64,000 bases of DNA from Phycisphaera sp. (GCA_016125285.1 WGMA01000046.1:1-64000); one strand, 5' to 3'. Shown: positions 1-64,000, counted from the first letter of the stretch. Notes: a model not told the origin generated them from the sequence alone. Numbers and translations: made by a program.

Positions 1-133
1 ATCCAGCATCCAGCATCCAGCATCCAGCATCCAGCATCCAGCATCCAGCATCCAGCATCCAGCATCCAGCATCCAGCATCCAGCATCCAGCATCCAGCAT
101 CCAGCATCCAGCATCCAGCATCCAGCATCCAGC
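1..133. repeat. Tandem heptanucleotide array, 19 units of ATCCAGC
   Basis: Nineteen perfect head-to-tail copies of ATCCAGC are seen, starting at the first base, so the array may continue upstream. The same heptamer forms arrays at 49251-49299 and 51738-51856. There are no spacers, so it is not a CRISPR array. The array ends only 60 bp before the recO start. Open frames through it on either strand are a by-product of the 21-nt period. Confidence 0.97.
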
Positions 134-193
134 ATCAGATTGACCACGGCCTTCATCTTGCGTCGGACCTCTCGGGCCTCGACACTACGTCCC

Positions 194-964
194 ATGCCGA
201 CGATCAAGGACAACGCGGTTTGCGTCCGGCTTCGGGACTGGTCGGAGTCCAGCCAGATCGTGGTGTTGATGACGGAGCATCACGGCAAGGTCGCGGCGGC
301 GGCGAAGGGGGCGAAGCGGACGACGCCGTCGACGATGGCGAAGTTCAGCGGCGGCGTGGAGCTGCTGACGGCGGGGGAGGCGGTGATGATCGTCAAGCCG
401 AGCACGGAGCTGGCGCAGCTGATCGAGTGGGACCTGGTCGACGCGCACTGGCACCTGCGTCGGAACCTGCGGGCGTACCAGCTGGCGATGTACGGCGCGG
501 ATCTCGTGCATCACATCGTGCAGGATCACGACGCGCACCCGGCGACGTATCACGCGCTGCGGCGGTTGTTGAGTGAGGTGGGGGGCGCGGGCGGCGGTAG
601 GGGTGGTGATGCTAAGCCGCAAGCGGCGGACGCGGCGTTGCTGCGGTTTCAGTGGGACGTGCTGGTGGATATGGGGTCGCGGCCGGTGCTCGACCGGGAC
701 GCGCAGACGGGCGGGGCGATCGACGCGGGGTCGCCGACGGTGGGGTTCAGCGCGTCGGCGGGCGGCGTCGTGGCGGACACCGGCGCGGGCGATCGCTGGC
801 GCGCCCGGCGTGAGACGATCGACCTGCTCGCGGCGGTCGAGGCGGACGACGACCTGAGCGGATACGACGCCGAGGCGCTCGACCGGGCGAACCGGCTGCT
901 GTGCACCTACCTGCGGTCGATCCTCGACCGTCAGCTCCCGACGATGGACTACGTGCTGAAATAA
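194..964 (+). CDS. recO: DNA repair protein RecO
   Basis: RecO loads RecA onto SSB-coated single-stranded DNA in the RecFOR recombinational repair pathway. The 256-residue product has the typical N-terminal OB-fold (about residues 1-80, beginning KDNAVCVRLRDWSESSQIV) and a helical C-terminal domain ending LCTYLRSILDRQLPTMDYVL. The ATG at 194 is chosen because the family N-terminus starts there; an in-frame ATG at 140 only adds unconserved residues. A Gly-rich insertion lies at about residues 130-139. Where many RecO proteins carry a four-cysteine zinc site (LDRCxxCG type), this one reads LDRDAQTG, so the zinc cysteines are absent. A strong hairpin terminator follows. The gene stands alone. 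Confidence 0.93.
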   Translation: MPTIKDNAVCVRLRDWSESSQIVVLMTEHHGKVAAAAKGAKRTTPSTMAKFSGGVELLTAGEAVMIVKPSTELAQLIEWDLVDAHWHLRRNLRAYQLAMYGADLVHHIVQDHDAHPATYHALRRLLSEVGGAGGGRGGDAKPQAADAALLRFQWDVLVDMGSRPVLDRDAQTGGAIDAGSPTVGFSASAGGVVADTGAGDRWRARRETIDLLAAVEADDDLSGYDAEALDRANRLLCTYLRSILDRQLPTMDYVLK

Positions 965-1007
965 AAACGAGGCGCGTCACAGATCTTGTGACGCGCCTCG
1001 TCGTTTT
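963..1007. terminator. Bidirectional intrinsic terminator between recO and a convergent lipoprotein gene
   Basis: A perfect 14-bp stem (967-980 with 988-1001) with a 7-nt loop is followed by CGTTTT on the plus strand and preceded by an A-run that gives a T-run on the minus strand. It lies between two convergent genes and can serve both. Confidence 0.9.
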
Positions 1008-1044
1008 GGCGTCGCGTTGTCGCGCGCGCAGCGCGGCTCGTGTC

Positions 1045-1524
1045 TTACTTACCGAACGACGGCAGCCCCTTGATGCCGTCCTTCGATTCCTGCGCGGTGA
1101 TGGCGGCCTTCGCGGCGTCGAGCTGCTTGCGCATCTCGGGCGTCAGTTCGTCGGCCATGGCCAGCAGCTGGTCGAGCAGCGACTTCGCCTCGTCGGTCTT
1201 GCCTTCCTTCACGGCGGTGGACAGCTTCTGCATCAGGTCGGTGGCCTTCGTGCTGACCTTGGCCGCGGCGTCCTTGGCCTGCTCGGTGACTTCAGTCGCG
1301 GCGGCCTTGACCTCGGCGGCGGCGTTCTTGGCCGCGTCGGTCGCGGCGTCGGTGGGCGTCCCGGCGGCGGCGTCCGCCGGTTTATCGCTCGACTCGGTGA
1401 TGTTGCTGGGCGCCGGGCTGGAGCCCTTCGGCGCCGGCGTCCCGCTGTCACCGCAACCGGCGAGTCCGAGCGCGAGCACGAGGCTGAGTCCGCAAACGAA
1501 GAGCGTAGGCAGTGACTTGGTCAT
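1045..1524 (-). CDS. Small Ala/Lys-rich lipoprotein
   Basis: The 159-residue product begins with a lipoprotein signal: a short basic n-region, a hydrophobic core and the lipobox LAGC with Cys24. The mature part is low-complexity and rich in Ala, Lys and Asp, predicted as long amphipathic helices (about residues 45-150), with repeated AAKxAAxEVKAA-type heptads. I do not recognise a domain. The ATG at 1524 is preferred over one 33 bp upstream because AGGGG sits about 7 nt before it and the signal peptide starts there. A structural or stress-related role at the envelope is possible but is inference only. Confidence 0.8.
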   Translation of the reverse strand: MTKSLPTLFVCGLSLVLALGLAGCGDSGTPAPKGSSPAPSNITESSDKPADAAAGTPTDAATDAAKNAAAEVKAAATEVTEQAKDAAAKVSTKATDLMQKLSTAVKEGKTDEAKSLLDQLLAMADELTPEMRKQLDAAKAAITAQESKDGIKGLPSFGK

Positions 1525-1557
1525 CTTTATCCCCTGTCTGATTTGAGTGTGGTGCAT

Positions 1558-1871
1558 ATCAGCGACACGCGGGAAGTTTACCTGATGGCGACGGGGCTGT
1601 GAATCGAAGCGCGGCGGGAACTTGTCCGCGGACAGGATCGTCAGCGCCGAAGACGCCGCACCGCGCTCGCGATTCGGCCGGGTGAGTCGGGGTTATTCCC
1701 GACGTTCGGCGTGCGATTCGGGAATATTGCCGATCAATTTGCGACGGCCAATTCGCCAGTCGTTTATTTGCAAGGTCTTACGTTCTTTTTTGGCGTGTCT
1801 AAAGCCTGGCATTTTCGTTGCGATGTGAAGGGTGGAAACAAAAACCCCATCGCGAAAAGCGAGGCCACCCG
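1558..1871. other. Intergenic region between divergent genes
   Basis: This 314-bp stretch separates the minus-strand lipoprotein gene from the plus-strand protease gene. Its right half (about 1690-1830) is clearly richer in A+T than the flanking genes, as expected for a region with promoters. No convincing gene, RNA or repeat was seen apart from the minus-strand promoter candidate. Confidence 0.6.
1575..1603 (-). promoter_or_regulatory. Candidate sigma-70-like promoter for the lipoprotein gene
   Basis: On the minus strand TTCACA (1598-1603) and TAAACT (1575-1580) are separated by 17 bp, about 50 bp upstream of the lipoprotein start. It is a consensus match only. Confidence 0.4.
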
Positions 1872-2567
1872 ATGCGAGCTTACACCAACATCCTGATCGT
1901 CCTGAGCCTGATGCTCACGGGCTGCACCTACAACGCCACGACCTCCACCGCACGCTTCGATGCGGCGGCGGACCGGGCGAACCTCGACGTCACGCTGGCC
2001 CGTCGGGCCGCGGCGAACACCGCGAACATGCGGTCGGCCACGGGTGAGAGCGGCAAGGGCGTGCTGGTGGCGCGGAACGGCCAAGTCTGGCTGGTGACCG
2101 CCGACCACGTGTTCGGCCAGGCCGACACCGCGACCGCGACCGTCGCCGGACGCACCTTCAAGGTGACCCGCACGCGTCGTGGCCCGGCCAGCGACTTCTC
2201 GGTGACCAAGGTCTACACCGGCGGCGACCTGCCCGTCGAGGCCGACCTGGCGATCGCCCCCACGGACCTGCCCGCCAGCGAGTACGGCGTGCCCGTCGCG
2301 GAGTTCATCCGCCCGCAGGTGTTCAGCCACGCCGGCACCGGCAGCATCAGCCGCGTGTTCAATGACCGCTGGTTCATGTTCTCCACGGACCTGAACCCCG
2401 GCTTCGGCTCCTCCGGCAGCGGCCTTTACAGCGTCAAGACCGGCGAACTGGTCGGGATCTATGCGGCGACGACCGACGTGTCCAAGACCGGCATCTACGT
2501 CAAGCCGCAGACCATCGCCCGTGCGATCGACAACGCCAGCCGCTCCGTTGCCCTGGCTTCCAACTGA
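1872..2567 (+). CDS. Trypsin-like serine protease lipoprotein
   Basis: The 231-residue product starts with a lipoprotein signal peptide (lipobox LTGC, Cys18). The mature part has the trypsin-fold landmarks in order: TADHVFG with His79, EADLAIAP with Asp125, and GSSGSGL with Ser181, a plausible complete catalytic triad. Family knowledge: such proteins are S1/trypsin-like peptidases, here anchored in an envelope membrane. The ATG at 1872 fits the signal peptide and has GAGG about 8 nt upstream; a start at 1818 would place charged residues before the signal. A 68-residue membrane protein follows 59 bp downstream and may be co-transcribed. The substrate cannot be inferred. Confidence 0.8.
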   Translation: MRAYTNILIVLSLMLTGCTYNATTSTARFDAAADRANLDVTLARRAAANTANMRSATGESGKGVLVARNGQVWLVTADHVFGQADTATATVAGRTFKVTRTRRGPASDFSVTKVYTGGDLPVEADLAIAPTDLPASEYGVPVAEFIRPQVFSHAGTGSISRVFNDRWFMFSTDLNPGFGSSGSGLYSVKTGELVGIYAATTDVSKTGIYVKPQTIARAIDNASRSVALASN

Positions 2568-2626
2568 ATACCGACGTACATCAACCGTCAACACACACCA
2601 AATAGCAACTAAAAGGTGGCAATAAA

Positions 2627-2833
2627 ATGACTTACCGAATCAATGGATCAAGCATGCGGTCGGGACGGAGTCGAACGATTGTGGTTCGGGCGCACGACGA
2701 GGTCGAGGCCGTGGTCAAGGCCTATCAGCGCGGCGTCAATCCGGACCGCGTTCGCAACATGTCGCTGCCGGTGTTCTTCGCGATCGGCCTCATGGCCTAC
2801 GCCGCGGCGTTCGCCGCGATGACGCAACTCTGA
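2627..2833 (+). CDS. Small single-pass membrane protein of unknown function
   Basis: The 68-residue product has a basic N-terminal half (TYRINGSSMRSGRSRTIVV) and one hydrophobic segment near the C-terminus (about residues 46-66). The start is supported by AAGGTGG 8 nt upstream. I do not recognise the family. It follows the trypsin-like lipoprotein gene on the same strand and is followed by a hairpin, so the two may form a small unit. The middle segment (HDEVEAVVKAYQRGVNPDRV) looks like a short helical soluble domain. Confidence 0.65.
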   Translation: MTYRINGSSMRSGRSRTIVVRAHDEVEAVVKAYQRGVNPDRVRNMSLPVFFAIGLMAYAAAFAAMTQL

Positions 2834-2863
2834 CCCGAAACCAAAGAGACTATCCCCAAACTG

Positions 2864-2894
2864 CAGAGGCGAGGTCCACGCGGCTTCGCCTCTG
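2864..2894 (+). terminator. Possible intrinsic terminator
   Basis: A 9-bp perfect stem (CAGAGGCGA at 2864-2872 with TCGCCTCTG at 2886-2894) lies 31 bp after the small membrane protein gene. The following TAGCTTTGCTG is only weakly T-rich, so termination efficiency is uncertain. Confidence 0.55.
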
Positions 2895-2970
2895 TAGCTT
2901 TGCTGTCAAAATGAGAGTTGTAATTATCTGCGTCACGATAGTTTCGCCATTTCAAACGTGATATATCTAT

Positions 2971-2998
2971 TTAACAGTTGGTGTCGGTCTGGTATGAT
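2971..2998 (+). promoter_or_regulatory. Probable promoter of the polysaccharide/RiPP gene run
   Basis: TTAACA (2971-2976) and TATGAT (2993-2998) are separated by 16 bp in an A+T-rich stretch, the closest match to a sigma-70 promoter before the long plus-strand run starting at 3123. It implies a leader of roughly 115 nt. Confidence 0.55.
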
Positions 2999-3122
2999 TT
3001 TCGAGTCTGTATGGGCCATCGGTGAGTGAGGACCATCAGGTGGCCTTTCTGGCTCGATTCAGTGCCAACACAAGTTGAGGCGCATCTGAGCGCCGGTTTG
3101 TTGGTGGGAGATCTGTTGAGCA

Positions 3123-4469
3123 ATGGGACATCATGAGCACATGACCGCGACCCCCCCGTCCGCGATGGTCATCGCTTTGGTTATGCTATCGACCGCGGTG
3201 ATCAGTGTGATTCACGTGATCGCATCGGAGACGCGCTCGGACGAGTCGCGCCTGGTGTCGGTGTTTCGCGAGGTCGGTGTATCGGCCGCGCCGGTCGAGA
3301 TCGCGGAGGCGTCACGTGTGACGCCGGGGCCATCGTCGAGTGTGGACCGCAGCGAGCCCGCGACGCCACCGGACCGTGTTGTCGCCGCGGTGGATGCGCC
3401 GCAGCCGCAACCGCCATCGACTCAACCCGCGTCAACGCAACCCGCGTCGACGCAAGCTGGACCTGTTCAACCGGCGCCTACCGCTTCGGGCGTTCCGGCA
3501 CAGCCCGCGCCGAAGGAAGGCGACCAGCCCACGGGGCCGCCGCAGAGCACGCAGCCGCTGGGTTCGACCGACCTGGCGACGAGCGCGGCGCAGTCCGGGC
3601 TCGCTGAGATGGACATCCTCTTCGCCGAAGACAACCTCTCGGCGACCGTCACGAGCACGCTGCCGCTTGATCGCGTCGCGCTGGAATTTGAGGACGGCAC
3701 GATCGTCGAGTTGCAGGGGGCCTCGCAGGACCCGCAGACCGGCATCTACAGCGTCGAGGGCGGCAAGGCGACCTACCGCGTGGAAGGCGCGCAGCAGTCG
3801 AAACCGATCAAGGCGGTTCACGCGAAGTCCGGCACGAACATCGTCGGTCTCGACAAGACCAGCGGCGAGCGGTTCCTCAACCCGCACACGCTGAAGGACA
3901 ACCTGGAGCGGCCGAGCAACTGGGTGCCCAACGCTATCGCCCAGCATCCGCCCGATCAATTCAATCCCTTCCACATCATCGACAACTCGGAAGTCGGGAG
4001 CGTCTTCGTTCAGGGCAACGCGACCGTGCTCGCGCAGGGCGAAGGGATCTTCGACAACGACTACCTGATGGGCTTCGACCGCGTGGCGTACGTGCCGGTG
4101 TTCGAGCAGGGCGGGCCTTACCGCGTGGAGCTGTGGTTCCCGCAGACCGAGGGCGCGTTGTCCGCGGTGACGGTGATCGTGCTGCACGGCGACGGCGCGG
4201 CGGTGCGGGTGGTCGATCAGCGGCAGGGCGGCCTGTGGATCGATATCGGCCCGTACAATTTCCGCCCCGGCGCCACGCAGGGCGTTGTGATCCTCGGCGA
4301 TGATCCCCACGTGCTCGCCGATGCGGTAAGATTCACACGCGGCGCATTGCCGCTCGGACCCTGGGATACCGTCCGCGGCGCCACGGCGCTGCTGCCGGCC
4401 GCGCTACCGCCTTTCTTCTTCACCCCGGGGCCTGGTGGGAGTGGACCGTCATCGCCGATCTTGCCGTGA
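3123..4469 (+). CDS. Membrane-anchored surface protein with golvesin-like C-terminal domain
   Basis: The 448-residue product has one N-terminal hydrophobic segment (about residues 13-33), then a Pro/Gln/Thr/Ser-rich linker with STQPA repeats (about 95-145), a middle region of unknown fold, and a C-terminal beta domain. The last part (about 330-430) contains YRVELWFPQ, GGLWIDIGPYNF and HVLADAVRFTRG, resembling the golvesin/Xly C-terminal-like domain found on secreted and cell-wall-associated bacterial proteins. It opens the polysaccharide run, directly before the export lipoprotein, so a surface or matrix role is likely (inference). The ATG at 3123 has GGGAG about 13 nt upstream; an ATG at 3141 is an alternative. 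Confidence 0.7.
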   Translation: MGHHEHMTATPPSAMVIALVMLSTAVISVIHVIASETRSDESRLVSVFREVGVSAAPVEIAEASRVTPGPSSSVDRSEPATPPDRVVAAVDAPQPQPPSTQPASTQPASTQAGPVQPAPTASGVPAQPAPKEGDQPTGPPQSTQPLGSTDLATSAAQSGLAEMDILFAEDNLSATVTSTLPLDRVALEFEDGTIVELQGASQDPQTGIYSVEGGKATYRVEGAQQSKPIKAVHAKSGTNIVGLDKTSGERFLNPHTLKDNLERPSNWVPNAIAQHPPDQFNPFHIIDNSEVGSVFVQGNATVLAQGEGIFDNDYLMGFDRVAYVPVFEQGGPYRVELWFPQTEGALSAVTVIVLHGDGAAVRVVDQRQGGLWIDIGPYNFRPGATQGVVILGDDPHVLADAVRFTRGALPLGPWDTVRGATALLPAALPPFFFTPGPGGSGPSSPILP

Positions 4470-4502
4470 CTTGAGTTCACGCGTGAATTAAGGATTAGCC
4501 GC

Positions 4503-5633
4503 ATGATGCGTTTGGAGCATGAGATGAACGTGCGTGGTCGCCGAGCCGTGCTATCGATGGCGATGCTGGCGGGTTGTATCTGTTCGCTGGTGGGTTGCAG
4601 CGACGGTCTCAAGCAGTCGTCGCCGACGGAGATATCGGAGTTCGACTCGATCCAGGTGACCGAAGTGGCGCAGGTCGGCACGATCCAGCCCGCGGCGATC
4701 AACTTCGGCCCGTACACCGTGCAACGCGGCGATGTCCTGCAGGTCTACATGCCCGAGGTGATGGGCGCCCTGTCGCTGAGCAACATCCGCCTCGAGGTGC
4801 CCAGCGAACGTGCCGGCGCGGTGCTTTGTCGTGTCGATGAAACGGGGACGATCCTGCTGCCGCATGTGGATCCGATGCCCGTGGCTGGCAAGACGCTCGC
4901 GGAGATCGACAAGGCGGTCCGCGCCGCATACTTCCCCGGCATGCTTAAGACACCGCCGACCGTGGTGACGTCCGTGGATCAATTCACGACGCGCAAGATC
5001 GTCGTTACCGGATCGGTCGGTCGGCCGGGTGTGTTCGACCTTAAGATCGATGAGATGAATCTCTACACGGCCATCGCCAACGCGGGCGGCCTCACGGCGA
5101 CAGCGGTCGGCAGCGTGCGTATCCGTCGGTTCAACAGCGAGTCGGCTACCGCCGACGAAAACAAGCAGGAACTGTTCGTCCTGCCGCTGCAGGGCGCGAA
5201 CCTGCCTTACGTGAACCTCGAACTGCAGAACGGCGATGTCGTGGAAGTCACGAGCGACACGGTTCGTCAATTCTCGGTCATCGGGCTTGTGAACAGCCCT
5301 GGCGCGTTCCCGTTCCCGCCGGGCCGATCGTTTACGCTGATGCAGGGCCTGGCGTCGGCGGGCGGCATGCGGCTTGTGTCTGATCCGCACTACGTGACCG
5401 TGTACCGCCAGAACGCGCAGGGCACGTTGTCGTACGTGCGGTTCAAGATCGACCGCGAGGGCCTGGCCGCGATGGGGCACGCGCGGATCAAGCCGGGCGA
5501 CGTGCTGATCGTCGAGCAGACGCTAAGGACGAAGATCAACGAGATGATTCCGGAACTGATCCGCTCGGCGCGTGACTTCGGTGTGGGCATCGGCAGCGCC
5601 GCGGCGGCGAACTCGATCATCAACAACAACTGA
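4503..5633 (+). CDS. Polysaccharide export lipoprotein, Wza/BexD-like
   Basis: Proteins of this family form the outer-membrane channel for capsule or exopolysaccharide. The 376-residue product has a lipoprotein signal (lipobox LVGC), then the polysaccharide export domain (YTVQRGDVLQVYMPEVMG, about residues 72-165) and two SLBB-like segments (VTGSVGRPGVFDL and FSVIGLVNSPGAFPFPPG). AAGGA lies 8 nt before the ATG at 4503, which supports that start, though ATG 4524 is possible. It sits directly upstream of the Wzc-like co-polymerase gene, the usual functional partner. The C-terminus ends in an Ala/Asn-rich tail. Confidence 0.9.
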   Translation: MMRLEHEMNVRGRRAVLSMAMLAGCICSLVGCSDGLKQSSPTEISEFDSIQVTEVAQVGTIQPAAINFGPYTVQRGDVLQVYMPEVMGALSLSNIRLEVPSERAGAVLCRVDETGTILLPHVDPMPVAGKTLAEIDKAVRAAYFPGMLKTPPTVVTSVDQFTTRKIVVTGSVGRPGVFDLKIDEMNLYTAIANAGGLTATAVGSVRIRRFNSESATADENKQELFVLPLQGANLPYVNLELQNGDVVEVTSDTVRQFSVIGLVNSPGAFPFPPGRSFTLMQGLASAGGMRLVSDPHYVTVYRQNAQGTLSYVRFKIDREGLAAMGHARIKPGDVLIVEQTLRTKINEMIPELIRSARDFGVGIGSAAAANSIINNN

Positions 5634-5655
5634 TCGGGGTGAGGGAGAGACGGTG

Positions 5656-7896
5656 ATGGGCGAGCACGAACCTTACGACCTTCCCGCGAAGGCGAACCAG
5701 CCGCTGGCGATGCGCCAGGGCGTGAGTGTCGTCGGCGAGGTCGATGCGCCGCCGCCGGGCAACGAGGGGCTCGGCTCGTTTCTGCAGGTGCTGTGGCGCG
5801 GCTGGTGGCTGATCGCGTGCTGCGTCGCGCTGACGCTCGGCGGCGCGGCGTATTACCTGTCACAGGCCACACCGATTTACCGCAGCTACGGACGCCTCTA
5901 CGTCGACGCACGCGTGCCGCTGATCGTTGACGATCAGCAGCAGCAGCTCATGGGCACGCCGTGGAACTTTTTGCAGACGCAGGCGGCGCTGATCGAATCG
6001 TCGCCGATCGTCTCGCGCGCGATCGAGGACGGCGAGCTGGCGAGGCTGCCCTCGCTGGCCGGGACGACCAACCGCATCGGCGCGATCAAGGGCATGCTCA
6101 AGGTGCGCACGTCGACCGGCGACATGATCGACGTGTCGGTTGAGTCGCTGGTGCCCGAAGACGCGGCCGCGATCGCCAACGCCATGCTCAACGCCTACAT
6201 CGCGTACCAGTCGGCGCACATGCGAAACACCGCACAGGAAATGCTCAAGATACTCGAGGCCGAGAAGGCGCGGCGCGAGGAGGACCTGGTCGCCATCCGC
6301 AAGCAGATCACCGACTTTCAGCTGGCCAACGACAAGCTTGCGATGGCCAACGATTCGGGCGCACTCGCAAGCCGCTACAACGACCTGAGCCACTCGTTGG
6401 TCCAGGCGGAACTCGATGCGGCAAACGCGCGGACCGCCCTCGAGAACCTCGCGACGGCCATCCGGGAGAGTGGCGGCAACAGCCGGCTGCTCAAGTTCGA
6501 CGACACCGGCGAATTCGCGTTGGGCAAGTTCAAGGAGTACGAGTTGCTGATTGGCCGACTCGACGAGGCGAGCCAGGCGCTCGAGAAGTCCCGTCAGCTG
6601 TACACCGAAGAGTTTCCGCTGGTCAAGGACAACGAGAAAAAGGTCGAGGACATCCGCAAGCTGATCACGTCGTTCGAGCAGGACTGGCTGAACGCGCGCG
6701 TCACCAAGGCGCGCGAGCGGCTCGAGGCCGCCGATGGTCTCGTGAAGACCCTCCGCAAATCGACGGAGGACATGCGGCGGGAAGTGGTGGAGATCAACCG
6801 GCTCAAGGTTCAGCTCGGCGCGCTGCAGGGCGAGCAGGAGCAGGCGCGGCGGATGGTCGGTCTGATCGACGAACGGATCAAAGCGATCGACATCAATCAG
6901 GAGGCCGGGGCGTTCAACATCCAGATCGTCGAGGTCGCTCGGCCGTCGACGACGCCGGTGAAGCCCGATCGCGCCGCGACACTTCGTTACGCGTTGTTCC
7001 TGGGCCTGGCGTCCGGCATCGGACTCGCGTTCCTTTGGAACTGGTCCGACCAGAAGATCCGCACGGTCGACGAGGCCGCGGAACTCATGGGGCTGCCGCT
7101 GCTGGGCACGATTCCGACGATCCGCACCGTCAAGGAGGAGCCGGCGCGCTCACGCGTGGTCGTCGTCGAGCCGAGTTCGGTCGCGGCCGAGGCGTACCGA
7201 ACGCTGCGCACGGCGGTGTACTTCCGCAGCGGACACGCGGGCTCCAAAACGATCGTCGTGACTTCGGCGTTGCCCGGTGAGGGCAAGTCGGTCACGTCGT
7301 CGAACCTCGCCGTGGTCATGGCGCAGGCCGGTTACAACACGCTGCTGCTGGACTGCGACCTGCGCAAGCCGGTCGTTCATCGCTGGATGGGCATGTCGCA
7401 GTCGCGCGGGCTCACGCAGGCGCTGTCGGGGCAGATGGACCTGGACGAGGTCATCCAGAAGTCGGACATCGCCGGCCTCGACGTGCTGACCAGCGGCCCC
7501 GTGCCGAACAACCCCGTCGAGTTGCTCGGCGGCATGGCGTTCCTCCGCGTGCTCGAGGAGTTGTCGAAGCGGTACGACCGAATCATCATCGACTCACCGC
7601 CGCTCATCCCGCTGGCCGATGCGCGGATCATGTCGGCGGTTGCCGACGCGACGATCATCGTGGCGCGGCTCGGGCGATCAAACCGCCGCGCGATGAAGCT
7701 CGCCGGCGACATCATCCGCTCGTGTCACGCCAACGTGCTGGGCCTCGTGCTCAACGACGTCGAGCGTCGTGTCGGCATGTCGCCCTATTACTACTACTAC
7801 AACGAGTACGGCTACTACCCCAGCCGGGCACAGGCCAAGCAGTTGGAACGCGCCGGGGCGATCGACACGTCGCCGGCGGGCAAGCCGAAAGACTGA
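5656..7896 (+). CDS. Wzc-like polysaccharide co-polymerase with BY-type tyrosine kinase domain
   Basis: Such inner-membrane proteins control chain length and couple polymerisation to export. The 746-residue product has a Wzz-type first membrane segment (about 49-66), a long periplasmic coiled coil (about 190-420), a second membrane segment (about 442-462) and a cytoplasmic P-loop tyrosine kinase. Kinase landmarks are Walker A GEGKS (541-545), Walker A' LLLDCDLRKP and Walker B IIIDSPPLIPLAD. The C-terminus carries a Tyr cluster (SPYYYYYNEYGYY, about 709-722), the expected autophosphorylation site. The ATG at 5656 is preceded by a GAGGGAGAG ribosome-binding site. It lies 22 bp after the Wza-like gene. 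Confidence 0.93.
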   Translation: MGEHEPYDLPAKANQPLAMRQGVSVVGEVDAPPPGNEGLGSFLQVLWRGWWLIACCVALTLGGAAYYLSQATPIYRSYGRLYVDARVPLIVDDQQQQLMGTPWNFLQTQAALIESSPIVSRAIEDGELARLPSLAGTTNRIGAIKGMLKVRTSTGDMIDVSVESLVPEDAAAIANAMLNAYIAYQSAHMRNTAQEMLKILEAEKARREEDLVAIRKQITDFQLANDKLAMANDSGALASRYNDLSHSLVQAELDAANARTALENLATAIRESGGNSRLLKFDDTGEFALGKFKEYELLIGRLDEASQALEKSRQLYTEEFPLVKDNEKKVEDIRKLITSFEQDWLNARVTKARERLEAADGLVKTLRKSTEDMRREVVEINRLKVQLGALQGEQEQARRMVGLIDERIKAIDINQEAGAFNIQIVEVARPSTTPVKPDRAATLRYALFLGLASGIGLAFLWNWSDQKIRTVDEAAELMGLPLLGTIPTIRTVKEEPARSRVVVVEPSSVAAEAYRTLRTAVYFRSGHAGSKTIVVTSALPGEGKSVTSSNLAVVMAQAGYNTLLLDCDLRKPVVHRWMGMSQSRGLTQALSGQMDLDEVIQKSDIAGLDVLTSGPVPNNPVELLGGMAFLRVLEELSKRYDRIIIDSPPLIPLADARIMSAVADATIIVARLGRSNRRAMKLAGDIIRSCHANVLGLVLNDVERRVGMSPYYYYYNEYGYYPSRAQAKQLERAGAIDTSPAGKPKD

Positions 7897-7974
7897 TCGG
7901 GCCGATTCTTGTCCGCCGCGGATCGGTAAGCGTTTCATCGACCCGGCGTGTTCGTCTCGATCGGGCCACGATCC

Positions 7975-10455
7975 ATGATGCAGATCATGCCCAACGCTCG
8001 TCGACTCGCCACGATCGCGCAGATGATCGCGTTCCTGGTGGTGGCTGCGTCGCTGGTCTTTATGCCGCTGGCCTTCGGCGGCGTTCGGCCGGCCTCCTGG
8101 CTGGTGATCTGCGCCGCCGCAAGCGCGCTGGCGACCTGCCTGCTCCTCTTTGCGATCGATCGTCCGCTGCGATGGACCGTCGCACACACGCTGTTGGCCG
8201 GCGGACTGCTGCTCGGCGTGCTGCAGCTCTGTCCGATGCCGGGGGCCATGGTCGCGACGCTTTCCCCCGACGCCGCGCAGGCGCAGGCGTTCGTGTCTGA
8301 TCACGTTGATCCCGCCGAACATCCGACTGCGCGCACGCTCAGCGTTTATCCCCGCGGCACGCGCGCCGCGATCGGCGCGCTCGGTGTCGCGATCACCTTC
8401 TTCCTCGTCGCGCGTCACCTGTTCGCCGAAGAGCGTTACATCCGGCGCGTGCTTGCGGTGATCAGCGTGATCGGCGCAGCGCTCGGCGTGTACACGATCG
8501 TGCAGACGCTCATCGGCAACGGGCGCTTCTACTGGGTGATCGAGAGCCCGTATGCGCGCGGCGTGTCCGGCACGTTCGTCAATCACAACCACCTGGCCCA
8601 CTTCCTCAACCTGTCGATCGGCGCCATGCTCGCGCTGCTGCTTACGCACGTCGACCGCATACGGCGAGCCGGTGAGATGAGGGGCGGGTTCTATCGATTG
8701 CTCATCGACGAGCGCGGCCGCGTCGTCGCGCTGCTCGTCGTCGCCGTCGTCTGGACGTCGATCGCCGTGGTCCTGTCCGGCAGCCGCGGCGGCATCCTCG
8801 CGCTCGTCGCCGCGTCCGTATTCCTCGGCCTGATGATGGTCCGCCGCCGCCGACTGCGACACGCCGCCAAGATCGCCGCGGGCGTCGGCCTGCTGGCGCT
8901 GATGGTGCTGTCGATGTTTCAGGTCGACACCCTGTTTGAAGATTTTGGCAAGATCGGCGGCGCCTACGAAGGGCGCTCAGCGATCGTTGCGGACGCGAAG
9001 GGACTCATCGCTGACTACCCGATGGTGGGCGCCGGTCTTGGCACGTTCGCCTACGCGTTTCCGGGGTACCAGGAAAGGTTCTCGTCGGATCGCTGGGCGA
9101 TGCACGCGGAGAACGACTACGCGGAGGTCGTCGCGGAGTCGGGCGTGGCGGGGCTGACGTTGCTGGCGTCGATGATCGGGCTGGTCGGCTGGCGGTTCAC
9201 GCGTCTCGTTTCCGGCCGACCGCGCCCCCATCAACAGGCGGCGTACGGCATCGCCTTCTCGTTGGTCACGGTGCTGGTGCACAGCGTGGGGGACTTCGGC
9301 GAGCGCCTGCCGGCCAACTTCTGCGTCACGGCGCTGTTGGTCGGACTGCTGCTGGCGATGGCGGAGGAGGATCGGCGCAGCGATGAGCGCACCAAGCCGT
9401 CGCGCAAACGCCGACAGCGCGGGAGTTCGGCCGTGGGATTCGCGATGGCCGCGGCGGTCGTGCTGTTGATGGGCTGGTCGTTGAACGAGGCGTACAGGTA
9501 CGACCTTGCCGCGTCGTCGTGGCAGGAGGCCCGCGTCATCGCGCAACACCTCGAACGGGCCGGCTGGAACAGCAACCCGAAACTCTGGCAACGCCTGGTC
9601 AACTCCGCCGAATCGTCCATCGCCGCCGACCCGGGCAACATCGAGTACCGCCTGGCCCTCAACGCCTTCCGCCTGGAGCGCATGACGCGACGGTGGGTTG
9701 CCGGACGCTCGCGCAGCGGGCTGCCCGTCGACGACCGCGGGCAGCTCGATCAGGTCCGCTCCGACGCCGTCGCGGCGTGCCAGGTCGCGCCGACGTGTGG
9801 TCCGTCGTTCAGCCTCCTCGGCCAGATCGAGTGGGCCTACGGCCGCATCGAGCACGCGACAGCGTTGATCCATCATGGCTACGCGCTGGCGCCGATGAAC
9901 GCCCGCGCCTGCCTGACGCTCGGACGCCTCACCGCGGCGTCGGGCGACGTGGACGGCGCTTACGAGCGGGTCGCCAACGCCGTGCGACTTGAGCCGCAGC
10001 AACTGCGCACCGCGGTCTACATCCTGTACGTCGGCGGCGGCCGCCTGGACCTGCTCGAACGCCTCGTCAAAGGCGATTGGGACCGGGCATTCCGGGCCTC
10101 CTGGATCATGCAGGAGTCGAATGCGCCGAAGGCTGACGTCGCGATGGTTCGCGCGGATGCGATAAAAGAGCTAACTGCCGTATGCCAAAACCCATACGCC
10201 AAGCCGGAAGACCTCGCCCGTTTGGCGTTTGAACTCGGAAATATTGGTGTACGTGAAGATGCTGCGGTATATTATAAACGCGCGATTCAGTTCCGTGGTG
10301 ACAATGCCGATTGGAGATTCAAGAGGGCGAGACTGCTTGTCGAGTTGGAGCGGTATGACGAGGCGCGTGAGGAAATCAGTATCTGCCTCCAGCTCCAACC
10401 AGAATGGCCCCAGGCACGTGAGATGCTCGACGCCCTGCGGCGTCGTGAAAAATAG
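7975..10455 (+). CDS. O-antigen ligase family membrane protein with TPR-rich C-terminus
   Basis: The 826-residue product has about a dozen hydrophobic segments in its first 480 residues, including the Wzy_C/O-antigen-ligase signature region (SGTFVNHNHLAHFLNLSIGA and SGSRGGILALV). The remainder is soluble and contains tetratricopeptide-like helices (for example FSLLGQIEWAYGRIEHATALI and ERYDEAREEISICL). Members ligate or polymerise lipid-linked glycans. The ATG at 7975 is chosen; a GTG at 7948 is in frame. The last 300 bp have visibly lower G+C than the rest of the gene, suggesting that the 3' end has a different history. It follows the Wzc-like gene by 78 bp. Confidence 0.85.
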   Translation: MMQIMPNARRLATIAQMIAFLVVAASLVFMPLAFGGVRPASWLVICAAASALATCLLLFAIDRPLRWTVAHTLLAGGLLLGVLQLCPMPGAMVATLSPDAAQAQAFVSDHVDPAEHPTARTLSVYPRGTRAAIGALGVAITFFLVARHLFAEERYIRRVLAVISVIGAALGVYTIVQTLIGNGRFYWVIESPYARGVSGTFVNHNHLAHFLNLSIGAMLALLLTHVDRIRRAGEMRGGFYRLLIDERGRVVALLVVAVVWTSIAVVLSGSRGGILALVAASVFLGLMMVRRRRLRHAAKIAAGVGLLALMVLSMFQVDTLFEDFGKIGGAYEGRSAIVADAKGLIADYPMVGAGLGTFAYAFPGYQERFSSDRWAMHAENDYAEVVAESGVAGLTLLASMIGLVGWRFTRLVSGRPRPHQQAAYGIAFSLVTVLVHSVGDFGERLPANFCVTALLVGLLLAMAEEDRRSDERTKPSRKRRQRGSSAVGFAMAAAVVLLMGWSLNEAYRYDLAASSWQEARVIAQHLERAGWNSNPKLWQRLVNSAESSIAADPGNIEYRLALNAFRLERMTRRWVAGRSRSGLPVDDRGQLDQVRSDAVAACQVAPTCGPSFSLLGQIEWAYGRIEHATALIHHGYALAPMNARACLTLGRLTAASGDVDGAYERVANAVRLEPQQLRTAVYILYVGGGRLDLLERLVKGDWDRAFRASWIMQESNAPKADVAMVRADAIKELTAVCQNPYAKPEDLARLAFELGNIGVREDAAVYYKRAIQFRGDNADWRFKRARLLVELERYDEAREEISICLQLQPEWPQAREMLDALRRREK

Positions 10456-10603
10456 TCTGGCGCGCACCGCTCGCGCCGACTCGGCAATCCGCTCAACACG
10501 AGCGAGTTGATCGCGATCGGGACACGCGAAGGGGACGGAGTCTGCGCCAATTTGACCCAATCGCGCCCGCTGAATCTCGGCAACCTGCTGCTGTACAAGG
10601 AAC
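10456..10603. other. Intergenic gap with a coding-like stretch
   Basis: In a run where most junctions overlap, this 148-bp gap stands out. From about 10480 to 10600 one plus frame reads without stops as a plausible protein tail (TSELIAIGTREGDG, then LNLGNLLLYKEL), running out of frame into wecB. It may be a remnant of a lost gene, but I do not recognise it. AAGGA at 10596-10600 is the wecB ribosome-binding site. Confidence 0.35.
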
Positions 10604-11782
10604 TTGAAACGAATCGCCATCATCTTCGGAACGCGCCCCGAGGCCATCAAGCTTGCCCCGGTGATCGCCGCGTTGCGGGAGTCCGGCCGGGTCCGATGCG
10701 ACGTGTGCGTCACCGGCCAGCACCGCGAGATGCTCGATCAGGCGATGCGGACGTTCGGTCTGACTGCCGACGCCAACCTCGATCTGATGCGGGCCAACCA
10801 GACCCTTGCCGAGTCCGCCGCGCGGGCACTCGCCGCCGTCGACGTCTACCTCGCGGAGACCCGCCCGGACCTCGTGCTTGTACAGGGCGACACGACGACC
10901 GCATTCACCGCCGCGCTCGCCGCGTTCTATCGCCGCATCCCCGTCGGTCACGTCGAGGCGGGCCTGCGCACCGGCGATCTCGACGCGCCCTTCCCCGAGG
11001 AGGCCAACCGCGTGATGACCACGCGCATCGCCACGCTGCACTTCGCGCCGACCGCCGCCGCGCGCGACGTGCTGCTCGCCGAGGGCGTCGACGCCGATCG
11101 CGTACACCTCACCGGCAACCCGGTTGTCGACGCGCTCACCTCCGTCGTCCAGCGCGTCCGACGCGACCCGCCCCCGATCGACGGCCTGCCGGACGACTGG
11201 CGGCGGCGTTGGCGCGACGACCCGCTCGTGTTGATCACGCTGCACCGGCGCGAGAGCTTCGGCGAAGGACTCGACGCCGCGTGTCGCGCGATCGCCGCGC
11301 TCGCCGACCGCCACCCCGACGCACGCTTCGTCTACCCCGTACACCTGAACCCCAACGTGCGCGACCCCGTGCGTCGCGTCCTGCAGGCCGACGCACGCGA
11401 CAACGTCCACCTCATCGAGCCGTTGGCGTACGAGCCGTTCGTCGATCTGCTCGATCGCTCGACCGTCGTGCTGACCGACTCCGGCGGCGTGCAGGAAGAG
11501 GCGCCGAGCCTCGGCAAGCCCGTCGTCGTCGCGCGGCTCGCCTCCGAACGCCCCGAGGGCGTCGCGCACGGCGTCGTCACGCTCACCGGCACCGACGAAC
11601 GCGCCATCGTCGCCGCGGTGTCCCGCTATCTCGACAAGCCCGACCTCGTCCGCGACATCGCGTCGCGCGCCGCGAATCTCTACGGCGACGGACACGCCGG
11701 CCCGCGCATCGCCGCGATCTGCGAAGCCTTCCTCGGCTGCGCCGACACGCCGAGCCCCGCGCCCGCCGCACAACGCACATGA
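10604..11782 (+). CDS. wecB: UDP-N-acetylglucosamine 2-epimerase (non-hydrolysing)
   Basis: The enzyme interconverts UDP-GlcNAc and UDP-ManNAc in the cytoplasm. The 392-residue product matches the family from end to end: FGTRPEAIKLAPVI near the N-terminus, GQHREML, VQGDTTTAF, GHVEAGLRTGD, TGNPVVDAL, LITLHRRESFGEG and LTDSGGVQEEAPSLGKPVVV. The start is TTG at 10604, with AAGGA just upstream and the family N-terminus (KRIAIIFGTRPE) beginning there. It overlaps the next gene by ATGA. Together with wecC at 35039 it gives the route to UDP-ManNAcA, a likely building block of the polymer. Confidence 0.95.
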   Translation: MKRIAIIFGTRPEAIKLAPVIAALRESGRVRCDVCVTGQHREMLDQAMRTFGLTADANLDLMRANQTLAESAARALAAVDVYLAETRPDLVLVQGDTTTAFTAALAAFYRRIPVGHVEAGLRTGDLDAPFPEEANRVMTTRIATLHFAPTAAARDVLLAEGVDADRVHLTGNPVVDALTSVVQRVRRDPPPIDGLPDDWRRRWRDDPLVLITLHRRESFGEGLDAACRAIAALADRHPDARFVYPVHLNPNVRDPVRRVLQADARDNVHLIEPLAYEPFVDLLDRSTVVLTDSGGVQEEAPSLGKPVVVARLASERPEGVAHGVVTLTGTDERAIVAAVSRYLDKPDLVRDIASRAANLYGDGHAGPRIAAICEAFLGCADTPSPAPAAQRT

Positions 11783-12741
11783 GCCCCGACCTCAACGACA
11801 GCATGACGGTCTCTGCGCCCGACAGCGCGCCGATCGACACCGCGTCGACCGACGCGTCACCGACGGACACGCCGCCGATCCCGCACGTCGTGATCGCGCC
11901 GTCGCGCGGCTGGGTCGCCCTCAACCTCGCCGAACTCTGGCGCTACCGTGAGCTGCTTGTCTTCCTCGCCTGGCGCGACATCAAAGTCCGCTACAAGCAG
12001 ACCGTGCTCGGCATCGCGTGGGCCGTGATGGTGCCGCTCATGACGATGGTCGTGCTCAACGTCCTGTTCGGCCTGCTGATGGGCAAGAACGGCAAGCCGA
12101 CGATCGAGGGCGTGCCCTACGCCGTGTCGACCTTCTGCGCCCTCGTCCCGTGGCAGCTGTTTTCCAACGTCATCGGCCAGTCGAGCGGCAGCGTCGTCGG
12201 CTCCAGCAATCTCATCACGAAGATCTACTTCCCGCGTCTCATCACGCCGCTCGCGCCCGTGCTGTCGTGCATGGTCGACTTCCTCATCGCCTTCGCCGTC
12301 CTGCTCGGCATCATCGGCTACTTCCACCTGTTCACCGACTACCACTTCGTGATCAGCTGGGCGCTGCTGACCCTTCCGCTGTGGGTGCTGCTCGCGGTCG
12401 CCGCGGCGCTGTCGATCTCGCTGTGGCTCTCGGCGCTCAACGTCGTCTACCGCGACGTCCGCTACATCCTGCCGTTCCTCACGCAGCTGCTGATGTACGT
12501 CTCGCCCGTCATCTACACCACGAAGAGTGTCATGACCGGCGACGTTCCACAGTGGATCCGCACCGTCTACGCGCTCAACCCGCTCGTCAGCGTCATGGAG
12601 GGATTCCGCTGGGCGCTGCTCGGACGTTCCGACCCGCCGGGATTCGAGCTGATCCCCTCCACCGCGATGGTCGCCGTCCTGCTGGTCGGCGGCCTGTACT
12701 ACTTCCGCCGCATGGAACGCACCTTCGCCGACGTGGCGTAA
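11779..12741 (+). CDS. wzm: Polysaccharide ABC transporter permease, Wzm-like
   Basis: This is an ABC-2 type inner-membrane permease for O-antigen or capsule export. The 320-residue product has a Thr/Pro/Asp-rich N-terminal tail (about 1-45), the family entry motif ELWRYRELLVFLAWRDIKV followed by RYKQT, and six hydrophobic segments, ending YYFRRMERTFADVA, the typical Wzm C-terminus. The start at ATG 11779 overlaps the wecB stop. The ATP-binding partner follows 4 bp downstream. A much longer open frame extends upstream through wecB, but it is out of frame with WecB and is not coding. Confidence 0.92.
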   Translation: MSPDLNDSMTVSAPDSAPIDTASTDASPTDTPPIPHVVIAPSRGWVALNLAELWRYRELLVFLAWRDIKVRYKQTVLGIAWAVMVPLMTMVVLNVLFGLLMGKNGKPTIEGVPYAVSTFCALVPWQLFSNVIGQSSGSVVGSSNLITKIYFPRLITPLAPVLSCMVDFLIAFAVLLGIIGYFHLFTDYHFVISWALLTLPLWVLLAVAAALSISLWLSALNVVYRDVRYILPFLTQLLMYVSPVIYTTKSVMTGDVPQWIRTVYALNPLVSVMEGFRWALLGRSDPPGFELIPSTAMVAVLLVGGLYYFRRMERTFADVA

Positions 12742-12745
12742 AGCA

Positions 12746-14047
12746 ATGTCTGACATCGCGATCAAAGTCGAAGGCCTGGGCAAGCGATACCGCCTCGGTG
12801 AGATCGAGCGGTACCGCACGCTGCGCGACGCGATCGCCAACGCCGCGACCGCGCCCGCACGCTGGCTCAAACGCGCGGCCGACCGCGGCGCCGGCGACGT
12901 CGCCACCGACGCAAGACGCGACACGATCTGGGCGCTGAACGACGTGAGCTTCGACGTCCGCCGCGGCGAGGTGCTCGGCGTCATCGGTCGCAACGGCGCC
13001 GGCAAGTCCACGCTGCTGAAGATCCTCAGCCGCATCACCGAGCCCACCACCGGTCGCGCCGAGATCTTCGGCCGCGTCGGCTCCCTGCTCGAGGTCGGCA
13101 CCGGCTTCCACAACGAGCTGACCGGCCGTGAAAACATCTTCCTTAACGGCGCCATCCTCGGCATGTCCCGTCGTGAGATCGCCTCGAAATTCGACCAGAT
13201 CGTCGACTTCTCCGGCGTGTCCAGGTTCATCGACACCCCCGTCAAGCGCTACTCCAGCGGCATGTACGTCCGCCTCGCCTTCGCCGTCGCCGCCCACCTC
13301 GAACCCGAGATCCTCATCGTCGACGAGGTCCTCGCCGTGGGCGACGCGGAATTCCAGGAACGCTGCCTCGGCAAGATGAACGATGTCGCCCGCAGCGGTC
13401 GCACCGTGCTGTTCGTGAGTCACAACATGACCGCGGTGCACGGGCTCTGCGATCGGGCCGTGCTTGTCGACAACGGATCGATCACCGCAACGGGCAGCCC
13501 GTCAGAGGTTGTTGGGCAGTACCTGCACACGGTCGGGTCCGGCGCGGGACAAACGGTCGATCTGGCGGAGCACGTCGGCCGTTCGTCGAGCAGCGCGCCG
13601 CTGATGCGATCGGTCGTCGTGACCCGAGCCGACGCCGAAGGCGTCGGGTCCATCCCGATGGGCGCCGACCTCGAGGTGCGCGTGACCGTCAAGCCCACCG
13701 AGACGCTCACGCGGCCGGTGCTCGGCGTCGTCGTCAAGGACATCTACGGCGCCCCGCTCTTCGGCGTCAACAACCGCTTCATCCCCGGCTACACGCTCGC
13801 CCCGGTGAATTCCCCCAGCGTCATCTGCTGTCGCGTGCCGAATCTGCCGCTGATGCCGGGTCGCTACCTCATCGACCTGTACCTCGGCGATCGACAGAAG
13901 AACATCGATGTCGTGCGCGACGCAATCGCGTTCGATGTGGCCGCCGCCGATGTCTACGGCAGCGGCTCCCTTCCGCCCGAGTCCGCCGGTCCCGTGTACT
14001 GGTCCGCGAGTTGGACCGTCGAGCCAACTCCAGACGATGAAAGCTGA
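12746..14047 (+). CDS. wzt: Polysaccharide ABC transporter ATP-binding protein, Wzt-like with C-terminal substrate domain
   Basis: The 433-residue product has the nucleotide-binding domain of the Wzt/TagH branch: Walker A IGRNGAGKST, signature YSSGM, Walker B ILIVDEVLAVGDAEF and switch SHNM. The N-terminal extension before the Walker A (LRDAIANAATAPARWLKR) is typical of this branch. Residues about 285-430 form a beta-rich C-terminal domain resembling Wzt_C, which in studied O-antigen systems recognises the modified end of the glycan. The adjacent methyltransferase gene, overlapping by 11 bp, could provide such a terminal mark (inference). Confidence 0.92.
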   Translation: MSDIAIKVEGLGKRYRLGEIERYRTLRDAIANAATAPARWLKRAADRGAGDVATDARRDTIWALNDVSFDVRRGEVLGVIGRNGAGKSTLLKILSRITEPTTGRAEIFGRVGSLLEVGTGFHNELTGRENIFLNGAILGMSRREIASKFDQIVDFSGVSRFIDTPVKRYSSGMYVRLAFAVAAHLEPEILIVDEVLAVGDAEFQERCLGKMNDVARSGRTVLFVSHNMTAVHGLCDRAVLVDNGSITATGSPSEVVGQYLHTVGSGAGQTVDLAEHVGRSSSSAPLMRSVVVTRADAEGVGSIPMGADLEVRVTVKPTETLTRPVLGVVVKDIYGAPLFGVNNRFIPGYTLAPVNSPSVICCRVPNLPLMPGRYLIDLYLGDRQKNIDVVRDAIAFDVAAADVYGSGSLPPESAGPVYWSASWTVEPTPDDES

Positions 14048-14813
14048 CCCGTCCCCCATACCGTCCACGCCCTACGACGCGGCGTTCTATGCGAAAGCCG
14101 CCGACGAAGGCCTCTCGTCGGCGCAGGTCGTCGTACCGCGTGTGATGGAACTGCTGAGCCCGACCTCGGCGATCGACGTCGGCTGCGGCCCCGGCGCATG
14201 GCTCGGCGTGTTCGAGTCCGCGGGTGTCGAGCGGACGATCGGCCTCGAAGGCGCATGGTTGAAAGATGAGCAGAAACTGATCGACGCCGACCGCATCATC
14301 ACGACCGACCTCGCGGGCGACTGGACGCCGCCTGGCGAGCGATTCGATCTGGCGCTTTGCCTGGAAGTCGCTGAGCACCTGCCATACGCGGCGTCCGCGG
14401 GCCTCGTTAAACGCCTGACCGACCTCGCTCCCGCCGTGCTGTTCTCCGCCGCGATCCCCGGTCAGCAGGGTACCGATCACATCAACGAACAGTGGCCATC
14501 GTTCTGGCGACGCCTGTTCGAGGCGCGCGGCTACGTCCGCCTCGATCCGATCCGCCGACACATCTGGCAGGACGAACGCGTCGCGTGGTACTACCAGCAG
14601 AACCTCTATCTGTTTGTCCACGCCGACCTGCTGACGTCGAACCCCGCGCTCGCCGAGGAACACCGCGTCAACCAGTCCAGCCCGCTGACGCTCGTCCACG
14701 CCGGTCTCATCCGCCCCGCGATGTCCTTCCGTTCGGCGTTCCGGGTGGCGTTCCGCCAACTGGGTTTCGCCATCGGACGAATGTTCCATTCATCGGACGA
14801 CAGCACACACTAG
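14037..14813 (+). CDS. SAM-dependent methyltransferase
   Basis: The 258-residue product is a class I methyltransferase with motif I AIDVGCGPGAWLGVFESAG, followed by the acidic residue in IGLEGAWL and the motif RFDLALCLEVAEHLP. The start at ATG 14037 overlaps the end of the wzt gene by 11 bp; longer upstream starts run through wzt out of frame. The C-terminal part (about 190-258) is less typical. Its place directly after wzt suggests a role in modifying or capping the glycan, which is inference. Confidence 0.83.
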   Translation: MKADPSPIPSTPYDAAFYAKAADEGLSSAQVVVPRVMELLSPTSAIDVGCGPGAWLGVFESAGVERTIGLEGAWLKDEQKLIDADRIITTDLAGDWTPPGERFDLALCLEVAEHLPYAASAGLVKRLTDLAPAVLFSAAIPGQQGTDHINEQWPSFWRRLFEARGYVRLDPIRRHIWQDERVAWYYQQNLYLFVHADLLTSNPALAEEHRVNQSSPLTLVHAGLIRPAMSFRSAFRVAFRQLGFAIGRMFHSSDDSTH

Positions 14814-14817
14814 ACCC

Positions 14818-15795
14818 ATGGCTTCGTTCACCATCGTCATCCCGACCTACAACCGTGCCCGCCTGCTCGGGCCGACGCTCGACAGCGTCTTTGCGATCGA
14901 CATGCCCCCGTCGGTGACGTCGATCGAACTGCTTGTCATCGACAACAACTGCACGGACGGCACCGCCGCGGTGATCGCAGAACGTGCAGCCGAGGCGCCC
15001 TGGCCGGTTCGCCACATCGTCGAGACGCAGCAGGGACTGTGCTACGGACGCAATCGCGGGCTCGCCGAAGCGAGCGGCGAACACGTGGTTTACTTCGACG
15101 ACGACATCCACGTCGATCCGCACTGGCTAGTGGGCTACCTCGACGCGATCGAACGATTTGGCGCGGACTGCGTCGTCGGGCCGGTCACCCCGGTTTTCGA
15201 GTCGCCCGTGCCGGAGTACCTGACGCCGCGCGTGATCGATTCGATCGGCTCGTCATACAGCCGCAAAGGCGATTCGGCGTTGGTGCTCGACCCGTCACAT
15301 TCCGCCGAGGTGCCCGGGTGCAACTTCGGTGTGCGTCGTGACGTGGCGCGACGGATCGGCGGATTCAACAACGCGCTCGATCGCGTCGGCACCGGCCTCC
15401 TCGCGGGCGGCGACTCGGAGTTTGGTATGCGACTCGGCGAGGCGGGCGCGACGATCGCCTACGACCCGCGATGCGCGATTGAGCACGTCATCACCGAAGA
15501 CAAGCTCAGCGTGCCCTATCTGAGGCGGCGCTGGTACGGCCTTGGACTGACACGCCGTGCATTGAGTTCAGAGGCGTCATCGTCGGTGTTGCAGGTATTC
15601 AAAACGTGGCGATGGATCGCACGCCTGATCGTTGCAAGCGCCTGGCATCGACTGCGCTTCGCACGTGGTCACGCGCTGCAGCGGGAACTCGAATGCTATC
15701 GAGCACTGGGCTACCTGCGCGGCCGCCCGCTTCGGGCGCATAGAGCCGCAGTTGAAAAGCCGCCATCGCCGGGCGTGCATTGCGAATCCGCATGA
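14818..15795 (+). CDS. Glycosyltransferase family 2
   Basis: The 325-residue product is a GT-A fold transferase: the N-terminus FTIVIPTYNRARLLGPTLDS, the acceptor-site segment LLVIDNNCTDGTAAVI, and the metal-binding DDD in VVYFDDDIHVDPHW. NFGVRRDVARRIGGFN marks the second half of the catalytic domain. It probably adds one sugar of the repeat unit on the cytoplasmic side. The donor and acceptor cannot be deduced. It lies 4 bp after the methyltransferase gene. Confidence 0.9.
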   Translation: MASFTIVIPTYNRARLLGPTLDSVFAIDMPPSVTSIELLVIDNNCTDGTAAVIAERAAEAPWPVRHIVETQQGLCYGRNRGLAEASGEHVVYFDDDIHVDPHWLVGYLDAIERFGADCVVGPVTPVFESPVPEYLTPRVIDSIGSSYSRKGDSALVLDPSHSAEVPGCNFGVRRDVARRIGGFNNALDRVGTGLLAGGDSEFGMRLGEAGATIAYDPRCAIEHVITEDKLSVPYLRRRWYGLGLTRRALSSEASSSVLQVFKTWRWIARLIVASAWHRLRFARGHALQRELECYRALGYLRGRPLRAHRAAVEKPPSPGVHCESA

Positions 15796-15802
15796 ATAAC
15801 GT

Positions 15803-16447
15803 ATGACGATGAAGCTCAAGACACTCAAGTCCTACGACAACTACGTCGCGACGCAGACGACGGTCAACAAGCAGAAACTGTCGCACGTGTGGGTGACGCC
15901 GAAGGAGTTGCGGCTCGTCGCGGCGTGCGTCCGAAGGCACGTCTCCAACCCGAAGTTTGGGTTGTGTCACGGCGTGAGGAACGGCTTCGAAGTCAAAGGC
16001 CTGCGCGAACTGCTCGGGTTTGAGATCGTCGGCACCGAGATCTCCGACAGCGCGACCCAGTTCGAAAACGTTATCCAGTGGGACTTCCATGACGTCAAGG
16101 ACGAGTGGCTCAACGGCGTGGACTTCATCTATTCCAATTCGTGGGATCACTCGTATGACCCGGAGATGATGATCCAGCGCTGGCTCAGTTGCCTGACGCC
16201 TGATGGGGTGTGCATCCTGGAGTGGTCACGGAACCATCTTCCCAAAAGTGTCTATCGCGCCGACTGGTTCGGTATCGACCTGCCGGACTTTCTCAGCATG
16301 CTGCGCAGACAGGGCGTCGTGGAGGACGTGATCCGCTTCAACAGGGTCGAATGGACGCAGTTTCCCCGTCAGCCGTTACGCTGGTGTAAGGGGCTTGTGC
16401 TGCCGTTACGTCTCATTGTGTTGAGGGCAAAAGGACAGGTGTCGTGA
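15803..16447 (+). CDS. Methyltransferase-like protein
   Basis: The 214-residue product shows the arrangement of a small class I SAM methyltransferase: a glycine-containing strand-loop (FGLCHGVRNGFE), a following acidic position (FEIVGTEISDSA), the motif DFIYSNSWDHSYDPEMMI in place of the usual post-IV region, and LTPDGVCILEWS. The first motif is degenerate, so activity is not certain. Two in-frame ATGs (15803, 15809) are possible starts. Its stop overlaps the GTG start of the next, disrupted gene. Confidence 0.65.
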   Translation: MTMKLKTLKSYDNYVATQTTVNKQKLSHVWVTPKELRLVAACVRRHVSNPKFGLCHGVRNGFEVKGLRELLGFEIVGTEISDSATQFENVIQWDFHDVKDEWLNGVDFIYSNSWDHSYDPEMMIQRWLSCLTPDGVCILEWSRNHLPKSVYRADWFGIDLPDFLSMLRRQGVVEDVIRFNRVEWTQFPRQPLRWCKGLVLPLRLIVLRAKGQVS

Positions 16448-17421
16448 CGACCGCAACGCCTCAGTCCGACAAGCCGGGATTATCAGGCACGGAGCACGCA
16501 CGCCTCGGGCGGATCGCGCTGGTGACGGTAGCGGGCTAGACGCACATCAATCGCGCGTATGCGCGCCGTTGCATCGATACGTGGTCGCGCGTCGCTGGCG
16601 TAACGGGTGGCCGATACCTCGTGAGTGACGGCCTGCGTGAGGAAGACGATGGATTCGCGAGCGACCTGGGTTTTGAAGTGACGAGGATCGACGAGCCGCG
16701 GATCATCGACGCGCTGCGCGACTACCCGGGCCTGTTGAAGATGCGGCCGAACCTGCCGACATGGCGGCATCTCATCGACAGCGCCGTGATCGCGCCGGAG
16801 GCAGATCACATTCTGCTGATCGACACCGACGTGTTTGTCGTCGAGCCGGTCGCGTTTCCTGACAACGGTGTGGAGTTCTTCTACAACGGCGGAGACATCC
16901 CGGGCTTTCGTGGACGGTGGTACCTGCCGCTGGTTCGACCGATGCTGCCGACCATCAACCCGGGATTCTTCCTTTACCGCCGCGACGCGATGGACCTGGC
17001 GCTGATGGACGAGCTGGTCCGGCGGTACTTTCTCGGCTCGAAGAACTACTGGTGGACACGGCAGGCGGCCTTGTCGGTGATCGTCGCCGCGTCGCCGCAC
17101 GCCGGGATATTCGACGGCAACGATGTGCGTGTGATTTCGGGCAACAAGAAGCGCACGCCCGAAGAGGTCCGCCGGAATCATTGGAAGCTGATGGGCAACA
17201 GCGAACCGGTCACCGACCGCGACCTGATGGAGCGATACATCGAAGATGCGGCGGTGATCCACTTCGCGGGTCGTGGTAAGGATTGGATCGATCTCGCGAC
17301 CGGGCGGTCGCGTGACTCGGGTACGCCGCGATTTCTCCGCACGTACGCGGGCCCACGGGCGACGTACCTGCAGCGGTGCCTCATCGCCGCGCGGATGCTG
17401 GCGATCCAGACCAGGCGTTGA
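16444..17421 (+). pseudogene. Glycosyltransferase-like gene interrupted by an in-frame amber codon
   Basis: From GTG 16444, which overlaps the previous stop as GTGA, one frame runs to 17421 with a single interruption, TAG at 16537-16539 (codon 32). The sequence on both sides looks coding: HARLGRIALVTVAG before the stop and THINRAYARRCIDTWSRVAG after it. The downstream 266 residues, open from GTG 16621, include LLIDTDVFVVEP (a DxD motif) and NPGFFLYRRDAMDLAL, fitting a GT-A-type glycosyltransferase. A CAG-to-TAG change would explain it. Alternatives are a sequencing error, or use of GTG 16621 giving a protein without the first beta strand of the nucleotide-binding fold. Confidence 0.75.
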
Positions 17422-17431
17422 TGAGCGTTCA

Positions 17432-18358
17432 ATGAAGCCTGACATATCCATTGTGATCCCGTGCCACAACGCGGAGCGGTTGGTGGGTGATGCGATCGCC
17501 AGCGCTCTTGCGCAGACCCACGCGAATGTTGAGGTGATCGTGATCGACGACGGCTCGACGGACGGAAGCCTGGGTGTGATCGAGTCCTTCGGCGATCGAG
17601 TGCGGCAGGAGACGGGCCCGAATCGCGGCGCTTGTGCGGCGCGGAACCGCGGGGTCGAACTGGCGCGCGGCGCGTTCGTGCAGTTTCTTGACGCCGACGA
17701 TGTGTTGCACCCGACGAAGATCGCGACGCAGTTGGCCGTGGCGGAGGCGGCAGGACCCGAAACACTCGTGTATTGCGACGGCGACTGCGACGACGGGTCG
17801 ACGGCGTATCAACGCCCGGACGATCCCGCCGAGGCGGTGCGCTTCGTGTTGGCCGGCGTGTTACCGACGCTGGCGCCGCTGCATCGCCGCGCGTGGCTCG
17901 AGCGGATCGGCGGCTGGGACGAATCGCTGCCGTGCTCGCAAGAGCGTGACCTGCATCTGCGCCTGGCTTGCGACGGTATTCGGTTCGTGCGACTGGCCGA
18001 GTCATTGTTCACCGTTCGTCGAACGCCCGGCAGCATCTCGGCCGATCCCACTCGGGTTCTTGAGCAGCACCTGCAGATCGCGATGTCCGCCCGCCGCATG
18101 CTCCTGGAGCGTAATGCTCTCACGGAGGATCGCGCTCGTGCGCTGGCGGGGTTTCTGGCGCGTGACGCGCGATCGCTGCTGCGTGCGGGTCGCGCCGAGC
18201 GTGCGGCCGAGTACTTTGCGAAAGCGGCCGACCTGCATCCCGACGGTGGTGTTCCCGAGGCGTATCGTCCGCTTACCCGTCTGATGCGACAGACACTCGG
18301 CCCGGTGCTGACCGAGCGTCTGGTCATGATGAAACGTTCTGCGTGGCGAACAACATGA
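17432..18358 (+). CDS. Glycosyltransferase family 2
   Basis: The 308-residue product starts DISIVIPCHNAERLVGDAI and has VIVIDDGSTDGSLGVI and FVQFLDADDVLHPTK, the three classic GT2 segments, in the first 100 residues. The region SQERDLHLRLACDGIRF fits the acceptor-side catalytic residues. The C-terminal 80 residues are helical (RALAGFLARDARSLLRAGRAERAAEYF), like a short TPR. The ATG at 17432 is chosen because a longer frame upstream lies over the interrupted gene out of frame. Confidence 0.88.
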   Translation: MKPDISIVIPCHNAERLVGDAIASALAQTHANVEVIVIDDGSTDGSLGVIESFGDRVRQETGPNRGACAARNRGVELARGAFVQFLDADDVLHPTKIATQLAVAEAAGPETLVYCDGDCDDGSTAYQRPDDPAEAVRFVLAGVLPTLAPLHRRAWLERIGGWDESLPCSQERDLHLRLACDGIRFVRLAESLFTVRRTPGSISADPTRVLEQHLQIAMSARRMLLERNALTEDRARALAGFLARDARSLLRAGRAERAAEYFAKAADLHPDGGVPEAYRPLTRLMRQTLGPVLTERLVMMKRSAWRTT

Positions 18359-19716
18359 GTCTGGCCGGAGCAACAAGCTCGGCGGGGACTGCCGACGACA
18401 CGCCCGCGACGTCGTCCTGGCGAGGCGCGTCGGTGTTGTACCTTGTCTATCGTGAGAGTCTTAACCCCGTGTTCGAGTCGATGGTCGGACGACCACTCAT
18501 CACACTGCGTGAGAACGGCGTGCCGATTGATCTGTGTGTCATCACGCCGGTGGGACATATGATCCGGCCGAAGTTGCGGCGTCGCATCAACGTCGCGATG
18601 GGCGCGTTGCGAGCTCGCTTCGATGGTCGTGTGTCACTCTTGCCGTCGCCGCCGAGTCGGTATCGTGCGATGTGGGATGAAGCGAAACAACTGCGTCGTC
18701 ACGTGCGGAAGCACTATGCCGATGACCAGCGGCTGATTATTCACTGCCGTGGCCCCGAGGCGACGAACCTTGCGTGCGACGTTCGCGACGCTCGGCCGAA
18801 CACACGGGTGATTTATGACGTTCGCGGCATCAACTTCGCGGAGCATCTCTACGAATTCGGCTACATGGATCTCGACGCGGCTCCCGCTGACGTCGCGAGT
18901 CACATCCGGGCAATGTGCGAAGGTGAGCAGAAGGCTGCGACCCGCGCAGATCACCTGCTGTGCGTTTCACGTGCGATGGCGGATTTTCTTTGTGACGCGT
19001 GGCGCGTGCCGCGCGACCGGCTTGACGTTGTCTGGAACCACGTGCCCCCGGCGATGTACGACAGCGCGGTGCTTGCGCGTGATGCGACGCGTCGCTCGCT
19101 CGGCGTGGCCGATCGATTCGTCGTGGGCTACTGCGGCAGCGTATACCGTCGGCAGCGTGCGGAGCAGGGCGTTCGACTCTTCAACGCGATCCGAGACATC
19201 GAGCCCAGCGCTTATTACCTGGCGCTGACACAGAACGGTGACCAATTGCGTCGGTTGCTCGACGACCAGGGGATCGGGACGGACCATGTCCGGGTCATGA
19301 CCGTGCCGCACCACGAGACGCCGCGCTACCTCGCGGCGATGGACGTTGGTTTGATCACGACGGGACTGTTCGAACCGGCATGCCTGGCCAATCGTGTCTG
19401 CTGTCCGGTCAAGTTCGCCGAGTACCTCGCGGCGGGTGTGCCGGTAATCATGAGCGAGAACATCGGTGATTACTCGGACATGGTTGCCGAAGCGCACCTC
19501 GGCGTGTCGTTGTCCGACACGGCCGACGGCGCTGCGGTGAACGGGCGATTGAAGGATCTGGTCGCATCGTGCCGGTCGGACAGAGCGGCGTGGCGGGATC
19601 GGTGCCGCGACATCGCATCGGGGCGCCTCGCCTCGGCGGCCCACCTGTCCACCGTCACCACGACCTATCGGCGTGTCGCCGAAGCGATGCCGACGGACCA
19701 AGATTCGGAGCAATGA
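18355..19716 (+). CDS. Glycosyltransferase family 4-like
   Basis: The 453-residue product has a two-domain GT-B layout. The N-terminal domain runs VLYLVYRESLNPVFESMV to VIYDVRGINF, the linker includes ADHLLCVSRAMADFL, and the C-terminal domain has FVVGYCGSVYRRQ and VKFAEYLAAGVPVIMSENIGDYSDMV, the nucleotide-sugar binding part with its conserved Glu. The start at ATG 18355 gives an ATGA overlap with the preceding gene. An unusual feature is an Ala/Thr/Ser-rich N-terminal tail of about 20 residues. Confidence 0.85.
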   Translation: MSLAGATSSAGTADDTPATSSWRGASVLYLVYRESLNPVFESMVGRPLITLRENGVPIDLCVITPVGHMIRPKLRRRINVAMGALRARFDGRVSLLPSPPSRYRAMWDEAKQLRRHVRKHYADDQRLIIHCRGPEATNLACDVRDARPNTRVIYDVRGINFAEHLYEFGYMDLDAAPADVASHIRAMCEGEQKAATRADHLLCVSRAMADFLCDAWRVPRDRLDVVWNHVPPAMYDSAVLARDATRRSLGVADRFVVGYCGSVYRRQRAEQGVRLFNAIRDIEPSAYYLALTQNGDQLRRLLDDQGIGTDHVRVMTVPHHETPRYLAAMDVGLITTGLFEPACLANRVCCPVKFAEYLAAGVPVIMSENIGDYSDMVAEAHLGVSLSDTADGAAVNGRLKDLVASCRSDRAAWRDRCRDIASGRLASAAHLSTVTTTYRRVAEAMPTDQDSEQ

Positions 19717-19717
19717 C

Positions 19718-19879
19718 GTGAGCAAGACCGCAAGCATCACGGGCATCACGGGTCAGGACGGCTACTACCTCGCGCGGCTGCTGCTGGACAAGGGCTATGG
19801 GATATGGCGTGTCGGACCAGTGAGTCGAGATGCAGTTGAATCGCGAGAAGACCGAATTAGCGTTCAGACGATTGCTTGA
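19718..19879 (+). pseudogene. gmd: Truncated GDP-mannose 4,6-dehydratase (5' fragment)
   Basis: From GTG 19718 the frame reads KTASITGITGQDGYYLARLL then LDKGY, which matches the N-terminal Rossmann segment of Gmd (GITGQDGSYLAELLLEKGY type). After codon 27 (near 19798) similarity stops abruptly and the frame ends at 19879 in unrelated, lower-G+C sequence. Gmd is about 340-370 residues long, so only the first 7-8 per cent remains. The breakpoint coincides with the start of the lower-G+C block. This supports replacement of the rest of gmd, and perhaps of its downstream genes, by a foreign segment. Confidence 0.8.
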
Positions 19880-20011
19880 AAAGCTTAAAGCATTCGTTCC
19901 TTGCCAAATGTGGTTCTGAATCTGTGATGTGATGACTTTGAAGCGAATGTTCTTGTTAGGTAATGCTGCCGTGGGCGCATGTTCGTTAGATAGTATTTGT
20001 GTGCTGATGAT

Positions 20012-21190
20012 ATGGAATCGCTAAGGGAGACAACTACCCTGTCGGAGGGACTGCTACGGCGAACTTCCGTGCATCGTCCACGGATTCTCCATGTGATTCC
20101 TTGGTTAGGGCCTGGGGGTGCTGAGCGTGCTTTGCTGGATATCGTTCGCACGACTGGAAAACAGTTCGATCCGATGATCAGTGTGCTCTCAGATCGTAAC
20201 ACATTTCCGGGACGTATCGTGTGTGAGCGTGAACCTCTGCTGTTGGATTGCAATATTGCTATCGGTAGTGTTCGCCGCACGTGCCACGCTGTATCTCGGC
20301 TTCGTCAGGTTGTTCGTGAGTTTCAACCAAAGATTATTCATACGCATCTCTGGGAGGCAGATGTGATCGGCGGTCTCGCGGTGGTAGGTAGCGACGTTAG
20401 GCATGTCTCACATCAGCAGGGGACGAGCCCTTGGGTGGTTTCGACACGAGTTCGTTCCGCCGGACGACGCGTGTTGACGCGATTGGTATTCAGGGCAACG
20501 CGACCGCGATTTATTGCGGTATCTCAAGCAGTGGCGAACTATATAAGTCAGGGTTTCCACTTGGATCAACATGACTTTCGCGTTGTGCATAACGCTGTCG
20601 ATACTGAGGTGTTTTCGCCGTCAAACCAAACGGCTGATTCGAATTCAATTCGCATAGGATGCGCCGGCCGACTTGTTCCTGAAAAGGGATTCAACCTCTT
20701 AGTTGAGGCCATCGGCATCGTGGTAGCGATGGGGATCGACTGTGAACTCCACATTGCGGGAGATGGGAGACTCCGCGGTATGCTCGCGCAGGCGGCCGCA
20801 GACGCCAATGTGTCGGAGCGGGTTCACTTTGTCGGGTTGCTCGACGACATGCGGCCTTTCTACTCTAGCCTCGATTTCTTTGTTCAACCCTCACTCACTT
20901 CCGAGGGCTTCTCGCTCGCAATCATTGAGGCGATGTCGATGGGGCTGCCTGTCATCGCGACGGCTGTTGGTGGTGCGAGTGAGGCGATCATCGAAGGAAG
21001 CACGGGAATCGTCGTCCCGCCGGCAGATGCGAAGGCCCTTGCTGAAGCTGTTAGGGTCCTAGCGTCTGCCCCCGAGATGCGCAGATCGTATGGACTGCAA
21101 GCTCGTGAGCGAGCAATCGCGAATTATGACGTTCGCAATATCGGTGGCCAAGTGATGGCGATCTACGACGAGGTTCTTTGTAGTGTCTGA
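20012..21190 (+). CDS. Glycosyltransferase family 4
   Basis: The 392-residue product has the usual GT4 landmarks: LGPGGAERALLDIVRTT near the N-terminus, IIHTHLWEADVIGGLAVVG, FIAVSQAVANYI, IGCAGRLVPEKGFNLLVEAI and EGFSLAIIEAMSMGLPVIAT with the catalytic-site Glu residues. The start is placed at ATG 20012; an in-frame TTG at 19997 also exists. The gene lies in a block of lower G+C (about 19800-22200) following the broken gmd, unlike the 68-70 per cent G+C genes around it, so it was probably acquired. Confidence 0.88.
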   Translation: MESLRETTTLSEGLLRRTSVHRPRILHVIPWLGPGGAERALLDIVRTTGKQFDPMISVLSDRNTFPGRIVCEREPLLLDCNIAIGSVRRTCHAVSRLRQVVREFQPKIIHTHLWEADVIGGLAVVGSDVRHVSHQQGTSPWVVSTRVRSAGRRVLTRLVFRATRPRFIAVSQAVANYISQGFHLDQHDFRVVHNAVDTEVFSPSNQTADSNSIRIGCAGRLVPEKGFNLLVEAIGIVVAMGIDCELHIAGDGRLRGMLAQAAADANVSERVHFVGLLDDMRPFYSSLDFFVQPSLTSEGFSLAIIEAMSMGLPVIATAVGGASEAIIEGSTGIVVPPADAKALAEAVRVLASAPEMRRSYGLQARERAIANYDVRNIGGQVMAIYDEVLCSV

Positions 21191-22160
21191 GCACCGTGCC
21201 GATTGCGAGCCGATGGTATCGGTGGTCATTGCCACGCGAGACCGGCCCGATGAGCTGCGCGCAGCGCTTCGATCGTGCCGAGAACAATGCTGTGAATCGG
21301 TCGAGGTTCACGTGTTCGATGATGCCTCAACTAATGCGCAGTTAGTCGCCGAGATTGTGGCGGAACAGGGGGCGGTGCTACATCGGTCCGATCAGGCCTG
21401 TGGCGTGGTGCTGCTTAGAAATCAGGGTCTGCGTGTGTCGCGAGGGCGTTATGTGATCATGCTAGATGATGATTGCTACTTCACAAGCACGCAGACGATC
21501 ACGAAAGTCATCGCACATTTCAACAGCGATGCTTCCGCATGGGTTATTGCCTTGCCGCTTGTTGAGCCATTTCGCCAAAGCGCGTCTGAGGCGCAATGTG
21601 TGTCGCCAGATGCGGGGGACGAATTGAGATCATTCCTAGGCGGATCATGCGCGATGGTGCGAGATTCCATATTGTCGATTGGGGGGTATCCCGACTATTT
21701 ACTGCAGGGTCATGAGGAGCGGGACCTTGCGTTTCGGATTCTGCTTGCCGGTGGACGGATCATTTACGGCGACACTTCACCGATCGTACATACGGCCAGC
21801 CAGCGCCGAAATCGCCTGATGCGGTGGCGTCAGGCAATACGAAATGCTGTACTCATCAGCTTCTTGTACGAGCCGTGGCCCGTGATGATTTTGCATATAC
21901 CATGGACGTTTATACGCTCATTCTTGCATGGCTTTCGACTTCGTGATGTTGGCCCGAAATTGCTTGGAATGCTCGATGGCATCTGTGCGATCTGGCAATA
22001 TCGCGATCGCCGATCTTCAATGACATTTAGGTTTCGCAGTGCAATTCGGCGACTGCCTCTGCATCATGCCATCGCGCCGGACGTTTGCGACCCTCAGTCA
22101 TCCCGACCAGCACGCCACAATCAACTCTCTGATATTTCGACCGTGGCGCGGAACATGTAG
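21183..22160 (+). CDS. Glycosyltransferase family 2
   Basis: The 325-residue product begins MVSVVIATRDRPDELRAAL and contains VEVHVFDDAS, YVIMLDDDCYF and GHEERDLAFRILLAGG, all in GT2 order. The C-terminal third has a hydrophobic patch (VLISFLYEPWPVMILHIPW) that may associate with the membrane. The start is GTG 21183, overlapping the preceding stop by 8 bp, so the pair is translationally coupled. Like its neighbour, it lies in the lower-G+C block and uses A/T-ending codons more often than the flanking genes. Confidence 0.88.
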   Translation: MSEHRADCEPMVSVVIATRDRPDELRAALRSCREQCCESVEVHVFDDASTNAQLVAEIVAEQGAVLHRSDQACGVVLLRNQGLRVSRGRYVIMLDDDCYFTSTQTITKVIAHFNSDASAWVIALPLVEPFRQSASEAQCVSPDAGDELRSFLGGSCAMVRDSILSIGGYPDYLLQGHEERDLAFRILLAGGRIIYGDTSPIVHTASQRRNRLMRWRQAIRNAVLISFLYEPWPVMILHIPWTFIRSFLHGFRLRDVGPKLLGMLDGICAIWQYRDRRSSMTFRFRSAIRRLPLHHAIAPDVCDPQSSRPARHNQLSDISTVARNM

Positions 22161-22202
22161 ATTGCTTGACAGCACTTAGACTCAATCAGCAAGAAACTCA
22201 AA

Positions 22203-23630
22203 GTGTTGCCGATACTGATCATTTCGACGGGGCTCGTGGTGCTGATCGCCATGTGGCGAGCGTACCGCATCACGCGCGACGCGATGGCGCCCATGGTCGT
22301 GATCGGGCCGCTGCTGCTGTACCTCTACGCCTACACCCCGCTGACATTCTGGCGCGAAGGCAGCCTGGGGTCGCTGTTCCCGGACGCGTTGGAGCGTTTG
22401 GAGCACGTGCAGTGGTTGATCCTGATCTTCGTATCGGCGCTCTGCATGGGTTGCCTCAACGGCGTGCGCGCTATGGCGGGTCGCGACATCTCGCGGCTGG
22501 ACATTGGCCGTCAGTTGACCGCCAAAACGCGGAGCGTCATCCTTCGCCTGGCATGGTTCTTTGCGGTGGTGGCGTTCGGCGTGTTCATCTACAAGGTTGA
22601 ACTCCGCGGCGGATTCGTCCATGTCTTCTCGCGCCCAAAGCCCTACCTGGGCGCGTCAAGTGGCTACATCTCGGAGCTGCCGATGCTCGCCTATCCCGCG
22701 ATGATCCTCGCGGCGATCGCGATGCAGGGGAGACGGATCGATATGACGGTCGTTGTAACGCTGTTGGTCATGGCGTGGCCGCAGTTGATGATGGCCACGC
22801 TGGGTGGTCGGCGCGGGCCCGCGTTTCTTGTGTTGTGCACACTCGCGGCGTGCTTCTTCATCATCAGGAAGAAGAAGCCGGATATCCGTACGGTATTCGG
22901 GGGTATCGGCGTGGTCGGGCTCGTTCTGGTGTTTCTCGCGACGAACCGTCACGAGCTTTACATCGGCTCGGACCTGGACGTCGATACCGACGAGTGGATT
23001 CACGAGGCGACACAGCGTTCGGCGAACATCGGCAACGAGTATGTGTACGGCGGGTCGTTGATTCTCACCGCCGACTACGCGGAGCGCTACTACTGGGGCA
23101 AGCGGTTGGGGGTGCTGCTGTTCGTGCGGCCGATCCCCCGGCAGATCTGGCCGACGAAGTACGAAGACCTGGGTGTGGACTGGATGGAAGCCGAGCCCGG
23201 CACGGGTGGGTACTCGATGAACGAGTGGCAGGGGGCGGTCGGATTTGTGCCGCTGTCCGGATCGGCGGGCGGGTTCGTCGCGGACGCATACATCGAATTG
23301 TGGTGGTTCGGAGCGATACTCTGCTATTTCATCGGGCGGGTCTATTCGTACGTGTGGCGACGGGCCTCGCTCGAGGGCGGCTTCTGGCTGTTCGTCTACG
23401 TGATCCTGTTGGCGCTGAGCGTGTATCTCGTGGCGCAAAGCGTGGGGGCCTGGCTGTATCGCGCGCTGTTGATCTGTGTGCCGACGTGGGTCATGTGGCG
23501 CTGGGCGGTTGAGCCGCTGCGGCGTCGCAGGCAGTTGCACGTCCTGGGGCCGGAGGAGTCGCTTGCTTTTGAGCAAACCCCGCCGGACGCCGGCCCTTCC
23601 TCGAACCCGCCGAGGGTCCAGCCACGATGA
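22203..23630 (+). CDS. Wzy-like oligosaccharide repeat-unit polymerase
   Basis: The 475-residue product is an integral membrane protein with about ten to twelve hydrophobic segments, for example LPILIISTGLVVLIAMW, IRTVFGGIGVVGLVLVFLA and GFWLFVYVILLALSVYL. A large loop (about 245-330) contains RPIPRQIWPTKYEDLGVDWM, similar in layout to O-antigen polymerases with a charged periplasmic loop. In a Wzy pathway it would join lipid-linked repeats in the periplasm. It starts with GTG at 22203, just where the G+C returns to the local high value. Confidence 0.72.
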   Translation: MLPILIISTGLVVLIAMWRAYRITRDAMAPMVVIGPLLLYLYAYTPLTFWREGSLGSLFPDALERLEHVQWLILIFVSALCMGCLNGVRAMAGRDISRLDIGRQLTAKTRSVILRLAWFFAVVAFGVFIYKVELRGGFVHVFSRPKPYLGASSGYISELPMLAYPAMILAAIAMQGRRIDMTVVVTLLVMAWPQLMMATLGGRRGPAFLVLCTLAACFFIIRKKKPDIRTVFGGIGVVGLVLVFLATNRHELYIGSDLDVDTDEWIHEATQRSANIGNEYVYGGSLILTADYAERYYWGKRLGVLLFVRPIPRQIWPTKYEDLGVDWMEAEPGTGGYSMNEWQGAVGFVPLSGSAGGFVADAYIELWWFGAILCYFIGRVYSYVWRRASLEGGFWLFVYVILLALSVYLVAQSVGAWLYRALLICVPTWVMWRWAVEPLRRRRQLHVLGPEESLAFEQTPPDAGPSSNPPRVQPR

Positions 23631-24892
23631 GGGATTTTCTCGTTGCTCAACTCGGCGCGCGACGGCATTACGCGGTGCCGCGCGCACTGCAAACGGCGGG
23701 GCGGCTCGCCGCGCTTTATACCGATATCTGTGGCAACAAGGGTTGGCCGCGACTGCTCAGCGCCGTGCCGCGCGACATCGCGCCGGGGGCGGTGCGGCGC
23801 CTCGCCGAGCGCCGGGCCGCAGGCGTCCCGACGCAGATGATCCACGCTTTCACGTCGTTCGGATGGCAGTACGCCCGCCGCAAGGCCGCCGCGACCAGCG
23901 CCGCCGAACGCACCGACGCGTGGCTGTGGGCGGGGCAGACGTTCGGGCAGTTGGTGGTCGATCACGGACTCGGCGACGCGGAGGGGGTCTACGTCTTTAA
24001 CAGCGCGGGGCTCGAGGTCCTGCACGCCGCGCGCGCCGAAGGTCGTGTGGCGGTGCTCGATCAGACCATCGCGCCGCGGCGATACGAGCGTGAGCTGATG
24101 CGTGACGAGCACGCCGCCTGGCCCGGGTGGGACACAATCGACGAGGAGGATCCGCATCTGGACGCGTATTGCCGCCGCGAAGAAAGGGAATGGGTTGCGG
24201 CGGATCGCATCGTGTGTGGGTCCGAGTTTGTGCGCGACACGCTGGTGACCTGTGGCGTCGACAGCGAGCGATGCGTGGTGGCGCCCTACGGCCTCCAGGC
24301 CGAAACACCCGACACGTCGCCGGTCGCGCACGACGCGCACGCCGGCCCGCTCCGCGTGCTGACCGTTGGCGAGGTCGGCCTCCGCAAGGGGTCGCCGTAC
24401 GTGCTTCGCGCTGCGCAGCGACTCGCCGGCGTCGCCACGTTTCGGATGGTTGGCGATGTGGCCGCGGGCGACGCGGTGGTCAAAGACCTGAACGGCCACG
24501 TCGAGCTGGTCGGCGCGGTGCCACGATCCGAAGTGACGCGCCACTACGCCTGGGCCGACGTGCTGCTGCTTCCCTCGCTGTGTGAGGGTTCCGCGGCGTC
24601 CACCTACGAAGCGATGCACGCCGGGCTGCCGGTTGTGTGCACGCCGAACGCCGGCAGCGTCGTGCGCGACGGCGTTGACGGCTGCGTCGTGCCGCCGCGC
24701 GACGTTGACGCGATCGTCGCGCGTCTCGAGTTTCTCGCCGGCGACCTCGACGCGCGGCAGCGCATGGGCGCCGCGGCGCGCCGACACGTCGCGACGCTGA
24801 CGCTTGACGATTACGGGAAACGACTCATCGCGGCCATCGAGCCGCCCGCAGCAACCCGGCCGGAGCCGACCGCGCCCCACGCCGCCTCGTGA
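23627..24892 (+). CDS. Glycosyltransferase family 4
   Basis: The 421-residue product begins MRDFLVAQLGARRHYAVPRA. The N-terminal domain contains AWLWAGQTFGQLVVD and VYVFNSAGLEVLHAA, the linker ADRIVCGSEFVRDTLV, and the C-terminal domain VLTVGEVGLRKGSPYVLRA and SLCEGSAASTYEAMHAGLPV, where a retaining GT4 binds the nucleotide sugar. It starts with an ATGA overlap with the Wzy-like gene, so the two are coupled. Confidence 0.87.
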   Translation: MRDFLVAQLGARRHYAVPRALQTAGRLAALYTDICGNKGWPRLLSAVPRDIAPGAVRRLAERRAAGVPTQMIHAFTSFGWQYARRKAAATSAAERTDAWLWAGQTFGQLVVDHGLGDAEGVYVFNSAGLEVLHAARAEGRVAVLDQTIAPRRYERELMRDEHAAWPGWDTIDEEDPHLDAYCRREEREWVAADRIVCGSEFVRDTLVTCGVDSERCVVAPYGLQAETPDTSPVAHDAHAGPLRVLTVGEVGLRKGSPYVLRAAQRLAGVATFRMVGDVAAGDAVVKDLNGHVELVGAVPRSEVTRHYAWADVLLLPSLCEGSAASTYEAMHAGLPVVCTPNAGSVVRDGVDGCVVPPRDVDAIVARLEFLAGDLDARQRMGAAARRHVATLTLDDYGKRLIAAIEPPAATRPEPTAPHAAS

Positions 24893-24893
24893 C

Positions 24894-26087
24894 ATGAACG
24901 CCTCGACCCCGAACAACGCGTTGACCGTTCTGATCTGGCGCAGCGTCGGCCCGTATCACCTCGCGCGCGCCGCCGCCGCGGCGGAGGCCTGCGCCGACGC
25001 CGGCCACCGGCTCGAGATCATCGAGTTGTGTGACGCGGAGCAGACACGCGACTGGGTCGTCGATCGCGCCGCCGCCGAGGTGACGATTCACACGCTCTGG
25101 CCCGGCGGTCGACTCGCCGATCGTGGCGCCGCGGCGATCGATCTCGTTAAGCGGATGCGCGAGCATCTCGACCGACTGCGGCCGCGGTGCATCGCCGTCG
25201 CGGGTTATGACCGGCCGGAGATGCGCGAAGCGGTGCGCTGGGCGCGTCGGCACGGCGCTCGCGTCGTGTTGATGAGCGAGACCACGGCGAATGATCGTGC
25301 CCGGCGATGGTGGCGACGGGCGCTGCTGCGATTGTGGATGGGGCGATACGACGCGGCGCTCGTGTCCGGCGCGGCGGCCACAGAGTACCTGGTCGGTCTC
25401 GGCTTTCCGGCCGAACGGATCAGCACGACTTACGCCGCGGTGGACAACGCGTTCTTCGAGCGCCGCGCCGACGAGGCGCGCCGCTCGGGCGATCGTCCGT
25501 GCGACGTGCCTGCGGAGGCGTACTTCCTGGCGTGCGGTCGGCTCATCGACGAACGCAAGAACTTTGTTCGCCTGATCGAGGCGCACGCCCGCTACGTCGC
25601 AGACGCCGGGGCCGGAGCGTGGCCGCTGGTGATCTGCGGCGACGGTGAGGACCGCGCGATGATCGAACGTGCGGCCAGCACAACCGAAGGGGTATCGCTC
25701 GTCGGATTTCGCCAGTCACCGGATCTCGCCCGCTACTACGCGCACGCCGGCGGCTTCATCCACGCCGCGACGCGCGAGGCGTGGGGCCTGGTCGTCAACG
25801 AAGCCATGGCGGCCGGGCTGCCGGTGCTCGTGTCGAATCGATGCGGGTGCGCACGCGACCTGGTGCGCAACGGCGTCAACGGTCTGACGTTTGACCCGGA
25901 CGACGTCAACGCGATGGCCGCGGCGATGAAGCGGCTTGTCGCGATGTCCGCCGACGAGCGCGACGCGATGGGGCAGGCCTCGCGCCGCATCATCGCCGAC
26001 TTCAGCCCACAACGTTTCGCTGAGGGATTGGTCGAAGCGTTTGCGCTGGAGGGCGCGCCCGCGGGCCCGGTGGTCGCCGCATCCTGA
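24894..26087 (+). CDS. Glycosyltransferase family 4
   Basis: The 397-residue product has an N-terminal domain beginning LTVLIWRSVGPYHLARAAAA and the C-terminal GT4 core: EAYFLACGRLIDERKNFVRL, VSLVGFRQSPDLARYYAHA and REAWGLVVNEAMAAGLPVLV. The start at ATG 24894 is one base after the preceding stop; longer upstream frames lie over that gene out of frame. Confidence 0.87.
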   Translation: MNASTPNNALTVLIWRSVGPYHLARAAAAAEACADAGHRLEIIELCDAEQTRDWVVDRAAAEVTIHTLWPGGRLADRGAAAIDLVKRMREHLDRLRPRCIAVAGYDRPEMREAVRWARRHGARVVLMSETTANDRARRWWRRALLRLWMGRYDAALVSGAAATEYLVGLGFPAERISTTYAAVDNAFFERRADEARRSGDRPCDVPAEAYFLACGRLIDERKNFVRLIEAHARYVADAGAGAWPLVICGDGEDRAMIERAASTTEGVSLVGFRQSPDLARYYAHAGGFIHAATREAWGLVVNEAMAAGLPVLVSNRCGCARDLVRNGVNGLTFDPDDVNAMAAAMKRLVAMSADERDAMGQASRRIIADFSPQRFAEGLVEAFALEGAPAGPVVAAS

Positions 26088-26094
26088 CACGAAC

Positions 26095-27357
26095 ATGTCT
26101 GACGCGCTGAACATCATGTCGCCGCAGATCGCACGCCCGGGCGTGTCGATCTCATCGGCGCGCGCCGACACCGCGGCGCTGAAGATCGCGTTCGTCGTCG
26201 GCGGGCTGGAGACCGAGTCCAGCGGTGTCGGCCGGATCGCGTGTGAGCTGGCCAACGCTATGGGCCGCGCCGGGTCGCCTGTGTCACTCTACACGGCGCG
26301 TTGCCCCGGCCGACCGTTCACCGATCACCTGATCGTCGCGCCCAGCCGATGCATCGCCGAACCGGGCCGATGGCGGATGCGCCTGGCCCAGTCCCCGGCG
26401 TTGCGCCGTCGCCTCGAGGCCGACCTGCCCGCGGTCGACGTCGTGCACAACCACAGCGTGTGGATGCTGCCGAATCACTACGCCACGTCGATCGCACATC
26501 GTCTCGGCAAGACCGTGATGTACACCGCGCACGGGTTCCTCGAGCCGTGGGCGTTGCGTCGATCGCGATGGAAGAAGCGTGTCGCGGGCTGGTGGTTTCA
26601 GAATCGTGACCTGCGCCGCGCCGCCTGCATCCACGTCAACAGCGACACCGAGGTGCGATCGATTCGCGACTACGGCCTCACCAACCCGATCGCGGTGATC
26701 CCCAACGGCGTCGACACGCGACCGTTCGACAAGGCCGTCGCGGATCGCGCGGCGATCGACGCGGCGTTCCCCCGGCTGCGAGGCCGACGCGTCGCGCTGT
26801 TCCTGTCGCGTCTGCACGAAAAGAAGGGCCTCGGTCACCTGCTGCCCGCGTGGGCGCGCGTCGCGCGGGATCACGACGACTGGGCGCTGCTGATCGTTGG
26901 CCCGGACGACGGCTACGGCGCGACCTCGCGCGCGATGGCACGCGACCTTGGCACGGACGACCGCGTCGTGTTCGCCGGCTCGCGTGTCGGCGAGGACAAG
27001 GTCAACATCCTCGCGAGCGCCGACGCGTTCGTATTGCCCTCGTTCTCCGAGGGCTTCGCGATGGCGATTCTGGAAGCGCTCGCCGCACGACTGCCCGTGC
27101 TCATCACGCCGGGCTGCAACTTCTCACAGGTCGTCGAGGCGGACGCCGGTGTGTGTGTCGAACCCACGATCGACGACACGGAACGCGGGCTGCGCGCGCT
27201 GCTGGCGATGAGCGACGAAGACCGTCGCGCGATGGGGCAGCGCGGCCGCGACCTCGTCGATGGCGCGTACACGTGGGACGCCGTCGCCGCCGAGCTTTCG
27301 GGTGTGTACCGATGGATGGTGGGCGGCGGCGACCCGCCCGCGTGTGTGCAACGATGA
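26095..27357 (+). CDS. Glycosyltransferase family 4
   Basis: The 420-residue product has LKIAFVVGGLETESSGVGRI near the N-terminus, VVHNHSVWMLPNHYATSI, CIHVNSDTEVRSIRDYGL and VIPNGVDTRPFD in the linker. FLSRLHEKKGLGHLLPAW and SFSEGFAMAILEALAARLPV mark the donor-binding domain. The start is ATG 26095, 7 bp after the preceding stop. It overlaps the following GT2 gene by ATGA. Confidence 0.87.
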   Translation: MSDALNIMSPQIARPGVSISSARADTAALKIAFVVGGLETESSGVGRIACELANAMGRAGSPVSLYTARCPGRPFTDHLIVAPSRCIAEPGRWRMRLAQSPALRRRLEADLPAVDVVHNHSVWMLPNHYATSIAHRLGKTVMYTAHGFLEPWALRRSRWKKRVAGWWFQNRDLRRAACIHVNSDTEVRSIRDYGLTNPIAVIPNGVDTRPFDKAVADRAAIDAAFPRLRGRRVALFLSRLHEKKGLGHLLPAWARVARDHDDWALLIVGPDDGYGATSRAMARDLGTDDRVVFAGSRVGEDKVNILASADAFVLPSFSEGFAMAILEALAARLPVLITPGCNFSQVVEADAGVCVEPTIDDTERGLRALLAMSDEDRRAMGQRGRDLVDGAYTWDAVAAELSGVYRWMVGGGDPPACVQR

Positions 27358-28304
27358 ACACGACCGCCGACAGAGCGCCGATCACCGCCATCGTTCTGAC
27401 GAAGAACGAGGCGATCAACATCGGGCCGTGCCTGCGCAGCCTGGCGTGGGTGGACGACGTGGTGATCGTGGACTCGGGCAGTGACGACGGCACGATCGCT
27501 GCGGCGCGCGACGCGCGGCCCGACGTGCGCGTCTACGAGAATCCGTTCGAAGACTTCGGCCAGCAGCGCAACTGGGCGTTGGATCAGACGGCCCCGCGCC
27601 ACGCGTGGATCCTGTTCGTCGACGCCGACGAGCGCAGCAACTCCGCGTTCGAGCACGCGGTGCGCGACGCGGTCGCGTCGCCCGGCGAGCACGTCGGCTA
27701 CTACCTCTGCTATCGCAACTTCTTCCTGGATCGGTGGATCAAGCGATGCACGCTGTATCCGTCGTGGCAGCTCCGTCTGCTCAAGCGAGGCGAGGTGCGA
27801 TATCGGCGCGAGGGCCACGGGCAGCGCGAGGTGACGGATGGCCCGCTCGCGTACATCCGCGAGCCGTACGATCACTACGGGTTCAGCAAGGGCGTGTCGG
27901 ACTGGGTCGCGCGGCACAACGTGTACTCGACGGCGGAGGTTGAGCTGATCAACCGGTTGCGCCGTGAGCCGCTGGCGCTCGGCGACCTGTTCAGCGGCGA
28001 CGCGGTGGTGCGGCGGCGGTGTATGAAGCGCATCGGCGCCCGTGCGCCCTTCAGGCCGTGGCTGCGGTTCGTATATCTCTACGTGTGGCGGCGCGGGTTT
28101 CTTGACGGTCGCGCGGGCCTGCGGTTCTGCCAGCTTCGCCTCGCGCACGAACTGAACATCAACGTCAAGCTCGACGAAGCAAAAGCGTTGGCGGCGGACA
28201 CGTCGACGTCCGTGGGACGGACGGACGAATCGTCAGCCGGCAAGACGAACGCGGCAACCCCGGCGGCTCCCGCGTCAGCCGACGGATCGACCCTGACCCC
28301 ATGA
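27354..28304 (+). CDS. Glycosyltransferase family 2, WaaE/KdtX-like
   Basis: The 316-residue product has ITAIVLTKNEAINIGPCLRS, VVIVDSGSDDGTIAAARD, DFGQQRNWAL and ILFVDADERSN, the pattern of the LPS-core beta-glucosyltransferase WaaE/KdtX subfamily. YPSWQLRLLKRGEVRYRREG and EPYDHYGFSKGVSDWV complete it. The last 35 residues are a Ser/Thr/Ala-rich tail. It starts with an ATGA overlap and overlaps the next gene in the same way. Confidence 0.88.
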   Translation: MNTTADRAPITAIVLTKNEAINIGPCLRSLAWVDDVVIVDSGSDDGTIAAARDARPDVRVYENPFEDFGQQRNWALDQTAPRHAWILFVDADERSNSAFEHAVRDAVASPGEHVGYYLCYRNFFLDRWIKRCTLYPSWQLRLLKRGEVRYRREGHGQREVTDGPLAYIREPYDHYGFSKGVSDWVARHNVYSTAEVELINRLRREPLALGDLFSGDAVVRRRCMKRIGARAPFRPWLRFVYLYVWRRGFLDGRAGLRFCQLRLAHELNINVKLDEAKALAADTSTSVGRTDESSAGKTNAATPAAPASADGSTLTP

Positions 28305-29044
28305 ACCTCCGAGAACGCATCAAGTGGTGGCTGTTCCCGGGCATCAACCTGCACGCCCGGCTGCGGTGGCGCGAGCTGCCGCGGCGCTTCGGCACGGCCA
28401 ACGGCGCGCCGCGCACCGTGCTTGACGCCGGGTGCGGCAACGGCATGCTCGCGTACCAGGCGTACCTGCGCGGCAGCCGCGTGATCGGCATCTCGATCAA
28501 GCGGGGCGAGGTCGATCGCAACCGCCGCCTGTTCAACGAGGCGCTCGGCATTGACGACGGCCGCCTGTCGTTTCGCCTAATGAATCTGTACAACTTAGGT
28601 CAGCTCGAGGCCGGTCCGTTCGACGAGATCATCTGCACCGAGGTGCTAGAACACATCGCCGACGACGCGGCGGTGTGCCGCTCGTTCTACGACGCGCTCA
28701 AGCCCGGCGGCGTGCTTCACGTGACGAGCCCCAACGCCGATCACCCCGACAACCGCGCCCACGACCTCGACACCGACGAGGCCGGCGGGCACGTCCGCAG
28801 CGGCTACACCGACGCGACGTTCCGCGCGTTGCTCGAACCGCTCGGCTTCCGTGTCGACGAGATCGCCGGCCTCGGCGGCCCGATGCGACAGCGCATCAAC
28901 CGCGCGATCACCGCCACGCAGCAACGCCTCGGCGTACCCGCGGGCGTGCTGCTTTACATGGCGACCTGGCCCGTACAACACATCGACGCCGCGTCGCCCG
29001 CCGTGCCGTACTGCCTCTACGCCCGGGCGACGAAGCCGGCATGA
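28301..29044 (+). CDS. SAM-dependent methyltransferase
   Basis: The 247-residue product is a class I methyltransferase: motif I TVLDAGCGNGMLAYQAYLRG, motif II VIGISIKRGEV, motif IV FDEIICTEVLEHIADDA, and LKPGGVLHVTSPNADHPDN. The basic, aromatic N-terminus (RERIKWWLFPGINLHARL) could lie at the membrane. It probably methylates a sugar or lipid-linked intermediate (inference from context). It overlaps both neighbours by 4 bp. Confidence 0.87.
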   Translation: MNLRERIKWWLFPGINLHARLRWRELPRRFGTANGAPRTVLDAGCGNGMLAYQAYLRGSRVIGISIKRGEVDRNRRLFNEALGIDDGRLSFRLMNLYNLGQLEAGPFDEIICTEVLEHIADDAAVCRSFYDALKPGGVLHVTSPNADHPDNRAHDLDTDEAGGHVRSGYTDATFRALLEPLGFRVDEIAGLGGPMRQRINRAITATQQRLGVPAGVLLYMATWPVQHIDAASPAVPYCLYARATKPA

Positions 29045-29757
29045 CCACAACCACCCACACGAGCCAGGTGTTCGATCGCGCTCAGGAGTGCGAGCTGTCG
29101 AACTGGGTCAAAGACGTCAGCAACGTCCGGCGGATCCTGTACGAATTGGTCGAGCACTCCGACCCCGCAGATCACCTGCGGCGCCTGCGGCCAGACCGTC
29201 GATACGAACGTTGCCTCGAGGTTGGCGTCGGGTGCTACGGGTTAGGGTTTGCCGCTGTGCACTTGGCGGATCGGATCGACGCGATCGACGGCCTCGACCC
29301 GTTGCCGCGGCTCGACCTGACGCCCGATGATCCCGCGCTCGCGGGTTACGTCGAGCAAGTGCGCGCGCGTGTGAAGTACATCGAGTCGCCGGGTGAGTCG
29401 ATCCCTGCGGAGGACGCGTCGTACGACCTGGTGTGCAGCGTCAACGTCGTCGACCACGCGCGCGACCCGCACGCGATTATTCGCGAGATCAACCGCGTGC
29501 TCAGGCCGGGTGGCGTGCTCGTGTTCTCGGTTAGCACGCTGTCGTTGCTGGGGCAGATCAAGTGGGCGGTCAAGAAGCGCCTTAAACCGAACGAATGGCA
29601 CCACCTCGCACACCCGCACACGTTCCGGTGGGCCACGGCGGTGGCGATGTTGGCGCCGATCCGCGGGGCGCGGCTGTGGACGAGCGGGCCGCGGGGCTGG
29701 CGCCGCGTGCTCGGTCGCGGCCGCATGTCGTACTGGATTATCGAAAAGGACGCCTGA
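29041..29757 (+). CDS. SAM-dependent methyltransferase
   Basis: The 238-residue product has motif I as CLEVGVGCYGLGFAAVHLAD, an acidic residue in IDAIDGLDP, the motif SYDLVCSVNVVDHARDPHAI and LRPGGVLVFSVSTLSLLG. The N-terminus ECELSNWVKDVSNVRRILYE resembles sugar-modifying methyltransferases in O-antigen loci. The start is ATG 29041; longer upstream frames overlap the previous gene out of frame. Confidence 0.82.
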   Translation: MTTTTHTSQVFDRAQECELSNWVKDVSNVRRILYELVEHSDPADHLRRLRPDRRYERCLEVGVGCYGLGFAAVHLADRIDAIDGLDPLPRLDLTPDDPALAGYVEQVRARVKYIESPGESIPAEDASYDLVCSVNVVDHARDPHAIIREINRVLRPGGVLVFSVSTLSLLGQIKWAVKKRLKPNEWHHLAHPHTFRWATAVAMLAPIRGARLWTSGPRGWRRVLGRGRMSYWIIEKDA

Positions 29758-31895
29758 TGCATCAGGTCATTCAAAACATCCGCAGCGGTGAGCTGAGCGT
29801 GCGGCAGACGCCGGACCCGGTGGCGTTGCGCGGCGAGGTGCTGATCGCCAACGCGGCGAGCGTGATCTCGGCCGGGACGGAGAAGGCTGCGATCGAGCTG
29901 GCGCGCAAGTCGTTGATCGGCAAGGCGGTCGATCGGCCGGATCACGTGCGGCGCGTCTTGCAGAAGCTGCGCAGCGACGGGCTGGGCGCGACGGTGCGTG
30001 CGGTGCGTGCGCGGCTCGACGAGCCGATGACGATGGGGTACGCGTCGGCCGGCGTCGTGCTGGAGGTCGGGCCGGGCGTGCAGGCATACAAGCCGGGCGA
30101 TCGCGTCGCGTCGAACGGGGCGCACGCGGGCGTTGTCGCCGTGCCCGAAAACCTGTGCGCACGCGTGCCAAACGGCGTGGTGCTGGAGCACGCGGCGTTC
30201 GCCACGCTCGGCGCGATCGCGATGCACGGCGTGCGGCTCTCACGTGCGGTGCTTGGCGAGACGGTGTTCGTCGTCGGCCTCGGCCTCGTGGGGCAGCTGA
30301 CGGTAGCGATGTTGCACGCGGCGGGGTGTCGGGTCGTCGCGACCGACCTCGACGCCACGCGGTGTGACCTCGCGCGTCACATGGGCGCCGACGCCGCCGA
30401 CACGTCGGTCGACGCCGCGCGCGTCACGCAGCTAACCAACGGCCTCGGCGCCGACGCGGTCATCATCACGGCGTCGACGCGTGACAGCCAGCCGATCGAC
30501 CTCGCGGTGGAGGCAGTCCGCAAGAAGGGCCGCGTGGTGCTCGTCGGCGTCGCGGACATCGCGTTCGATCGCCGCGCGCTCTATCACAAGGAGGCGGAGT
30601 TCGTCGTGTCGTGTTCGTACGGGCCCGGCCGGTACGACGCCGAGTACGAGCAACGCGGACACGACTATCCCGCAGCGTACGTGCGGTGGACCGAGCAGCG
30701 CAACATGCAGGCGGTGATCGACATGATGGCCGGCGGCCGGCTCGATGTTGCGCCGCTGATCACGCACCGCTTCGCGATCGAGCACGCGGAAGAGGCGTAC
30801 GCCCTGATCGAGCGCGGCGGCGAGCCGACGCTCGGCGTTGTGCTGACGTACCCGAGCGTGACGGCCGACACGCTGCGGCGTCGCGTCGAGCTCAACGCCG
30901 CACCGACCAACGCGAAGGTACGCATCGGCGTGATCGGCGCGGGCGCGTACGCGCGGTCGGTCATGCTGCCGGCGCTGCGGGCGCAGCAGGGCGTCGACCT
31001 CGTGACGATCAGCTCGGCGCACGGCGCCAACGCGACGCAACTCGGCGAGCAGTACGGCTTCCGCGCCGTGGCGAGCGACGCCCACGCGGTGATCAATGAC
31101 GCCAACGTCAACACGGTCATGATCCTTACGCGGCACGGGCAGCACGCGGAGCAGGTCGTCGCGGCGATCCGGGCCGGGCGTCACGTCTTCGTCGAAAAGC
31201 CGCTCTGCCTGACCGACGCGGAACTCGACACGATCGAGCAGGCGTTGATCGACACGGGCGCCGCGCGGCCACTGCTCACCGTTGGGTTCAACCGGCGATT
31301 CGCCCCGGCGACCGACGCGATACGCGCGGTGTTCGACGGCGTGTCGGCTCCGCTGACGGTGTCGATCCGCATGAACGCCGGGCCGATCGACCCGCAGCAC
31401 TGGACGCAGGACGAGGTCGAGGGCGGCGGGCGGATCATCGGCGAGGCGTGCCACGCGATCGACCTGGCGACACACCTCGTCGGCGCGCCGCCGGTGCGCG
31501 TCTACGCGGAATCGGTCGGCGGGCCGAACGCGCCGACGGTGACCGACGACCAGTGCTTCATCACGCTGCGGCACGCGAACGGATCGGTGTCGAACATCGC
31601 GTACCTGGCCGGGGGCGATCGCGCGTTCGGCAAGGAGCGCGTCGAAGTGATCGGCGGGGGTCGGGTGGCGGTGATCGACGACTTCAAAAGCGTCACGAGT
31701 TGCGTCGATGCCCGGACGCGCACGCACAAGGTGGCGACGGATAAGGGTCACGCCGCGTGCGTGGCCGCGTTCGTTGAGGCGGTGCGGACTACGGGCGTGG
31801 CGCCGATCGCGTGGTCCGACCTGCGTGCGGTGACGCTCGCTTCCATTCACGCCGTGACGAGCCTGCGCAGCGGCGAGCCTGTTGAACTGACATGA
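29757..31895 (+). CDS. Two-domain oxidoreductase: MDR dehydrogenase fused to Gfo/Idh/MocA dehydrogenase
   Basis: The 712-residue product joins a medium-chain alcohol-dehydrogenase-like domain (about 1-360) with the NAD-binding segment VFVVGLGLVGQLTVAML to a Gfo/Idh/MocA domain (about 375-712) with IGVIGAGAYARSVMLPALRA, HVFVEKPLCLTD and GFNRRFAPATDAI. Such bi-domain oxidoreductases are common in bacterial polysaccharide loci next to a heparinase-like gene, as here, but their substrate is not established. The EKP motif of the Gfo/Idh domain is intact. The start at ATG 29757 shares one base with the preceding stop. Confidence 0.9.
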   Translation: MHQVIQNIRSGELSVRQTPDPVALRGEVLIANAASVISAGTEKAAIELARKSLIGKAVDRPDHVRRVLQKLRSDGLGATVRAVRARLDEPMTMGYASAGVVLEVGPGVQAYKPGDRVASNGAHAGVVAVPENLCARVPNGVVLEHAAFATLGAIAMHGVRLSRAVLGETVFVVGLGLVGQLTVAMLHAAGCRVVATDLDATRCDLARHMGADAADTSVDAARVTQLTNGLGADAVIITASTRDSQPIDLAVEAVRKKGRVVLVGVADIAFDRRALYHKEAEFVVSCSYGPGRYDAEYEQRGHDYPAAYVRWTEQRNMQAVIDMMAGGRLDVAPLITHRFAIEHAEEAYALIERGGEPTLGVVLTYPSVTADTLRRRVELNAAPTNAKVRIGVIGAGAYARSVMLPALRAQQGVDLVTISSAHGANATQLGEQYGFRAVASDAHAVINDANVNTVMILTRHGQHAEQVVAAIRAGRHVFVEKPLCLTDAELDTIEQALIDTGAARPLLTVGFNRRFAPATDAIRAVFDGVSAPLTVSIRMNAGPIDPQHWTQDEVEGGGRIIGEACHAIDLATHLVGAPPVRVYAESVGGPNAPTVTDDQCFITLRHANGSVSNIAYLAGGDRAFGKERVEVIGGGRVAVIDDFKSVTSCVDARTRTHKVATDKGHAACVAAFVEAVRTTGVAPIAWSDLRAVTLASIHAVTSLRSGEPVELT

Positions 31896-33733
31896 CACGG
31901 ACGGCAACCCATGTGTGGCGACCGCCGGATGAGCCTCAAGCCCCAACAGCGAGGAACGCGGTGAGCCTCGGCCAACTGCTGCGCACCGCGGTGCGCCTGC
32001 GGCCTTCGCAGCTGTGGTGGCGCGTGGTGCGTCGCGCGCAGCGTCGCCTGGGTGCGCCGACGATCGACGTGCCCGCGCTGATCGAGGTGCGCGATGACCT
32101 GCCGCGGCTCGCCGACGTGGGCCACGTGCCCGGGCCGCGCGGCGGCACGCTCGTCGATCAACTCGAGCGCGGCGTGTTCGATCATCTCGGTCAGGCGGTC
32201 GACACCGGCCGCGACACGCCGGACTGGCGGCTGGGCACGCGCGCCCGCGATCGGCTGTGGACCGTTACGCTGCACTACCAGGCGTGGGCGATGGGGCTGG
32301 CGGCGGTCGCGGCCGGCGACCACGACGCGTGCGACGCGAGCGTGCGGGAGCGCGCAGCGAAGCTGCTCGTGCATTACGTCGACGACTGGATCGCGCGGTG
32401 CCGCGTCGAAGACACGGCGGCGCGTGAGCTGGCGTGGAACGCGTACGCGGTCGCGACGCGCCTGGGTTGGTGGGCGCGGCTGTATCACCGGCTCGGTGCG
32501 CCGGGTCGGGCTGACTGGGGCGCGTTCGAGGATCGGTTCCTCCGCAGCGCCTGGACGCAGGCGGCGTATCTGCACGAGCGCGTCGAGTGGGACCTGCTGG
32601 GCAATCACGTGCTGCGCGACGCGGTGGGACTGGCCTGGGCGGGGCGGTGGTTCAAGGGCGACGCGCCGAAGCGGTGGCTGCGTACGGCCGAGACGATCGT
32701 CTCGGCGCAGCTCAACGAGCAGGTATTGCCGGACGGCGGTCACTACGAACGCAGCGCGATGTATCACGTGCACGTGTTGAAGGATCTGTTCGTGCTCGCG
32801 CAGCTGGTCGACAGCGAAACGTTGCGTGGGCGCATCATTGAGGCGTGCGGGCGCATGGCGGAATACCTGGCGTGGGCGCGGCACCCCGACGGCGGCGTGT
32901 GCCTGTTCAATGACGCCACGCTCAATGGATCTGCAGCGCCGATCGACGCGCTGGCCGCGTGCCGCGCGTTGTTCGGCGTCGACGTCGAACCGGACGCGCG
33001 GCGTGGCGGGCGCTACTTTGCAGACACCGGCCTCATCGCGTGGCACGACGACGTGTGGAGCGTGTTCTTCGACGTCGGCCCGATCGCCGCCGACTGTCAG
33101 CCGGGTCACGGGCACGCCGATGCGCTGACGATCGAGGCGTCGTGCCGCGGGCATCGGTTGATCGTCGATCCCGGCGCGTTCGCTTACGACGACGACGCGC
33201 GGCGGCGCTACGACCGCTCGACCGCGGCGCACAACACGGTATGCCTCAACGACGCGGACTCCAGTGAGGTGTGGAGCGTGTTCCGTGTCGGCCGACGTGC
33301 GACGACGACGGTGACGCGCTGCGACCTTGGCGCCTCGGGCGTCACGGCCACGGCGACGCATGACGGTTATCGTCGCCTGCCGGGCCGGCCGATGCACACG
33401 CGGACATTGAGGGTCGGTGCGATCGGTGGCGACGGCGAACGGGTGGTGCGACTGGTCGATCGCGTCGACGGTGACGGATTGCACGCGGTCACCGGCGGAC
33501 TGTTGATCGACCCGGCGTGGTCCGCCGAGCCGGGCGAACGCGGCTGGGCGTTGCGGCACGCCGATGGCGCGCGGGTGACGATTCACGTCGACGGACCCGA
33601 AGGTATCGCACTCTCGACGAGCGACGCGGCGTATCACCCGCGGTTCGGCGAGGAACTCGACGCGACACGGCTGACGTGGCGGTGCCACGGGCATCTACCC
33701 GTCGAGGTCACGGTGACGATCAAGGCAGATTGA
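31892..33733 (+). CDS. Heparinase II/III family protein
   Basis: The 613-residue product has the alpha/alpha toroid followed by the beta-sandwich of heparinase II/III-like lyases. The diagnostic region is CQPGHGHADALTIEASCRGH, then LIVDPGAFAYDDDARRRYDR and STAAHNTVCLNDADSSEVW. The Tyr in HYERSAMYHVHVLKDLF is a likely catalytic residue. Family members cleave uronic-acid-containing polysaccharides by beta-elimination. With wecC making ManNAcA, the locus polymer could itself be the substrate (inference). No signal peptide is visible, which is common for copies in biosynthetic loci. Confidence 0.88.
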   Translation: MTRTATHVWRPPDEPQAPTARNAVSLGQLLRTAVRLRPSQLWWRVVRRAQRRLGAPTIDVPALIEVRDDLPRLADVGHVPGPRGGTLVDQLERGVFDHLGQAVDTGRDTPDWRLGTRARDRLWTVTLHYQAWAMGLAAVAAGDHDACDASVRERAAKLLVHYVDDWIARCRVEDTAARELAWNAYAVATRLGWWARLYHRLGAPGRADWGAFEDRFLRSAWTQAAYLHERVEWDLLGNHVLRDAVGLAWAGRWFKGDAPKRWLRTAETIVSAQLNEQVLPDGGHYERSAMYHVHVLKDLFVLAQLVDSETLRGRIIEACGRMAEYLAWARHPDGGVCLFNDATLNGSAAPIDALAACRALFGVDVEPDARRGGRYFADTGLIAWHDDVWSVFFDVGPIAADCQPGHGHADALTIEASCRGHRLIVDPGAFAYDDDARRRYDRSTAAHNTVCLNDADSSEVWSVFRVGRRATTTVTRCDLGASGVTATATHDGYRRLPGRPMHTRTLRVGAIGGDGERVVRLVDRVDGDGLHAVTGGLLIDPAWSAEPGERGWALRHADGARVTIHVDGPEGIALSTSDAAYHPRFGEELDATRLTWRCHGHLPVEVTVTIKAD

Positions 33734-35046
33734 TGCGGATCCTCTACGTTTCACAGTATTTTCCCCCCGAGGTGTGTGCGCCGGCGGCGCGCGTGTACGA
33801 CCTGTCGCGGCAGTGGGTGCGCCAGGGGCACGACGTGACGGTGCTCACGGCGTTCGCGCATCATCCGACGGGCGTCAAGGCGAAGGCGGATCGCTGGACT
33901 CTGACACGGCGGGAGCGTGTCGACGACATCGACGTCGTGCGGACGTACGTGTACGCCACGCCGAACGAGGGCGTGGTGCGGCGCATGATGTCGTACGCGA
34001 GCTTCATGACATCGGCGGGCGTGATCGGCGCGGCGCGTGCGGCCCGGCCGGACGTGGTGATCGCGACGTCACCGCAGCTGCTGACCGGCGTGGCGGGATG
34101 GGCGCTGGCCAAGCGGTTCGGCGTGCCGTTCGTCTTCGAGGTGCGCGACCTCTGGCCGGAGTCGATCCTCGCGGTCGACGCGATGCGCGACAACGCAGTG
34201 ATCCGCGGTCTCAAGCGCGTCGCGGCGTTCCTCTACCGACGCAGCGATGCGATCGTGACCGTCGGCGACGGCTACCGGCGACAGCTCGGTGAGCTGTACG
34301 GCGTGCCCGCCGACAAGGTGCGTGTGATCCCCAACGGCGTCGACCCCGAGCTGTTCACGCCGGGCGATCGCGACAACGACGTCCGCCGCGCGATGGGGTG
34401 GGGCGACAAGCGTGTGGCGATGTACATCGGCACGATCGGCATGGCGCACGGGTTGGAGACGGTGCTCGACGCCGCGGCGCAACTTCGCGACCGGCGGGCC
34501 GACATCGTGCTCGCGCTCGTGGGCGAGGGCGCGGACAAGGCGCGGCTCAAGCAATGCGCCGCCGAGCGCGGCCTCAACAACGTGTGCTTCGTCGATCTGC
34601 AGCCCAAGCAGCGCATCCCCGCGTATTACGCCGCGTGTGACGTCGGCCTGGTGTGCCTGCGCGACGCTGAGCTGTTCCGGCACGTGCTGCCGTCGAAGCT
34701 GTTCGAGTACATGGCGATGGCCCGACCGGTGCTGATCAACGTGGACGGCGACGCGCGGCGGCTGGTGGAATCCGCGGGCGCGGGCCTGTTTGTCGAACCG
34801 AACGACGCGGCGGCGCTCGCGGGGACGATCGCCCGGTGCGTCGACGACGCGCCGGGCCTCGAGCGCATGGGCGCGGCGGGGCGCGCGTGCGCCACCGAGC
34901 GTTACACGCGTCCGGCACAGGCGACGCAGTACATCGAGCTGCTGCGATCGCTCGTCGACCCGAGGCCCGAGGCGGACGCGACATCGGACACCGACATGGA
35001 CAAATCAATGAAACCTTCGACACGACAGGTGGTGTCCGGTGACTGA
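33733..35046 (+). CDS. Glycosyltransferase family 4, WbuB-like
   Basis: The 437-residue product begins MRILYVSQYFPPEVCAPAAR, the hallmark of WbuB-type transferases of O-antigen loci. It also has VLTAFAHHPTG, FVFEVRDLWPESILAVDAM, VIPNGVDPELFTPG, AMYIGTIGMAHGLETVLDAA and LPSKLFEYMAMARPVLIN. WbuB proteins transfer N-acetylfucosamine-type sugars in E. coli; the sugar here is unknown. It overlaps the wecC start by 8 bp. Confidence 0.88.
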   Translation: MRILYVSQYFPPEVCAPAARVYDLSRQWVRQGHDVTVLTAFAHHPTGVKAKADRWTLTRRERVDDIDVVRTYVYATPNEGVVRRMMSYASFMTSAGVIGAARAARPDVVIATSPQLLTGVAGWALAKRFGVPFVFEVRDLWPESILAVDAMRDNAVIRGLKRVAAFLYRRSDAIVTVGDGYRRQLGELYGVPADKVRVIPNGVDPELFTPGDRDNDVRRAMGWGDKRVAMYIGTIGMAHGLETVLDAAAQLRDRRADIVLALVGEGADKARLKQCAAERGLNNVCFVDLQPKQRIPAYYAACDVGLVCLRDAELFRHVLPSKLFEYMAMARPVLINVDGDARRLVESAGAGLFVEPNDAAALAGTIARCVDDAPGLERMGAAGRACATERYTRPAQATQYIELLRSLVDPRPEADATSDTDMDKSMKPSTRQVVSGD

Positions 35047-36388
35047 CGCGTGTGTGATCGGGCTCGGGTATGTGGGGCTGCCGACGGCGTCGCTGATGGC
35101 GACGGCGGGGTTGCATGTGGTCGGCGTCGACGTCAACGCGGAGCGGGTCGACGCGATCGAGCGCGACGAGGTGGTGATGGACGAGGCGGGGCTGGGCACG
35201 CTGGTGTCGGCGGCGCGCAAGAGCGGCAACCTGCGGGCGTCGATCGAGCCCGTCGAGGCGGAGGTGTTCGTGATCTGCGTGCCGACGCCGGTGACCGGCG
35301 ATCAACACGCCGACCTGAGCATGGTGGAGGCCGCGGCCCGTGCGATCGCGCCGCTCGTTCGCCCGGGCAATCTCGTCATCCTCGAGTCGACGTCACCGAT
35401 CGGCACGACACGCAACGTGGTCGGCGGGGCGCTGCGTGACGCGGGTCTGGCGCCGGGCGTCGACGTGCACCTTTGCTACTGCCCCGAGCGGGTGCTGCCG
35501 GGCAACACGGTCGCCGAGCTGATCAACAACCACCGGGTCATCGGCGGGGTCACCGAGCGTTGCGCCAGGCGCGCCCGCGACATGTACGCTCGGTTCTGCC
35601 AGGGCGAGATCACGACCACCGACGACCTGACGGCCGAGATGGTCAAGCTGACGGAGAACACGTTCCGCGACGTCAACATCGCGTTGGCCAACACGCTGGC
35701 GCGGATCGCCGAGGACGCCGGCGTCGACGTTTGGCGCGTGATCGAATTGGCGAACCGCCACCCGCGCGTCAACGTGCACCAGCCCGGGCCCGGCGTGGGT
35801 GGGCACTGCATCCCGGTCGATCCGTGGTTCCTGGTTGACGGGTTCCCGCGTCACGCGCAGCTGATCACCGAGGCGCGCACGATCAACGACACGCAGCCGC
35901 GGCGCGTGCTCGACCGACTCGTCGCGATCGGCGCCGTTCGGCCCGGCGACACGATCGCGATCCTCGGCGCGGCGTACAAGGCGGACATCGACGACAGCCG
36001 ATCGAGTCCCGGCGCGGCGCTCGCAGCGGTCGCACGCGAAGCCGGGTTCGACACAAGACTGCACGACCCGCGCGCCCGTCGCCAGCACCCCGGCGACGAG
36101 CCGATCACACGCGACCTGACCGCGGCGCTGCAGGGCGCGGCGGCGGCGGTGGTCTGCACCGATCACGCCGAATATCGCCGATTGACACCCGCGGTGTTCA
36201 CCGAACACATGGCCGGGCGCGTGCTCTTTGACGCACGCCGCTGCCTTGACCCGGGCGCGTTCATCGCGGCGGGCTTCACCTTGCTCGCGATCGGCGTCGG
36301 CGACGCCGCACCTGTCTCGCCGCCGCTTGCCGCTGCCGACGCGACGCGCGCCGACGTGGCCGCGTCAAACGATCCCAAGTCATGCTGA
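35039..36388 (+). CDS. wecC: UDP-N-acetyl-D-mannosamine dehydrogenase
   Basis: The enzyme oxidises UDP-ManNAc to UDP-ManNAcA using NAD. The 449-residue product has the N-terminal Rossmann motif VIGLGYVGLPTASLMA, ESTSPIGTT, CYCPERVLPGN, the central helix TAEMVKLTENTFRDVNIALA, and the active-site cysteine in GPGVGGHCIPVDPWFL. The last segment ILGAAYKADIDDSRSSP fits the UDP-binding domain. The start is GTG 35039. With wecB in the same run this gives a two-step route from UDP-GlcNAc to an acidic sugar donor. Confidence 0.93.
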   Translation: MTDACVIGLGYVGLPTASLMATAGLHVVGVDVNAERVDAIERDEVVMDEAGLGTLVSAARKSGNLRASIEPVEAEVFVICVPTPVTGDQHADLSMVEAAARAIAPLVRPGNLVILESTSPIGTTRNVVGGALRDAGLAPGVDVHLCYCPERVLPGNTVAELINNHRVIGGVTERCARRARDMYARFCQGEITTTDDLTAEMVKLTENTFRDVNIALANTLARIAEDAGVDVWRVIELANRHPRVNVHQPGPGVGGHCIPVDPWFLVDGFPRHAQLITEARTINDTQPRRVLDRLVAIGAVRPGDTIAILGAAYKADIDDSRSSPGAALAAVAREAGFDTRLHDPRARRQHPGDEPITRDLTAALQGAAAAVVCTDHAEYRRLTPAVFTEHMAGRVLFDARRCLDPGAFIAAGFTLLAIGVGDAAPVSPPLAAADATRADVAASNDPKSC

Positions 36389-37941
36389 TCGTCATCTCCA
36401 TCACGTTTATCGCGGCGCTGTCGCTTTCGCTGGTCCTCACGCCGCTCGCGGCGCGAACGGCGCTGCGTGTCGGGCTCGTCGATCGACCCTCCAGGCATCG
36501 CGCCGGCGGCAGCCGCGTCGTGCCGCGCGCCGGCGGCTATCCGCTGGCGATCGGCGTCTGGGGCGCCATCGGCGTGATGGCGCTCTTCAGCGAGTCGACG
36601 CGCCGAATGCTCGAGCACCGGCCCGAACTGCTCGGCGCTCTGATCGCCGCGGGCCTCGTGATGTTCATTCTCGGCGCGATCGACGACCTGCGTGACCTGA
36701 CTCCGAAGCTGAAGCTCGCGGTGCAGCTGCTGGTCGCCGCGGGCGTGCTCGCCGCGGGGCTGGGCTTCGATCGTATCACGCTGCTGGACCTGCCGATGAT
36801 CCACCTCGGCTGGCTCGCCGCGCCGATCACCGTGATGTGGATCGTCGGCGTCACCAACGCGATGAACCTGATCGACGGCGTCGACGGCCTGGCGCTGACG
36901 ACCACGGCGTTGATCTCCGCGGCGATCGGTTTCATCGCGTATCAGCAGGGCAACACCGGCGCGGCGGCGATGGCGGCGGCGCTCACCGGGTCATCGTTCG
37001 GCGTGCTCCGCAGCAACTTTGCGCCGGCGAAGGTGTTTCTCGGTGACGCCGGCTCGCTGTTCGCCGGCTCGTCGCTGGCCGTCCTCTCGCTCGGCGTCAG
37101 CGCGAAGGGGGCGGTCGCGGGCTCGATGCTGATCCCCGTGCTGCTGCTCGGCTATCCGATCCTCGACACGCTGCTGGTCATGCTGCGTCGCTGGCTCAGC
37201 GGCAAGTCGATCCTCTCCGGCGACCAGGGGCACATCCACCACCGCATGCTCGAGCGCGGCATGAAGCACAGCCAGATCACCATCGTGCTCGCGGTGTTCA
37301 CGATGATGCTGTGCTACCTCGGCGTGTGCATCGCGGCGGGCTCGGCGTACCTGTCGACGCTCGGCCTGATCCTCGTCGGTGCGTTCGTGTTCATCGGGTC
37401 ACGCGTGCTGGGATATCCGAGCCACCTGTCCGTGCGCAAGCTGCGGCGCTGGAGCCCGCGCTTCCGCGCCGTGCGTTACCAGTCACGCCTGGCGTGCGTC
37501 GACATGGAGCTGGCGGGCGACCTCGACGGCGCGTTCAGCGTGTTGCAACGCGTCGGCAAGCTCTACGGGGTGGCCCGTTTCACGATCCTTCTGCCGCCCG
37601 GCGACGCAGACAACGGCGCGGCGCGCCCCGCTCCGCGTCGACGCATCGTCATGTCGTTCGACAACGCGACCGCTCGACTCGGCGCGCGGCACGCCGGTTG
37701 GCATCACGACGTCTACCGTGACGCCGCGTCGGGTTTCGCGGTGCGTACGCTCGTGCCCTGCGACACGGTCGAGCGCGAGTATCAGCTCGAGTGCCGCATC
37801 GCGGTCGGCCGGGTGCTCCGCGCGATGGCGCGGCGCCTGAGGGACCTCGACCGGTCGCCGGGCGAGGCGACGTACGATGACAACACTGACACGACGGCCG
37901 GCGCGGCGACCCATACCGGCAAGCCGGGCGAGGCCGCCTGA
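36382..37941 (+). CDS. WecA/TagO-like undecaprenyl-phosphate N-acetylhexosamine-1-phosphate transferase with C-terminal extension
   Basis: These MraY-family membrane enzymes start glycan synthesis by attaching a sugar-1-phosphate to undecaprenyl phosphate. Residues 1-345 hold about ten membrane segments and the family motifs: the acidic pair in GAIDDLRDLTPKLKLAVQ, NAMNLIDGVDGLAL, VFLGDAGSLFAGS and DQGHIHHRMLERGMKHSQ. An additional soluble region of about 170 residues (345-519) follows, beginning SVRKLRRWSPRFRAVRYQSR. It is not part of the usual enzyme, and I do not recognise it. The gene overlaps wecC by 7 bp. Confidence 0.9.
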   Translation: MLIVISITFIAALSLSLVLTPLAARTALRVGLVDRPSRHRAGGSRVVPRAGGYPLAIGVWGAIGVMALFSESTRRMLEHRPELLGALIAAGLVMFILGAIDDLRDLTPKLKLAVQLLVAAGVLAAGLGFDRITLLDLPMIHLGWLAAPITVMWIVGVTNAMNLIDGVDGLALTTTALISAAIGFIAYQQGNTGAAAMAAALTGSSFGVLRSNFAPAKVFLGDAGSLFAGSSLAVLSLGVSAKGAVAGSMLIPVLLLGYPILDTLLVMLRRWLSGKSILSGDQGHIHHRMLERGMKHSQITIVLAVFTMMLCYLGVCIAAGSAYLSTLGLILVGAFVFIGSRVLGYPSHLSVRKLRRWSPRFRAVRYQSRLACVDMELAGDLDGAFSVLQRVGKLYGVARFTILLPPGDADNGAARPAPRRRIVMSFDNATARLGARHAGWHHDVYRDAASGFAVRTLVPCDTVEREYQLECRIAVGRVLRAMARRLRDLDRSPGEATYDDNTDTTAGAATHTGKPGEAA

Positions 37942-37942
37942 C

Positions 37943-38884
37943 ATGCAGACAACGGACACCAACCCGACAGCCGTTGAAGGCCCGTCCACGCCGACGACGA
38001 TCGACGCTTCGGCATCCACGCCCGACGCGGAACACGAGCCCGTGCAACACGCAGCGAGCGAGCCGCACCCGCCCGCGTCTCGACCGCCGCGACGACGCAT
38101 CACGATCGTCGCTGCGGTCACGCTCGGCCTGTGCGCGTCCGGCGCGCTCGCGTTGACGACGCCGATGGATCCGCTCGGCTGGTGCTTCGCGTTGGCGACG
38201 CTCGGCGTGATGCTGCGTTGGGTCGGCGCACGCCGCACGGGGCTTGCGCTGTTGATCGTCGCGCCGCTGCTGTTGTTCGTTGCCGCGAGCCCCTACGTGG
38301 CCGGCGCACTCTTTGAATCGCTGGAGTCGCGGTACCCGCCGATCCCGGTCGCCGACACGCTGCACGCGGACGTGATCGTCGTGCTCGGCGGCGGCGTGAG
38401 CGCCGCGTACCCGCCGCGGCTGCACCCGGACCTGGGCTCGGCGAGCGATCGCCTGGCGCACGCGGCCCGACTGTACCACGCCGGCAAGGCCCCGCGGCTG
38501 ATCCTCTGCGATTCGACCAGCAGCCCGATGGCGGAGCTGCTCGGCGAGTGGGGCGTGCCCAACTCGGCCATGGTCCTCGAGACCGGCAGCATGAACACGC
38601 ACGAAAACGCCGCGTTCATCGCCGACATGATCAGGTCGCAGCGCATCGAAGGCGTGCTGCTGGTGACCTCGGCGCTGCACATGCGGCGGGCGCTGGCGAC
38701 GTTCCGCGCCGCCGGCATCGACGCCACGCCCGTGCCGACCGACTTCGAGTACGTGCACGCACCGAACCGGAGGACGTTTCTGAGCGGCGTCGTCCCCAGC
38801 GCCGGCGCACTGCAGTCGACGCAGCGGGCGCTGCACGAGTACGGTGGTTATCTGTATTACCAGTTACGCGGATGGATCAAGTGA
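37943..38884 (+). CDS. YdcF/ElyC-like DUF218 membrane protein
   Basis: The 313-residue product has a disordered Pro/Thr/Ser-rich N-terminus (about 1-50), two or three membrane segments (about 53-125) and a DUF218 domain: DVIVVLGGGVSAAYPP, LAHAARLYHAGKAPRLILCD, ETGSMNTHENAAFIADMI and LLVTSALHMRRALATFRAAG. ElyC/SanA-type proteins are linked to envelope polysaccharide and undecaprenyl-carrier metabolism, which fits its place after the WecA-like gene. The start is ATG 37943. It overlaps the first gene of the RiPP island by 13 bp. Confidence 0.83.
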   Translation: MQTTDTNPTAVEGPSTPTTIDASASTPDAEHEPVQHAASEPHPPASRPPRRRITIVAAVTLGLCASGALALTTPMDPLGWCFALATLGVMLRWVGARRTGLALLIVAPLLLFVAASPYVAGALFESLESRYPPIPVADTLHADVIVVLGGGVSAAYPPRLHPDLGSASDRLAHAARLYHAGKAPRLILCDSTSSPMAELLGEWGVPNSAMVLETGSMNTHENAAFIADMIRSQRIEGVLLVTSALHMRRALATFRAAGIDATPVPTDFEYVHAPNRRTFLSGVVPSAGALQSTQRALHEYGGYLYYQLRGWIK

Positions 38885-39381
38885 CCTCAACGGAAGCGAC
38901 CGACACCGCGCCCCGGCGATCAACGTTGGGCGCGTGGGTCGCGGCGTCACCCGACGACCGTCGACTCGCGACGCGCGCGGCGCTGTGGCTGGTCGTGACG
39001 CGCGTCGCGCTGGCGGTGTCGGGCTACCGCGGCGCACGCCGTGTGCTTCGCCTCGACGCGGCGCGGCCGACGCTCGCGGTTGACGACGATGGCCGCGGCG
39101 ACGGGCCCACCGATCTGCCGCGACGTGTCGGCCGGGCGGTGCGCGCCGCGGCGCGTCGACTGCCGGGACGGTACGCGTGTCTCTGCCAGGCGCTCGTCGC
39201 CGAGCGACTGCTGCGCGCGGCGGGACTCGACGCCAACCTGTCGATCGGCGTCGCGCGACCCGGCGACGCTCCGTCGCTGCGCGGACACGCCTGGCTGACG
39301 TGCGGCGCGACCGTCGTCGTCGGCGACAACGGGGAACGCGACGCCTTCACCGAGCTTCACACGCGGAGCACATGGCCATGA
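38872..39381 (+). CDS. Lasso-peptide-type B2 protease, McjB C-terminal/transglutaminase-like
   Basis: Proteins of this family remove the leader peptide from lasso-peptide precursors. The 169-residue product ends in the McjB C-terminal-like papain/transglutaminase fold: Cys103 in GRYACLCQALVAERLLRAAG, then ANLSIGVA, His139 in LRGHAWLTC and Asp152 in VVVGDNGE form a credible Cys-His-Asp triad. The N-terminal 90 residues are helical and Arg-rich. ATG 38872 or GTG 38881 may be the start; both overlap the DUF218 gene. The PqqD-like gene overlaps its stop as ATGA, matching the split B1/B2 arrangement of many lasso clusters. Confidence 0.85.
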   Translation: MDQVTSTEATDTAPRRSTLGAWVAASPDDRRLATRAALWLVVTRVALAVSGYRGARRVLRLDAARPTLAVDDDGRGDGPTDLPRRVGRAVRAAARRLPGRYACLCQALVAERLLRAAGLDANLSIGVARPGDAPSLRGHAWLTCGATVVVGDNGERDAFTELHTRSTWP

Positions 39382-39686
39382 CCACGCACGTCAACCTGAT
39401 CGACGAACGCTGGCGGCCGCACACCGACATCGTGGGCGAGCGGCTCGACGACGCGTACGTGCTGGCCGACCTCAAGTCGAATCAGATCTACGAGCTCAAC
39501 ACCACGGGCATGCGCCTGTGGCAGCTGCTGTCCGACGGCGCGGATTACGCGACCATCCGCGACCGGCTGCTCGACGAATTCGACGTTGCCGCCGACGCGC
39601 TCGAGGCCGACATCGCCCGCTTGGCCGGTGAACTGGCCGACGCCGGCCTGATCGTTCGCGTGAACGACGCCGCGCCGCCCGCCTGA
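39378..39686 (+). CDS. PqqD-like RiPP recognition protein (B1)
   Basis: PqqD-type RRE proteins bind the leader peptide and present it to processing enzymes. The 102-residue product has the family pattern: DDAYVLADLKSNQIYELNTT, GMRLWQLLSDGADYATIRD and a three-helix part ending LAGELADAGLIVRV. Position and size match the B1 protein of lasso-peptide clusters. The start at ATG 39378 overlaps the protease stop; a second ATG at 39372 is 6 bp upstream. A PqqD-like protein alone could serve other RiPP classes, but here it is flanked by a McjB-like protease and a cyclase. Confidence 0.87.
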   Translation: MTTHVNLIDERWRPHTDIVGERLDDAYVLADLKSNQIYELNTTGMRLWQLLSDGADYATIRDRLLDEFDVAADALEADIARLAGELADAGLIVRVNDAAPPA

Positions 39687-39717
39687 CCACACGCGCTCGA
39701 CAACGACACTGTCACAA

Positions 39718-41637
39718 ATGACTCAACTGCACGCCTCACCCTCGACCGAATCCGGCCAGACGGCAGCCAACGGCTGGGTGGCGTCGTTCGGCGACGTCGC
39801 GCGACTCAGGCCCGATCCGCGTTCGCCGGGGCGAGCCTGCGAGTCGTTGCGGCTCGATCACGACGGCGCCGACGGCTCGGTGGGCCAGGCGACCCGCGGC
39901 CCGGTGACCGTCGTGTTGACCGGCGAGCTCTACGATCGCGACGAGCTCTGCCATCTGGTCGACGACGACGCGCATGACTTGAGCGATGCACACCTTGTCG
40001 CCGCGCTGTATCGCAAGCGTGGGCGCGCCGCGATCGAGGAGCTCAAGGGCGTCTACGCCGTGGTCGTTCACGACGCGGAGCGCCGCGTGCTGCTCGCGCG
40101 ACGTGACACGATGGGCGTCACACCGCTTTTCTATGCGCGATCGAACGGCGTGACCTACTTCGCCACGTCGCTGCGTGCGTTGCTTCGATGCCAGGGCGTA
40201 TCGTCAACACCCAACCGCGCCGCGATCGCGGATCACCTGTGGAACAAGTGGCCGATCGACGACGAGACATTCTATGAAGACATACGCCGCGTGCCGGCCG
40301 CGCACCTGGTGCGCAGCGAAGCCGGCCGTTGGGCGCTCGACCGGCTCGACACCGATCACGTGCCACGCGGTGACATCGAGTGGGACGACGGCGAGGCGTT
40401 TGACGAAGCCTTCACGCGCGCCGTGCGCCGGTGCGCCGGGGCGGGTCGTGTCGGCGTCTTCCTCAGCGGCGGCCTCGATTCAATCAGCGTGGCCTCGACA
40501 CTGGTCGACCTCCAACCGACCGAAACGCCGCTCGCCCTCTCGCTCACGTTCCCCACGCCCGACACCGACGAGTCGGCCATCCAGCGCCACGTCGCCGCGA
40601 CGCTCGGCGTGTCGCAGACGGCGATCCCGCTGAGCGAGGCGGCGGGCTCGGCGGACATCCTTTCCGCGTCGCTGGAGACCGTGGCGAACTGGCCTACGCT
40701 GCTGTCGAACTTCTGGCTCCCGGCGTACCGTCGGCTCGCGGAGATCGCACGCGAGCAGGGCTGCGACACGGTGCTCACCGGCAACGGCGGCGACGAGTGG
40801 CTCGGCGTCACACCGGAACTCGCCGCCGATCTGATCCGCCGTTTCCACTGGCGTCGGCTCGCGCACTTCATCGCCGCGGAGGCCCGGTCGTTTCCGGTTT
40901 CCCGCACACTCCTGGCATGGCGGACGCTGGTGCGGTTCGGCGTCAAGCCGCTGGCCGTGCGCGGGATCGATCGCGTCGCGCCCGGCGCGATGCGAAATCG
41001 GAGACGCGGGCGGTTCCTGGCGTCGATGCCCGACTGGCTGGCGCCCGACCCGGCCTTGCGTGCGCAGCTTCGCGAGCGGCTCGACGCGTGGATCGACCGG
41101 CAATACCCGCAGCGTCGGCCGCGCGGGCCGTACGGCTTTTACCTGCGATGCATCGAAGAGTCGTACACGCACCCGCTGCACTCGATGGAGATGGAAGACG
41201 CGGCCGAGATGACACGCCCGATCGGCCTCCGCCTGCGACACCCGTATTGGGACCCGAACCTGATCCGCGTGCTGGTGCGCACGCGGCCGGAGTCCCTCAT
41301 GGCCGGCGGACGCGCCAAGGGGCTGATCCGCGACCGCCTGGACCGGCGATTTCCCAACGGCGATCTACGTCGACAACGCAAGAATCTATCGACCGTGTTC
41401 GCCACGGATATGATCCAGAACAGCGCGGACGTCTGGCTCGACCGTACCCGTGGCCTTAGAATGTTGTCGGAGATGGGTATCGTCGATACACCCGTGGCCT
41501 ACCTGCGAGACGCCGACTCGGATGTGACCGAGACGCGTCGGGGACGTGCATTTCGACTGTGGGCACTACTGAATGCCGAGTGCTGGCTCAACGGCGCCGA
41601 TGCCCGCACGGCCGGAGGAGAAAACAGACATGGCTGA
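39718..41637 (+). CDS. Asparagine-synthetase-like lasso cyclase (McjC-type)
   Basis: Lasso cyclases adenylate an Asp/Glu side chain of the core and form the macrolactam. The 639-residue product has the glutaminase-like N-terminal domain (VVLTGELYDRDEL, ELKGVYAVVVHDAERRVLLA, RRDTMGVTPLFYA) but no Cys at position 2, so it should not hydrolyse glutamine. The C-terminal synthetase domain has the PP-loop SGGLDS at residues 250-255 and TGNGGDEWLG. Loss of the Cys nucleophile is the rule for McjC-type enzymes. The precursor gene overlaps its stop by 8 bp. A true glutamine-dependent asparagine synthetase is unlikely on this evidence. Confidence 0.85.
   Translation: MTQLHASPSTESGQTAANGWVASFGDVARLRPDPRSPGRACESLRLDHDGADGSVGQATRGPVTVVLTGELYDRDELCHLVDDDAHDLSDAHLVAALYRKRGRAAIEELKGVYAVVVHDAERRVLLARRDTMGVTPLFYARSNGVTYFATSLRALLRCQGVSSTPNRAAIADHLWNKWPIDDETFYEDIRRVPAAHLVRSEAGRWALDRLDTDHVPRGDIEWDDGEAFDEAFTRAVRRCAGAGRVGVFLSGGLDSISVASTLVDLQPTETPLALSLTFPTPDTDESAIQRHVAATLGVSQTAIPLSEAAGSADILSASLETVANWPTLLSNFWLPAYRRLAEIAREQGCDTVLTGNGGDEWLGVTPELAADLIRRFHWRRLAHFIAAEARSFPVSRTLLAWRTLVRFGVKPLAVRGIDRVAPGAMRNRRRGRFLASMPDWLAPDPALRAQLRERLDAWIDRQYPQRRPRGPYGFYLRCIEESYTHPLHSMEMEDAAEMTRPIGLRLRHPYWDPNLIRVLVRTRPESLMAGGRAKGLIRDRLDRRFPNGDLRRQRKNLSTVFATDMIQNSADVWLDRTRGLRMLSEMGIVDTPVAYLRDADSDVTETRRGRAFRLWALLNAECWLNGADARTAGGENRHG
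41614..41620 (+). promoter_or_regulatory. Strong ribosome-binding site of the precursor gene
   Basis: GGAGGAG lies 9 nt before the ATG at 41630, inside the end of the cyclase gene. It is one of the best Shine-Dalgarno matches in the window, and most other genes in the run have weak ones. It supports the reality of this short gene and suggests high translation of the peptide. Confidence 0.8.
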
Positions 41638-41797
41638 CGAGTCCAACAACCAGAAGCCGACCGACAAGCGGGCGTGGCAGCCGATGAAGCTCGAGCACGT
41701 CGGCGACCTGCGCCAGATCGTTCAGGGCGGCGGCGGCAAGCTGTCGCCGACCGGCACCGATCCGGGTGAGATCCGCAAGACCAAGGGCCACGCATAA
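41630..41797 (+). CDS. RiPP precursor peptide, lasso-like
   Basis: This 55-residue peptide lies between the cyclase and the HprK-like kinase genes. Residues 13-31 (KRAWQPMKLEHVGDLRQIV) match the lasso leader pattern YxxPxLxxxGxxxxxT with changes: Trp16 for Tyr, Pro one place early (Pro18), Leu21 and Gly25 conserved, Val31 where Thr is usual. After Gln32 comes Gly33-Gly36, then K-L-S-P-T-G-T-D. If the core starts at Gly36, Asp44 is its ninth residue, as needed for a nine-membered ring. If it starts at Gly33, directly after the leader pattern, no acidic residue falls at positions 7-9. The C-terminal tail is basic (EIRKTKGHA). It overlaps the cyclase stop. Confidence 0.78.
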   Translation: MADESNNQKPTDKRAWQPMKLEHVGDLRQIVQGGGGKLSPTGTDPGEIRKTKGHA

Positions 41798-41829
41798 GTC
41801 CACTGGTTCCGCGCCAAACCACTCAACTC

Positions 41830-42717
41830 TTGCCTCCCTCGATCCACATCCCAACCTGCGCCATCGTTGATGCAACGGCGCGTCGGGTGTCGCGTGGTGC
41901 GCCGTGCCAGACCTGGTGCGACGTTCGAGGCCGCGCCGTGGCGATCGGTGGGCATGCGCACGGACAGTACTGGATGGAGTTCGACGACGCCGTGCGCTAT
42001 TGGTTTGATGAGGCGTGCGGCCCGGTGACCGCTGAGCGGTTCGGCGACATCGACGACGCGATGATTCACGAGCTCTACCACCGCAGCGTCCTGCCGATGG
42101 TGCTGCACGTGTCGGGCCGGCAGGTCCTGCACGCCAGCGCGGTTTACATCGGCGCGGGCGTTGTGGGGATCTGCGGCGTGTCGGGCGCGGGCAAGTCCAC
42201 GCTCGCGTACGCGCTGCAGGGTCGCGGCCAGCGTGTGTGGGCCGACGATGCGTGCTGCCTGAGCATCGCGGAGGATCACATCGATGCGATCGCCCTGCCG
42301 CACGCCGTCAGGCTGACGCCCGAGGCGTTCGACGCGGTGGCGCAGATGCCGCGCGGCGATGAGGGGTTCAGCGTGACGGATCGCGCCGCGCCCGTCCCGG
42401 CGGATTCCGCGCCGCTGACGGCGGTGCTCGTTCTCGAACCGCACGCGACGCCTGACGCCCACGAGGCCGGACCCGTGGTGCGTGCCGATCGCTTGTCGGG
42501 GAAGCGGGCGTTTGCCGCGCTGCTGCCGCACGCGTACACGTTCACGCTCGACGACCCTGGCGTCAGCGGCCCGATGATGCGGCAGTACATGCGCCTCGCC
42601 GCCGCCGTGCCGGTCTATCGCGTGTCGATCCGGCGTGGTTTCGACCTGCTGCCGCGTGCGTGCGACGAGTTGTTGCGGCTCCTCGACGCGACCGCCGTGT
42701 CCACATCACCCCGATGA
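41830..42717 (+). CDS. HprK-like serine kinase (possible RiPP-tailoring kinase)
   Basis: The 295-residue product has the HPr-kinase-type P-loop GVSGAGKST (116-124) in VVGICGVSGAGKSTLAYALQ, then VWADDACCLSIAEDHIDAIA, and the family's C-terminal region with RLSGKRAFAALLPHAYTFTL. HprK-related kinases next to lasso precursors (the paeninodin and thermobacillus-type clusters) phosphorylate or polyphosphorylate a serine of the peptide. Here Ser39 is the only serine after the leader. The most upstream start is TTG 41830 without a clear ribosome-binding site. It overlaps the next gene as ATGA. Confidence 0.82.
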   Translation: MPPSIHIPTCAIVDATARRVSRGAPCQTWCDVRGRAVAIGGHAHGQYWMEFDDAVRYWFDEACGPVTAERFGDIDDAMIHELYHRSVLPMVLHVSGRQVLHASAVYIGAGVVGICGVSGAGKSTLAYALQGRGQRVWADDACCLSIAEDHIDAIALPHAVRLTPEAFDAVAQMPRGDEGFSVTDRAAPVPADSAPLTAVLVLEPHATPDAHEAGPVVRADRLSGKRAFAALLPHAYTFTLDDPGVSGPMMRQYMRLAAAVPVYRVSIRRGFDLLPRACDELLRLLDATAVSTSPR

Positions 42718-43961
42718 ACAACGCCTCGATAGCACGTGTGCTGCTCGCGATCGTCTCGCCGCTCGCCGCGCCGCGCGACGTTCGTCGGAGCCTCGAACGG
42801 TTGTCGGCGCGCGATCGCGCCCGACTCGTTCGCCGCGCCGCGGACGAGGGCCTGGCCCCGTCGCTGCACGCGGCGATCACCGCCTGCGACGCGGCGCACG
42901 TGCTGCCCGATCCGCTCGTCGCGCGCGTGCGCCAACTCGCCACGCACTGCCTGGCGCACAACCTCGCGTTCGGCCGCGCGATCGACGGGATCCTCGACGC
43001 GTTCCGTGATCGCGGCGTTGACGTCGCGCTGCTCAAGGGGTCGCACCTGATCACGCTCAGCCCGCACGCCGCGCGACACCGCCCGATGGTCGACGTCGAC
43101 CTGCTCGTGCCGCGTGCATCCGTGGCCGCCGCGACGCAGCGCCTCGATTCGATCGGGTATCAGCAGGACGCCGCGACGCCCGCGTGGAACGACGACGTGT
43201 TCGGCGATGACTACCATCACGCGCCGGTCTTTGTCGATCCGCGCACCGGGATCCCCATTGAGCTGCATCACGACCTGGCGCCGCGCTACGCGCCCTTCGC
43301 TCTCGACGTCGACGCGATCTGGCGACGGGCCGACACCATCCGGCGCAACGGGCGAGACGTCCGCGTGCTTGCGCCGGACGATCTGCTGCTGCACCTGTCG
43401 CTGCACGCGGCGTTCAACCACAGCCTCGAGGTCGGCGTGCGGCCGCTCGTCGACATCGCCACCGTGATCGACGCGTGCGGCGACGACGTCGACTGGCCGC
43501 GCCTGGTGGACACCGCAACGTGGTGCGGCGGCGGCAAGCACGTGCACCTCATGCTCACGCTCGCCGCGGACCTCGTCGGCGCCGCCGTGCCGGCCGACGC
43601 GCTCGCGCAGCTGCGTCCGGCGGACTTCGACCCGCGTTTCATCGACGTCGCGGCGGATTTCGTGCTCGATCGCCCGCCGTCGGTCGGCGTGCTCGATCAC
43701 CTGGCGCGCGATCGCCGATCGCTCGCCGAACCGGTGGGCGACGCGGACACGCCGCACGTCGGTGAGGGCCTCGGCCGCCGGTGGCGTGCGTTTCGTCGGC
43801 TGTCGGCGCGCGACAAGCTTCGATTCGCGGGACGCGGCGTGTCGCGCGTCGGCGATACGCTCGGCGCCATCGCCTCGGCCGCGGCTCGCGGGCGGCTGAA
43901 CGCGGCGCTCCGCGGCATCGCGGCCCGACGACGCATCGCCGCTTGGACCTGGTCGCGCTGA
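42714..43961 (+). CDS. Nucleotidyltransferase family protein (NTP_transf_5-like)
   Basis: The 415-residue product has the arrangement of the uncharacterised nucleotidyltransferase family PF14907: LARDxFxR-like helices first, then VDVALLKGSHLITL, HRPMVDVDLLVPRASVAAAT with Asp127 and Asp129 as likely metal ligands, and IELHHDLAPRYAPF. Homologues occur beside HprK-like kinases in RiPP clusters and in exopolysaccharide loci, but their substrate is not established to my knowledge. Transfer of a nucleotide to the peptide is a possibility only. The start overlaps the kinase stop (ATGA). Confidence 0.8.
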   Translation: MNNASIARVLLAIVSPLAAPRDVRRSLERLSARDRARLVRRAADEGLAPSLHAAITACDAAHVLPDPLVARVRQLATHCLAHNLAFGRAIDGILDAFRDRGVDVALLKGSHLITLSPHAARHRPMVDVDLLVPRASVAAATQRLDSIGYQQDAATPAWNDDVFGDDYHHAPVFVDPRTGIPIELHHDLAPRYAPFALDVDAIWRRADTIRRNGRDVRVLAPDDLLLHLSLHAAFNHSLEVGVRPLVDIATVIDACGDDVDWPRLVDTATWCGGGKHVHLMLTLAADLVGAAVPADALAQLRPADFDPRFIDVAADFVLDRPPSVGVLDHLARDRRSLAEPVGDADTPHVGEGLGRRWRAFRRLSARDKLRFAGRGVSRVGDTLGAIASAAARGRLNAALRGIAARRRIAAWTWSR

Positions 43962-43981
43962 TCCGATTGCCCGGTACACAC

Positions 43982-44590
43982 ATGCCTTCACCGGAATTCC
44001 TGTCTCGATTCGGCGTGTACATCGCACGCGGCGTGCTCGACGACGCGACGTGCGCCGACATCTGCGGGCGGATGAAGGCCGCGGCACGGAGCGTGGCGAC
44101 CGTATCGGATCCGTCGGGCGCGTACGCGGTCGACACCGCGATCCGCCGCACGCACCTGTGCGACGTCAGCGACGCGGTTGAAGGACGCGTGGCCGATCGT
44201 ATCGCCACATTGATCCCCGCGATCGCGGCGCGACTCGCGGTCGACGCGTCCGATCATCAGCGTCCGCAGTTTCTGTCTTACGCGGTGGGCGATCACTTCA
44301 GTGCGCATCGCGACCACAACGACGAGCCGAACGCCAATCCCGTCTCGCGGGCCCGGCGGATCAGCGTCGTCGTGTTTCTCAACGCGCAATCGGACGAGCC
44401 GGGCGACGGCGTGTTCGGCGGCGGGGAGCTCGTGCTGTACGGCCTGATGCGCAGCCCCGACGCCCGGCGCGTGGGCTTCCCGATCGCCGCCGAGCCCGGC
44501 CTGCTCGTGGCGTTCCGGTCGGACACGCTGCACGAAGTGACGCCCGTGACACACGGGGAACGTTTTACGGTGGTAACGTGGCTGGTATGA
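43982..44590 (+). CDS. 2-oxoglutarate/Fe(II)-dependent oxygenase, prolyl-hydroxylase-like
   Basis: The 202-residue product shows the double-stranded beta-helix iron site in order: His109 and Asp111 in FSAHRDHNDEPN, His184 in SDTLHEVTPVTHG, and Arg194 for 2-oxoglutarate. RRISVVVFLNAQ and GGGELVLYGL are typical P4Hc-family segments. Such enzymes hydroxylate Pro, Lys, Asp or sugars. In this position a peptide substrate is attractive, with Pro40 and Pro45 of the precursor as candidates (inference). The start is ATG 43982, 20 bp after the nucleotidyltransferase stop. Confidence 0.83.
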   Translation: MPSPEFLSRFGVYIARGVLDDATCADICGRMKAAARSVATVSDPSGAYAVDTAIRRTHLCDVSDAVEGRVADRIATLIPAIAARLAVDASDHQRPQFLSYAVGDHFSAHRDHNDEPNANPVSRARRISVVVFLNAQSDEPGDGVFGGGELVLYGLMRSPDARRVGFPIAAEPGLLVAFRSDTLHEVTPVTHGERFTVVTWLV

Positions 44591-45471
44591 TGACTCTGTC
44601 CGGATCCATCACGAGCACGAGTTCAGGGGTCATGTCCGCAAGTGAGACCACGCAAACGGTTGGCGACGGCGCCGTGTCCGTGTCGTCACGCGGCGCGTTG
44701 ACGCTGCGCGCCCGGATCGCCACGCGGCTGCGCAAGTGGGGCTCGACGCACGGCGTGCTCGACGCCGTCGCGCTCGGGCTGCTGCGACCGCCCGACATCC
44801 TTGAGCTGCTGATCCGCAGCTACGCGTACCAGCTCTCGGATTACGACTGCGACGACCCGTTCTCGCCGGAGAGGCAGATCCTGTCCCGGCTCGCCGAACA
44901 CACGTCCGGCCGATCGCTGCTGAGCGTCTTCTGCGGGGCGGGCCGTGACGCGGGCATCTTCTGCGAAGCGGGGTATCGCGTGGTCGGCGTCGACGTTCAG
45001 CCGGGCATGATCGGCCTGGCCCGGCGGAAGGCCGAGGCCGCCGGCTGGGACGCGGAGTTCATCGAGGCGGACATGTACGCGGCGAGCCTGCCCGAGCGCT
45101 ACGACGTGGCGTACCTCTCGCCCGTGATGTACGCCACGCAGCCCACGCGGGCGCTTCGTCGGCGTCTCCTCGACGCGATGGCCTCACACGTCAAGCCCGA
45201 CGGCGTGATTGTCATTTCGGCGCGCACCGCCCCGCCCTCCGACGATGCGCGGTACCGCCGCTACTATCGCGTCGCGCGACTCACCGCGACGCTGACCGCT
45301 GGCTTCCGGCAGATCGTCTACGGCGACCGCTGCGACGGCACGTTCTTCGTCCACCACTATCGGCCGGGCGAGCTTGAGCGCGAACTGGACGTCGCGGGCT
45401 TCGACATCCTCGACGACATCACCGTCGATCGGCACGCCATTCGGTTCCTGATCCTGCGACCCCGCGCGTAG
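44587..45471 (+). CDS. SAM-dependent methyltransferase
   Basis: The 294-residue product is a class I methyltransferase with motif I SLLSVFCGAGRDAGIFCEAG, motif II YRVVGVDVQPGMIGLARRKA, an acidic motif in AEFIEADMYA and MASHVKPDGVIVISAR. A 60-residue Ser/Thr-rich N-terminus precedes the domain; GTG 44578 and ATG 44638 are alternative starts. It overlaps the oxygenase stop as ATGA and is the last gene before the strong terminator. It may act on the peptide or on the polysaccharide. Confidence 0.82.
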   Translation: MMTLSGSITSTSSGVMSASETTQTVGDGAVSVSSRGALTLRARIATRLRKWGSTHGVLDAVALGLLRPPDILELLIRSYAYQLSDYDCDDPFSPERQILSRLAEHTSGRSLLSVFCGAGRDAGIFCEAGYRVVGVDVQPGMIGLARRKAEAAGWDAEFIEADMYAASLPERYDVAYLSPVMYATQPTRALRRRLLDAMASHVKPDGVIVISARTAPPSDDARYRRYYRVARLTATLTAGFRQIVYGDRCDGTFFVHHYRPGELERELDVAGFDILDDITVDRHAIRFLILRPRA

Positions 45472-45521
45472 CGCGCCCCCGGCGCGACCCTCTTCCGCCG
45501 CACGACCCCGCCATCCACAAC

Positions 45522-45577
45522 AGCCGGTCCGTGACACGCGAGCATGTATCGCTCGCGCATCGCGGACCGGCTTTTTT
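45522..45577 (+). terminator. Strong intrinsic terminator of the long run
   Basis: A 10-bp outer stem (45522-45531 with 45563-45572, AGCCGGTCCG/CGGACCGGCT) encloses an inner hairpin (GCGAGC/GCTCGC, 45538-45556) and is followed directly by six Ts (45572-45577). It is 50 bp after the last gene of the plus-strand run and is the only strong one seen on the plus strand since 3123. Confidence 0.92.
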
Positions 45578-45617
45578 GTGCGCTTCACGCGCGGCGCTCG
45601 CGGCGTCGCGCAGCGTG

Positions 45618-46181
45618 TCACTTCTTGCTGTACGCCAGCAGCTCCATCACCGTCGAGCCCTTGAAGCCCGACTCGCGCGTCTGCACCGACTTGACGTAAT
45701 GCCCCGGCACCTGCGGGTTGACGTACACGCGGCTCGTCGTGCCGTCGCCGGACTCCTCCGCCCAGCGGCACGCGAACGAACCGGCGGGCACCTTGACCGT
45801 GTCCCCGCCGAGCTTCACCGACGGGTCTTTGACGATCGGGCTGTTGTCGGTCTTGTGCGCGACGTACTCGCTGGAGACGGTCGCCCGGCTCTCGCCCTGC
45901 ACGCGCGTCGTGACCTCGATGCCCACGCCGTCGTCGTCGGCGTGCTTCACGAGGTACGTGATCAGCACCACGCGCGTGCGCGTCGTGCCGTCGTCCTCCT
46001 TGACCGTCGTCACCACCCGGTACCGCGCGTAGCTGCCGACCTTGCAGTCGTGCCACGTGCTCTGCCGCGCGGGCTCGGCGGCGGGCTTCTCCGCGGGATT
46101 CCGGGCGGGCGTGTCGTCGGCGCCGATCAGCGGCGCGGCGACGAGCAGGGCGACGACGATAGCGAGGGAGGTGATGCGCAT
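45618..46181 (-). CDS. Secreted protein of unknown function
   Basis: The 187-residue product starts with a Sec signal peptide (MRITSLAIVVALLVAAPLIG, cleavage near Ala21), then a Pro/Ala-rich linker and a beta-rich domain: WHDCKVGSYARYRVVTTV, TRTRVVLITYLV and AHKTDNSPIV. Cys46 and Cys137 (FACRWAEE) could form a disulfide. I do not recognise the family; the pattern (weight of charge, KVPAGSFACRW, VPGHYVKSVQ) resembles planctomycete secreted proteins of unknown function that contain a DUF3108-like beta-barrel segment. It is transcribed toward the terminator of the polysaccharide run. Confidence 0.72.
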   Translation of the reverse strand: MRITSLAIVVALLVAAPLIGADDTPARNPAEKPAAEPARQSTWHDCKVGSYARYRVVTTVKEDDGTTRTRVVLITYLVKHADDDGVGIEVTTRVQGESRATVSSEYVAHKTDNSPIVKDPSVKLGGDTVKVPAGSFACRWAEESGDGTTSRVYVNPQVPGHYVKSVQTRESGFKGSTVMELLAYSKK

Positions 46182-46230
46182 ACGCCTATCTTATTCAGTT
46201 TCGCGGCGGGGGTCACAGGCGCCGGATGTG

Positions 46231-46299
46231 GGGTCCACGATTGCGGACCGGCTCCGAGGGCGCGCGGCATGTCATGAACAGGTCCGCAATAGCGGACCC
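46231..46299. repeat. REP-like palindromic element, copy 1
   Basis: This 69-bp element has 19-bp imperfect inverted ends (GGGTCCACGATTGCGGACC and GGTCCGCAATAGCGGACCC, 17 of 19 pairs). A close copy lies at 47664-47730. It abuts the stop codon of the minus-strand beta-propeller gene at 46299, so it lies directly downstream of it and could act as an RNA hairpin. Confidence 0.88.
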
Positions 46300-47627
46300 T
46301 ACTTTCCCACGCAGTACAGCTTGCGGTTCACGCGGACGAACAGCTCGCCGTCCACCACCGCCAGCCCCGAGCGGATGTTGTCGTCGTCGTCCGCGCCCAT
46401 CGGGATGGTGTTGACGATCTCGCCCTTCGCGGCGTCGACGATCACCACGTCGCCGTGATGGTTCATCAGCCAGACCTTGCCGTCCGCGCCCGTCGGGCTC
46501 GTACGCCACTTGTAGTGCCCGGGCATCTCGATCGTCCACGCGACCGCGCCGGACGCGGGGTCGACCCGGCTGAGCCGCTTGGTCATGTCGCTGAGCACAT
46601 AGAAACTGCCGTTGTAAAACAGCGGCGTCGGCACGTCCGTCGTGACGACGCGCTCCTCGCTGCTGTTCCACGCGATCGACGTGTCGTCGAGCGTGCCGGA
46701 GCCGCCGAGCTTGATGGCGTAGACCGGCTCCTTCTTCGGGCCGCACACCAGCACCACGCCGCCGCCGACGGTCGCGCTGGGCACCTGGCGGTAGTGCGGG
46801 ATGCGGCGCGGGTTCCACGTGCCCCAGCGCCACAGCTCCTTGCCGGTGCGCAGGTCGTGCGACGTGACGCAGTCGCCGCCGGTGACGACGATCTGCACGC
46901 CGCCGTCCTTCGTCGCGACGGGCAGCGGCGTGGTGTACGCCTCGCGCGCCTCGATCACCGCGTCCGTCGGCCGCACCACGCGCCACACCTCTTTGCCCGT
47001 CGAAGCGGTCAGCGCCAGCACGTACGAGTCCACACGCGTGTCGGTCTTGACGGGGTCGATCGGCTTCGACAGATCGATCGGCATGTCGCGCTGCAGCACC
47101 TCGAACACGAGCAGACCGTCGACAAGCACCGGGCTGCTCGACGGCGTCCACAGGTTGTTGAACTTGCCGTAGTCCGCCTGCAGGTTGCGCGACCACAGCT
47201 TCGAACCGTCCACGTTGTACGCGACCACGTCGCCGGTGCCGTAGGTGAACACGACGATCTCGCCGTCGGTCACCGGGGAGGGCGACGCGTAGTTCGACCG
47301 CGAGCGTTCCTTCTGGTAACCCTTGGCCGGCTCGTCGCGCCACAGCTGCTTGCCGGTCTTGCGGTCGAAGCACAGCGCGATCAGCTTCTCGGTGGCCGGG
47401 TCGGTGCTGGAGACGAACACGCGGTCGCCCCACACGATCGGCGTCGCGGCCGACGGGCCCGGCAGGTCCACCGACCACTTCACGTTGTCGGTCTTGCTGA
47501 ACTGCGTCGGCAGGCCCTTCGCGCCGCTCGACCCGTCGTAGTTCGGCCCGCGCCAGTTCGGCCAGTTCTGCGCCGAGGCGCCGCCGGCCGACAACGCGAC
47601 GATCAGTCCGATGAGTACGCTGCGCAT
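46299..47627 (-). CDS. Secreted PQQ-type beta-propeller protein (BamB-like)
   Basis: The 442-residue product has a Sec signal peptide (cleavage near GASAQ, residue 20) and then WPNWRGPNYDG, the entry motif of the planctomycete outer-membrane-biogenesis BamB-like family. Repeated blades follow with tryptophan-docking motifs such as CFDRKTGKQLWRDE, ASTGKEVWRVV, LRTGKELWRWGTW and DAAKGEIVNTI. It is probably periplasmic. It is a tandem paralogue of the gene at 47737-49059, with which it shares most blade motifs, and each is followed by a copy of the same palindromic repeat. Confidence 0.88.
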   Translation of the reverse strand: MRSVLIGLIVALSAGGASAQNWPNWRGPNYDGSSGAKGLPTQFSKTDNVKWSVDLPGPSAATPIVWGDRVFVSSTDPATEKLIALCFDRKTGKQLWRDEPAKGYQKERSRSNYASPSPVTDGEIVVFTYGTGDVVAYNVDGSKLWSRNLQADYGKFNNLWTPSSSPVLVDGLLVFEVLQRDMPIDLSKPIDPVKTDTRVDSYVLALTASTGKEVWRVVRPTDAVIEAREAYTTPLPVATKDGGVQIVVTGGDCVTSHDLRTGKELWRWGTWNPRRIPHYRQVPSATVGGGVVLVCGPKKEPVYAIKLGGSGTLDDTSIAWNSSEERVVTTDVPTPLFYNGSFYVLSDMTKRLSRVDPASGAVAWTIEMPGHYKWRTSPTGADGKVWLMNHHGDVVIVDAAKGEIVNTIPMGADDDDNIRSGLAVVDGELFVRVNRKLYCVGK

Positions 47628-47663
47628 GAATACCTCGACGACGGATGTGACACGCCCGTCGTA

Positions 47664-47730
47664 GGGTCCGCTGTTGCGGAGCGGCTCCGAGGGCGCACGT
47701 CATGTCATACAGGTCCGCAATCGCGGACCC
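47664..47730. repeat. REP-like palindromic element, copy 2
   Basis: This 67-bp element matches copy 1 at 46231-46299 closely: GGGTCCGCTGTTGCGGAGC and GGTCCGCAATCGCGGACCC at the ends, and GGCTCCGAGGGCGC in the middle in both. It lies 6 bp after the stop of the minus-strand gene 47737-49059, the same place relative to its gene as copy 1. Confidence 0.88.
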
Positions 47731-47736
47731 GACGTG

Positions 47737-49059
47737 TTACTTGCCGATGCAGTACAGCTTGCTGTTGGTCCGCACGAACAGGCAGCCGGACGCGATCGAC
47801 ACCGACGCGCGGATGTTGTCGTCGTCGTTGTCGCCCATCGCCGCCTCGTGCAGGATCTTGCCGTTCTCCGGGTCGATCACCACGACGTCGCCGTGGTGGT
47901 TCATGCAGTAGATGCGGCTGTCGGCGTAGGTCGGGCTCGAGCGCCACTTGTACCGGCCGGGCATCTCGATCTCCCACTCGACCGCGCCGGTCTTCGGGGC
48001 GATGCGGGTGAGGCGCTTGGTCAGGTCGCTGAGCACGAAGAACTTGCCGCCGGTGAACAGCGGCGTCGGCACGTCGGACGTCACCGTCGACTTGTCCGCG
48101 CTCTTCCACACCAGCCCGTCCTCGTAGCTCGTGTCGCCCTTGAGGCCCATCTTCACGGCGTAGACCGGCGCCTTCTTCGGGGCGCAGACCAGCGCCACGC
48201 CGTCGCCGATCACCGTGCTGGGCACGTGCCGCCACCACTGCTCACGGTGGCCGGGGTTCCACGTGCCCCAGCGCCACAGCTCGTTGAGCGTGTCGGGGTC
48301 GTAGCCGGTGAGGTAGTCACCGCCGACGATGATGATCTCCTTGCGGCCGGCGCCCTCGTAGGGGATCGGCGTACCGTACGACTCGCGTGACTCCATCTGC
48401 GCGTCCGACGGGCGGACGTGCTGGATGAGCGTCTTGCCGGTCATCGGGTCGAGCTTCAGCAGGTACGACTCCTGGCCGTCCTTGCCGTGCCCGTGCACGG
48501 GCTGGTCGCGCTGGAGAACCTGCATGTACAGCGCGCCCTGGTAGAGCGTCGGGCTGGACGAGAAGGTCCACTGGAAGGTGAAGTCTCCGTAGTCTTCCTG
48601 GAGGTTGCGCGCCCACAACTGCTTGCCGTCCATGTCGAACCCGGCCAGCGCGCCGTTGCCGTAGAAGAAGACGACGACCTTGCCGTCGGTCACCGGGGAG
48701 GGCGACGCGTAGTTCGATTTGTCGTCGAGCTGGTAGCCGCTGCCGACCTGGTTGGACCACAGCAGCTTGCCGGTCTTGCGGTCGAAGCACATGGCCAGGA
48801 GCTTGGCGGTCTGGGGATCGGTGGCCGAGGAGATGAACACGCGGTCGCCGTGGATGATGGGCGTTGCGGCGGACGGTCCGGGCAGGTCGACGACCCACTT
48901 GACGTTCTCGGTCTTGGAGAAGGTGGCCGGGAGGCCCGTGGCGTCGGTCGCGCCGTTGTACTCCGGGCCGCGCCAGTTGGACCAGTCCCCGGCGAACACG
49001 GCGGTGGCGGACACGACACACAGCGCAGCAATCGCGGCGCTCAGACGGTGCAGGTGCAT
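47737..49059 (-). CDS. Secreted PQQ-type beta-propeller protein (BamB-like), paralogue
   Basis: The 440-residue product has a Sec signal peptide (cleavage near AVFAG), then WSNWRGPEYNGATDATGLPA and blades with CFDRKTGKLLWSNQV, LDPMTGKTLIQHV, PDTLNELWRWGTWNPGHREQ and DPENGKILHEAAMG. It matches the neighbouring gene product over the full length (for example VDLPGPSAATPI and SNYASPSPVTDG in both). The pair probably arose by tandem duplication including the palindromic repeat. The exact role is unknown; a periplasmic scaffolding or quinoprotein-like function is possible. Confidence 0.88.
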   Translation of the reverse strand: MHLHRLSAAIAALCVVSATAVFAGDWSNWRGPEYNGATDATGLPATFSKTENVKWVVDLPGPSAATPIIHGDRVFISSATDPQTAKLLAMCFDRKTGKLLWSNQVGSGYQLDDKSNYASPSPVTDGKVVVFFYGNGALAGFDMDGKQLWARNLQEDYGDFTFQWTFSSSPTLYQGALYMQVLQRDQPVHGHGKDGQESYLLKLDPMTGKTLIQHVRPSDAQMESRESYGTPIPYEGAGRKEIIIVGGDYLTGYDPDTLNELWRWGTWNPGHREQWWRHVPSTVIGDGVALVCAPKKAPVYAVKMGLKGDTSYEDGLVWKSADKSTVTSDVPTPLFTGGKFFVLSDLTKRLTRIAPKTGAVEWEIEMPGRYKWRSSPTYADSRIYCMNHHGDVVVIDPENGKILHEAAMGDNDDDNIRASVSIASGCLFVRTNSKLYCIGK

Positions 49060-49320
49060 AGGGGGCTCCCTTTGGATCGCGAGGATATCGGCGGTACGTG
49101 CAACGGATGATTATTGTTCGCCCGAACCCGGCGGGCAAGCGGTGGGCCGCTGCGCGGCGATGGGGAGGCTCGCTGGCGCTCGCGATGCTGGGTGCGGGAT
49201 GGCTCACTGGCGCTCGCGATGTCGGATCGGTGCGGGTATACGATCGGTGCATCCAGCATCCAGCATCCAGCATCCAGCATCCAGCATCCAGCATCCAGCG
49301 AGCCGCGGACGCCGCAGGCC
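49060..49320. other. Gene-free region with repeat flank and heptamer array
   Basis: This 261-bp gap contains two degenerate copies of GCTCGCTGGCGCTCGCGATG (about 49169-49188 and 49202-49221), the sequence GTATAC, and the seven-unit heptamer array. Nothing that looks like a gene was seen. Promoter signals for the minus-strand gene ending at 49059 must lie in its left part but are not obvious. Confidence 0.6.
49251..49299. repeat. Heptanucleotide array, 7 units of ATCCAGC
   Basis: Seven perfect units follow a flank that reads GCGGGTATACGATCGGTGC. The same flank, with two changes, precedes the array at 51738-51856, in the same orientation. This shows that the flank and array belong together. 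Confidence 0.95.
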
Positions 49321-49689
49321 TCACTCAAACGGCCCTGACTTCATCAGTTCGCCGCAGTACATGCACCGGACGTGGCGCCGGGCGTTGGGGCGTCCGCAGC
49401 CGCTGCACATGCGCGGGCCGCCCTTGGCCTTCTTGCCGTCGAGCTTGCCGTCGGCCATGTCGATCTCGGTGATCATCTTCGTGAGGTCCTCGTCGGTCAG
49501 GTCGAGCCGCTGCTTGAGGATGGTCCACAGGGCCTCGCTGATCAGCGACAGGCGGTCGACCTCGTGCTCGAGGAAGGTCACGTCGGTCTTGGCGCTGGCC
49601 GCCTCGCGTTTGGCGGTGTTGGCGTCCATCTGCGCCGACGTCGAGCTGAACTCGTGCGTGTGGTAGTAGCCGGGGTAGAAAAGGCTCAT
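49321..49689 (-). CDS. Zinc-ribbon protein with coiled-coil middle
   Basis: The 122-residue product has an aromatic N-terminus (SLFYPGYYHTHEF), a predicted helical middle (about 20-80, REAASAKTDVTFLEHEVDRL) and a C-terminal four-cysteine zinc ribbon: MCSGCGRPNARRHVRCMYCG. Its start at 49689 has a strong GGGAGGAA ribosome-binding site; longer upstream frames lie over the next gene. It lies 11 bp downstream of a HATPase-domain gene, so the two are likely co-transcribed and perhaps partners. Confidence 0.8.
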   Translation of the reverse strand: MSLFYPGYYHTHEFSSTSAQMDANTAKREAASAKTDVTFLEHEVDRLSLISEALWTILKQRLDLTDEDLTKMITEIDMADGKLDGKKAKGGPRMCSGCGRPNARRHVRCMYCGELMKSGPFE

Positions 49690-49700
49690 GGCGTTCCTCC

Positions 49701-50111
49701 CTATTTCTTGCTGCGCTTCTTGATCATCGTCAGATGGTTGCCGGGCGGGTGGTACGTGACCTTGTCCATGTACTGGTCCATGAGCCAGACGCCGCGGCCG
49801 TTCGGTTGGCCGTGCAGCTCGTCGCACGTCGGGTCGGGCACCTTCCTGGGGTCGAAGCCCTTGCCCTCGTCGATCACGTCGACCTGCACACGCTTGGCCG
49901 AGATCGCGTACCGCACGGTCACGCGCTTGCGGGGGTCGTTGCGGTTGCCGTGCTTGAGCCCGTTGTCGACCGCCTCGGTGTAAGACAGCTTGAACGCGAA
50001 GCAGTCACGGCTCGAATAGCCGAGCTCCTTCATCACGGCCAGCAGCCGCTCCGAAGTGCTGTCCACGTTCTTCTTGGTCACGACGAATTCGCCGCTGTCT
50101 TCGTCCGGCAT
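49701..50111 (-). CDS. RsbW-like ATP-binding protein (anti-sigma regulatory factor family)
   Basis: The 136-residue product is a stand-alone GHKL ATPase domain: N-box SYTEAVDNGLKHGN, G1 DVIDEGKGFDPRKV and G2 GRGVWLMDQYMDKV. In the RsbW/SpoIIAB family such proteins bind sigma factors or phosphorylate anti-anti-sigma partners. No STAS-domain or sigma gene is seen nearby; the neighbour is the zinc-ribbon gene. It may regulate through a partner elsewhere. Confidence 0.88.
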   Translation of the reverse strand: MPDEDSGEFVVTKKNVDSTSERLLAVMKELGYSSRDCFAFKLSYTEAVDNGLKHGNRNDPRKRVTVRYAISAKRVQVDVIDEGKGFDPRKVPDPTCDELHGQPNGRGVWLMDQYMDKVTYHPPGNHLTMIKKRSKK

Positions 50112-50138
50112 GTCACCCTACCTCAGCTGCGCCGGTGC

Positions 50139-50159
50139 CCGCGGGTCGATGGCCCGCGG
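50139..50159. terminator. Weak candidate hairpin downstream of the Dabb gene
   Basis: A 7-bp stem CCGCGGG/CCCGCGG (50139-50145 with 50153-50159) lies 5 bp after the minus-strand stop at 50164. There is no T-run on the minus strand, so it may be only an RNA-stabilising hairpin. Confidence 0.3.
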
Positions 50160-50163
50160 CGCC

Positions 50164-50577
50164 TCACTCCACCACGTAGTCCGCCACGTGCACCTTCTCC
50201 AGCAGGGGCTTGACCTTCGCCACGAACGCCTGGTGCGGCGCGCTGGGCAGGTACGCCTCCAGACCCGCGCGGTTGTCGAACGTCACCACGAACGCGTGCG
50301 TGTACCCGCCCTGCAGCTCGGTCTCGACGTTGTTGATCAGCCCGTGCTCGTAGCCCTTGATCACGTCCAGCTTCGACTGAAGCTTGCCGAACTCGCTGAC
50401 GATCATGTCGATCTGATCCTGCGGCGTGCCTTCCTTGAACTGGAACAGGACCACGTGCCGCAGCTTGCCGACGCACTTGTTGCCGTCGCAGCAGGCCATG
50501 TCCTTGTTCGACGCCGCGCAGCCTCCGGTCACCATCGCCGCCAGGGCCGTCAGCGCCGCCATCACGATCAGCTTCAT
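50164..50577 (-). CDS. Dabb-domain lipoprotein
   Basis: The 137-residue product has a lipoprotein signal (lipobox VTGGC, Cys20) followed by a Cys-rich stretch (KDMACCDGNKC) and a stress-responsive A/B barrel domain: LRHVVLFQFKEGTPQDQIDM, GYEHGLINNVETELQGGYTH and VVTFDNRAGLEAYL. Dabb proteins are dimeric ferredoxin-like barrels, some enzymatic; an envelope-anchored form is common in planctomycetes. The start at ATG 50577 has AAGGACAG upstream and fits the signal; a longer frame to 50676 would put unrelated residues before it. Confidence 0.85.
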   Translation of the reverse strand: MKLIVMAALTALAAMVTGGCAASNKDMACCDGNKCVGKLRHVVLFQFKEGTPQDQIDMIVSEFGKLQSKLDVIKGYEHGLINNVETELQGGYTHAFVVTFDNRAGLEAYLPSAPHQAFVAKVKPLLEKVHVADYVVE

Positions 50578-50714
50578 ACGTCTGTCCTTTCGAGCGAGAA
50601 AGAAATGCACACGGTTCGCCGCTGCCGGGCCCTTCCGGGCGGGCCTTGCACCGGGAACCGCTCTCGCGGTTACCATATCTTATTGAGAACCCGCTTCCCA
50701 CAAGGTGCAACGAG

Positions 50715-51620
50715 ATGTTGACGATCCGCACATTCGGCAGGGCCGCCTTCACCGTGGTCCTCACGTTTATTGTCGCCGCGCACGCCGCGGATGCCAAGTC
50801 CGAGGCGGCGTCCGCGCCATCCAAATCGGGCCCGCACGGCGGCGACCTCCAGCCCGCCGGGGACCACCACGCCGAGCTGACTTTCTACAACGGGCAGTTC
50901 CAGCTGTTCGTCTACAAGCCCGACGGGACGTCGCCCGAGGCGCTGACCGCGACGCGCCTGACCGCGGCGGTCACCGTGCCGGGCGACAAGGCCGAGCGCC
51001 GCGTGGTCCTCGCCGCCAAGCCGCAGGACGCCGACCCGAAGCACGCCAGCTCGCGCTTCGTGGGCGAGGCGGCGTACCTCAAGGACGCCAAGGCGGTCGA
51101 CGCGACGGTCGGCTTCGCCATCGACCGCAAGCCGTACCGCGTGACGTTCCACGCCGCGAGCAAAAAGCCGCTGAGCGACGACGAGATCGCCGTGGCGGGC
51201 CACCGCAAGAAGGTGACGTTCTTCGGCGTGGAGTTCGAGATCAGCACGTCGACGCCGAAGGCGGTGCTGGATCAACTCAGCGCCCGCATGGACAAGGCCG
51301 TGCAGGACGAAAACGCCGGGAAGTTCGAGTCGGCGTTGAAGCAGATGCGTCAGATCCGCGCCGACCTGCCCAGCGACATCCACAGCACCGGCCTCGACGA
51401 AGCGATCACACGCGTCGAGGGCAAGATCGGCACGAAAGGCGCCGCGTCGGACATCGACCAGCGCATCGCCGCGGCGATCAACCTGGCGAACATGGACAAG
51501 TACGCCGAGGCGCTGGCGGCCCTGAAGCAGATCAAGAAGGACCTGCCGAAGGACGTGAAGGCCCCGGGGCTCGACGCGGCGATCGCGGAGGTCGAACAGA
51601 AGCTCAAAGAGCAGAAATGA
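50715..51620 (+). CDS. Secreted protein with HGG motif and helical repeats
   Basis: The 301-residue product has a Sec signal peptide (cleavage near AAHAAD), then a beta-rich domain starting GPHGGDLQPAGDHHAELTFY, rich in His near its N-terminus, as seen in planctomycete proteins with possible metal binding. From about residue 195 it has two helical hairpin repeats: VQDENAGKFESALKQMRQIR and INLANMDKYAEALAALKQIK. I do not recognise a named family. It is divergently transcribed from the Dabb lipoprotein, with 137 bp between them. The start at ATG 50715 has AAGGTG nearby. Confidence 0.72.
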   Translation: MLTIRTFGRAAFTVVLTFIVAAHAADAKSEAASAPSKSGPHGGDLQPAGDHHAELTFYNGQFQLFVYKPDGTSPEALTATRLTAAVTVPGDKAERRVVLAAKPQDADPKHASSRFVGEAAYLKDAKAVDATVGFAIDRKPYRVTFHAASKKPLSDDEIAVAGHRKKVTFFGVEFEISTSTPKAVLDQLSARMDKAVQDENAGKFESALKQMRQIRADLPSDIHSTGLDEAITRVEGKIGTKGAASDIDQRIAAAINLANMDKYAEALAALKQIKKDLPKDVKAPGLDAAIAEVEQKLKEQK

Positions 51621-51624
51621 TGCG

Positions 51625-51718
51625 GGATGGGTCGCTGTGCTCGTGATGCCGGATGGCTCGCTGTGCTCGCGATGCTGGTTGCTGGATGGCTCGCTTGCGC
51701 TCGCGATGCTGGATGGGC
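51625..51718. repeat. Degenerate direct repeats flanking the third heptamer array
   Basis: Three consecutive copies of about 30 bp, each containing a version of GGATGGCTCGCT, then GCTCGCGATG, lie between the preceding stop codon and the heptamer array. They also carry GCTGGAT, the reverse complement of the array unit, so the array and its flank form an inverted pair around GTATAC. A related two-copy version lies at about 49160-49225. Confidence 0.75.
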
Positions 51719-51737
51719 GCGGGTATACGATGGGCGC

Positions 51738-51856
51738 ATCCAGCATCCAGCATCCAGCATCCAGCATCCAGCATCCAGCATCCAGCATCCAGCATCCAGC
51801 ATCCAGCATCCAGCATCCAGCATCCAGCATCCAGCATCCAGCATCCAGCATCCAGC
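51738..51856. repeat. Heptanucleotide array, 17 units of ATCCAGC
   Basis: Seventeen perfect units follow the flank GCGCGGGTATACGATGGGCGC. It is the third array in the window and lies just before the promoter candidate of the xylose isomerase gene. Confidence 0.97.
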
Positions 51857-51861
51857 CCCAC

Positions 51862-51890
51862 TTGCCAATGACGCTTATTTATACTATACA
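51862..51890 (+). promoter_or_regulatory. Probable promoter of xylA
   Basis: TTGCCA (51862-51867) and TATACA (51885-51890) are separated by exactly 17 bp in an A+T-rich patch, 6 bp after the heptamer array. It would give a leader of about 115 nt for the gene starting at 52012. Confidence 0.5.
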
Positions 51891-52011
51891 TACGCGTTCG
51901 CGACCGTTACTCTGAGATGGTAGTCACAGGGTAAGCTGTTGCGAATCCCACCCTTGTGTATCGCGGCGCGTATCACGACACGTATTTCAGCACGTATTGA
52001 AAGGAGCCTGC

Positions 52012-53046
52012 ATGGCTGGTGAATATCGCTTCTCGTTCGGGCCTTGGAACATTGGTGAGGGCGCTGATCCGTTCGGGCCGCCGGTTCGACCGAGTGTCGA
52101 GTTTGCCGCGAAGCTGAAGGCTTATCAGGAGCTGGGCTTCGAGGGCGTGCAGTTTCACGATGACGACGCGGTGCCGGACATGGAGCAGCTGTCGCCGCAG
52201 CAGATCGTCGACAAGGCCAAGGCGATGAAGAAGCTGCTCGACGACCACGGCCTCGTCGCCGAGTTCGCCGCGCCTCGCCTCTGGGAGGACCCCCGCGGCG
52301 TCGACGGCGGGTTCACCGCCAACGACCCGGCCTGCCGCAAGTGGGCCATCGAACGCACCAAGCGCACCTTCGACATCTGCGAGGCCCTCGGCACCGACTT
52401 CTCCGTGTTCTGGTACGCCCGCGAAGGCACCTACGCCCGCGAGTCCAAGAACGCCATCGACGCCCACAAGCACCTGGTCGACTCGCTCAACGAGCTGCTC
52501 GACTACGCCCCGCAGATCCGCCTGGCCATCGAGCCCAAGCCCAACGAGCCGATGGACCACATGTACATCCCGACCATCGGCCACGCCCTCGCCCTCGGCG
52601 CGATGACACGTCACGCCGACCGTATGGGCGCGCTGATCGAGACGGCGCACTCCATCCTCGCCGGGCTCGATCCCTCCGACGACATGGCCTTCGCCCTCGC
52701 CGCCGGCAAGCTGTGGTCGGTGCACCTCAACGACCAGAACGGCATGAAGTACGACCAGGACAAGTCGTTCGCCGCCGCGAACCTCCGCGCCGCGTACAAC
52801 CAGGTCCGCGTGCTCGAGCTCGCCGACTACGCCTCCACCGGCTACTTCGTCGGCCTCGACGTCAAGGCCATGCGCACCACCAGGCCCGAACACCAGACCA
52901 AGCACCTGTCCAACAGCAAGGCGTTCTTCCTCGCCCTCGTCGAGAAGGTCCGCACGTGGGACACGAAGTTCGAGGCCGAGTGCATCGCCAACCGCGACTA
53001 CGAGGAACTCGAGCGCGGCGTCATGATGCACCTGATGGGCGTGTGA
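52012..53046 (+). CDS. xylA: Xylose isomerase
   Basis: The enzyme interconverts D-xylose and D-xylulose (and glucose and fructose) with two divalent metal ions. The 344-residue TIM barrel starts FSFGPWNIGEGADPFGPPVR and has GFEGVQFHDDDAVPD (catalytic His), SVFWYAREGTYA, LAIEPKPNEPMDHMYIPTIG (metal-binding Glu), ALIETAHSILAG and LWSVHLNDQNGMKYDQDKSF with the metal-binding Asp and His residues. The ATG at 52012 has AAAGGAG 6 nt upstream. It is shorter than enterobacterial XylA and resembles the actinobacterial class. It has no operon partner. Confidence 0.92.
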   Translation: MAGEYRFSFGPWNIGEGADPFGPPVRPSVEFAAKLKAYQELGFEGVQFHDDDAVPDMEQLSPQQIVDKAKAMKKLLDDHGLVAEFAAPRLWEDPRGVDGGFTANDPACRKWAIERTKRTFDICEALGTDFSVFWYAREGTYARESKNAIDAHKHLVDSLNELLDYAPQIRLAIEPKPNEPMDHMYIPTIGHALALGAMTRHADRMGALIETAHSILAGLDPSDDMAFALAAGKLWSVHLNDQNGMKYDQDKSFAAANLRAAYNQVRVLELADYASTGYFVGLDVKAMRTTRPEHQTKHLSNSKAFFLALVEKVRTWDTKFEAECIANRDYEELERGVMMHLMGV

Positions 53047-53050
53047 AACT

Positions 53051-53090
53051 CCCTCTCCCTTGAGGGAGAGGGCCGGGGTGAGGGTGAAGC
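53051..53090. repeat. Dispersed palindromic repeat (CCCTCTCCCT type), copy 1
   Basis: CCCTCTCCCT at 53051-53060 pairs with AGGGAGAGGG at 53063-53072 around TG, followed by CCGGGGTGAGGGTGAAGC. A second copy with the same right flank is at 57042-57080. A related half-site in the opposite sense (CCTCTCCCCCACCCGAAGG) lies at about 53161-53180. It follows xylA by 4 bp and may act as its terminator-like hairpin, although no T-run follows. Confidence 0.85.
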
Positions 53091-53199
53091 CGTCGAATAG
53101 GTTGCCAGCTTCCCGCGCGCCGCGACGCGCCGCGTTCGATGAATCGATCCCCTCAACCAGCCTCTCCCCCACCCGAAGGCGAGGAGCCGGAAGCGCGCC

Positions 53200-54465
53200 T
53201 CACGCCTCGATGCCGCGCATCGTCGTCGTGCCGGTCGCGAACGTGTCGGTCTCCACGCCCAGCCGCTGCAGCATCGTCACGAACAGGTTCGCCAGCGGCT
53301 CATTCTTGTCGTGATCGAACGCCAGGTGCTGGCCGTGCCTGAACCCGCCGCCGGCGAACACGACCGGCAGGTTCGAGTTGTTGTGGCTCGACGCGTTGCC
53401 GAGGTTCGAGCCGAGCAGCACCATCGTCTTGTCCAGCAGGCTCACGCCGCCCTCGTCGGCCTTCTGCAGCTTCCGCAGGAACTCGCCGAAGATCCGCAGC
53501 TGCTCGCCCTCGATGATCGCCAGTTCCTTGATCTTCGCCGGGTCCTTGCCGTGGTGCGAGAGGTTGTGGTAGTCCTGCGTCACGCCGTTGATCGGCGGCA
53601 CCGCGTTGATCCCGTTCTTGAAGAACGACACCACGCGTGTCGAGTCCGTCTGCAGCGCCAGGTACGTCATGTCGTACATCAGCTCCGCCCGGCCGATCAC
53701 GTCCGTCGAGTCGTTGATGTCCTTCGGCGGGGCGACGTCGACGTGCGGCTTGGGCTTGTGCTCCCACGCCTCGGCCTTGACCAGCCGCGTCTCGGTGTCG
53801 CGCACCGACGTGAAGAACTGATCCAGCTTGTCGCGGTCCGCCGCGCCCAGCCGCTGGCTCATCCGCTTCGACTTCTCACGCACCATGTCCAGCACGCTCT
53901 GTCCGTCCTTGAGCCGCTGGATCTGCGCCCGCTTCTCCGCGGGCTTGCCCTCGAGGAACAACGCCGCGAACACCTCCGACGGCCGCGTGTACGAAGGCAC
54001 CTCCACGCCGGACCGTGACCACGCCAGCCCGCGCCCCGCCAGGCTCAGCGCCAGCGACGCGAACCGTGTCTGGTCGCCCACCTTCTCCGCCGCGAACTGA
54101 TCCAGCGAGATCGTGTTCTTGAAGCTCGCGCTGCCCGGGTGCGTCGCGGCCGTGAGGAACGACTTCTCCGCGAGGTGCCCGCCGTCCACGCCCGGATGGC
54201 TCACGCCCGACAGCACCGTGAACTTCTCACGCAGGTCCGCCAGCTGCTTGAGGTACAGCGGCAGCTCGAATTCGCGGCCGGCCTTCTCGGGAATCATGTG
54301 CGGCACGTGCAGCCCGAGCCCCACGTTGATCGCCACCATCCGCGTGCGGTCCACCGGCTTCTCGCCGTACGCCGTGCGCACCGCCATCGCGTCCAGCACC
54401 GGCAGGCCCATCGCCACGCCCGCGCCGCGGAGGAACGTTCGTCGGGATAACGGTCGAAATCGCAT
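53200..54465 (-). CDS. DUF1552 protein with Tat signal
   Basis: The 421-residue product begins with a twin-arginine signal (PLSRRTFLRGAGVAMGLPVL), so it is exported folded. The rest is the DUF1552 family: MVAINVGLGLHVPHMIPEKA, VLSGVSHPGVDGGHLAEKSF, NTISLDQFAAEKVG and VLLGSNLGNASSHNNSNLPV with VFAGGGFRHGQHLAFD at the end. The family is a planctomycete and Verrucomicrobia speciality, nearly always next to a DUF1592/1588 cytochrome protein as here, and is of unknown function. The start at ATG 54465 has AAGGTGAG upstream. It follows the partner gene by 37 bp. Confidence 0.92.
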   Translation of the reverse strand: MRFRPLSRRTFLRGAGVAMGLPVLDAMAVRTAYGEKPVDRTRMVAINVGLGLHVPHMIPEKAGREFELPLYLKQLADLREKFTVLSGVSHPGVDGGHLAEKSFLTAATHPGSASFKNTISLDQFAAEKVGDQTRFASLALSLAGRGLAWSRSGVEVPSYTRPSEVFAALFLEGKPAEKRAQIQRLKDGQSVLDMVREKSKRMSQRLGAADRDKLDQFFTSVRDTETRLVKAEAWEHKPKPHVDVAPPKDINDSTDVIGRAELMYDMTYLALQTDSTRVVSFFKNGINAVPPINGVTQDYHNLSHHGKDPAKIKELAIIEGEQLRIFGEFLRKLQKADEGGVSLLDKTMVLLGSNLGNASSHNNSNLPVVFAGGGFRHGQHLAFDHDKNEPLANLFVTMLQRLGVETDTFATGTTTMRGIEA

Positions 54466-54502
54466 GTCGCTCACCTTCGTCGTGGGGTGTCGTGTCATTC
54501 GT

Positions 54503-56878
54503 CTATGGCTGGCGGAACGTCGGGCTCTCGACGATCTGGTGCACCAGCGTACGCAGCCCGTGCCCCTGCGCCGCGTTCGCCGCGACGATCCGCTCGATCT
54601 CCGGCCGATCCGAGAACCCGTCGCCGCGCCCCAGCGCGTACACCATCAGCTTGCGCGTCACGCAACGCGTGATGCGGTCCGGCTGCTTCATCAGCATCGC
54701 CTTCAGATCGCGGATACCCTCGAACGGCCCGGACCCCGGCAGCTCGCCGGTGCAGTCGACGGGCAGGCCCTTGCGGTACGCCACTCGCACGTGCGCATGC
54801 CGCGCCGCCTCGTTCGCGTACACGTCGAGCTTCTCGCCCTCGCCGAGGCTGCGGTACCATGTGCGGTACCCGCCGATCGGGTCGAAGCTCTCCAGCGCGA
54901 AACCGGGCGGGTCGATCTTCGCGTGACACGTCGCGCAGCGCTCGCTGTTGCGGTGCTGGTCGAGCTGCTGACGCAGCGTCGTGGCGCCGCGGATGTCCGG
55001 CTCCACCGCGGGGATGCCCGGCGGCGGCGGCGGGGCGGGCTCGCCCAGAATATTGTCCAGCACCCACACGCCGCGCAGCACCGGCGACGTGTTCGTCCCG
55101 TTCGCCGTCACCTTCAGCACGCTCGCCTGCGTCAGCACGCCGCCGCGCAGGCTGTCCTTCGGCAGGTCGACCACGCGCAGCGTCGTGCCCGTCACGCCGT
55201 CGATGCCGTACAGCTGCGCCAGCCGCTCGTTGACCACCGTCCAGTCCGAGTCGATGAACTCCAGCACGCTGCGATCCTCACGCAGCATCCGCGCGAAGTA
55301 CGCACGCGTCTCGCCCAGCATCGCTTCCTTCAACGCCTCGTCGAACTCCGGGTACAGCTTCTTGTCCGGCTCCGTGAAGTCGATGTTGCGCTGGTCCAGC
55401 CACTGCCCCACGAAGTTCTCCACGAACGCCGCGGCCTTCGCGTCCTTCAGCATCCGCTCGACCTGCGCCGCCATCGCGCCCGGCTCGCGCAGCCGACCCG
55501 ACCGCGCCGCGTCCAGCAACGCCGCGTCCGGCATCGAGCTCCACAAAAAGTAAGACAGCCGCGACGCCACCGCGAAGTCGTCGATCTCCGCGCCAGACGC
55601 CTTCGCCGCCTTCGTCCGTGTCGGCTCATCGAGGAACAGGAACTCCGGCGACACCAGCACCGCCTTCACACCCAAGCGCACCGCGTCGAGGAACGGACGC
55701 CCGTCGTCCAGCGCCGCCTTCATCAGCGCCGCGTAAGGCTCGACCTCGTCCGGCTTCGTGTCCCGCCGGAACGCACGCGGCAGCAACCGCGCCACGATCC
55801 GCTTCGCGTCGTCAAGCGTGCCCTTGGCCGGGTCCACGTCGCCCAGCAGCGCCGCGCGGCTCGGCGGGGGCCACGCCTCGAGCGGGCCCTCGACCTCCAC
55901 GTCGCCGATCTCGATGCCCGGCCCGTCGTACGTGTTCGCGTCCTTCGGTCGACCGATCGTGCCGTACGGCATGGGGTGCAGCGTGTCGCCCTTGCCCAGC
56001 CGCACCGTGAACTCCACCACGTTCATGTCGCCCGGCTTCAGGTCCCAGTAGCCGACGAGGAAGAACGGCCGGCGGTGCACGATCACGTCGCCGGCGTGCA
56101 CGCTCATCACCACCGGCGTGTCGCTCTGAAACGCCCGCGCGTGGATCCGCACGCGGTACGTCAGCTTCTCGTCGTGACGGATGCGCAGCTGGCGGACCGT
56201 CGACGGGCAGTACCCCGTGCTGAACAGCACGACGCCCGCGTCGGTCTGGCGGAACATCGCGTTCGTCGCGTCCTTCGACAGCGGGTAACGCAGCGCGATG
56301 TGCTCCGGCTGTTTGGCCGGGCCCAGCGCCGCGTCGATCGCCGCGTCCGCCGCCTCGAGGTAGCCCTGGATCAGCGCCTCAGACGTCGCCAGCGCCTCGC
56401 CGACGTTGTCGAACCCGTGCGCCGAGACCTCTTCGGGCAGCATGCCCTTGAGCTCGACGTTGACGCCGAGCAGGTCGCGGATCGTATTCTCGTACTCGGT
56501 GCGGTTGAGTCGACGCAGCACCACCTCGCGCTGCGCGTCGTCGGCCTTGGTCAGCGTGTCGGTCAGCGACGCCAGGAACGCCGCCTGCTCCGCCTTCGCC
56601 GGGCGCGGCTCCTTCTTCGGCGGCATCTCGCCCTTCGCCACGCGGTCGTGCACCAGCACCCACCGCCGCATCGTCTCGGCGTCGGTCAGGTCCGTGCCCA
56701 GCTTGTCGAACGTGAACCCGCCCTTCTTCATCCCGTCCGCGTGGCAGTCGGAGCAGTGGTCCTGGATGAACGTCTTACCGAACGGGTCGGCGTGCGCCGC
56801 GACGCCGCACAGCGACACCGCCAGCGCCGCGACAACCGCCACGCGTTTCGATTGATGAAGGAAGTGCCTGGGTGACAT
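54503..56878 (-). CDS. DUF1592/DUF1588-type planctomycete cytochrome protein
   Basis: The 791-residue product has a Sec signal peptide, then a cytochrome-c-like domain with one haem motif (CSDCH in FIQDHCSDCHADGMKKGG), followed by the DUF1587 (LRRLNRTEYENTIRDLLGV), DUF1595, DUF1592 (ASRLSYFLWSSMPDAALLDA), DUF1588 (GGVLTQASVLKVTANGTNTS) and DUF1585 (KQPDRITRCVTRKLMVYAL) modules in the usual order. A second CxxCH, CATCH at SERCATCHAKIDPPGFALE, lies in the DUF1588 region. Such proteins may pair with DUF1552 partners in periplasmic redox or polymer breakdown, a role not established. Confidence 0.93.
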   Translation of the reverse strand: MSPRHFLHQSKRVAVVAALAVSLCGVAAHADPFGKTFIQDHCSDCHADGMKKGGFTFDKLGTDLTDAETMRRWVLVHDRVAKGEMPPKKEPRPAKAEQAAFLASLTDTLTKADDAQREVVLRRLNRTEYENTIRDLLGVNVELKGMLPEEVSAHGFDNVGEALATSEALIQGYLEAADAAIDAALGPAKQPEHIALRYPLSKDATNAMFRQTDAGVVLFSTGYCPSTVRQLRIRHDEKLTYRVRIHARAFQSDTPVVMSVHAGDVIVHRRPFFLVGYWDLKPGDMNVVEFTVRLGKGDTLHPMPYGTIGRPKDANTYDGPGIEIGDVEVEGPLEAWPPPSRAALLGDVDPAKGTLDDAKRIVARLLPRAFRRDTKPDEVEPYAALMKAALDDGRPFLDAVRLGVKAVLVSPEFLFLDEPTRTKAAKASGAEIDDFAVASRLSYFLWSSMPDAALLDAARSGRLREPGAMAAQVERMLKDAKAAAFVENFVGQWLDQRNIDFTEPDKKLYPEFDEALKEAMLGETRAYFARMLREDRSVLEFIDSDWTVVNERLAQLYGIDGVTGTTLRVVDLPKDSLRGGVLTQASVLKVTANGTNTSPVLRGVWVLDNILGEPAPPPPPGIPAVEPDIRGATTLRQQLDQHRNSERCATCHAKIDPPGFALESFDPIGGYRTWYRSLGEGEKLDVYANEAARHAHVRVAYRKGLPVDCTGELPGSGPFEGIRDLKAMLMKQPDRITRCVTRKLMVYALGRGDGFSDRPEIERIVAANAAQGHGLRTLVHQIVESPTFRQP

Positions 56879-56975
56879 GCCAACTCACGCAGGGGGAGTC
56901 GGGGCGCGGCCGCGCGTGCCTCATCGCGGTGCGCCACTCGACGTAGCAGGAGTCATTGTAGCCGCACACCCCCAT

Positions 56976-57008
56976 GAAAAAAGCCCACGGGATCGGTCCC
57001 GTGGGCTT
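56976..57008 (-). terminator. Intrinsic terminator of the sugar-isomerase-like gene
   Basis: A perfect 10-bp stem GCCCACGGGA/TCCCGTGGGC (56983-56992 with 56997-57006) has a 4-nt loop; on the minus strand it is followed by a run of six or seven Ts (A-run at 56977-56982). It lies about 180 bp downstream of the minus-strand stop at 57185. Confidence 0.88.
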
Positions 57009-57041
57009 CGTCGTTGTCAGCAGAAATCGGTATCCGAAAGC

Positions 57042-57080
57042 CCCCTCTCCCTTGAGGGAGAGGGCGGGGGTGAGGGTGAA
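57042..57080. repeat. Dispersed palindromic repeat (CCCTCTCCCT type), copy 2
   Basis: CCCTCTCCCT, TG, AGGGAGAGGG and then CGGGGGTGAGGGTGAAGCC repeat the sequence at 53051-53090 almost exactly. It lies between a terminator and a long inverted repeat, downstream of the minus-strand gene at 57185. Confidence 0.85.
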
Positions 57081-57100
57081 GCCTTCGAATGCGTCGCTCG

Positions 57101-57173
57101 GGCGCCACTGGCGGCTTGCCCGCCAGTGCGGCAACGTCTGGGACTCACTGGCGGGCAAGCCGCCAGTGGCGCC
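57101..57173. repeat. Perfect 28-bp inverted repeat with 17-bp spacer
   Basis: The arms 57101-57128 and 57146-57173 are exact reverse complements, beginning GGCGCCACTGGCGGCTTGCC. Each arm is itself nearly palindromic (CACTGGCGG and CCGCCAGTG around GCAAG). It lies 12 bp after the minus-strand stop at 57185. The sequence could form a cruciform or a very stable RNA hairpin. Confidence 0.95.
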
Positions 57174-57184
57174 CCACCGCGCCT

Positions 57185-58093
57185 TTAGAGCATGTTCATC
57201 TCGCCGAGGATCTTCTTCAGGCCGCTCAGCGTGCGCTCGGCGCACTGCATCGGGCTCAGGCCGTCGGGGTAGTCCTCCTGCTCGACGGTCATCCAGTCGG
57301 TGCCGCCGACGGTGTGGCACGCGGTGATGATGCCCTTCCAGTCCATCACGCCCTCGCCGATGAACGGCTTGGCGCCGGCGGGCGCGCCCTTCGGCAGCTT
57401 CGACTTGAAGTGGCACGTGCGCGTCCGGCCGGGGTACTTCTTGATGTACTCCACCGGGTCCTTCCCCGCGACGACGGTCCAGCCGAAGTCCTGCTGCAGG
57501 ATCACGTCCTTGCTGGTGTGCGTCGCGAAGAAGTCCCAGAACGTCGAGCCCATGTAGTCGCCGAACTCGTGCGTGTGGTTGTGGTGACCGCAGTACATGT
57601 CGTGCGGCTTGAGCTTCTCGGCCGTCTTCGTCATGAAGTCCGCGTACTCCTGGCACTTGTCCGGCTTCGTGAACCGGCCGTCGCCCGGCACGATCATGAA
57701 CTTCAGGCCCAGCTCCTTGTGGAAGTCGACCGTCTTGTCGAAGTTGTTGTCGTCGAACGAACCGGCGCCGATGTGGCAGCCCTCGGCCTGGAGGCCGATG
57801 TCGTCCAGCACCTTCCGCAGCTCCTTGGCCTTGCCGCCGAACTGGTGGTAGCCGGCGAACTCCACGCCCTCGAAGCCCATCTCCTTGAGCGCCTTGAGCG
57901 TGCCGACGAAGTCCTTCGCACAGTCGTTGCGGACCGAGTACAGCTGCAGCGCGATCCCCGCCCGCTTCTTGTCGGCGGCGAAGGTCGGCAGGGTCGGCAA
58001 CGTCGCGGCGACCGCGACCGCGCCCGCCGCCGCCAGCTTCAACGCGTCGCGGCGCGTCGGTCCATTCCGATGATTCTCGTTTACGTGCACCAT
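57185..58093 (-). CDS. Tat-exported sugar phosphate isomerase/epimerase-like TIM barrel protein
   Basis: The 302-residue product has a twin-arginine signal (GPTRRDALKLAAAGAVAVAA) and an AP-endonuclease-2-like TIM barrel: GIALQLYSVRNDCAKDFVGT, EMGFEGVEFAGYHQFGGKAK, HNHTHEFGDYMGSTFWDFF (with metal-ligand His and Glu) and ILQQDFGWTVVAGKD, CHFKSK. Family members isomerise or epimerise sugars, or act as dehydratases, with a metal ion. Planctomycetes carry many exported forms of unknown substrate. The start at 58093 has GGAG upstream. Confidence 0.88.
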   Translation of the reverse strand: MVHVNENHRNGPTRRDALKLAAAGAVAVAATLPTLPTFAADKKRAGIALQLYSVRNDCAKDFVGTLKALKEMGFEGVEFAGYHQFGGKAKELRKVLDDIGLQAEGCHIGAGSFDDNNFDKTVDFHKELGLKFMIVPGDGRFTKPDKCQEYADFMTKTAEKLKPHDMYCGHHNHTHEFGDYMGSTFWDFFATHTSKDVILQQDFGWTVVAGKDPVEYIKKYPGRTRTCHFKSKLPKGAPAGAKPFIGEGVMDWKGIITACHTVGGTDWMTVEQEDYPDGLSPMQCAERTLSGLKKILGEMNML

Positions 58094-58228
58094 GGTGTCT
58101 CCAGATAGGTTGGATCGTACTGCGGGCCGATGTGCCCGGACCGATTCTATCGGTCATGAAGGTCCGTACGCTAGTTGAGCCCCGGGGGTTCCAAGGTTAC
58201 ACGCAACGCCGATCCCCCGCTGAATCGC

Positions 58229-58879
58229 CTAGGCCGCCCGATCCGGGTCCCGGGCCTCGTCGCCGTCATCGGCCCCGTCATCGGCCTCGTCATCGGCCTC
58301 GTTCCCGGCGCCGTCGGACGCGTTTGCGTCGCCGTCCTCACCCATGTCCCAGCACGATTCGACGATCCGGTGCACCTCGTCGTAGGCGTCCGGCCCGACC
58401 GCCCCCAGGTCGATCGTCCGCCCGTCGATGTGCAGCACCAGGTGCGGCGGCAGGCCCTCGATCGACGCGTCGCCGTACAGCACGCCCACCGGCTCGTCGA
58501 TCAGGCCCACGTCGCGCAGCTGGTGCGCCTCGATCAGCGTCGGCTTGCCGAACACCCACCGCTCGATCCGCAGCGTGCCGGCGTCGGCGTCGAAGCTCCA
58601 GCCGATCTCCACCACCCCGTTGATCACCCGCGCCACCGCCACGAACACCACCAGCGTCAACGCCAGCAGCCCGATCCGCCACGGTCCGAAGTCCGTCTTG
58701 TCCCCCAGCACCCCCACGCCGATCACGAACACCACCGCCCCGAGGATCGTCCCCGCCACGATCCCCGCCGCGAAACCCGAGGCGCTGTCGAACTTCAACC
58801 GCACCCGCCGCGGCATCTCCTCCGCGCCGGGGTCGTCAGCGCCGCGATCGTCGATCTGATCACCCTGCGTCTCACTCAC
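58229..58879 (-). CDS. Small membrane protein with two transmembrane segments
   Basis: The 216-residue product has two hydrophobic segments (about residues 33-55 and 63-85), then a beta-rich cytoplasmic or periplasmic domain (VEIGWSFDADAGTLRIERWV and LVLHIDGRTIDLGAVGPDAY) resembling a PH-like fold, and a very acidic Asp/Ala/Gly-rich tail (about 182-216). The start is uncertain: GTG 58879 is chosen because upstream residues lie in a palindromic intergenic region. I do not recognise the family. Confidence 0.6.
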   Translation of the reverse strand: MSETQGDQIDDRGADDPGAEEMPRRVRLKFDSASGFAAGIVAGTILGAVVFVIGVGVLGDKTDFGPWRIGLLALTLVVFVAVARVINGVVEIGWSFDADAGTLRIERWVFGKPTLIEAHQLRDVGLIDEPVGVLYGDASIEGLPPHLVLHIDGRTIDLGAVGPDAYDEVHRIVESCWDMGEDGDANASDGAGNEADDEADDGADDGDEARDPDRAA

Positions 58880-58918
58880 GCCCGCCAGTGTACCGCACCT
58901 ACCTCGCGCCACATAAAG

Positions 58919-58940
58919 CCCGGGGCAGGCCTGCCCCGGG
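58919..58940. repeat. Perfect 22-bp palindrome
   Basis: The palindrome is centred on GGCC (58929-58932), with arms beginning CCCGGGGCAGG. Variants of CCCGGGTTCGGGACCTGCCCC follow it, and a second hairpin (AAGCCCGG/CCGGGCTT, 59004-59031) lies 64 bp further on. Its function is not known. Confidence 0.85.
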
Positions 58941-59108
58941 TTCGGGACCTGCCCCTGGGTTCGGGACGCCGTGCACAAGACGCTCGCATCTCCGCGCGCA
59001 CCCGAAGCCCGGAGGGAGACAACCCCGGGCTTCGCGGCGCGCGCCACGTTGCGCGTTGGTCGATGTCAATGTCGGTCGTTCCGCCCCGGCGCCGATCGGT
59101 AAAGTGCC

Positions 59109-59143
59109 GGGGCCCGCAGGGACATCAGTCACCCGCGGGCCCC
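59109..59143. other. Stable hairpin GGGGCCCGC/GCGGGCCCC
   Basis: A perfect 9-bp G+C stem (59109-59117 with 59135-59143) with a 17-nt loop is followed by TTCCCCT on the plus strand. It could be a terminator remnant or a structured RNA element. No gene ends nearby on the plus strand. Confidence 0.5.
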
Positions 59144-59369
59144 TTCCCCTGAGGCACAGATCCCTTCCCTCCAACGATCGGAAGCCCGTTTCTCCCCGGT
59201 GATGCACTACCCGAATTGTCGCGATCGTCGGTCCGCGTCCGATCGCTCGCGGACGACCGGCGCCAACACGCCGCCGATCGTCCGTCTCCCGCATCCGCCC
59301 CGTGCGTCGCAGCCCGTGGCTCCGACGCGTGCGGCCGCGTACCACGCTCTCCCGCCCCGTTCGGCTTGC

Positions 59370-59399
59370 GCCACCGACCTTCCCTCCAAGGTCGGTGGC
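59370..59399. other. Perfect 12-bp stem hairpin
   Basis: GCCACCGACCTT (59370-59381) and AAGGTCGGTGGC (59388-59399) pair completely around a 6-nt loop. There is no T-run on either side, so a terminator role is weak. Confidence 0.7.
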
Positions 59400-59541
59400 G
59401 TGGCTCCGTCGCCGAACTTGTAACTCATACACGAAGTATAATGTCGATATTACACTAAGTCAAACGGGCCCCGCAAAAAAATTTCACCAGCGCGATGCGG
59501 CCGCCCGGATCGCCAGTTCGCCGCGCGCTACCCGCCCGAGA

Positions 59542-59560
59542 ATTGAGTTTTTGCGTCAGA
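59542..59560. repeat. 19-bp direct repeat, copy 1
   Basis: ATTGAGTTTTTGCGTCAGA occurs here and again at 59798-59816, 256 bp away. Copy 2 covers the stop codon of the minus-strand K+ channel gene. Confidence 0.9.
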
Positions 59561-59797
59561 ATAGCACGCCCCTTTTCCGCCCATTCCGTATCGACAAACG
59601 CCCGTTTCGGCCCCCATGGCGCCCCATTCGCGCCCCTTTTGCGCCCCTCCGGAGCCCCGGAAAATCCCGCCGCGATACGTCTATAAGCAAGCAAAATAAC
59701 AACTTACGGCGTTTCGCGCGTGTCGGCGTGTCGTAAGTGCTGATTCGGCGACCCCGACGTGCCCATTCCGCGTGTCTGCGGCGGGTGTCGCGACGGC

Positions 59798-59816
59798 ATT
59801 GAGTTTTTGCGTCAGA
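59798..59816. repeat. 19-bp direct repeat, copy 2
   Basis: This identical copy of ATTGAGTTTTTGCGTCAGA includes TCA, the reverse-strand stop codon of the channel gene at 59812-59814. The 237 bp between the copies hold no gene. Confidence 0.9.
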
Positions 59817-60840
59817 GGTGTGCGCCGCAGAACTTGCAGTGCAGGGCGTCGGTGTCGTGGCCCTCGCTGCCGCACGACGGGCAGGCCTGCGTGGTGACGG
59901 GCTTGTGCGCCGACTGCTGAACGAGCTCCGCGGAGAGCACGCCGGTGGACACGATGATCATGCCCCAGCCGAGCACCATCATCATCGCGGCGAGGAGTTT
60001 GCCGAGCGGCGTGACCGGCGAGATGTCGCCGTAGCCGACGGTCGTGACGGTGACGATCGCCCAGTAGATCGACTGGGGGATGTTGCGGAACTGCGGGTTG
60101 TCGTTGAACTCCACGAGGTACATCAGCGTGCCCATGATGCACGCGAGGATCAGCACGGTGGCCAGGAAGACGGTGAGCTTGGCGCGGGCGGCCCACACGG
60201 CGCGGCGCAACGCCCCGGCCTCACTGAGGTAACGCCCGAGCTTGAATACGCGGAAAACCCGCAGCAGACGCAGCGCCCGGATCACCATCAGCGAATGCCC
60301 GCCCGGCACGAACAGCGACAGGTACGTCGGCAGCACCGCCAGCAGGTCGATGACGCCGAACGCGCTGAGCGCGTAGGCGCGCGGCCGGCGCACGCAGAGC
60401 AGGCGCAGCACGTACTCGACGGTGAACAGCAGCGTAAAGGTCCACTCGGCGATCCGCAGCGGCGCGGCGATGTCGCGCCGCCACGGCGGGACCTCGACGC
60501 CGGGGGCCGAGCCGATCGACTCGACCATCACGCACAGCACGCTGAGCGTGATGAGGATCAGCAGGACGACGTCGAACGCCTTGCCGGCGGGGGTCTCGGC
60601 CTCGAAGATCACCGTGTGCAGCGTCCGCCGCCACCCGGCCATGTCGTCGGTGGGCGGTTCCTGCAGCGGCGAAAGGCGATCGGCGTCGACGCCCACGGCG
60701 GCCGGACCTCCGCCGGACGCGGCTTTGTCGTGGCGGGCGGGGCCAGGTATGGGATCGACCATGCGGCCAGTGTAAGGCTGTGCGGCGGGCCCTCCAACCG
60801 GCTTTTCGGGCGTCGGGACCGACGCGGCGTTATAGGACAC
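59812..60840 (-). CDS. Voltage-gated potassium channel with C-terminal zinc ribbon
   Basis: The 342-residue product is a six-segment Kv-type channel: a voltage-sensor S4 with regularly spaced Arg/Lys (RALRLLRVFRVFKLGRY), and the selectivity filter TVTTVGYGD between S5 and S6 (NIPQSIYWAIVTVTTVGYGD). The tail carries CPSCGSEGHDTDALHCKFCG, a four-cysteine zinc ribbon not usual in bacterial Kv channels. The N-terminal 70 residues are disordered and Pro/Gly-rich. The start is GTG 60840, with GGGAG 9 nt upstream; ATG 60762 is an alternative. It is divergent from the kinase-like gene. Confidence 0.88.
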   Translation of the reverse strand: MSYNAASVPTPEKPVGGPAAQPYTGRMVDPIPGPARHDKAASGGGPAAVGVDADRLSPLQEPPTDDMAGWRRTLHTVIFEAETPAGKAFDVVLLILITLSVLCVMVESIGSAPGVEVPPWRRDIAAPLRIAEWTFTLLFTVEYVLRLLCVRRPRAYALSAFGVIDLLAVLPTYLSLFVPGGHSLMVIRALRLLRVFRVFKLGRYLSEAGALRRAVWAARAKLTVFLATVLILACIMGTLMYLVEFNDNPQFRNIPQSIYWAIVTVTTVGYGDISPVTPLGKLLAAMMMVLGWGMIIVSTGVLSAELVQQSAHKPVTTQACPSCGSEGHDTDALHCKFCGAHL

Positions 60841-60854
60841 TTGAAATTTCTCCC

Positions 60855-60883
60855 TTGGCGTAGGTTGTCACGTCAGTTACATT
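60855..60883 (+). promoter_or_regulatory. Candidate promoter of the kinase-like gene
   Basis: TTGGCG (60855-60860) and TACATT (60878-60883) are separated by 17 bp, 83 bp before the ATG at 60967, in the gap between divergent genes. Each hexamer matches the consensus at four of six positions. Confidence 0.3.
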
Positions 60884-60966
60884 CCAATTTCTCTGGCTGC
60901 TAATCCGATGCGTATCGGCAGGTCAGGGTGGGTATGGGGTCGGTGTATCGCGGTGGTGGGGTAACC

Positions 60967-62187
60967 ATGGACAGCGATGTCAAGCAAGTCGTCAAAGGCA
61001 TTGCTCGGGCGCTCATCAAACAGGGCAAGAAGCCCGATGCCGTCCAGCAGGTGCTGGACCTGTGGCAGAAGGGCGGCGGGGCCGGTCTGACCATCGACGG
61101 CTTCGGCATGCTTCTGGTCAACAGCAATGTCACGTCGTGGTCGAGCTTTCGGCGGATGGTCGCCAAGGCCACCGGCGATAAGTCGATCCCGCAGGCGCCC
61201 GGCTACGAGGTGCTGGAGATGGTCAGCGCCGGCGCGAGCGGCGCGGTGTATCGCGCCAGGCCGGAAGGCAAGCGGCAGTGGGTGGCCGTGAAGATGATCG
61301 CCAAGACGCCGGAGACCGACGGCGTGTACATCCGCCGCTTCGTGAAGTCGGGGGAGAAGGCCGCGGGATTCGAGCACCCCAACGTCGCCACGCCGATCAC
61401 CGCCGGGGAGACCGACACGCACCTGTATTACGTCATGGAGTTCATCGAGGGCTCGACGGTGCGCGAGTCGTTGACGGACGTCGGGCCGTACACCGCCGAG
61501 AAGGCCGTGAAGATCATCCTGCAACTCGCCGACGCGCTGCGCGCCGCGCACGAGGCCGGCATCCACCACCCCGGACTCAAGCCCGCCGAGATCCTTGTGA
61601 CGATGAAGGGCGAAGCGAAGCTCGCGGAGCTCGGCATGGCGCGGCCGGACGGCGAGAACCCCGACGGCAACCCGTATTACATGAGCCCCGAGCAGGTCAA
61701 GGGCAAGCCGCTCGATCACCGCAGCGACATCTACAGCCTCGGCGCCACGTTCTACCACATGGTCACCGGCAAGGTGCCGTTCGCCGGCGTCCGACCCGCG
61801 AGCGTCCACGAGCGCATCGTCAAGATGCGCCACAAGCCGGCCATCAAGGTCAAGTCCGACGTGCCCAAGACCGTCAGCGACGTGATCGACATGATGCTGA
61901 TCCGCGATCCCGACAAGCGCTACCAGTCGTGGGACGACTTCATCACGGACCTGCAGGCGGTGGCCGACGGCGACCCGCCGCTGCTGGCCAGCAAGGGCGT
62001 CGACCTCGAGGGGCTTGCCGGTCTCGTTGAGCCGGAGGACGAACGCAACATGACGCTCATCGTGCCGGGCATGACCGACGAGGACGACGACGACCACGTG
62101 CCGCTGTGGAAGAAGCCGGTGTTCTGGATCGGCGCGGGCACGGCGCTGGGTGTGGTGCTGCTCATCATGCTCTTCCTGATGTTCTGA
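60967..62187 (+). CDS. Membrane-anchored Ser/Thr kinase-like protein, probable pseudokinase
   Basis: The 406-residue product has a helical N-terminus, a protein-kinase-fold domain (about 80-345) and one C-terminal membrane segment (about 387-406). Conserved parts are the Lys in WVAVKMIAK, YYMSPEQVKGKPLDHRSDIY (APE-like) and YSLGATFYHMVTGKVPF. The catalytic HRDLKPxN segment is HPGLKPAE and DFG is ELG, so catalytic Asp, Asn and the metal-binding Asp are all replaced. The ATG at 60967 is preferred because a G-rich site precedes it; GTG 60928 is in frame. It may signal by binding rather than by phosphorylation. Confidence 0.82.
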   Translation: MDSDVKQVVKGIARALIKQGKKPDAVQQVLDLWQKGGGAGLTIDGFGMLLVNSNVTSWSSFRRMVAKATGDKSIPQAPGYEVLEMVSAGASGAVYRARPEGKRQWVAVKMIAKTPETDGVYIRRFVKSGEKAAGFEHPNVATPITAGETDTHLYYVMEFIEGSTVRESLTDVGPYTAEKAVKIILQLADALRAAHEAGIHHPGLKPAEILVTMKGEAKLAELGMARPDGENPDGNPYYMSPEQVKGKPLDHRSDIYSLGATFYHMVTGKVPFAGVRPASVHERIVKMRHKPAIKVKSDVPKTVSDVIDMMLIRDPDKRYQSWDDFITDLQAVADGDPPLLASKGVDLEGLAGLVEPEDERNMTLIVPGMTDEDDDDHVPLWKKPVFWIGAGTALGVVLLIMLFLMF

Positions 62188-62254
62188 CCGCCCGCCGCCC
62201 GCGCGTCGCTTCCGCCGCGCCGCCACGCGTCGCGGTCTGCTACACTCAGTGTTG

Positions 62255-63067
62255 ATGAACACGCGAGGCGAGAACCCACCGATCGTGTCGCTGCTGACGG
62301 ACTTCGGCACGGCCGACGCGTACGTCGGCGTGATGAAGGGCGTGATCCTGTCGCGCTGCCCGGCGGCGCGGATCGTCGATATCACCCACGACGTCGAGCC
62401 CGGCAACGTGCACGCCGCGGGGCACCTGCTGCGCGGGGCGTGGCGGTACTTCCCGGCGGGGACGGTGCACACGGTCGTGGTCGACCCCGGCGTCGGCAGC
62501 GATCGGCGCGTGCTCGCGGCCGAGGTCGACGGCCACCGCTTCGTCGGGCCGGACAACGGCGTGCTGTCCGGCGTGTTCGACGACGTCGCGCCTTCGCGCG
62601 TGATCGACGTGACGAACGACGCGCTGTTCCTCAAGCCGGTGAGCCGGACGTTTCACGGGCGCGACATCTTCGCGCCGGTCGCCGCGTCGCTCGCGTGCGG
62701 CGTGGCCCTCGACGAGCTGGGCGACGTCGTCGATTCGTGGATCCACCTGCCGCGCCTCGCGCCCGCAACGGACGCGTCGGGCGCGGTCATCGGGCAGATC
62801 GTTTACGTCGATCGGTTCGGCAACCTCGTTTCGAACATCGAAGAGGCGGACGTGTCGGCGATGGCTCGGCCGGTGGTGCACATCGGCGGTCGCGCGATCG
62901 CGGGCGTGTCGACGAGCTACGCGTCGGTCGACGAGGGCAAGCTCGTGGCGGTGATCGGATCGACGGGGCGGCTGGAGATCAGCGTCAACCGCGGCAGCGC
63001 GGCCGAGCGGCTGCGTGCGGCGGTCGGCACGGAGCTGCGCGTGGCGGACGAGGAGGCTACGGCGTGA
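62255..63067 (+). CDS. SAM hydrolase / SAM hydroxide adenosyltransferase (DUF62 family)
   Basis: The family (SAM_HAT) breaks S-adenosylmethionine into adenosine and methionine using water or hydroxide. The 270-residue product has VSLLTDFGTADAYVGVMKGV, DITHDVEPGNVHAAGHLLRG, TVVVDPGVGSDRRVLAAEV, VGPDNGVLSGVFDD and RTFHGRDIFAPVAASLACGV, then a C-terminal beta-barrel with QIVYVDRFGNLVSNI. The start is ATG 62255 (GTG 62249 also in frame). Its stop overlaps the next gene's GTG start by 4 bp, so the two are co-translated. Confidence 0.92.
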   Translation: MNTRGENPPIVSLLTDFGTADAYVGVMKGVILSRCPAARIVDITHDVEPGNVHAAGHLLRGAWRYFPAGTVHTVVVDPGVGSDRRVLAAEVDGHRFVGPDNGVLSGVFDDVAPSRVIDVTNDALFLKPVSRTFHGRDIFAPVAASLACGVALDELGDVVDSWIHLPRLAPATDASGAVIGQIVYVDRFGNLVSNIEEADVSAMARPVVHIGGRAIAGVSTSYASVDEGKLVAVIGSTGRLEISVNRGSAAERLRAAVGTELRVADEEATA

Positions 63068-63960
63068 TCATCGCGGTCAGCGGATCGACGGGACTGGTGG
63101 GCGGCGAGCTGTGCAAGCGGCTGCGCGCCGACGGGCACACGGTCCGCCATCTCGTGCGCCGTCGCGGCGACGCGGGCGGCAACGACATCTACTGGAACGC
63201 CGCGGCGCAGGAGGTCGAGGCCGAGAAGCTGGAGGGCGTGGACGTCGTGGTGCACCTGGCCGGTGAGAACATCGCGGCGGGGCGATGGTCGACGAAGCAG
63301 AAGAAGCGCATCGTTGACAGCCGCGTGCAGGGCACGAGCCTGCTTGCCACCGTGCTCGCGGCGCGCAAGGAGCGACCCGCGGCGCTCATCTGCGCCTCGG
63401 CGATCGGCTACTACGGCGACCGCGGCGACGAGCTGCTCAACGAGGACAGCGCGCCCGGCGACAACTTCCTCGCGTCGACGTGCGTGCAGTGGGAAGCGGC
63501 GTGCGAGCCGGCGCGGCGGGCGGGCGTCCGCGTGGTCAACACACGCATCGGCATCGTGCTGTCGAAGCACGGCGGGGCGCTGGCGAAGATGATCACGCCG
63601 TTCAGGCTCGGCCTCGGCGGCCGCGTCGGGCCCGGCACGCAGTACATGTCGTGGATCAGCCTCGACGACGTCGTCCGCGCGATGCGCTTCTGCATCGACA
63701 CCGACACGATCACCGGCCCGGTCAACCTCGTCGCGCCGCACGCCGTGACGAACGCCGAGTTCACCAAGACGCTCGGCAAGGCGCTGGGCCGGGCGACGAT
63801 CCTGCCCGCGCCCGCGTTCGCGCTGAAGCTGGCGCTGGGGCAGATGGCCGACGAACTGCTGCTGGCGTCGGCACGTGTCGAACCCCGCAAGCTGCTGGAC
63901 GCGGGGTTCACGTTCAACCACGCGGCGTTGGACGACGCGATGGCGGCGGCGCTGGGGTGA
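63064..63960 (+). CDS. TIGR01777-family NAD-dependent epimerase/dehydratase (YfcH-like)
   Basis: The 298-residue product is an extended short-chain dehydrogenase: VIIAVSGSTGLVGGELCKRL, VVVHLAGENIAAGRWSTKQK, ASAIGYYGDRGDELLNEDSA and MSWISLDDVVRAMRFCIDT, all diagnostic for the TIGR01777/SDR39U1 group. The YxxxK-like site is in the YYGDRGD region. The substrate is unknown, as for the whole group. The start is GTG 63064, overlapping the preceding stop; the N-terminal Rossmann motif begins at residue 2, which supports this start. Nothing follows before the window end. Confidence 0.9.
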   Translation: MIIAVSGSTGLVGGELCKRLRADGHTVRHLVRRRGDAGGNDIYWNAAAQEVEAEKLEGVDVVVHLAGENIAAGRWSTKQKKRIVDSRVQGTSLLATVLAARKERPAALICASAIGYYGDRGDELLNEDSAPGDNFLASTCVQWEAACEPARRAGVRVVNTRIGIVLSKHGGALAKMITPFRLGLGGRVGPGTQYMSWISLDDVVRAMRFCIDTDTITGPVNLVAPHAVTNAEFTKTLGKALGRATILPAPAFALKLALGQMADELLLASARVEPRKLLDAGFTFNHAALDDAMAAALG

Positions 63961-64000
63961 GCACGTCTCACATTCGCCACATTTCGCGTCATTTTCTCGC

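Follow-up and report, generated by a model that had tools for sequence, protein, structure and literature searches.

A probable lasso-derived RiPP cassette whose core peptide lacks the usual ring acid, at the 3' end of a polysaccharide operon of Phycisphaera sp.

A set of eight genes at the 3' end of a polysaccharide operon of Phycisphaera sp. was found to be best explained as a divergent lasso-derived RiPP cassette for a phosphopeptide. It belongs in this reading, to which we give a probability of about 0.55, to a clade that it shares with Acidobacteriota, that is tied to polysaccharide loci and that forms a lactam on an invariant Asp of the core. The analysis started from one stretch of 64,000 nucleotides, hereafter the window. 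As a lasso cluster the island is atypical: since the core carries no acid at the usual knot-closing position, the final shape of the product should be new or shifted, the best reading being a ring that is enlarged or shifted.

Results

Organization of the island

All eight open reading frames were found where the original prediction had placed them, co-directional on the + strand between 38872 and 45471, with overlaps or gaps of no more than about 35 bases. The features are as follows.

31892-38884, + strand: upstream part of the polysaccharide operon, with heparinase-like, glycosyltransferase, UDP-sugar dehydrogenase, WecA-like glycosyl transferase family 4 and DUF218 genes (Pfam matches)
38872-39381, + strand: B2-type leader peptidase (McjB/transglutaminase-like) with Cys103-His139-Asp152 (NF033537, 86.9 bits; PF13471, 84.8 bits)
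39372-39686, + strand: PqqD-like RiPP recognition element (RRE; B1), start ATG 39372 or 39378 (PF05402, 54 bits)
39718-41637, + strand: asparagine-synthetase-like ATP-dependent ligase (C), without the N-terminal Cys, SGGLDS and GGDE kept (PF00733, 107.6 bits; clade tree 100/100)
41630-41797, + strand: precursor peptide (A) of 55 amino acids, leader WQPMKLEHVGDLRQIVQ and core GGGGKLSPTGTDPGEIRKTKGHA by canonical spacing (homologues in L051, L098, L099, L121, L122 and L123)
41830-42717, + strand: HPr-kinase-like kinase (HprK), TTG start (PF07475, TIGR04352 weak; AlphaFold model and Foldseek)
42714-43961, + strand: NTP_transf_5 nucleotidyltransferase-like protein (PF14907, 157.3 bits)
43982-44590, + strand: 2OG-Fe(II) oxygenase, HRD motif and distal His/Arg in the sequence (PF13640, 2OG-FeII_Oxy_3, 56.5 bits)
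44578-45471, + strand: class I SAM methyltransferase, start GTG 44578 or ATG 44590 (PF13649, 50.7 bits)
45522-45578, + strand: intrinsic terminator, a long GC hairpin followed by TTTTTT (folding -45.4 kcal/mol, z = -8.05; inverted repeat I1)

Further polysaccharide genes, coding for a Wza-like export protein, a Wzz-type chain-length determinant with a kinase-like domain and glycosyltransferases, are located 5' of the island. The stop of the DUF218 gene overlaps the B2 start by 13 bases, and overlaps were also observed at the B2/PqqD, C/A, HprK/nucleotidyltransferase and oxygenase/methyltransferase junctions. The remaining gaps are 20-35 bases long. From the gene junctions we infer a single transcript for the island and the upstream polysaccharide genes. 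In the promoter scan no candidate rose above chance. The terminator lies just 3' of the methyltransferase gene and marks the end of the transcription unit; it was missed by a simple terminator scan because its stem is interrupted, and was revealed by folding. No exporter gene is present among the island genes.

Leader peptidase and recognition element

The B2 protein passed the curated lasso model NF033537 with 86.9 bits against a cut-off of 33 (six clade relatives, 51-63 bits), and its Cys-His-Asp triad, intact exactly as originally read, is kept in the relatives. The PqqD-like protein exceeded the PF05402 cut-off. Its best NCBIfam match was the lasso PqqD (RRE) model, with a score below the cut-off, and its top PDB matches were the lasso B1 proteins TbiB1 and TfuB1, in agreement with its proposed role as B1. 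Together with the precursor described below, these matches uphold the assignment of the island as a RiPP cassette of lasso descent at the end of the polysaccharide operon.

Relatives and distribution

The cyclase scan of 84,980 species genomes, confirmed by tblastn, detected one strong relative on an acidobacterial contig (L051; 36% identity), in which MSLNNQNETSKSMKKTWTKPELKYVGHVGDVLQGGGGKLTPSPADPGESRKPSGVGGEGK, bearing the core motif of the window, lies between the cyclase and kinase genes. Profiles made from the window and L051 sequences found L098, L099, L121, L122 and L123. Precursors with this core motif were thus present in six Acidobacteriota genomes, always adjoining the same C-HprK-B2 genes; L129 and L130 hold related enzymes with different cores. 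Wherever a clade locus is complete in this region, C and HprK flank the precursor gene, and the gene order at complete loci is PqqD-C-A-HprK-B2, with B2 coming first in the window. The clade comprises nine loci, mostly from draft genomes or contigs, as sampled from Planctomycetota and Acidobacteriota. The cassette has likely been transferred horizontally.

Lasso B2 genes were detected in 30 of 392 Planctomycetota genomes. Among 392 Planctomycetota a two-sequence precursor profile matched only the window, and among 327 genomes of the window's class a seven-sequence profile gave only the window as a genuine match, a weak match at L133 being rejected as a chance frame. In all, about 700 sampled Planctomycetota genomes gave no second carrier of a window-like precursor. 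Searches of relatives with the window precursor alone gave only noise beyond the window itself, and plasmid searches with the cyclase, precursor and kinase detected no such cassette.

In most of the six Acidobacteriota genomes exopolysaccharide or exosortase genes adjoin the precursor locus. Polysaccharide, exosortase or PF14907 genes flank five clade loci: exosortase and HPr-rel-A genes at L098, and sugar transferase, glycosyltransferase or O-antigen ligase genes at L099, L121, L123 and L129.

Precursor and core

The precursor reading frame is preceded by a GGAGGAG ribosome-binding site, and it is not a chance frame, since Acidobacteriota genomes have this core motif at the corresponding place, between the same two genes. 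Its leader is of lasso type, as had been predicted. The YxxPxL motif of lasso precursors spans -17 to -12 (PMC10368454), and the window precursor has W-17 and L-12, with Pro at -15 instead of the -14 of the relatives. Position -2, which is Thr and rarely Ile or Val in lasso leaders, is Val in the window and Val or Leu in the relatives; such Ile/Val(-2) leaders have already been described (PMC10368454). The spacing from leader anchor to core is constant at 17.

The core departs from the usual lasso pattern. Counted from the leader anchor, the window core has acids at 12 and 15 only, and Asp or Glu at core 7-9, the lasso ring-acceptor position, is missing. The same holds for eight of the nine clade precursors, the invariant Asp of the clade being found at 11-12, or at 13 in a single outlier. 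Acids occur at 12 and 15 in the window, L051, L122 and L123, at 10, 12 and 15 in L098, at 11 and 14 in L099, with which L121 aligns, and at 1 and 13 in L130. The sole clade core with an acid at 7-9 is that of L129 (QTKVSGNVD; Asp9). Among the comparison loci with a recognised cyclase, 10 of 11 have such an acid, the exception being L126 with its acid at 10. The difference between the clade (1/9) and these other C-containing loci (10/11) gave p = 0.0009 by Fisher's test, a value to be read with the points that the loci are not fully independent, that the loci were grouped with the data already in view and that part of the cores were assigned by eye. G2, K5, L6, the Asp, the Pro right after it and the Glu (Asp-Pro-x-Glu) are invariant in the seven core members, all of which have Ser or Thr at position 7 and G, A or S as residue 1. 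The window precursor ends in KTKGHA, without the C-terminal Ser of the paeninodin type.

Cyclase-like protein

The C protein lacks the N-terminal, glutamine-hydrolysing Cys, as originally noted. Its assignment as the C part of a lasso cluster was not sustained in its original form: it scored 138.8 bits with the lasso cyclase model NF033535 (cut-off 525), less than the 164.2 bits obtained with the asparagine synthase model TIGR01536 (cut-off 267), and with the missing Cys and this latter score it is not an asparagine synthetase B either. Six canonical control cyclases, which also score under the NF033535 cut-off of 525, gave 277-454 bits with the lasso-cyclase model and 161-271 with the asparagine-synthase model, whereas the order was reversed for the window and three relatives (97-139 and 117-164 bits). 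Model matches of the C proteins of the window and the three relatives begin only at about profile position 60-100, indicating erosion of the glutaminase-like domain in its N-terminal part. Across the clade SGGxDS and GGD are kept without variation, which makes an active ATP-dependent ligase likely. The cyclases of the window and its relatives form one group (100/100) apart from those of other planctomycete and acidobacterial lasso loci. The structure model of C resembles TsnB9, beta-lactam synthetase and AsnB; with the latter two C also has the ATP-PPi motifs in common, and beta-lactam synthetase is an intramolecular lactam former.

Kinase, nucleotidyltransferase and tailoring enzymes

The HprK frame has no ATG start, TTG 41830 being its first start. 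Its AlphaFold model (pLDDT 87.6) matched HPr kinases in Foldseek with probability 1.00, the related PEP carboxykinase fold also being matched, and His101, Lys122, Asp139 and Asp140 are invariant across the clade. For the methyltransferase the nearest NCBIfam was the daptide methyltransferase (47.9 bits, below cut-off). No homologues of the 2OG oxygenase and methyltransferase were found at the acidobacterial clade loci; a match of the methyltransferase to an open frame beside B2 in L123 proved not significant. At L125, an acidobacterial locus of a canonical lasso clade, PqqD, 2OG oxygenase and PF14907 genes adjoin, so the window is not alone in combining 2OG tailoring with kinase and nucleotidyltransferase.

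Discussion

The proposed pathway follows known phosphorylated lasso peptides, for which kinase, nucleotidyltransferase and RRE are established partners. Their precursors are phosphorylated by PadeK, ThcoK or BsfK, the last of these with help from BsfB1, and the phosphoserine receives hexoses from PsmN (PMC9266682, PMC10368454). By analogy, the PqqD-like protein would bind the W..L...G leader, the HprK-like kinase would phosphorylate the core, with the invariant Ser/Thr7 as the likeliest site, and the nucleotidyltransferase-like protein may extend this phosphate, probably with a sugar as in pseudomycoidin. B2 would cut near Q32/G33, as judged from canonical spacing, and after leader removal C would adenylate the invariant Asp and close the lactam. 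The ring would comprise 11-12 residues if closed from residue 1, or 8-9 if the cut falls three residues later and closure starts at residue 4. The 2OG oxygenase and methyltransferase would be window-specific additions on the same transcript. Substrates, step order, the structure of the product and its possible connection with the polysaccharide are all putative in this scheme. Natural lasso rings have 7-9 residues, and a ten-residue ring has been made in vitro with the fusilassin enzymes (PMC8498205), so that a moderate enlargement is not impossible.

This divergent lasso-derived reading is favoured by the lasso-type B2 and PqqD-like proteins, by the catalytic residues of B2, HprK and C conserved across the clade, by the conserved position and residues of the precursor, by the well-separated C clade, and by the HPr-kinase fold, the likeness to beta-lactam synthetase and the polysaccharide flanks. 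Against it stand the missing acid at 7-9 in eight of nine cores, the low lasso-cyclase score, an Asp at either 11 or 12, which implies no fixed ring size, the missing exporter gene, the restriction of oxygenase and methyltransferase to the window and the small number of clade members.

The later cut could also yield an ordinary lasso, with Gly4-Asp12 closing a normal 9-residue ring, which we regard as doubtful. The stretch GKLSPTGTD has nine residues, the spacing is equal in L051, L098, L122 and L123, and the two AG[QS]N members would give 8-residue rings, both sizes being normal; but the anchor-to-core spacing of 17 is unchanged, residue 1 already resembles the first residue of a normal lasso core, two members would have Asn as residue 4, and the cyclase falls outside the canonical clade. 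It is rather unlikely that C has lost ring formation and that the cassette makes a linear phosphopeptide, with B2 as peptidase, in the manner of the linear polyphosphorylated peptides (LPPs) of Bacillota, which are located in capsule loci (PMC13381572). The missing acid and the distance of C from canonical cyclases would suit this, as would the planctomycete loci without a recognised cyclase (L055, L060, L070, L072, L077), which also lack an acid at 7-9, yet C is kept with invariant motifs at every clade locus complete there, and Asp-Pro-x-Glu is invariant in the core.

An unthreaded lactam between the side chains of Lys5 and Asp11/12 would account for the invariance of both residues, 6-7 positions apart, and would make leader removal unnecessary. 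We consider it improbable, since Lys5 may bind the kinase instead and, to our knowledge, no asparagine-synthetase-like RiPP enzyme uses a Lys side chain in this way. The fallback named in the original prediction, a relative of the HprK systems of exopolysaccharide loci, has very little left in its favour: the presence of an HprK-like kinase, a PqqD-like protein and PF14907 next to polysaccharide genes recalls HPr-rel-A near exosortase/EPS genes, but the island scored 26.6 bits with TIGR04352 (cut-off 200) and 22.3 with TIGR04353 (cut-off 35), and L098 holds a genuine pair (305 and 58 bits) separate from the cassette, so that membership is largely refuted.

In comparison with known systems, the island shares with paeninodin, pseudomycoidin and Bsf (Bradymonas) the PqqD-like B1, B2, C and an HprK-like kinase with His-Lys-Asp-Asp (PMC9266682, PMC10368454, PMC13381572), with pseudomycoidin also the PF14907-type nucleotidyltransferase, with phosphorylated lasso peptides the leader [Y/W]xxPxL, with Bsf the hydrophobic -2 residue, and with those of Bacilli the polysaccharide-locus context. 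It differs from phosphorylated lasso peptides in that the acid at core 7-9, the C-terminal Ser and Ser3 are all missing, and in its separate cyclase clade, its extra oxygenase and methyltransferase and the lack of an exporter. The LPPs likewise combine RRE, HprK and NTP transferase in polysaccharide loci with a precursor without the canonical ring acid (PMC13381572), but they are marked by a signal-peptidase-I-like leader peptidase and the lack of a macrolactam cyclase, whereas the island has a B2 peptidase and C ligase, and no signal-peptidase-like enzyme is among its eight genes, all of which are assigned. Canucin A (CanE, a 2OG hydroxylase) and lassomycin/StspM (C-terminal methylation) represent lasso clusters with one such enzyme (PMC9266682), with which the island shares the general enzyme class only. 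Paeninodin-like systems of Bacilli are already known to have lasso clusters with HprK and nucleotidyltransferase within capsule loci (PMC13381572), and together with L125 they leave the tailoring set unusually rich only in part.

Neither the core nor the cyclase clade appears to have been described, and a search of the literature with the core sequence gave no match; some clade precursors may already be listed among the acidobacterial Ile/Val(-2) leaders (PMC10368454, Fig. 2 logo). Tentatively, the clade might even represent a RiPP class distinct from lasso peptides, its enzymes re-tuned for an 11-12-residue or Lys5-Asp lactam; the phosphorylated peptide would then be produced together with exopolysaccharide and perhaps be attached to it through a phospho-sugar.

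These findings extend the linkage of HprK, nucleotidyltransferase and polysaccharide genes known in Bacilli to two more phyla, Planctomycetota and Acidobacteriota. A clade whose acceptor Asp has moved to 11-12 while leader recognition, peptidase and ligase are retained would show how the 7-9 limit of lasso rings is set and whether lasso ligases can be re-tuned, and its repeated linkage to polysaccharide and exosortase genes makes a cell-surface role of phosphorylated peptides testable.

Precursors at loci outside the window

A PqqD-like protein (the RiPP recognition element) and/or the leader peptidase B2 was present at planctomycete loci L055, L060, L070, L072, and L077, and the HprK kinase or the nucleotidyltransferase-like PF14907 at some of them. 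No cyclase was recognised at these loci, and their precursors, located as follows, carried no acid at core positions 7-9, where canonical lasso precursors have the ring-closing Asp or Glu.

L055, about 10617 and 11083, precursors
L060, about 9888, minus strand, precursor
L070, 7008, precursor
L072, 7007, precursor
L077, about 4908, minus strand, precursor

Examples from this group are FIEPKLTKHGDATKITG followed by NNGFFSIFKP, and YVSPKLETYGSVEELTG followed by QKTN...SRPFAS. These loci look like linear phosphopeptide systems with B2 in use.

At one other planctomycete locus, L057, three lasso-type precursors were observed (3587, 3975, and 5517), with acids at positions 8-9 and with Phe, Leu, and Gly as core residue 1 across the three.

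Cys-containing tails were found in two acidobacterial precursors sharing the core motif of the window.

L122, 2448-2639, minus strand, tail RCEKPHAEKC
L123, 114-302, plus strand, tail RCEKPHASEC

A disulfide could form within these tails.

Neighbouring genes

In the window, two paralogous genes lying side by side at 46302-49059 (minus strand) contain DNA blocks 74-82% identical and spaced about 1.43 kb; the pair is a tandem duplication. Away from the cassette, the same genome carries a second PF14907 gene (L137/L138, G000:C9:48508-49251), around which no B2 match was reported.

A haloacid-dehalogenase-like frame of the LDGTVADMHSALAREVR type is conserved close to the cassette at four acidobacterial loci, always on the minus strand.

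L051, 927-1640, minus strand
L098, 5295-6062, minus strand
L099, 10361-11074, minus strand
L121, 11694-12440, minus strand

L098 also carries, at 11733-17102 and less than 8 kb from its lasso-like cassette, a genuine pair of the exosortase/exopolysaccharide-linked HPr-rel-A system (TIGR04352 kinase, 305 bits; TIGR04353 PqqD, 58 bits), accompanied by PF14907 and an exosortase A-like gene. Near this pair lies one small frame.

L098, 14088-14477, minus strand, small frame

This frame could encode the peptide of the HPr-rel-A system there.
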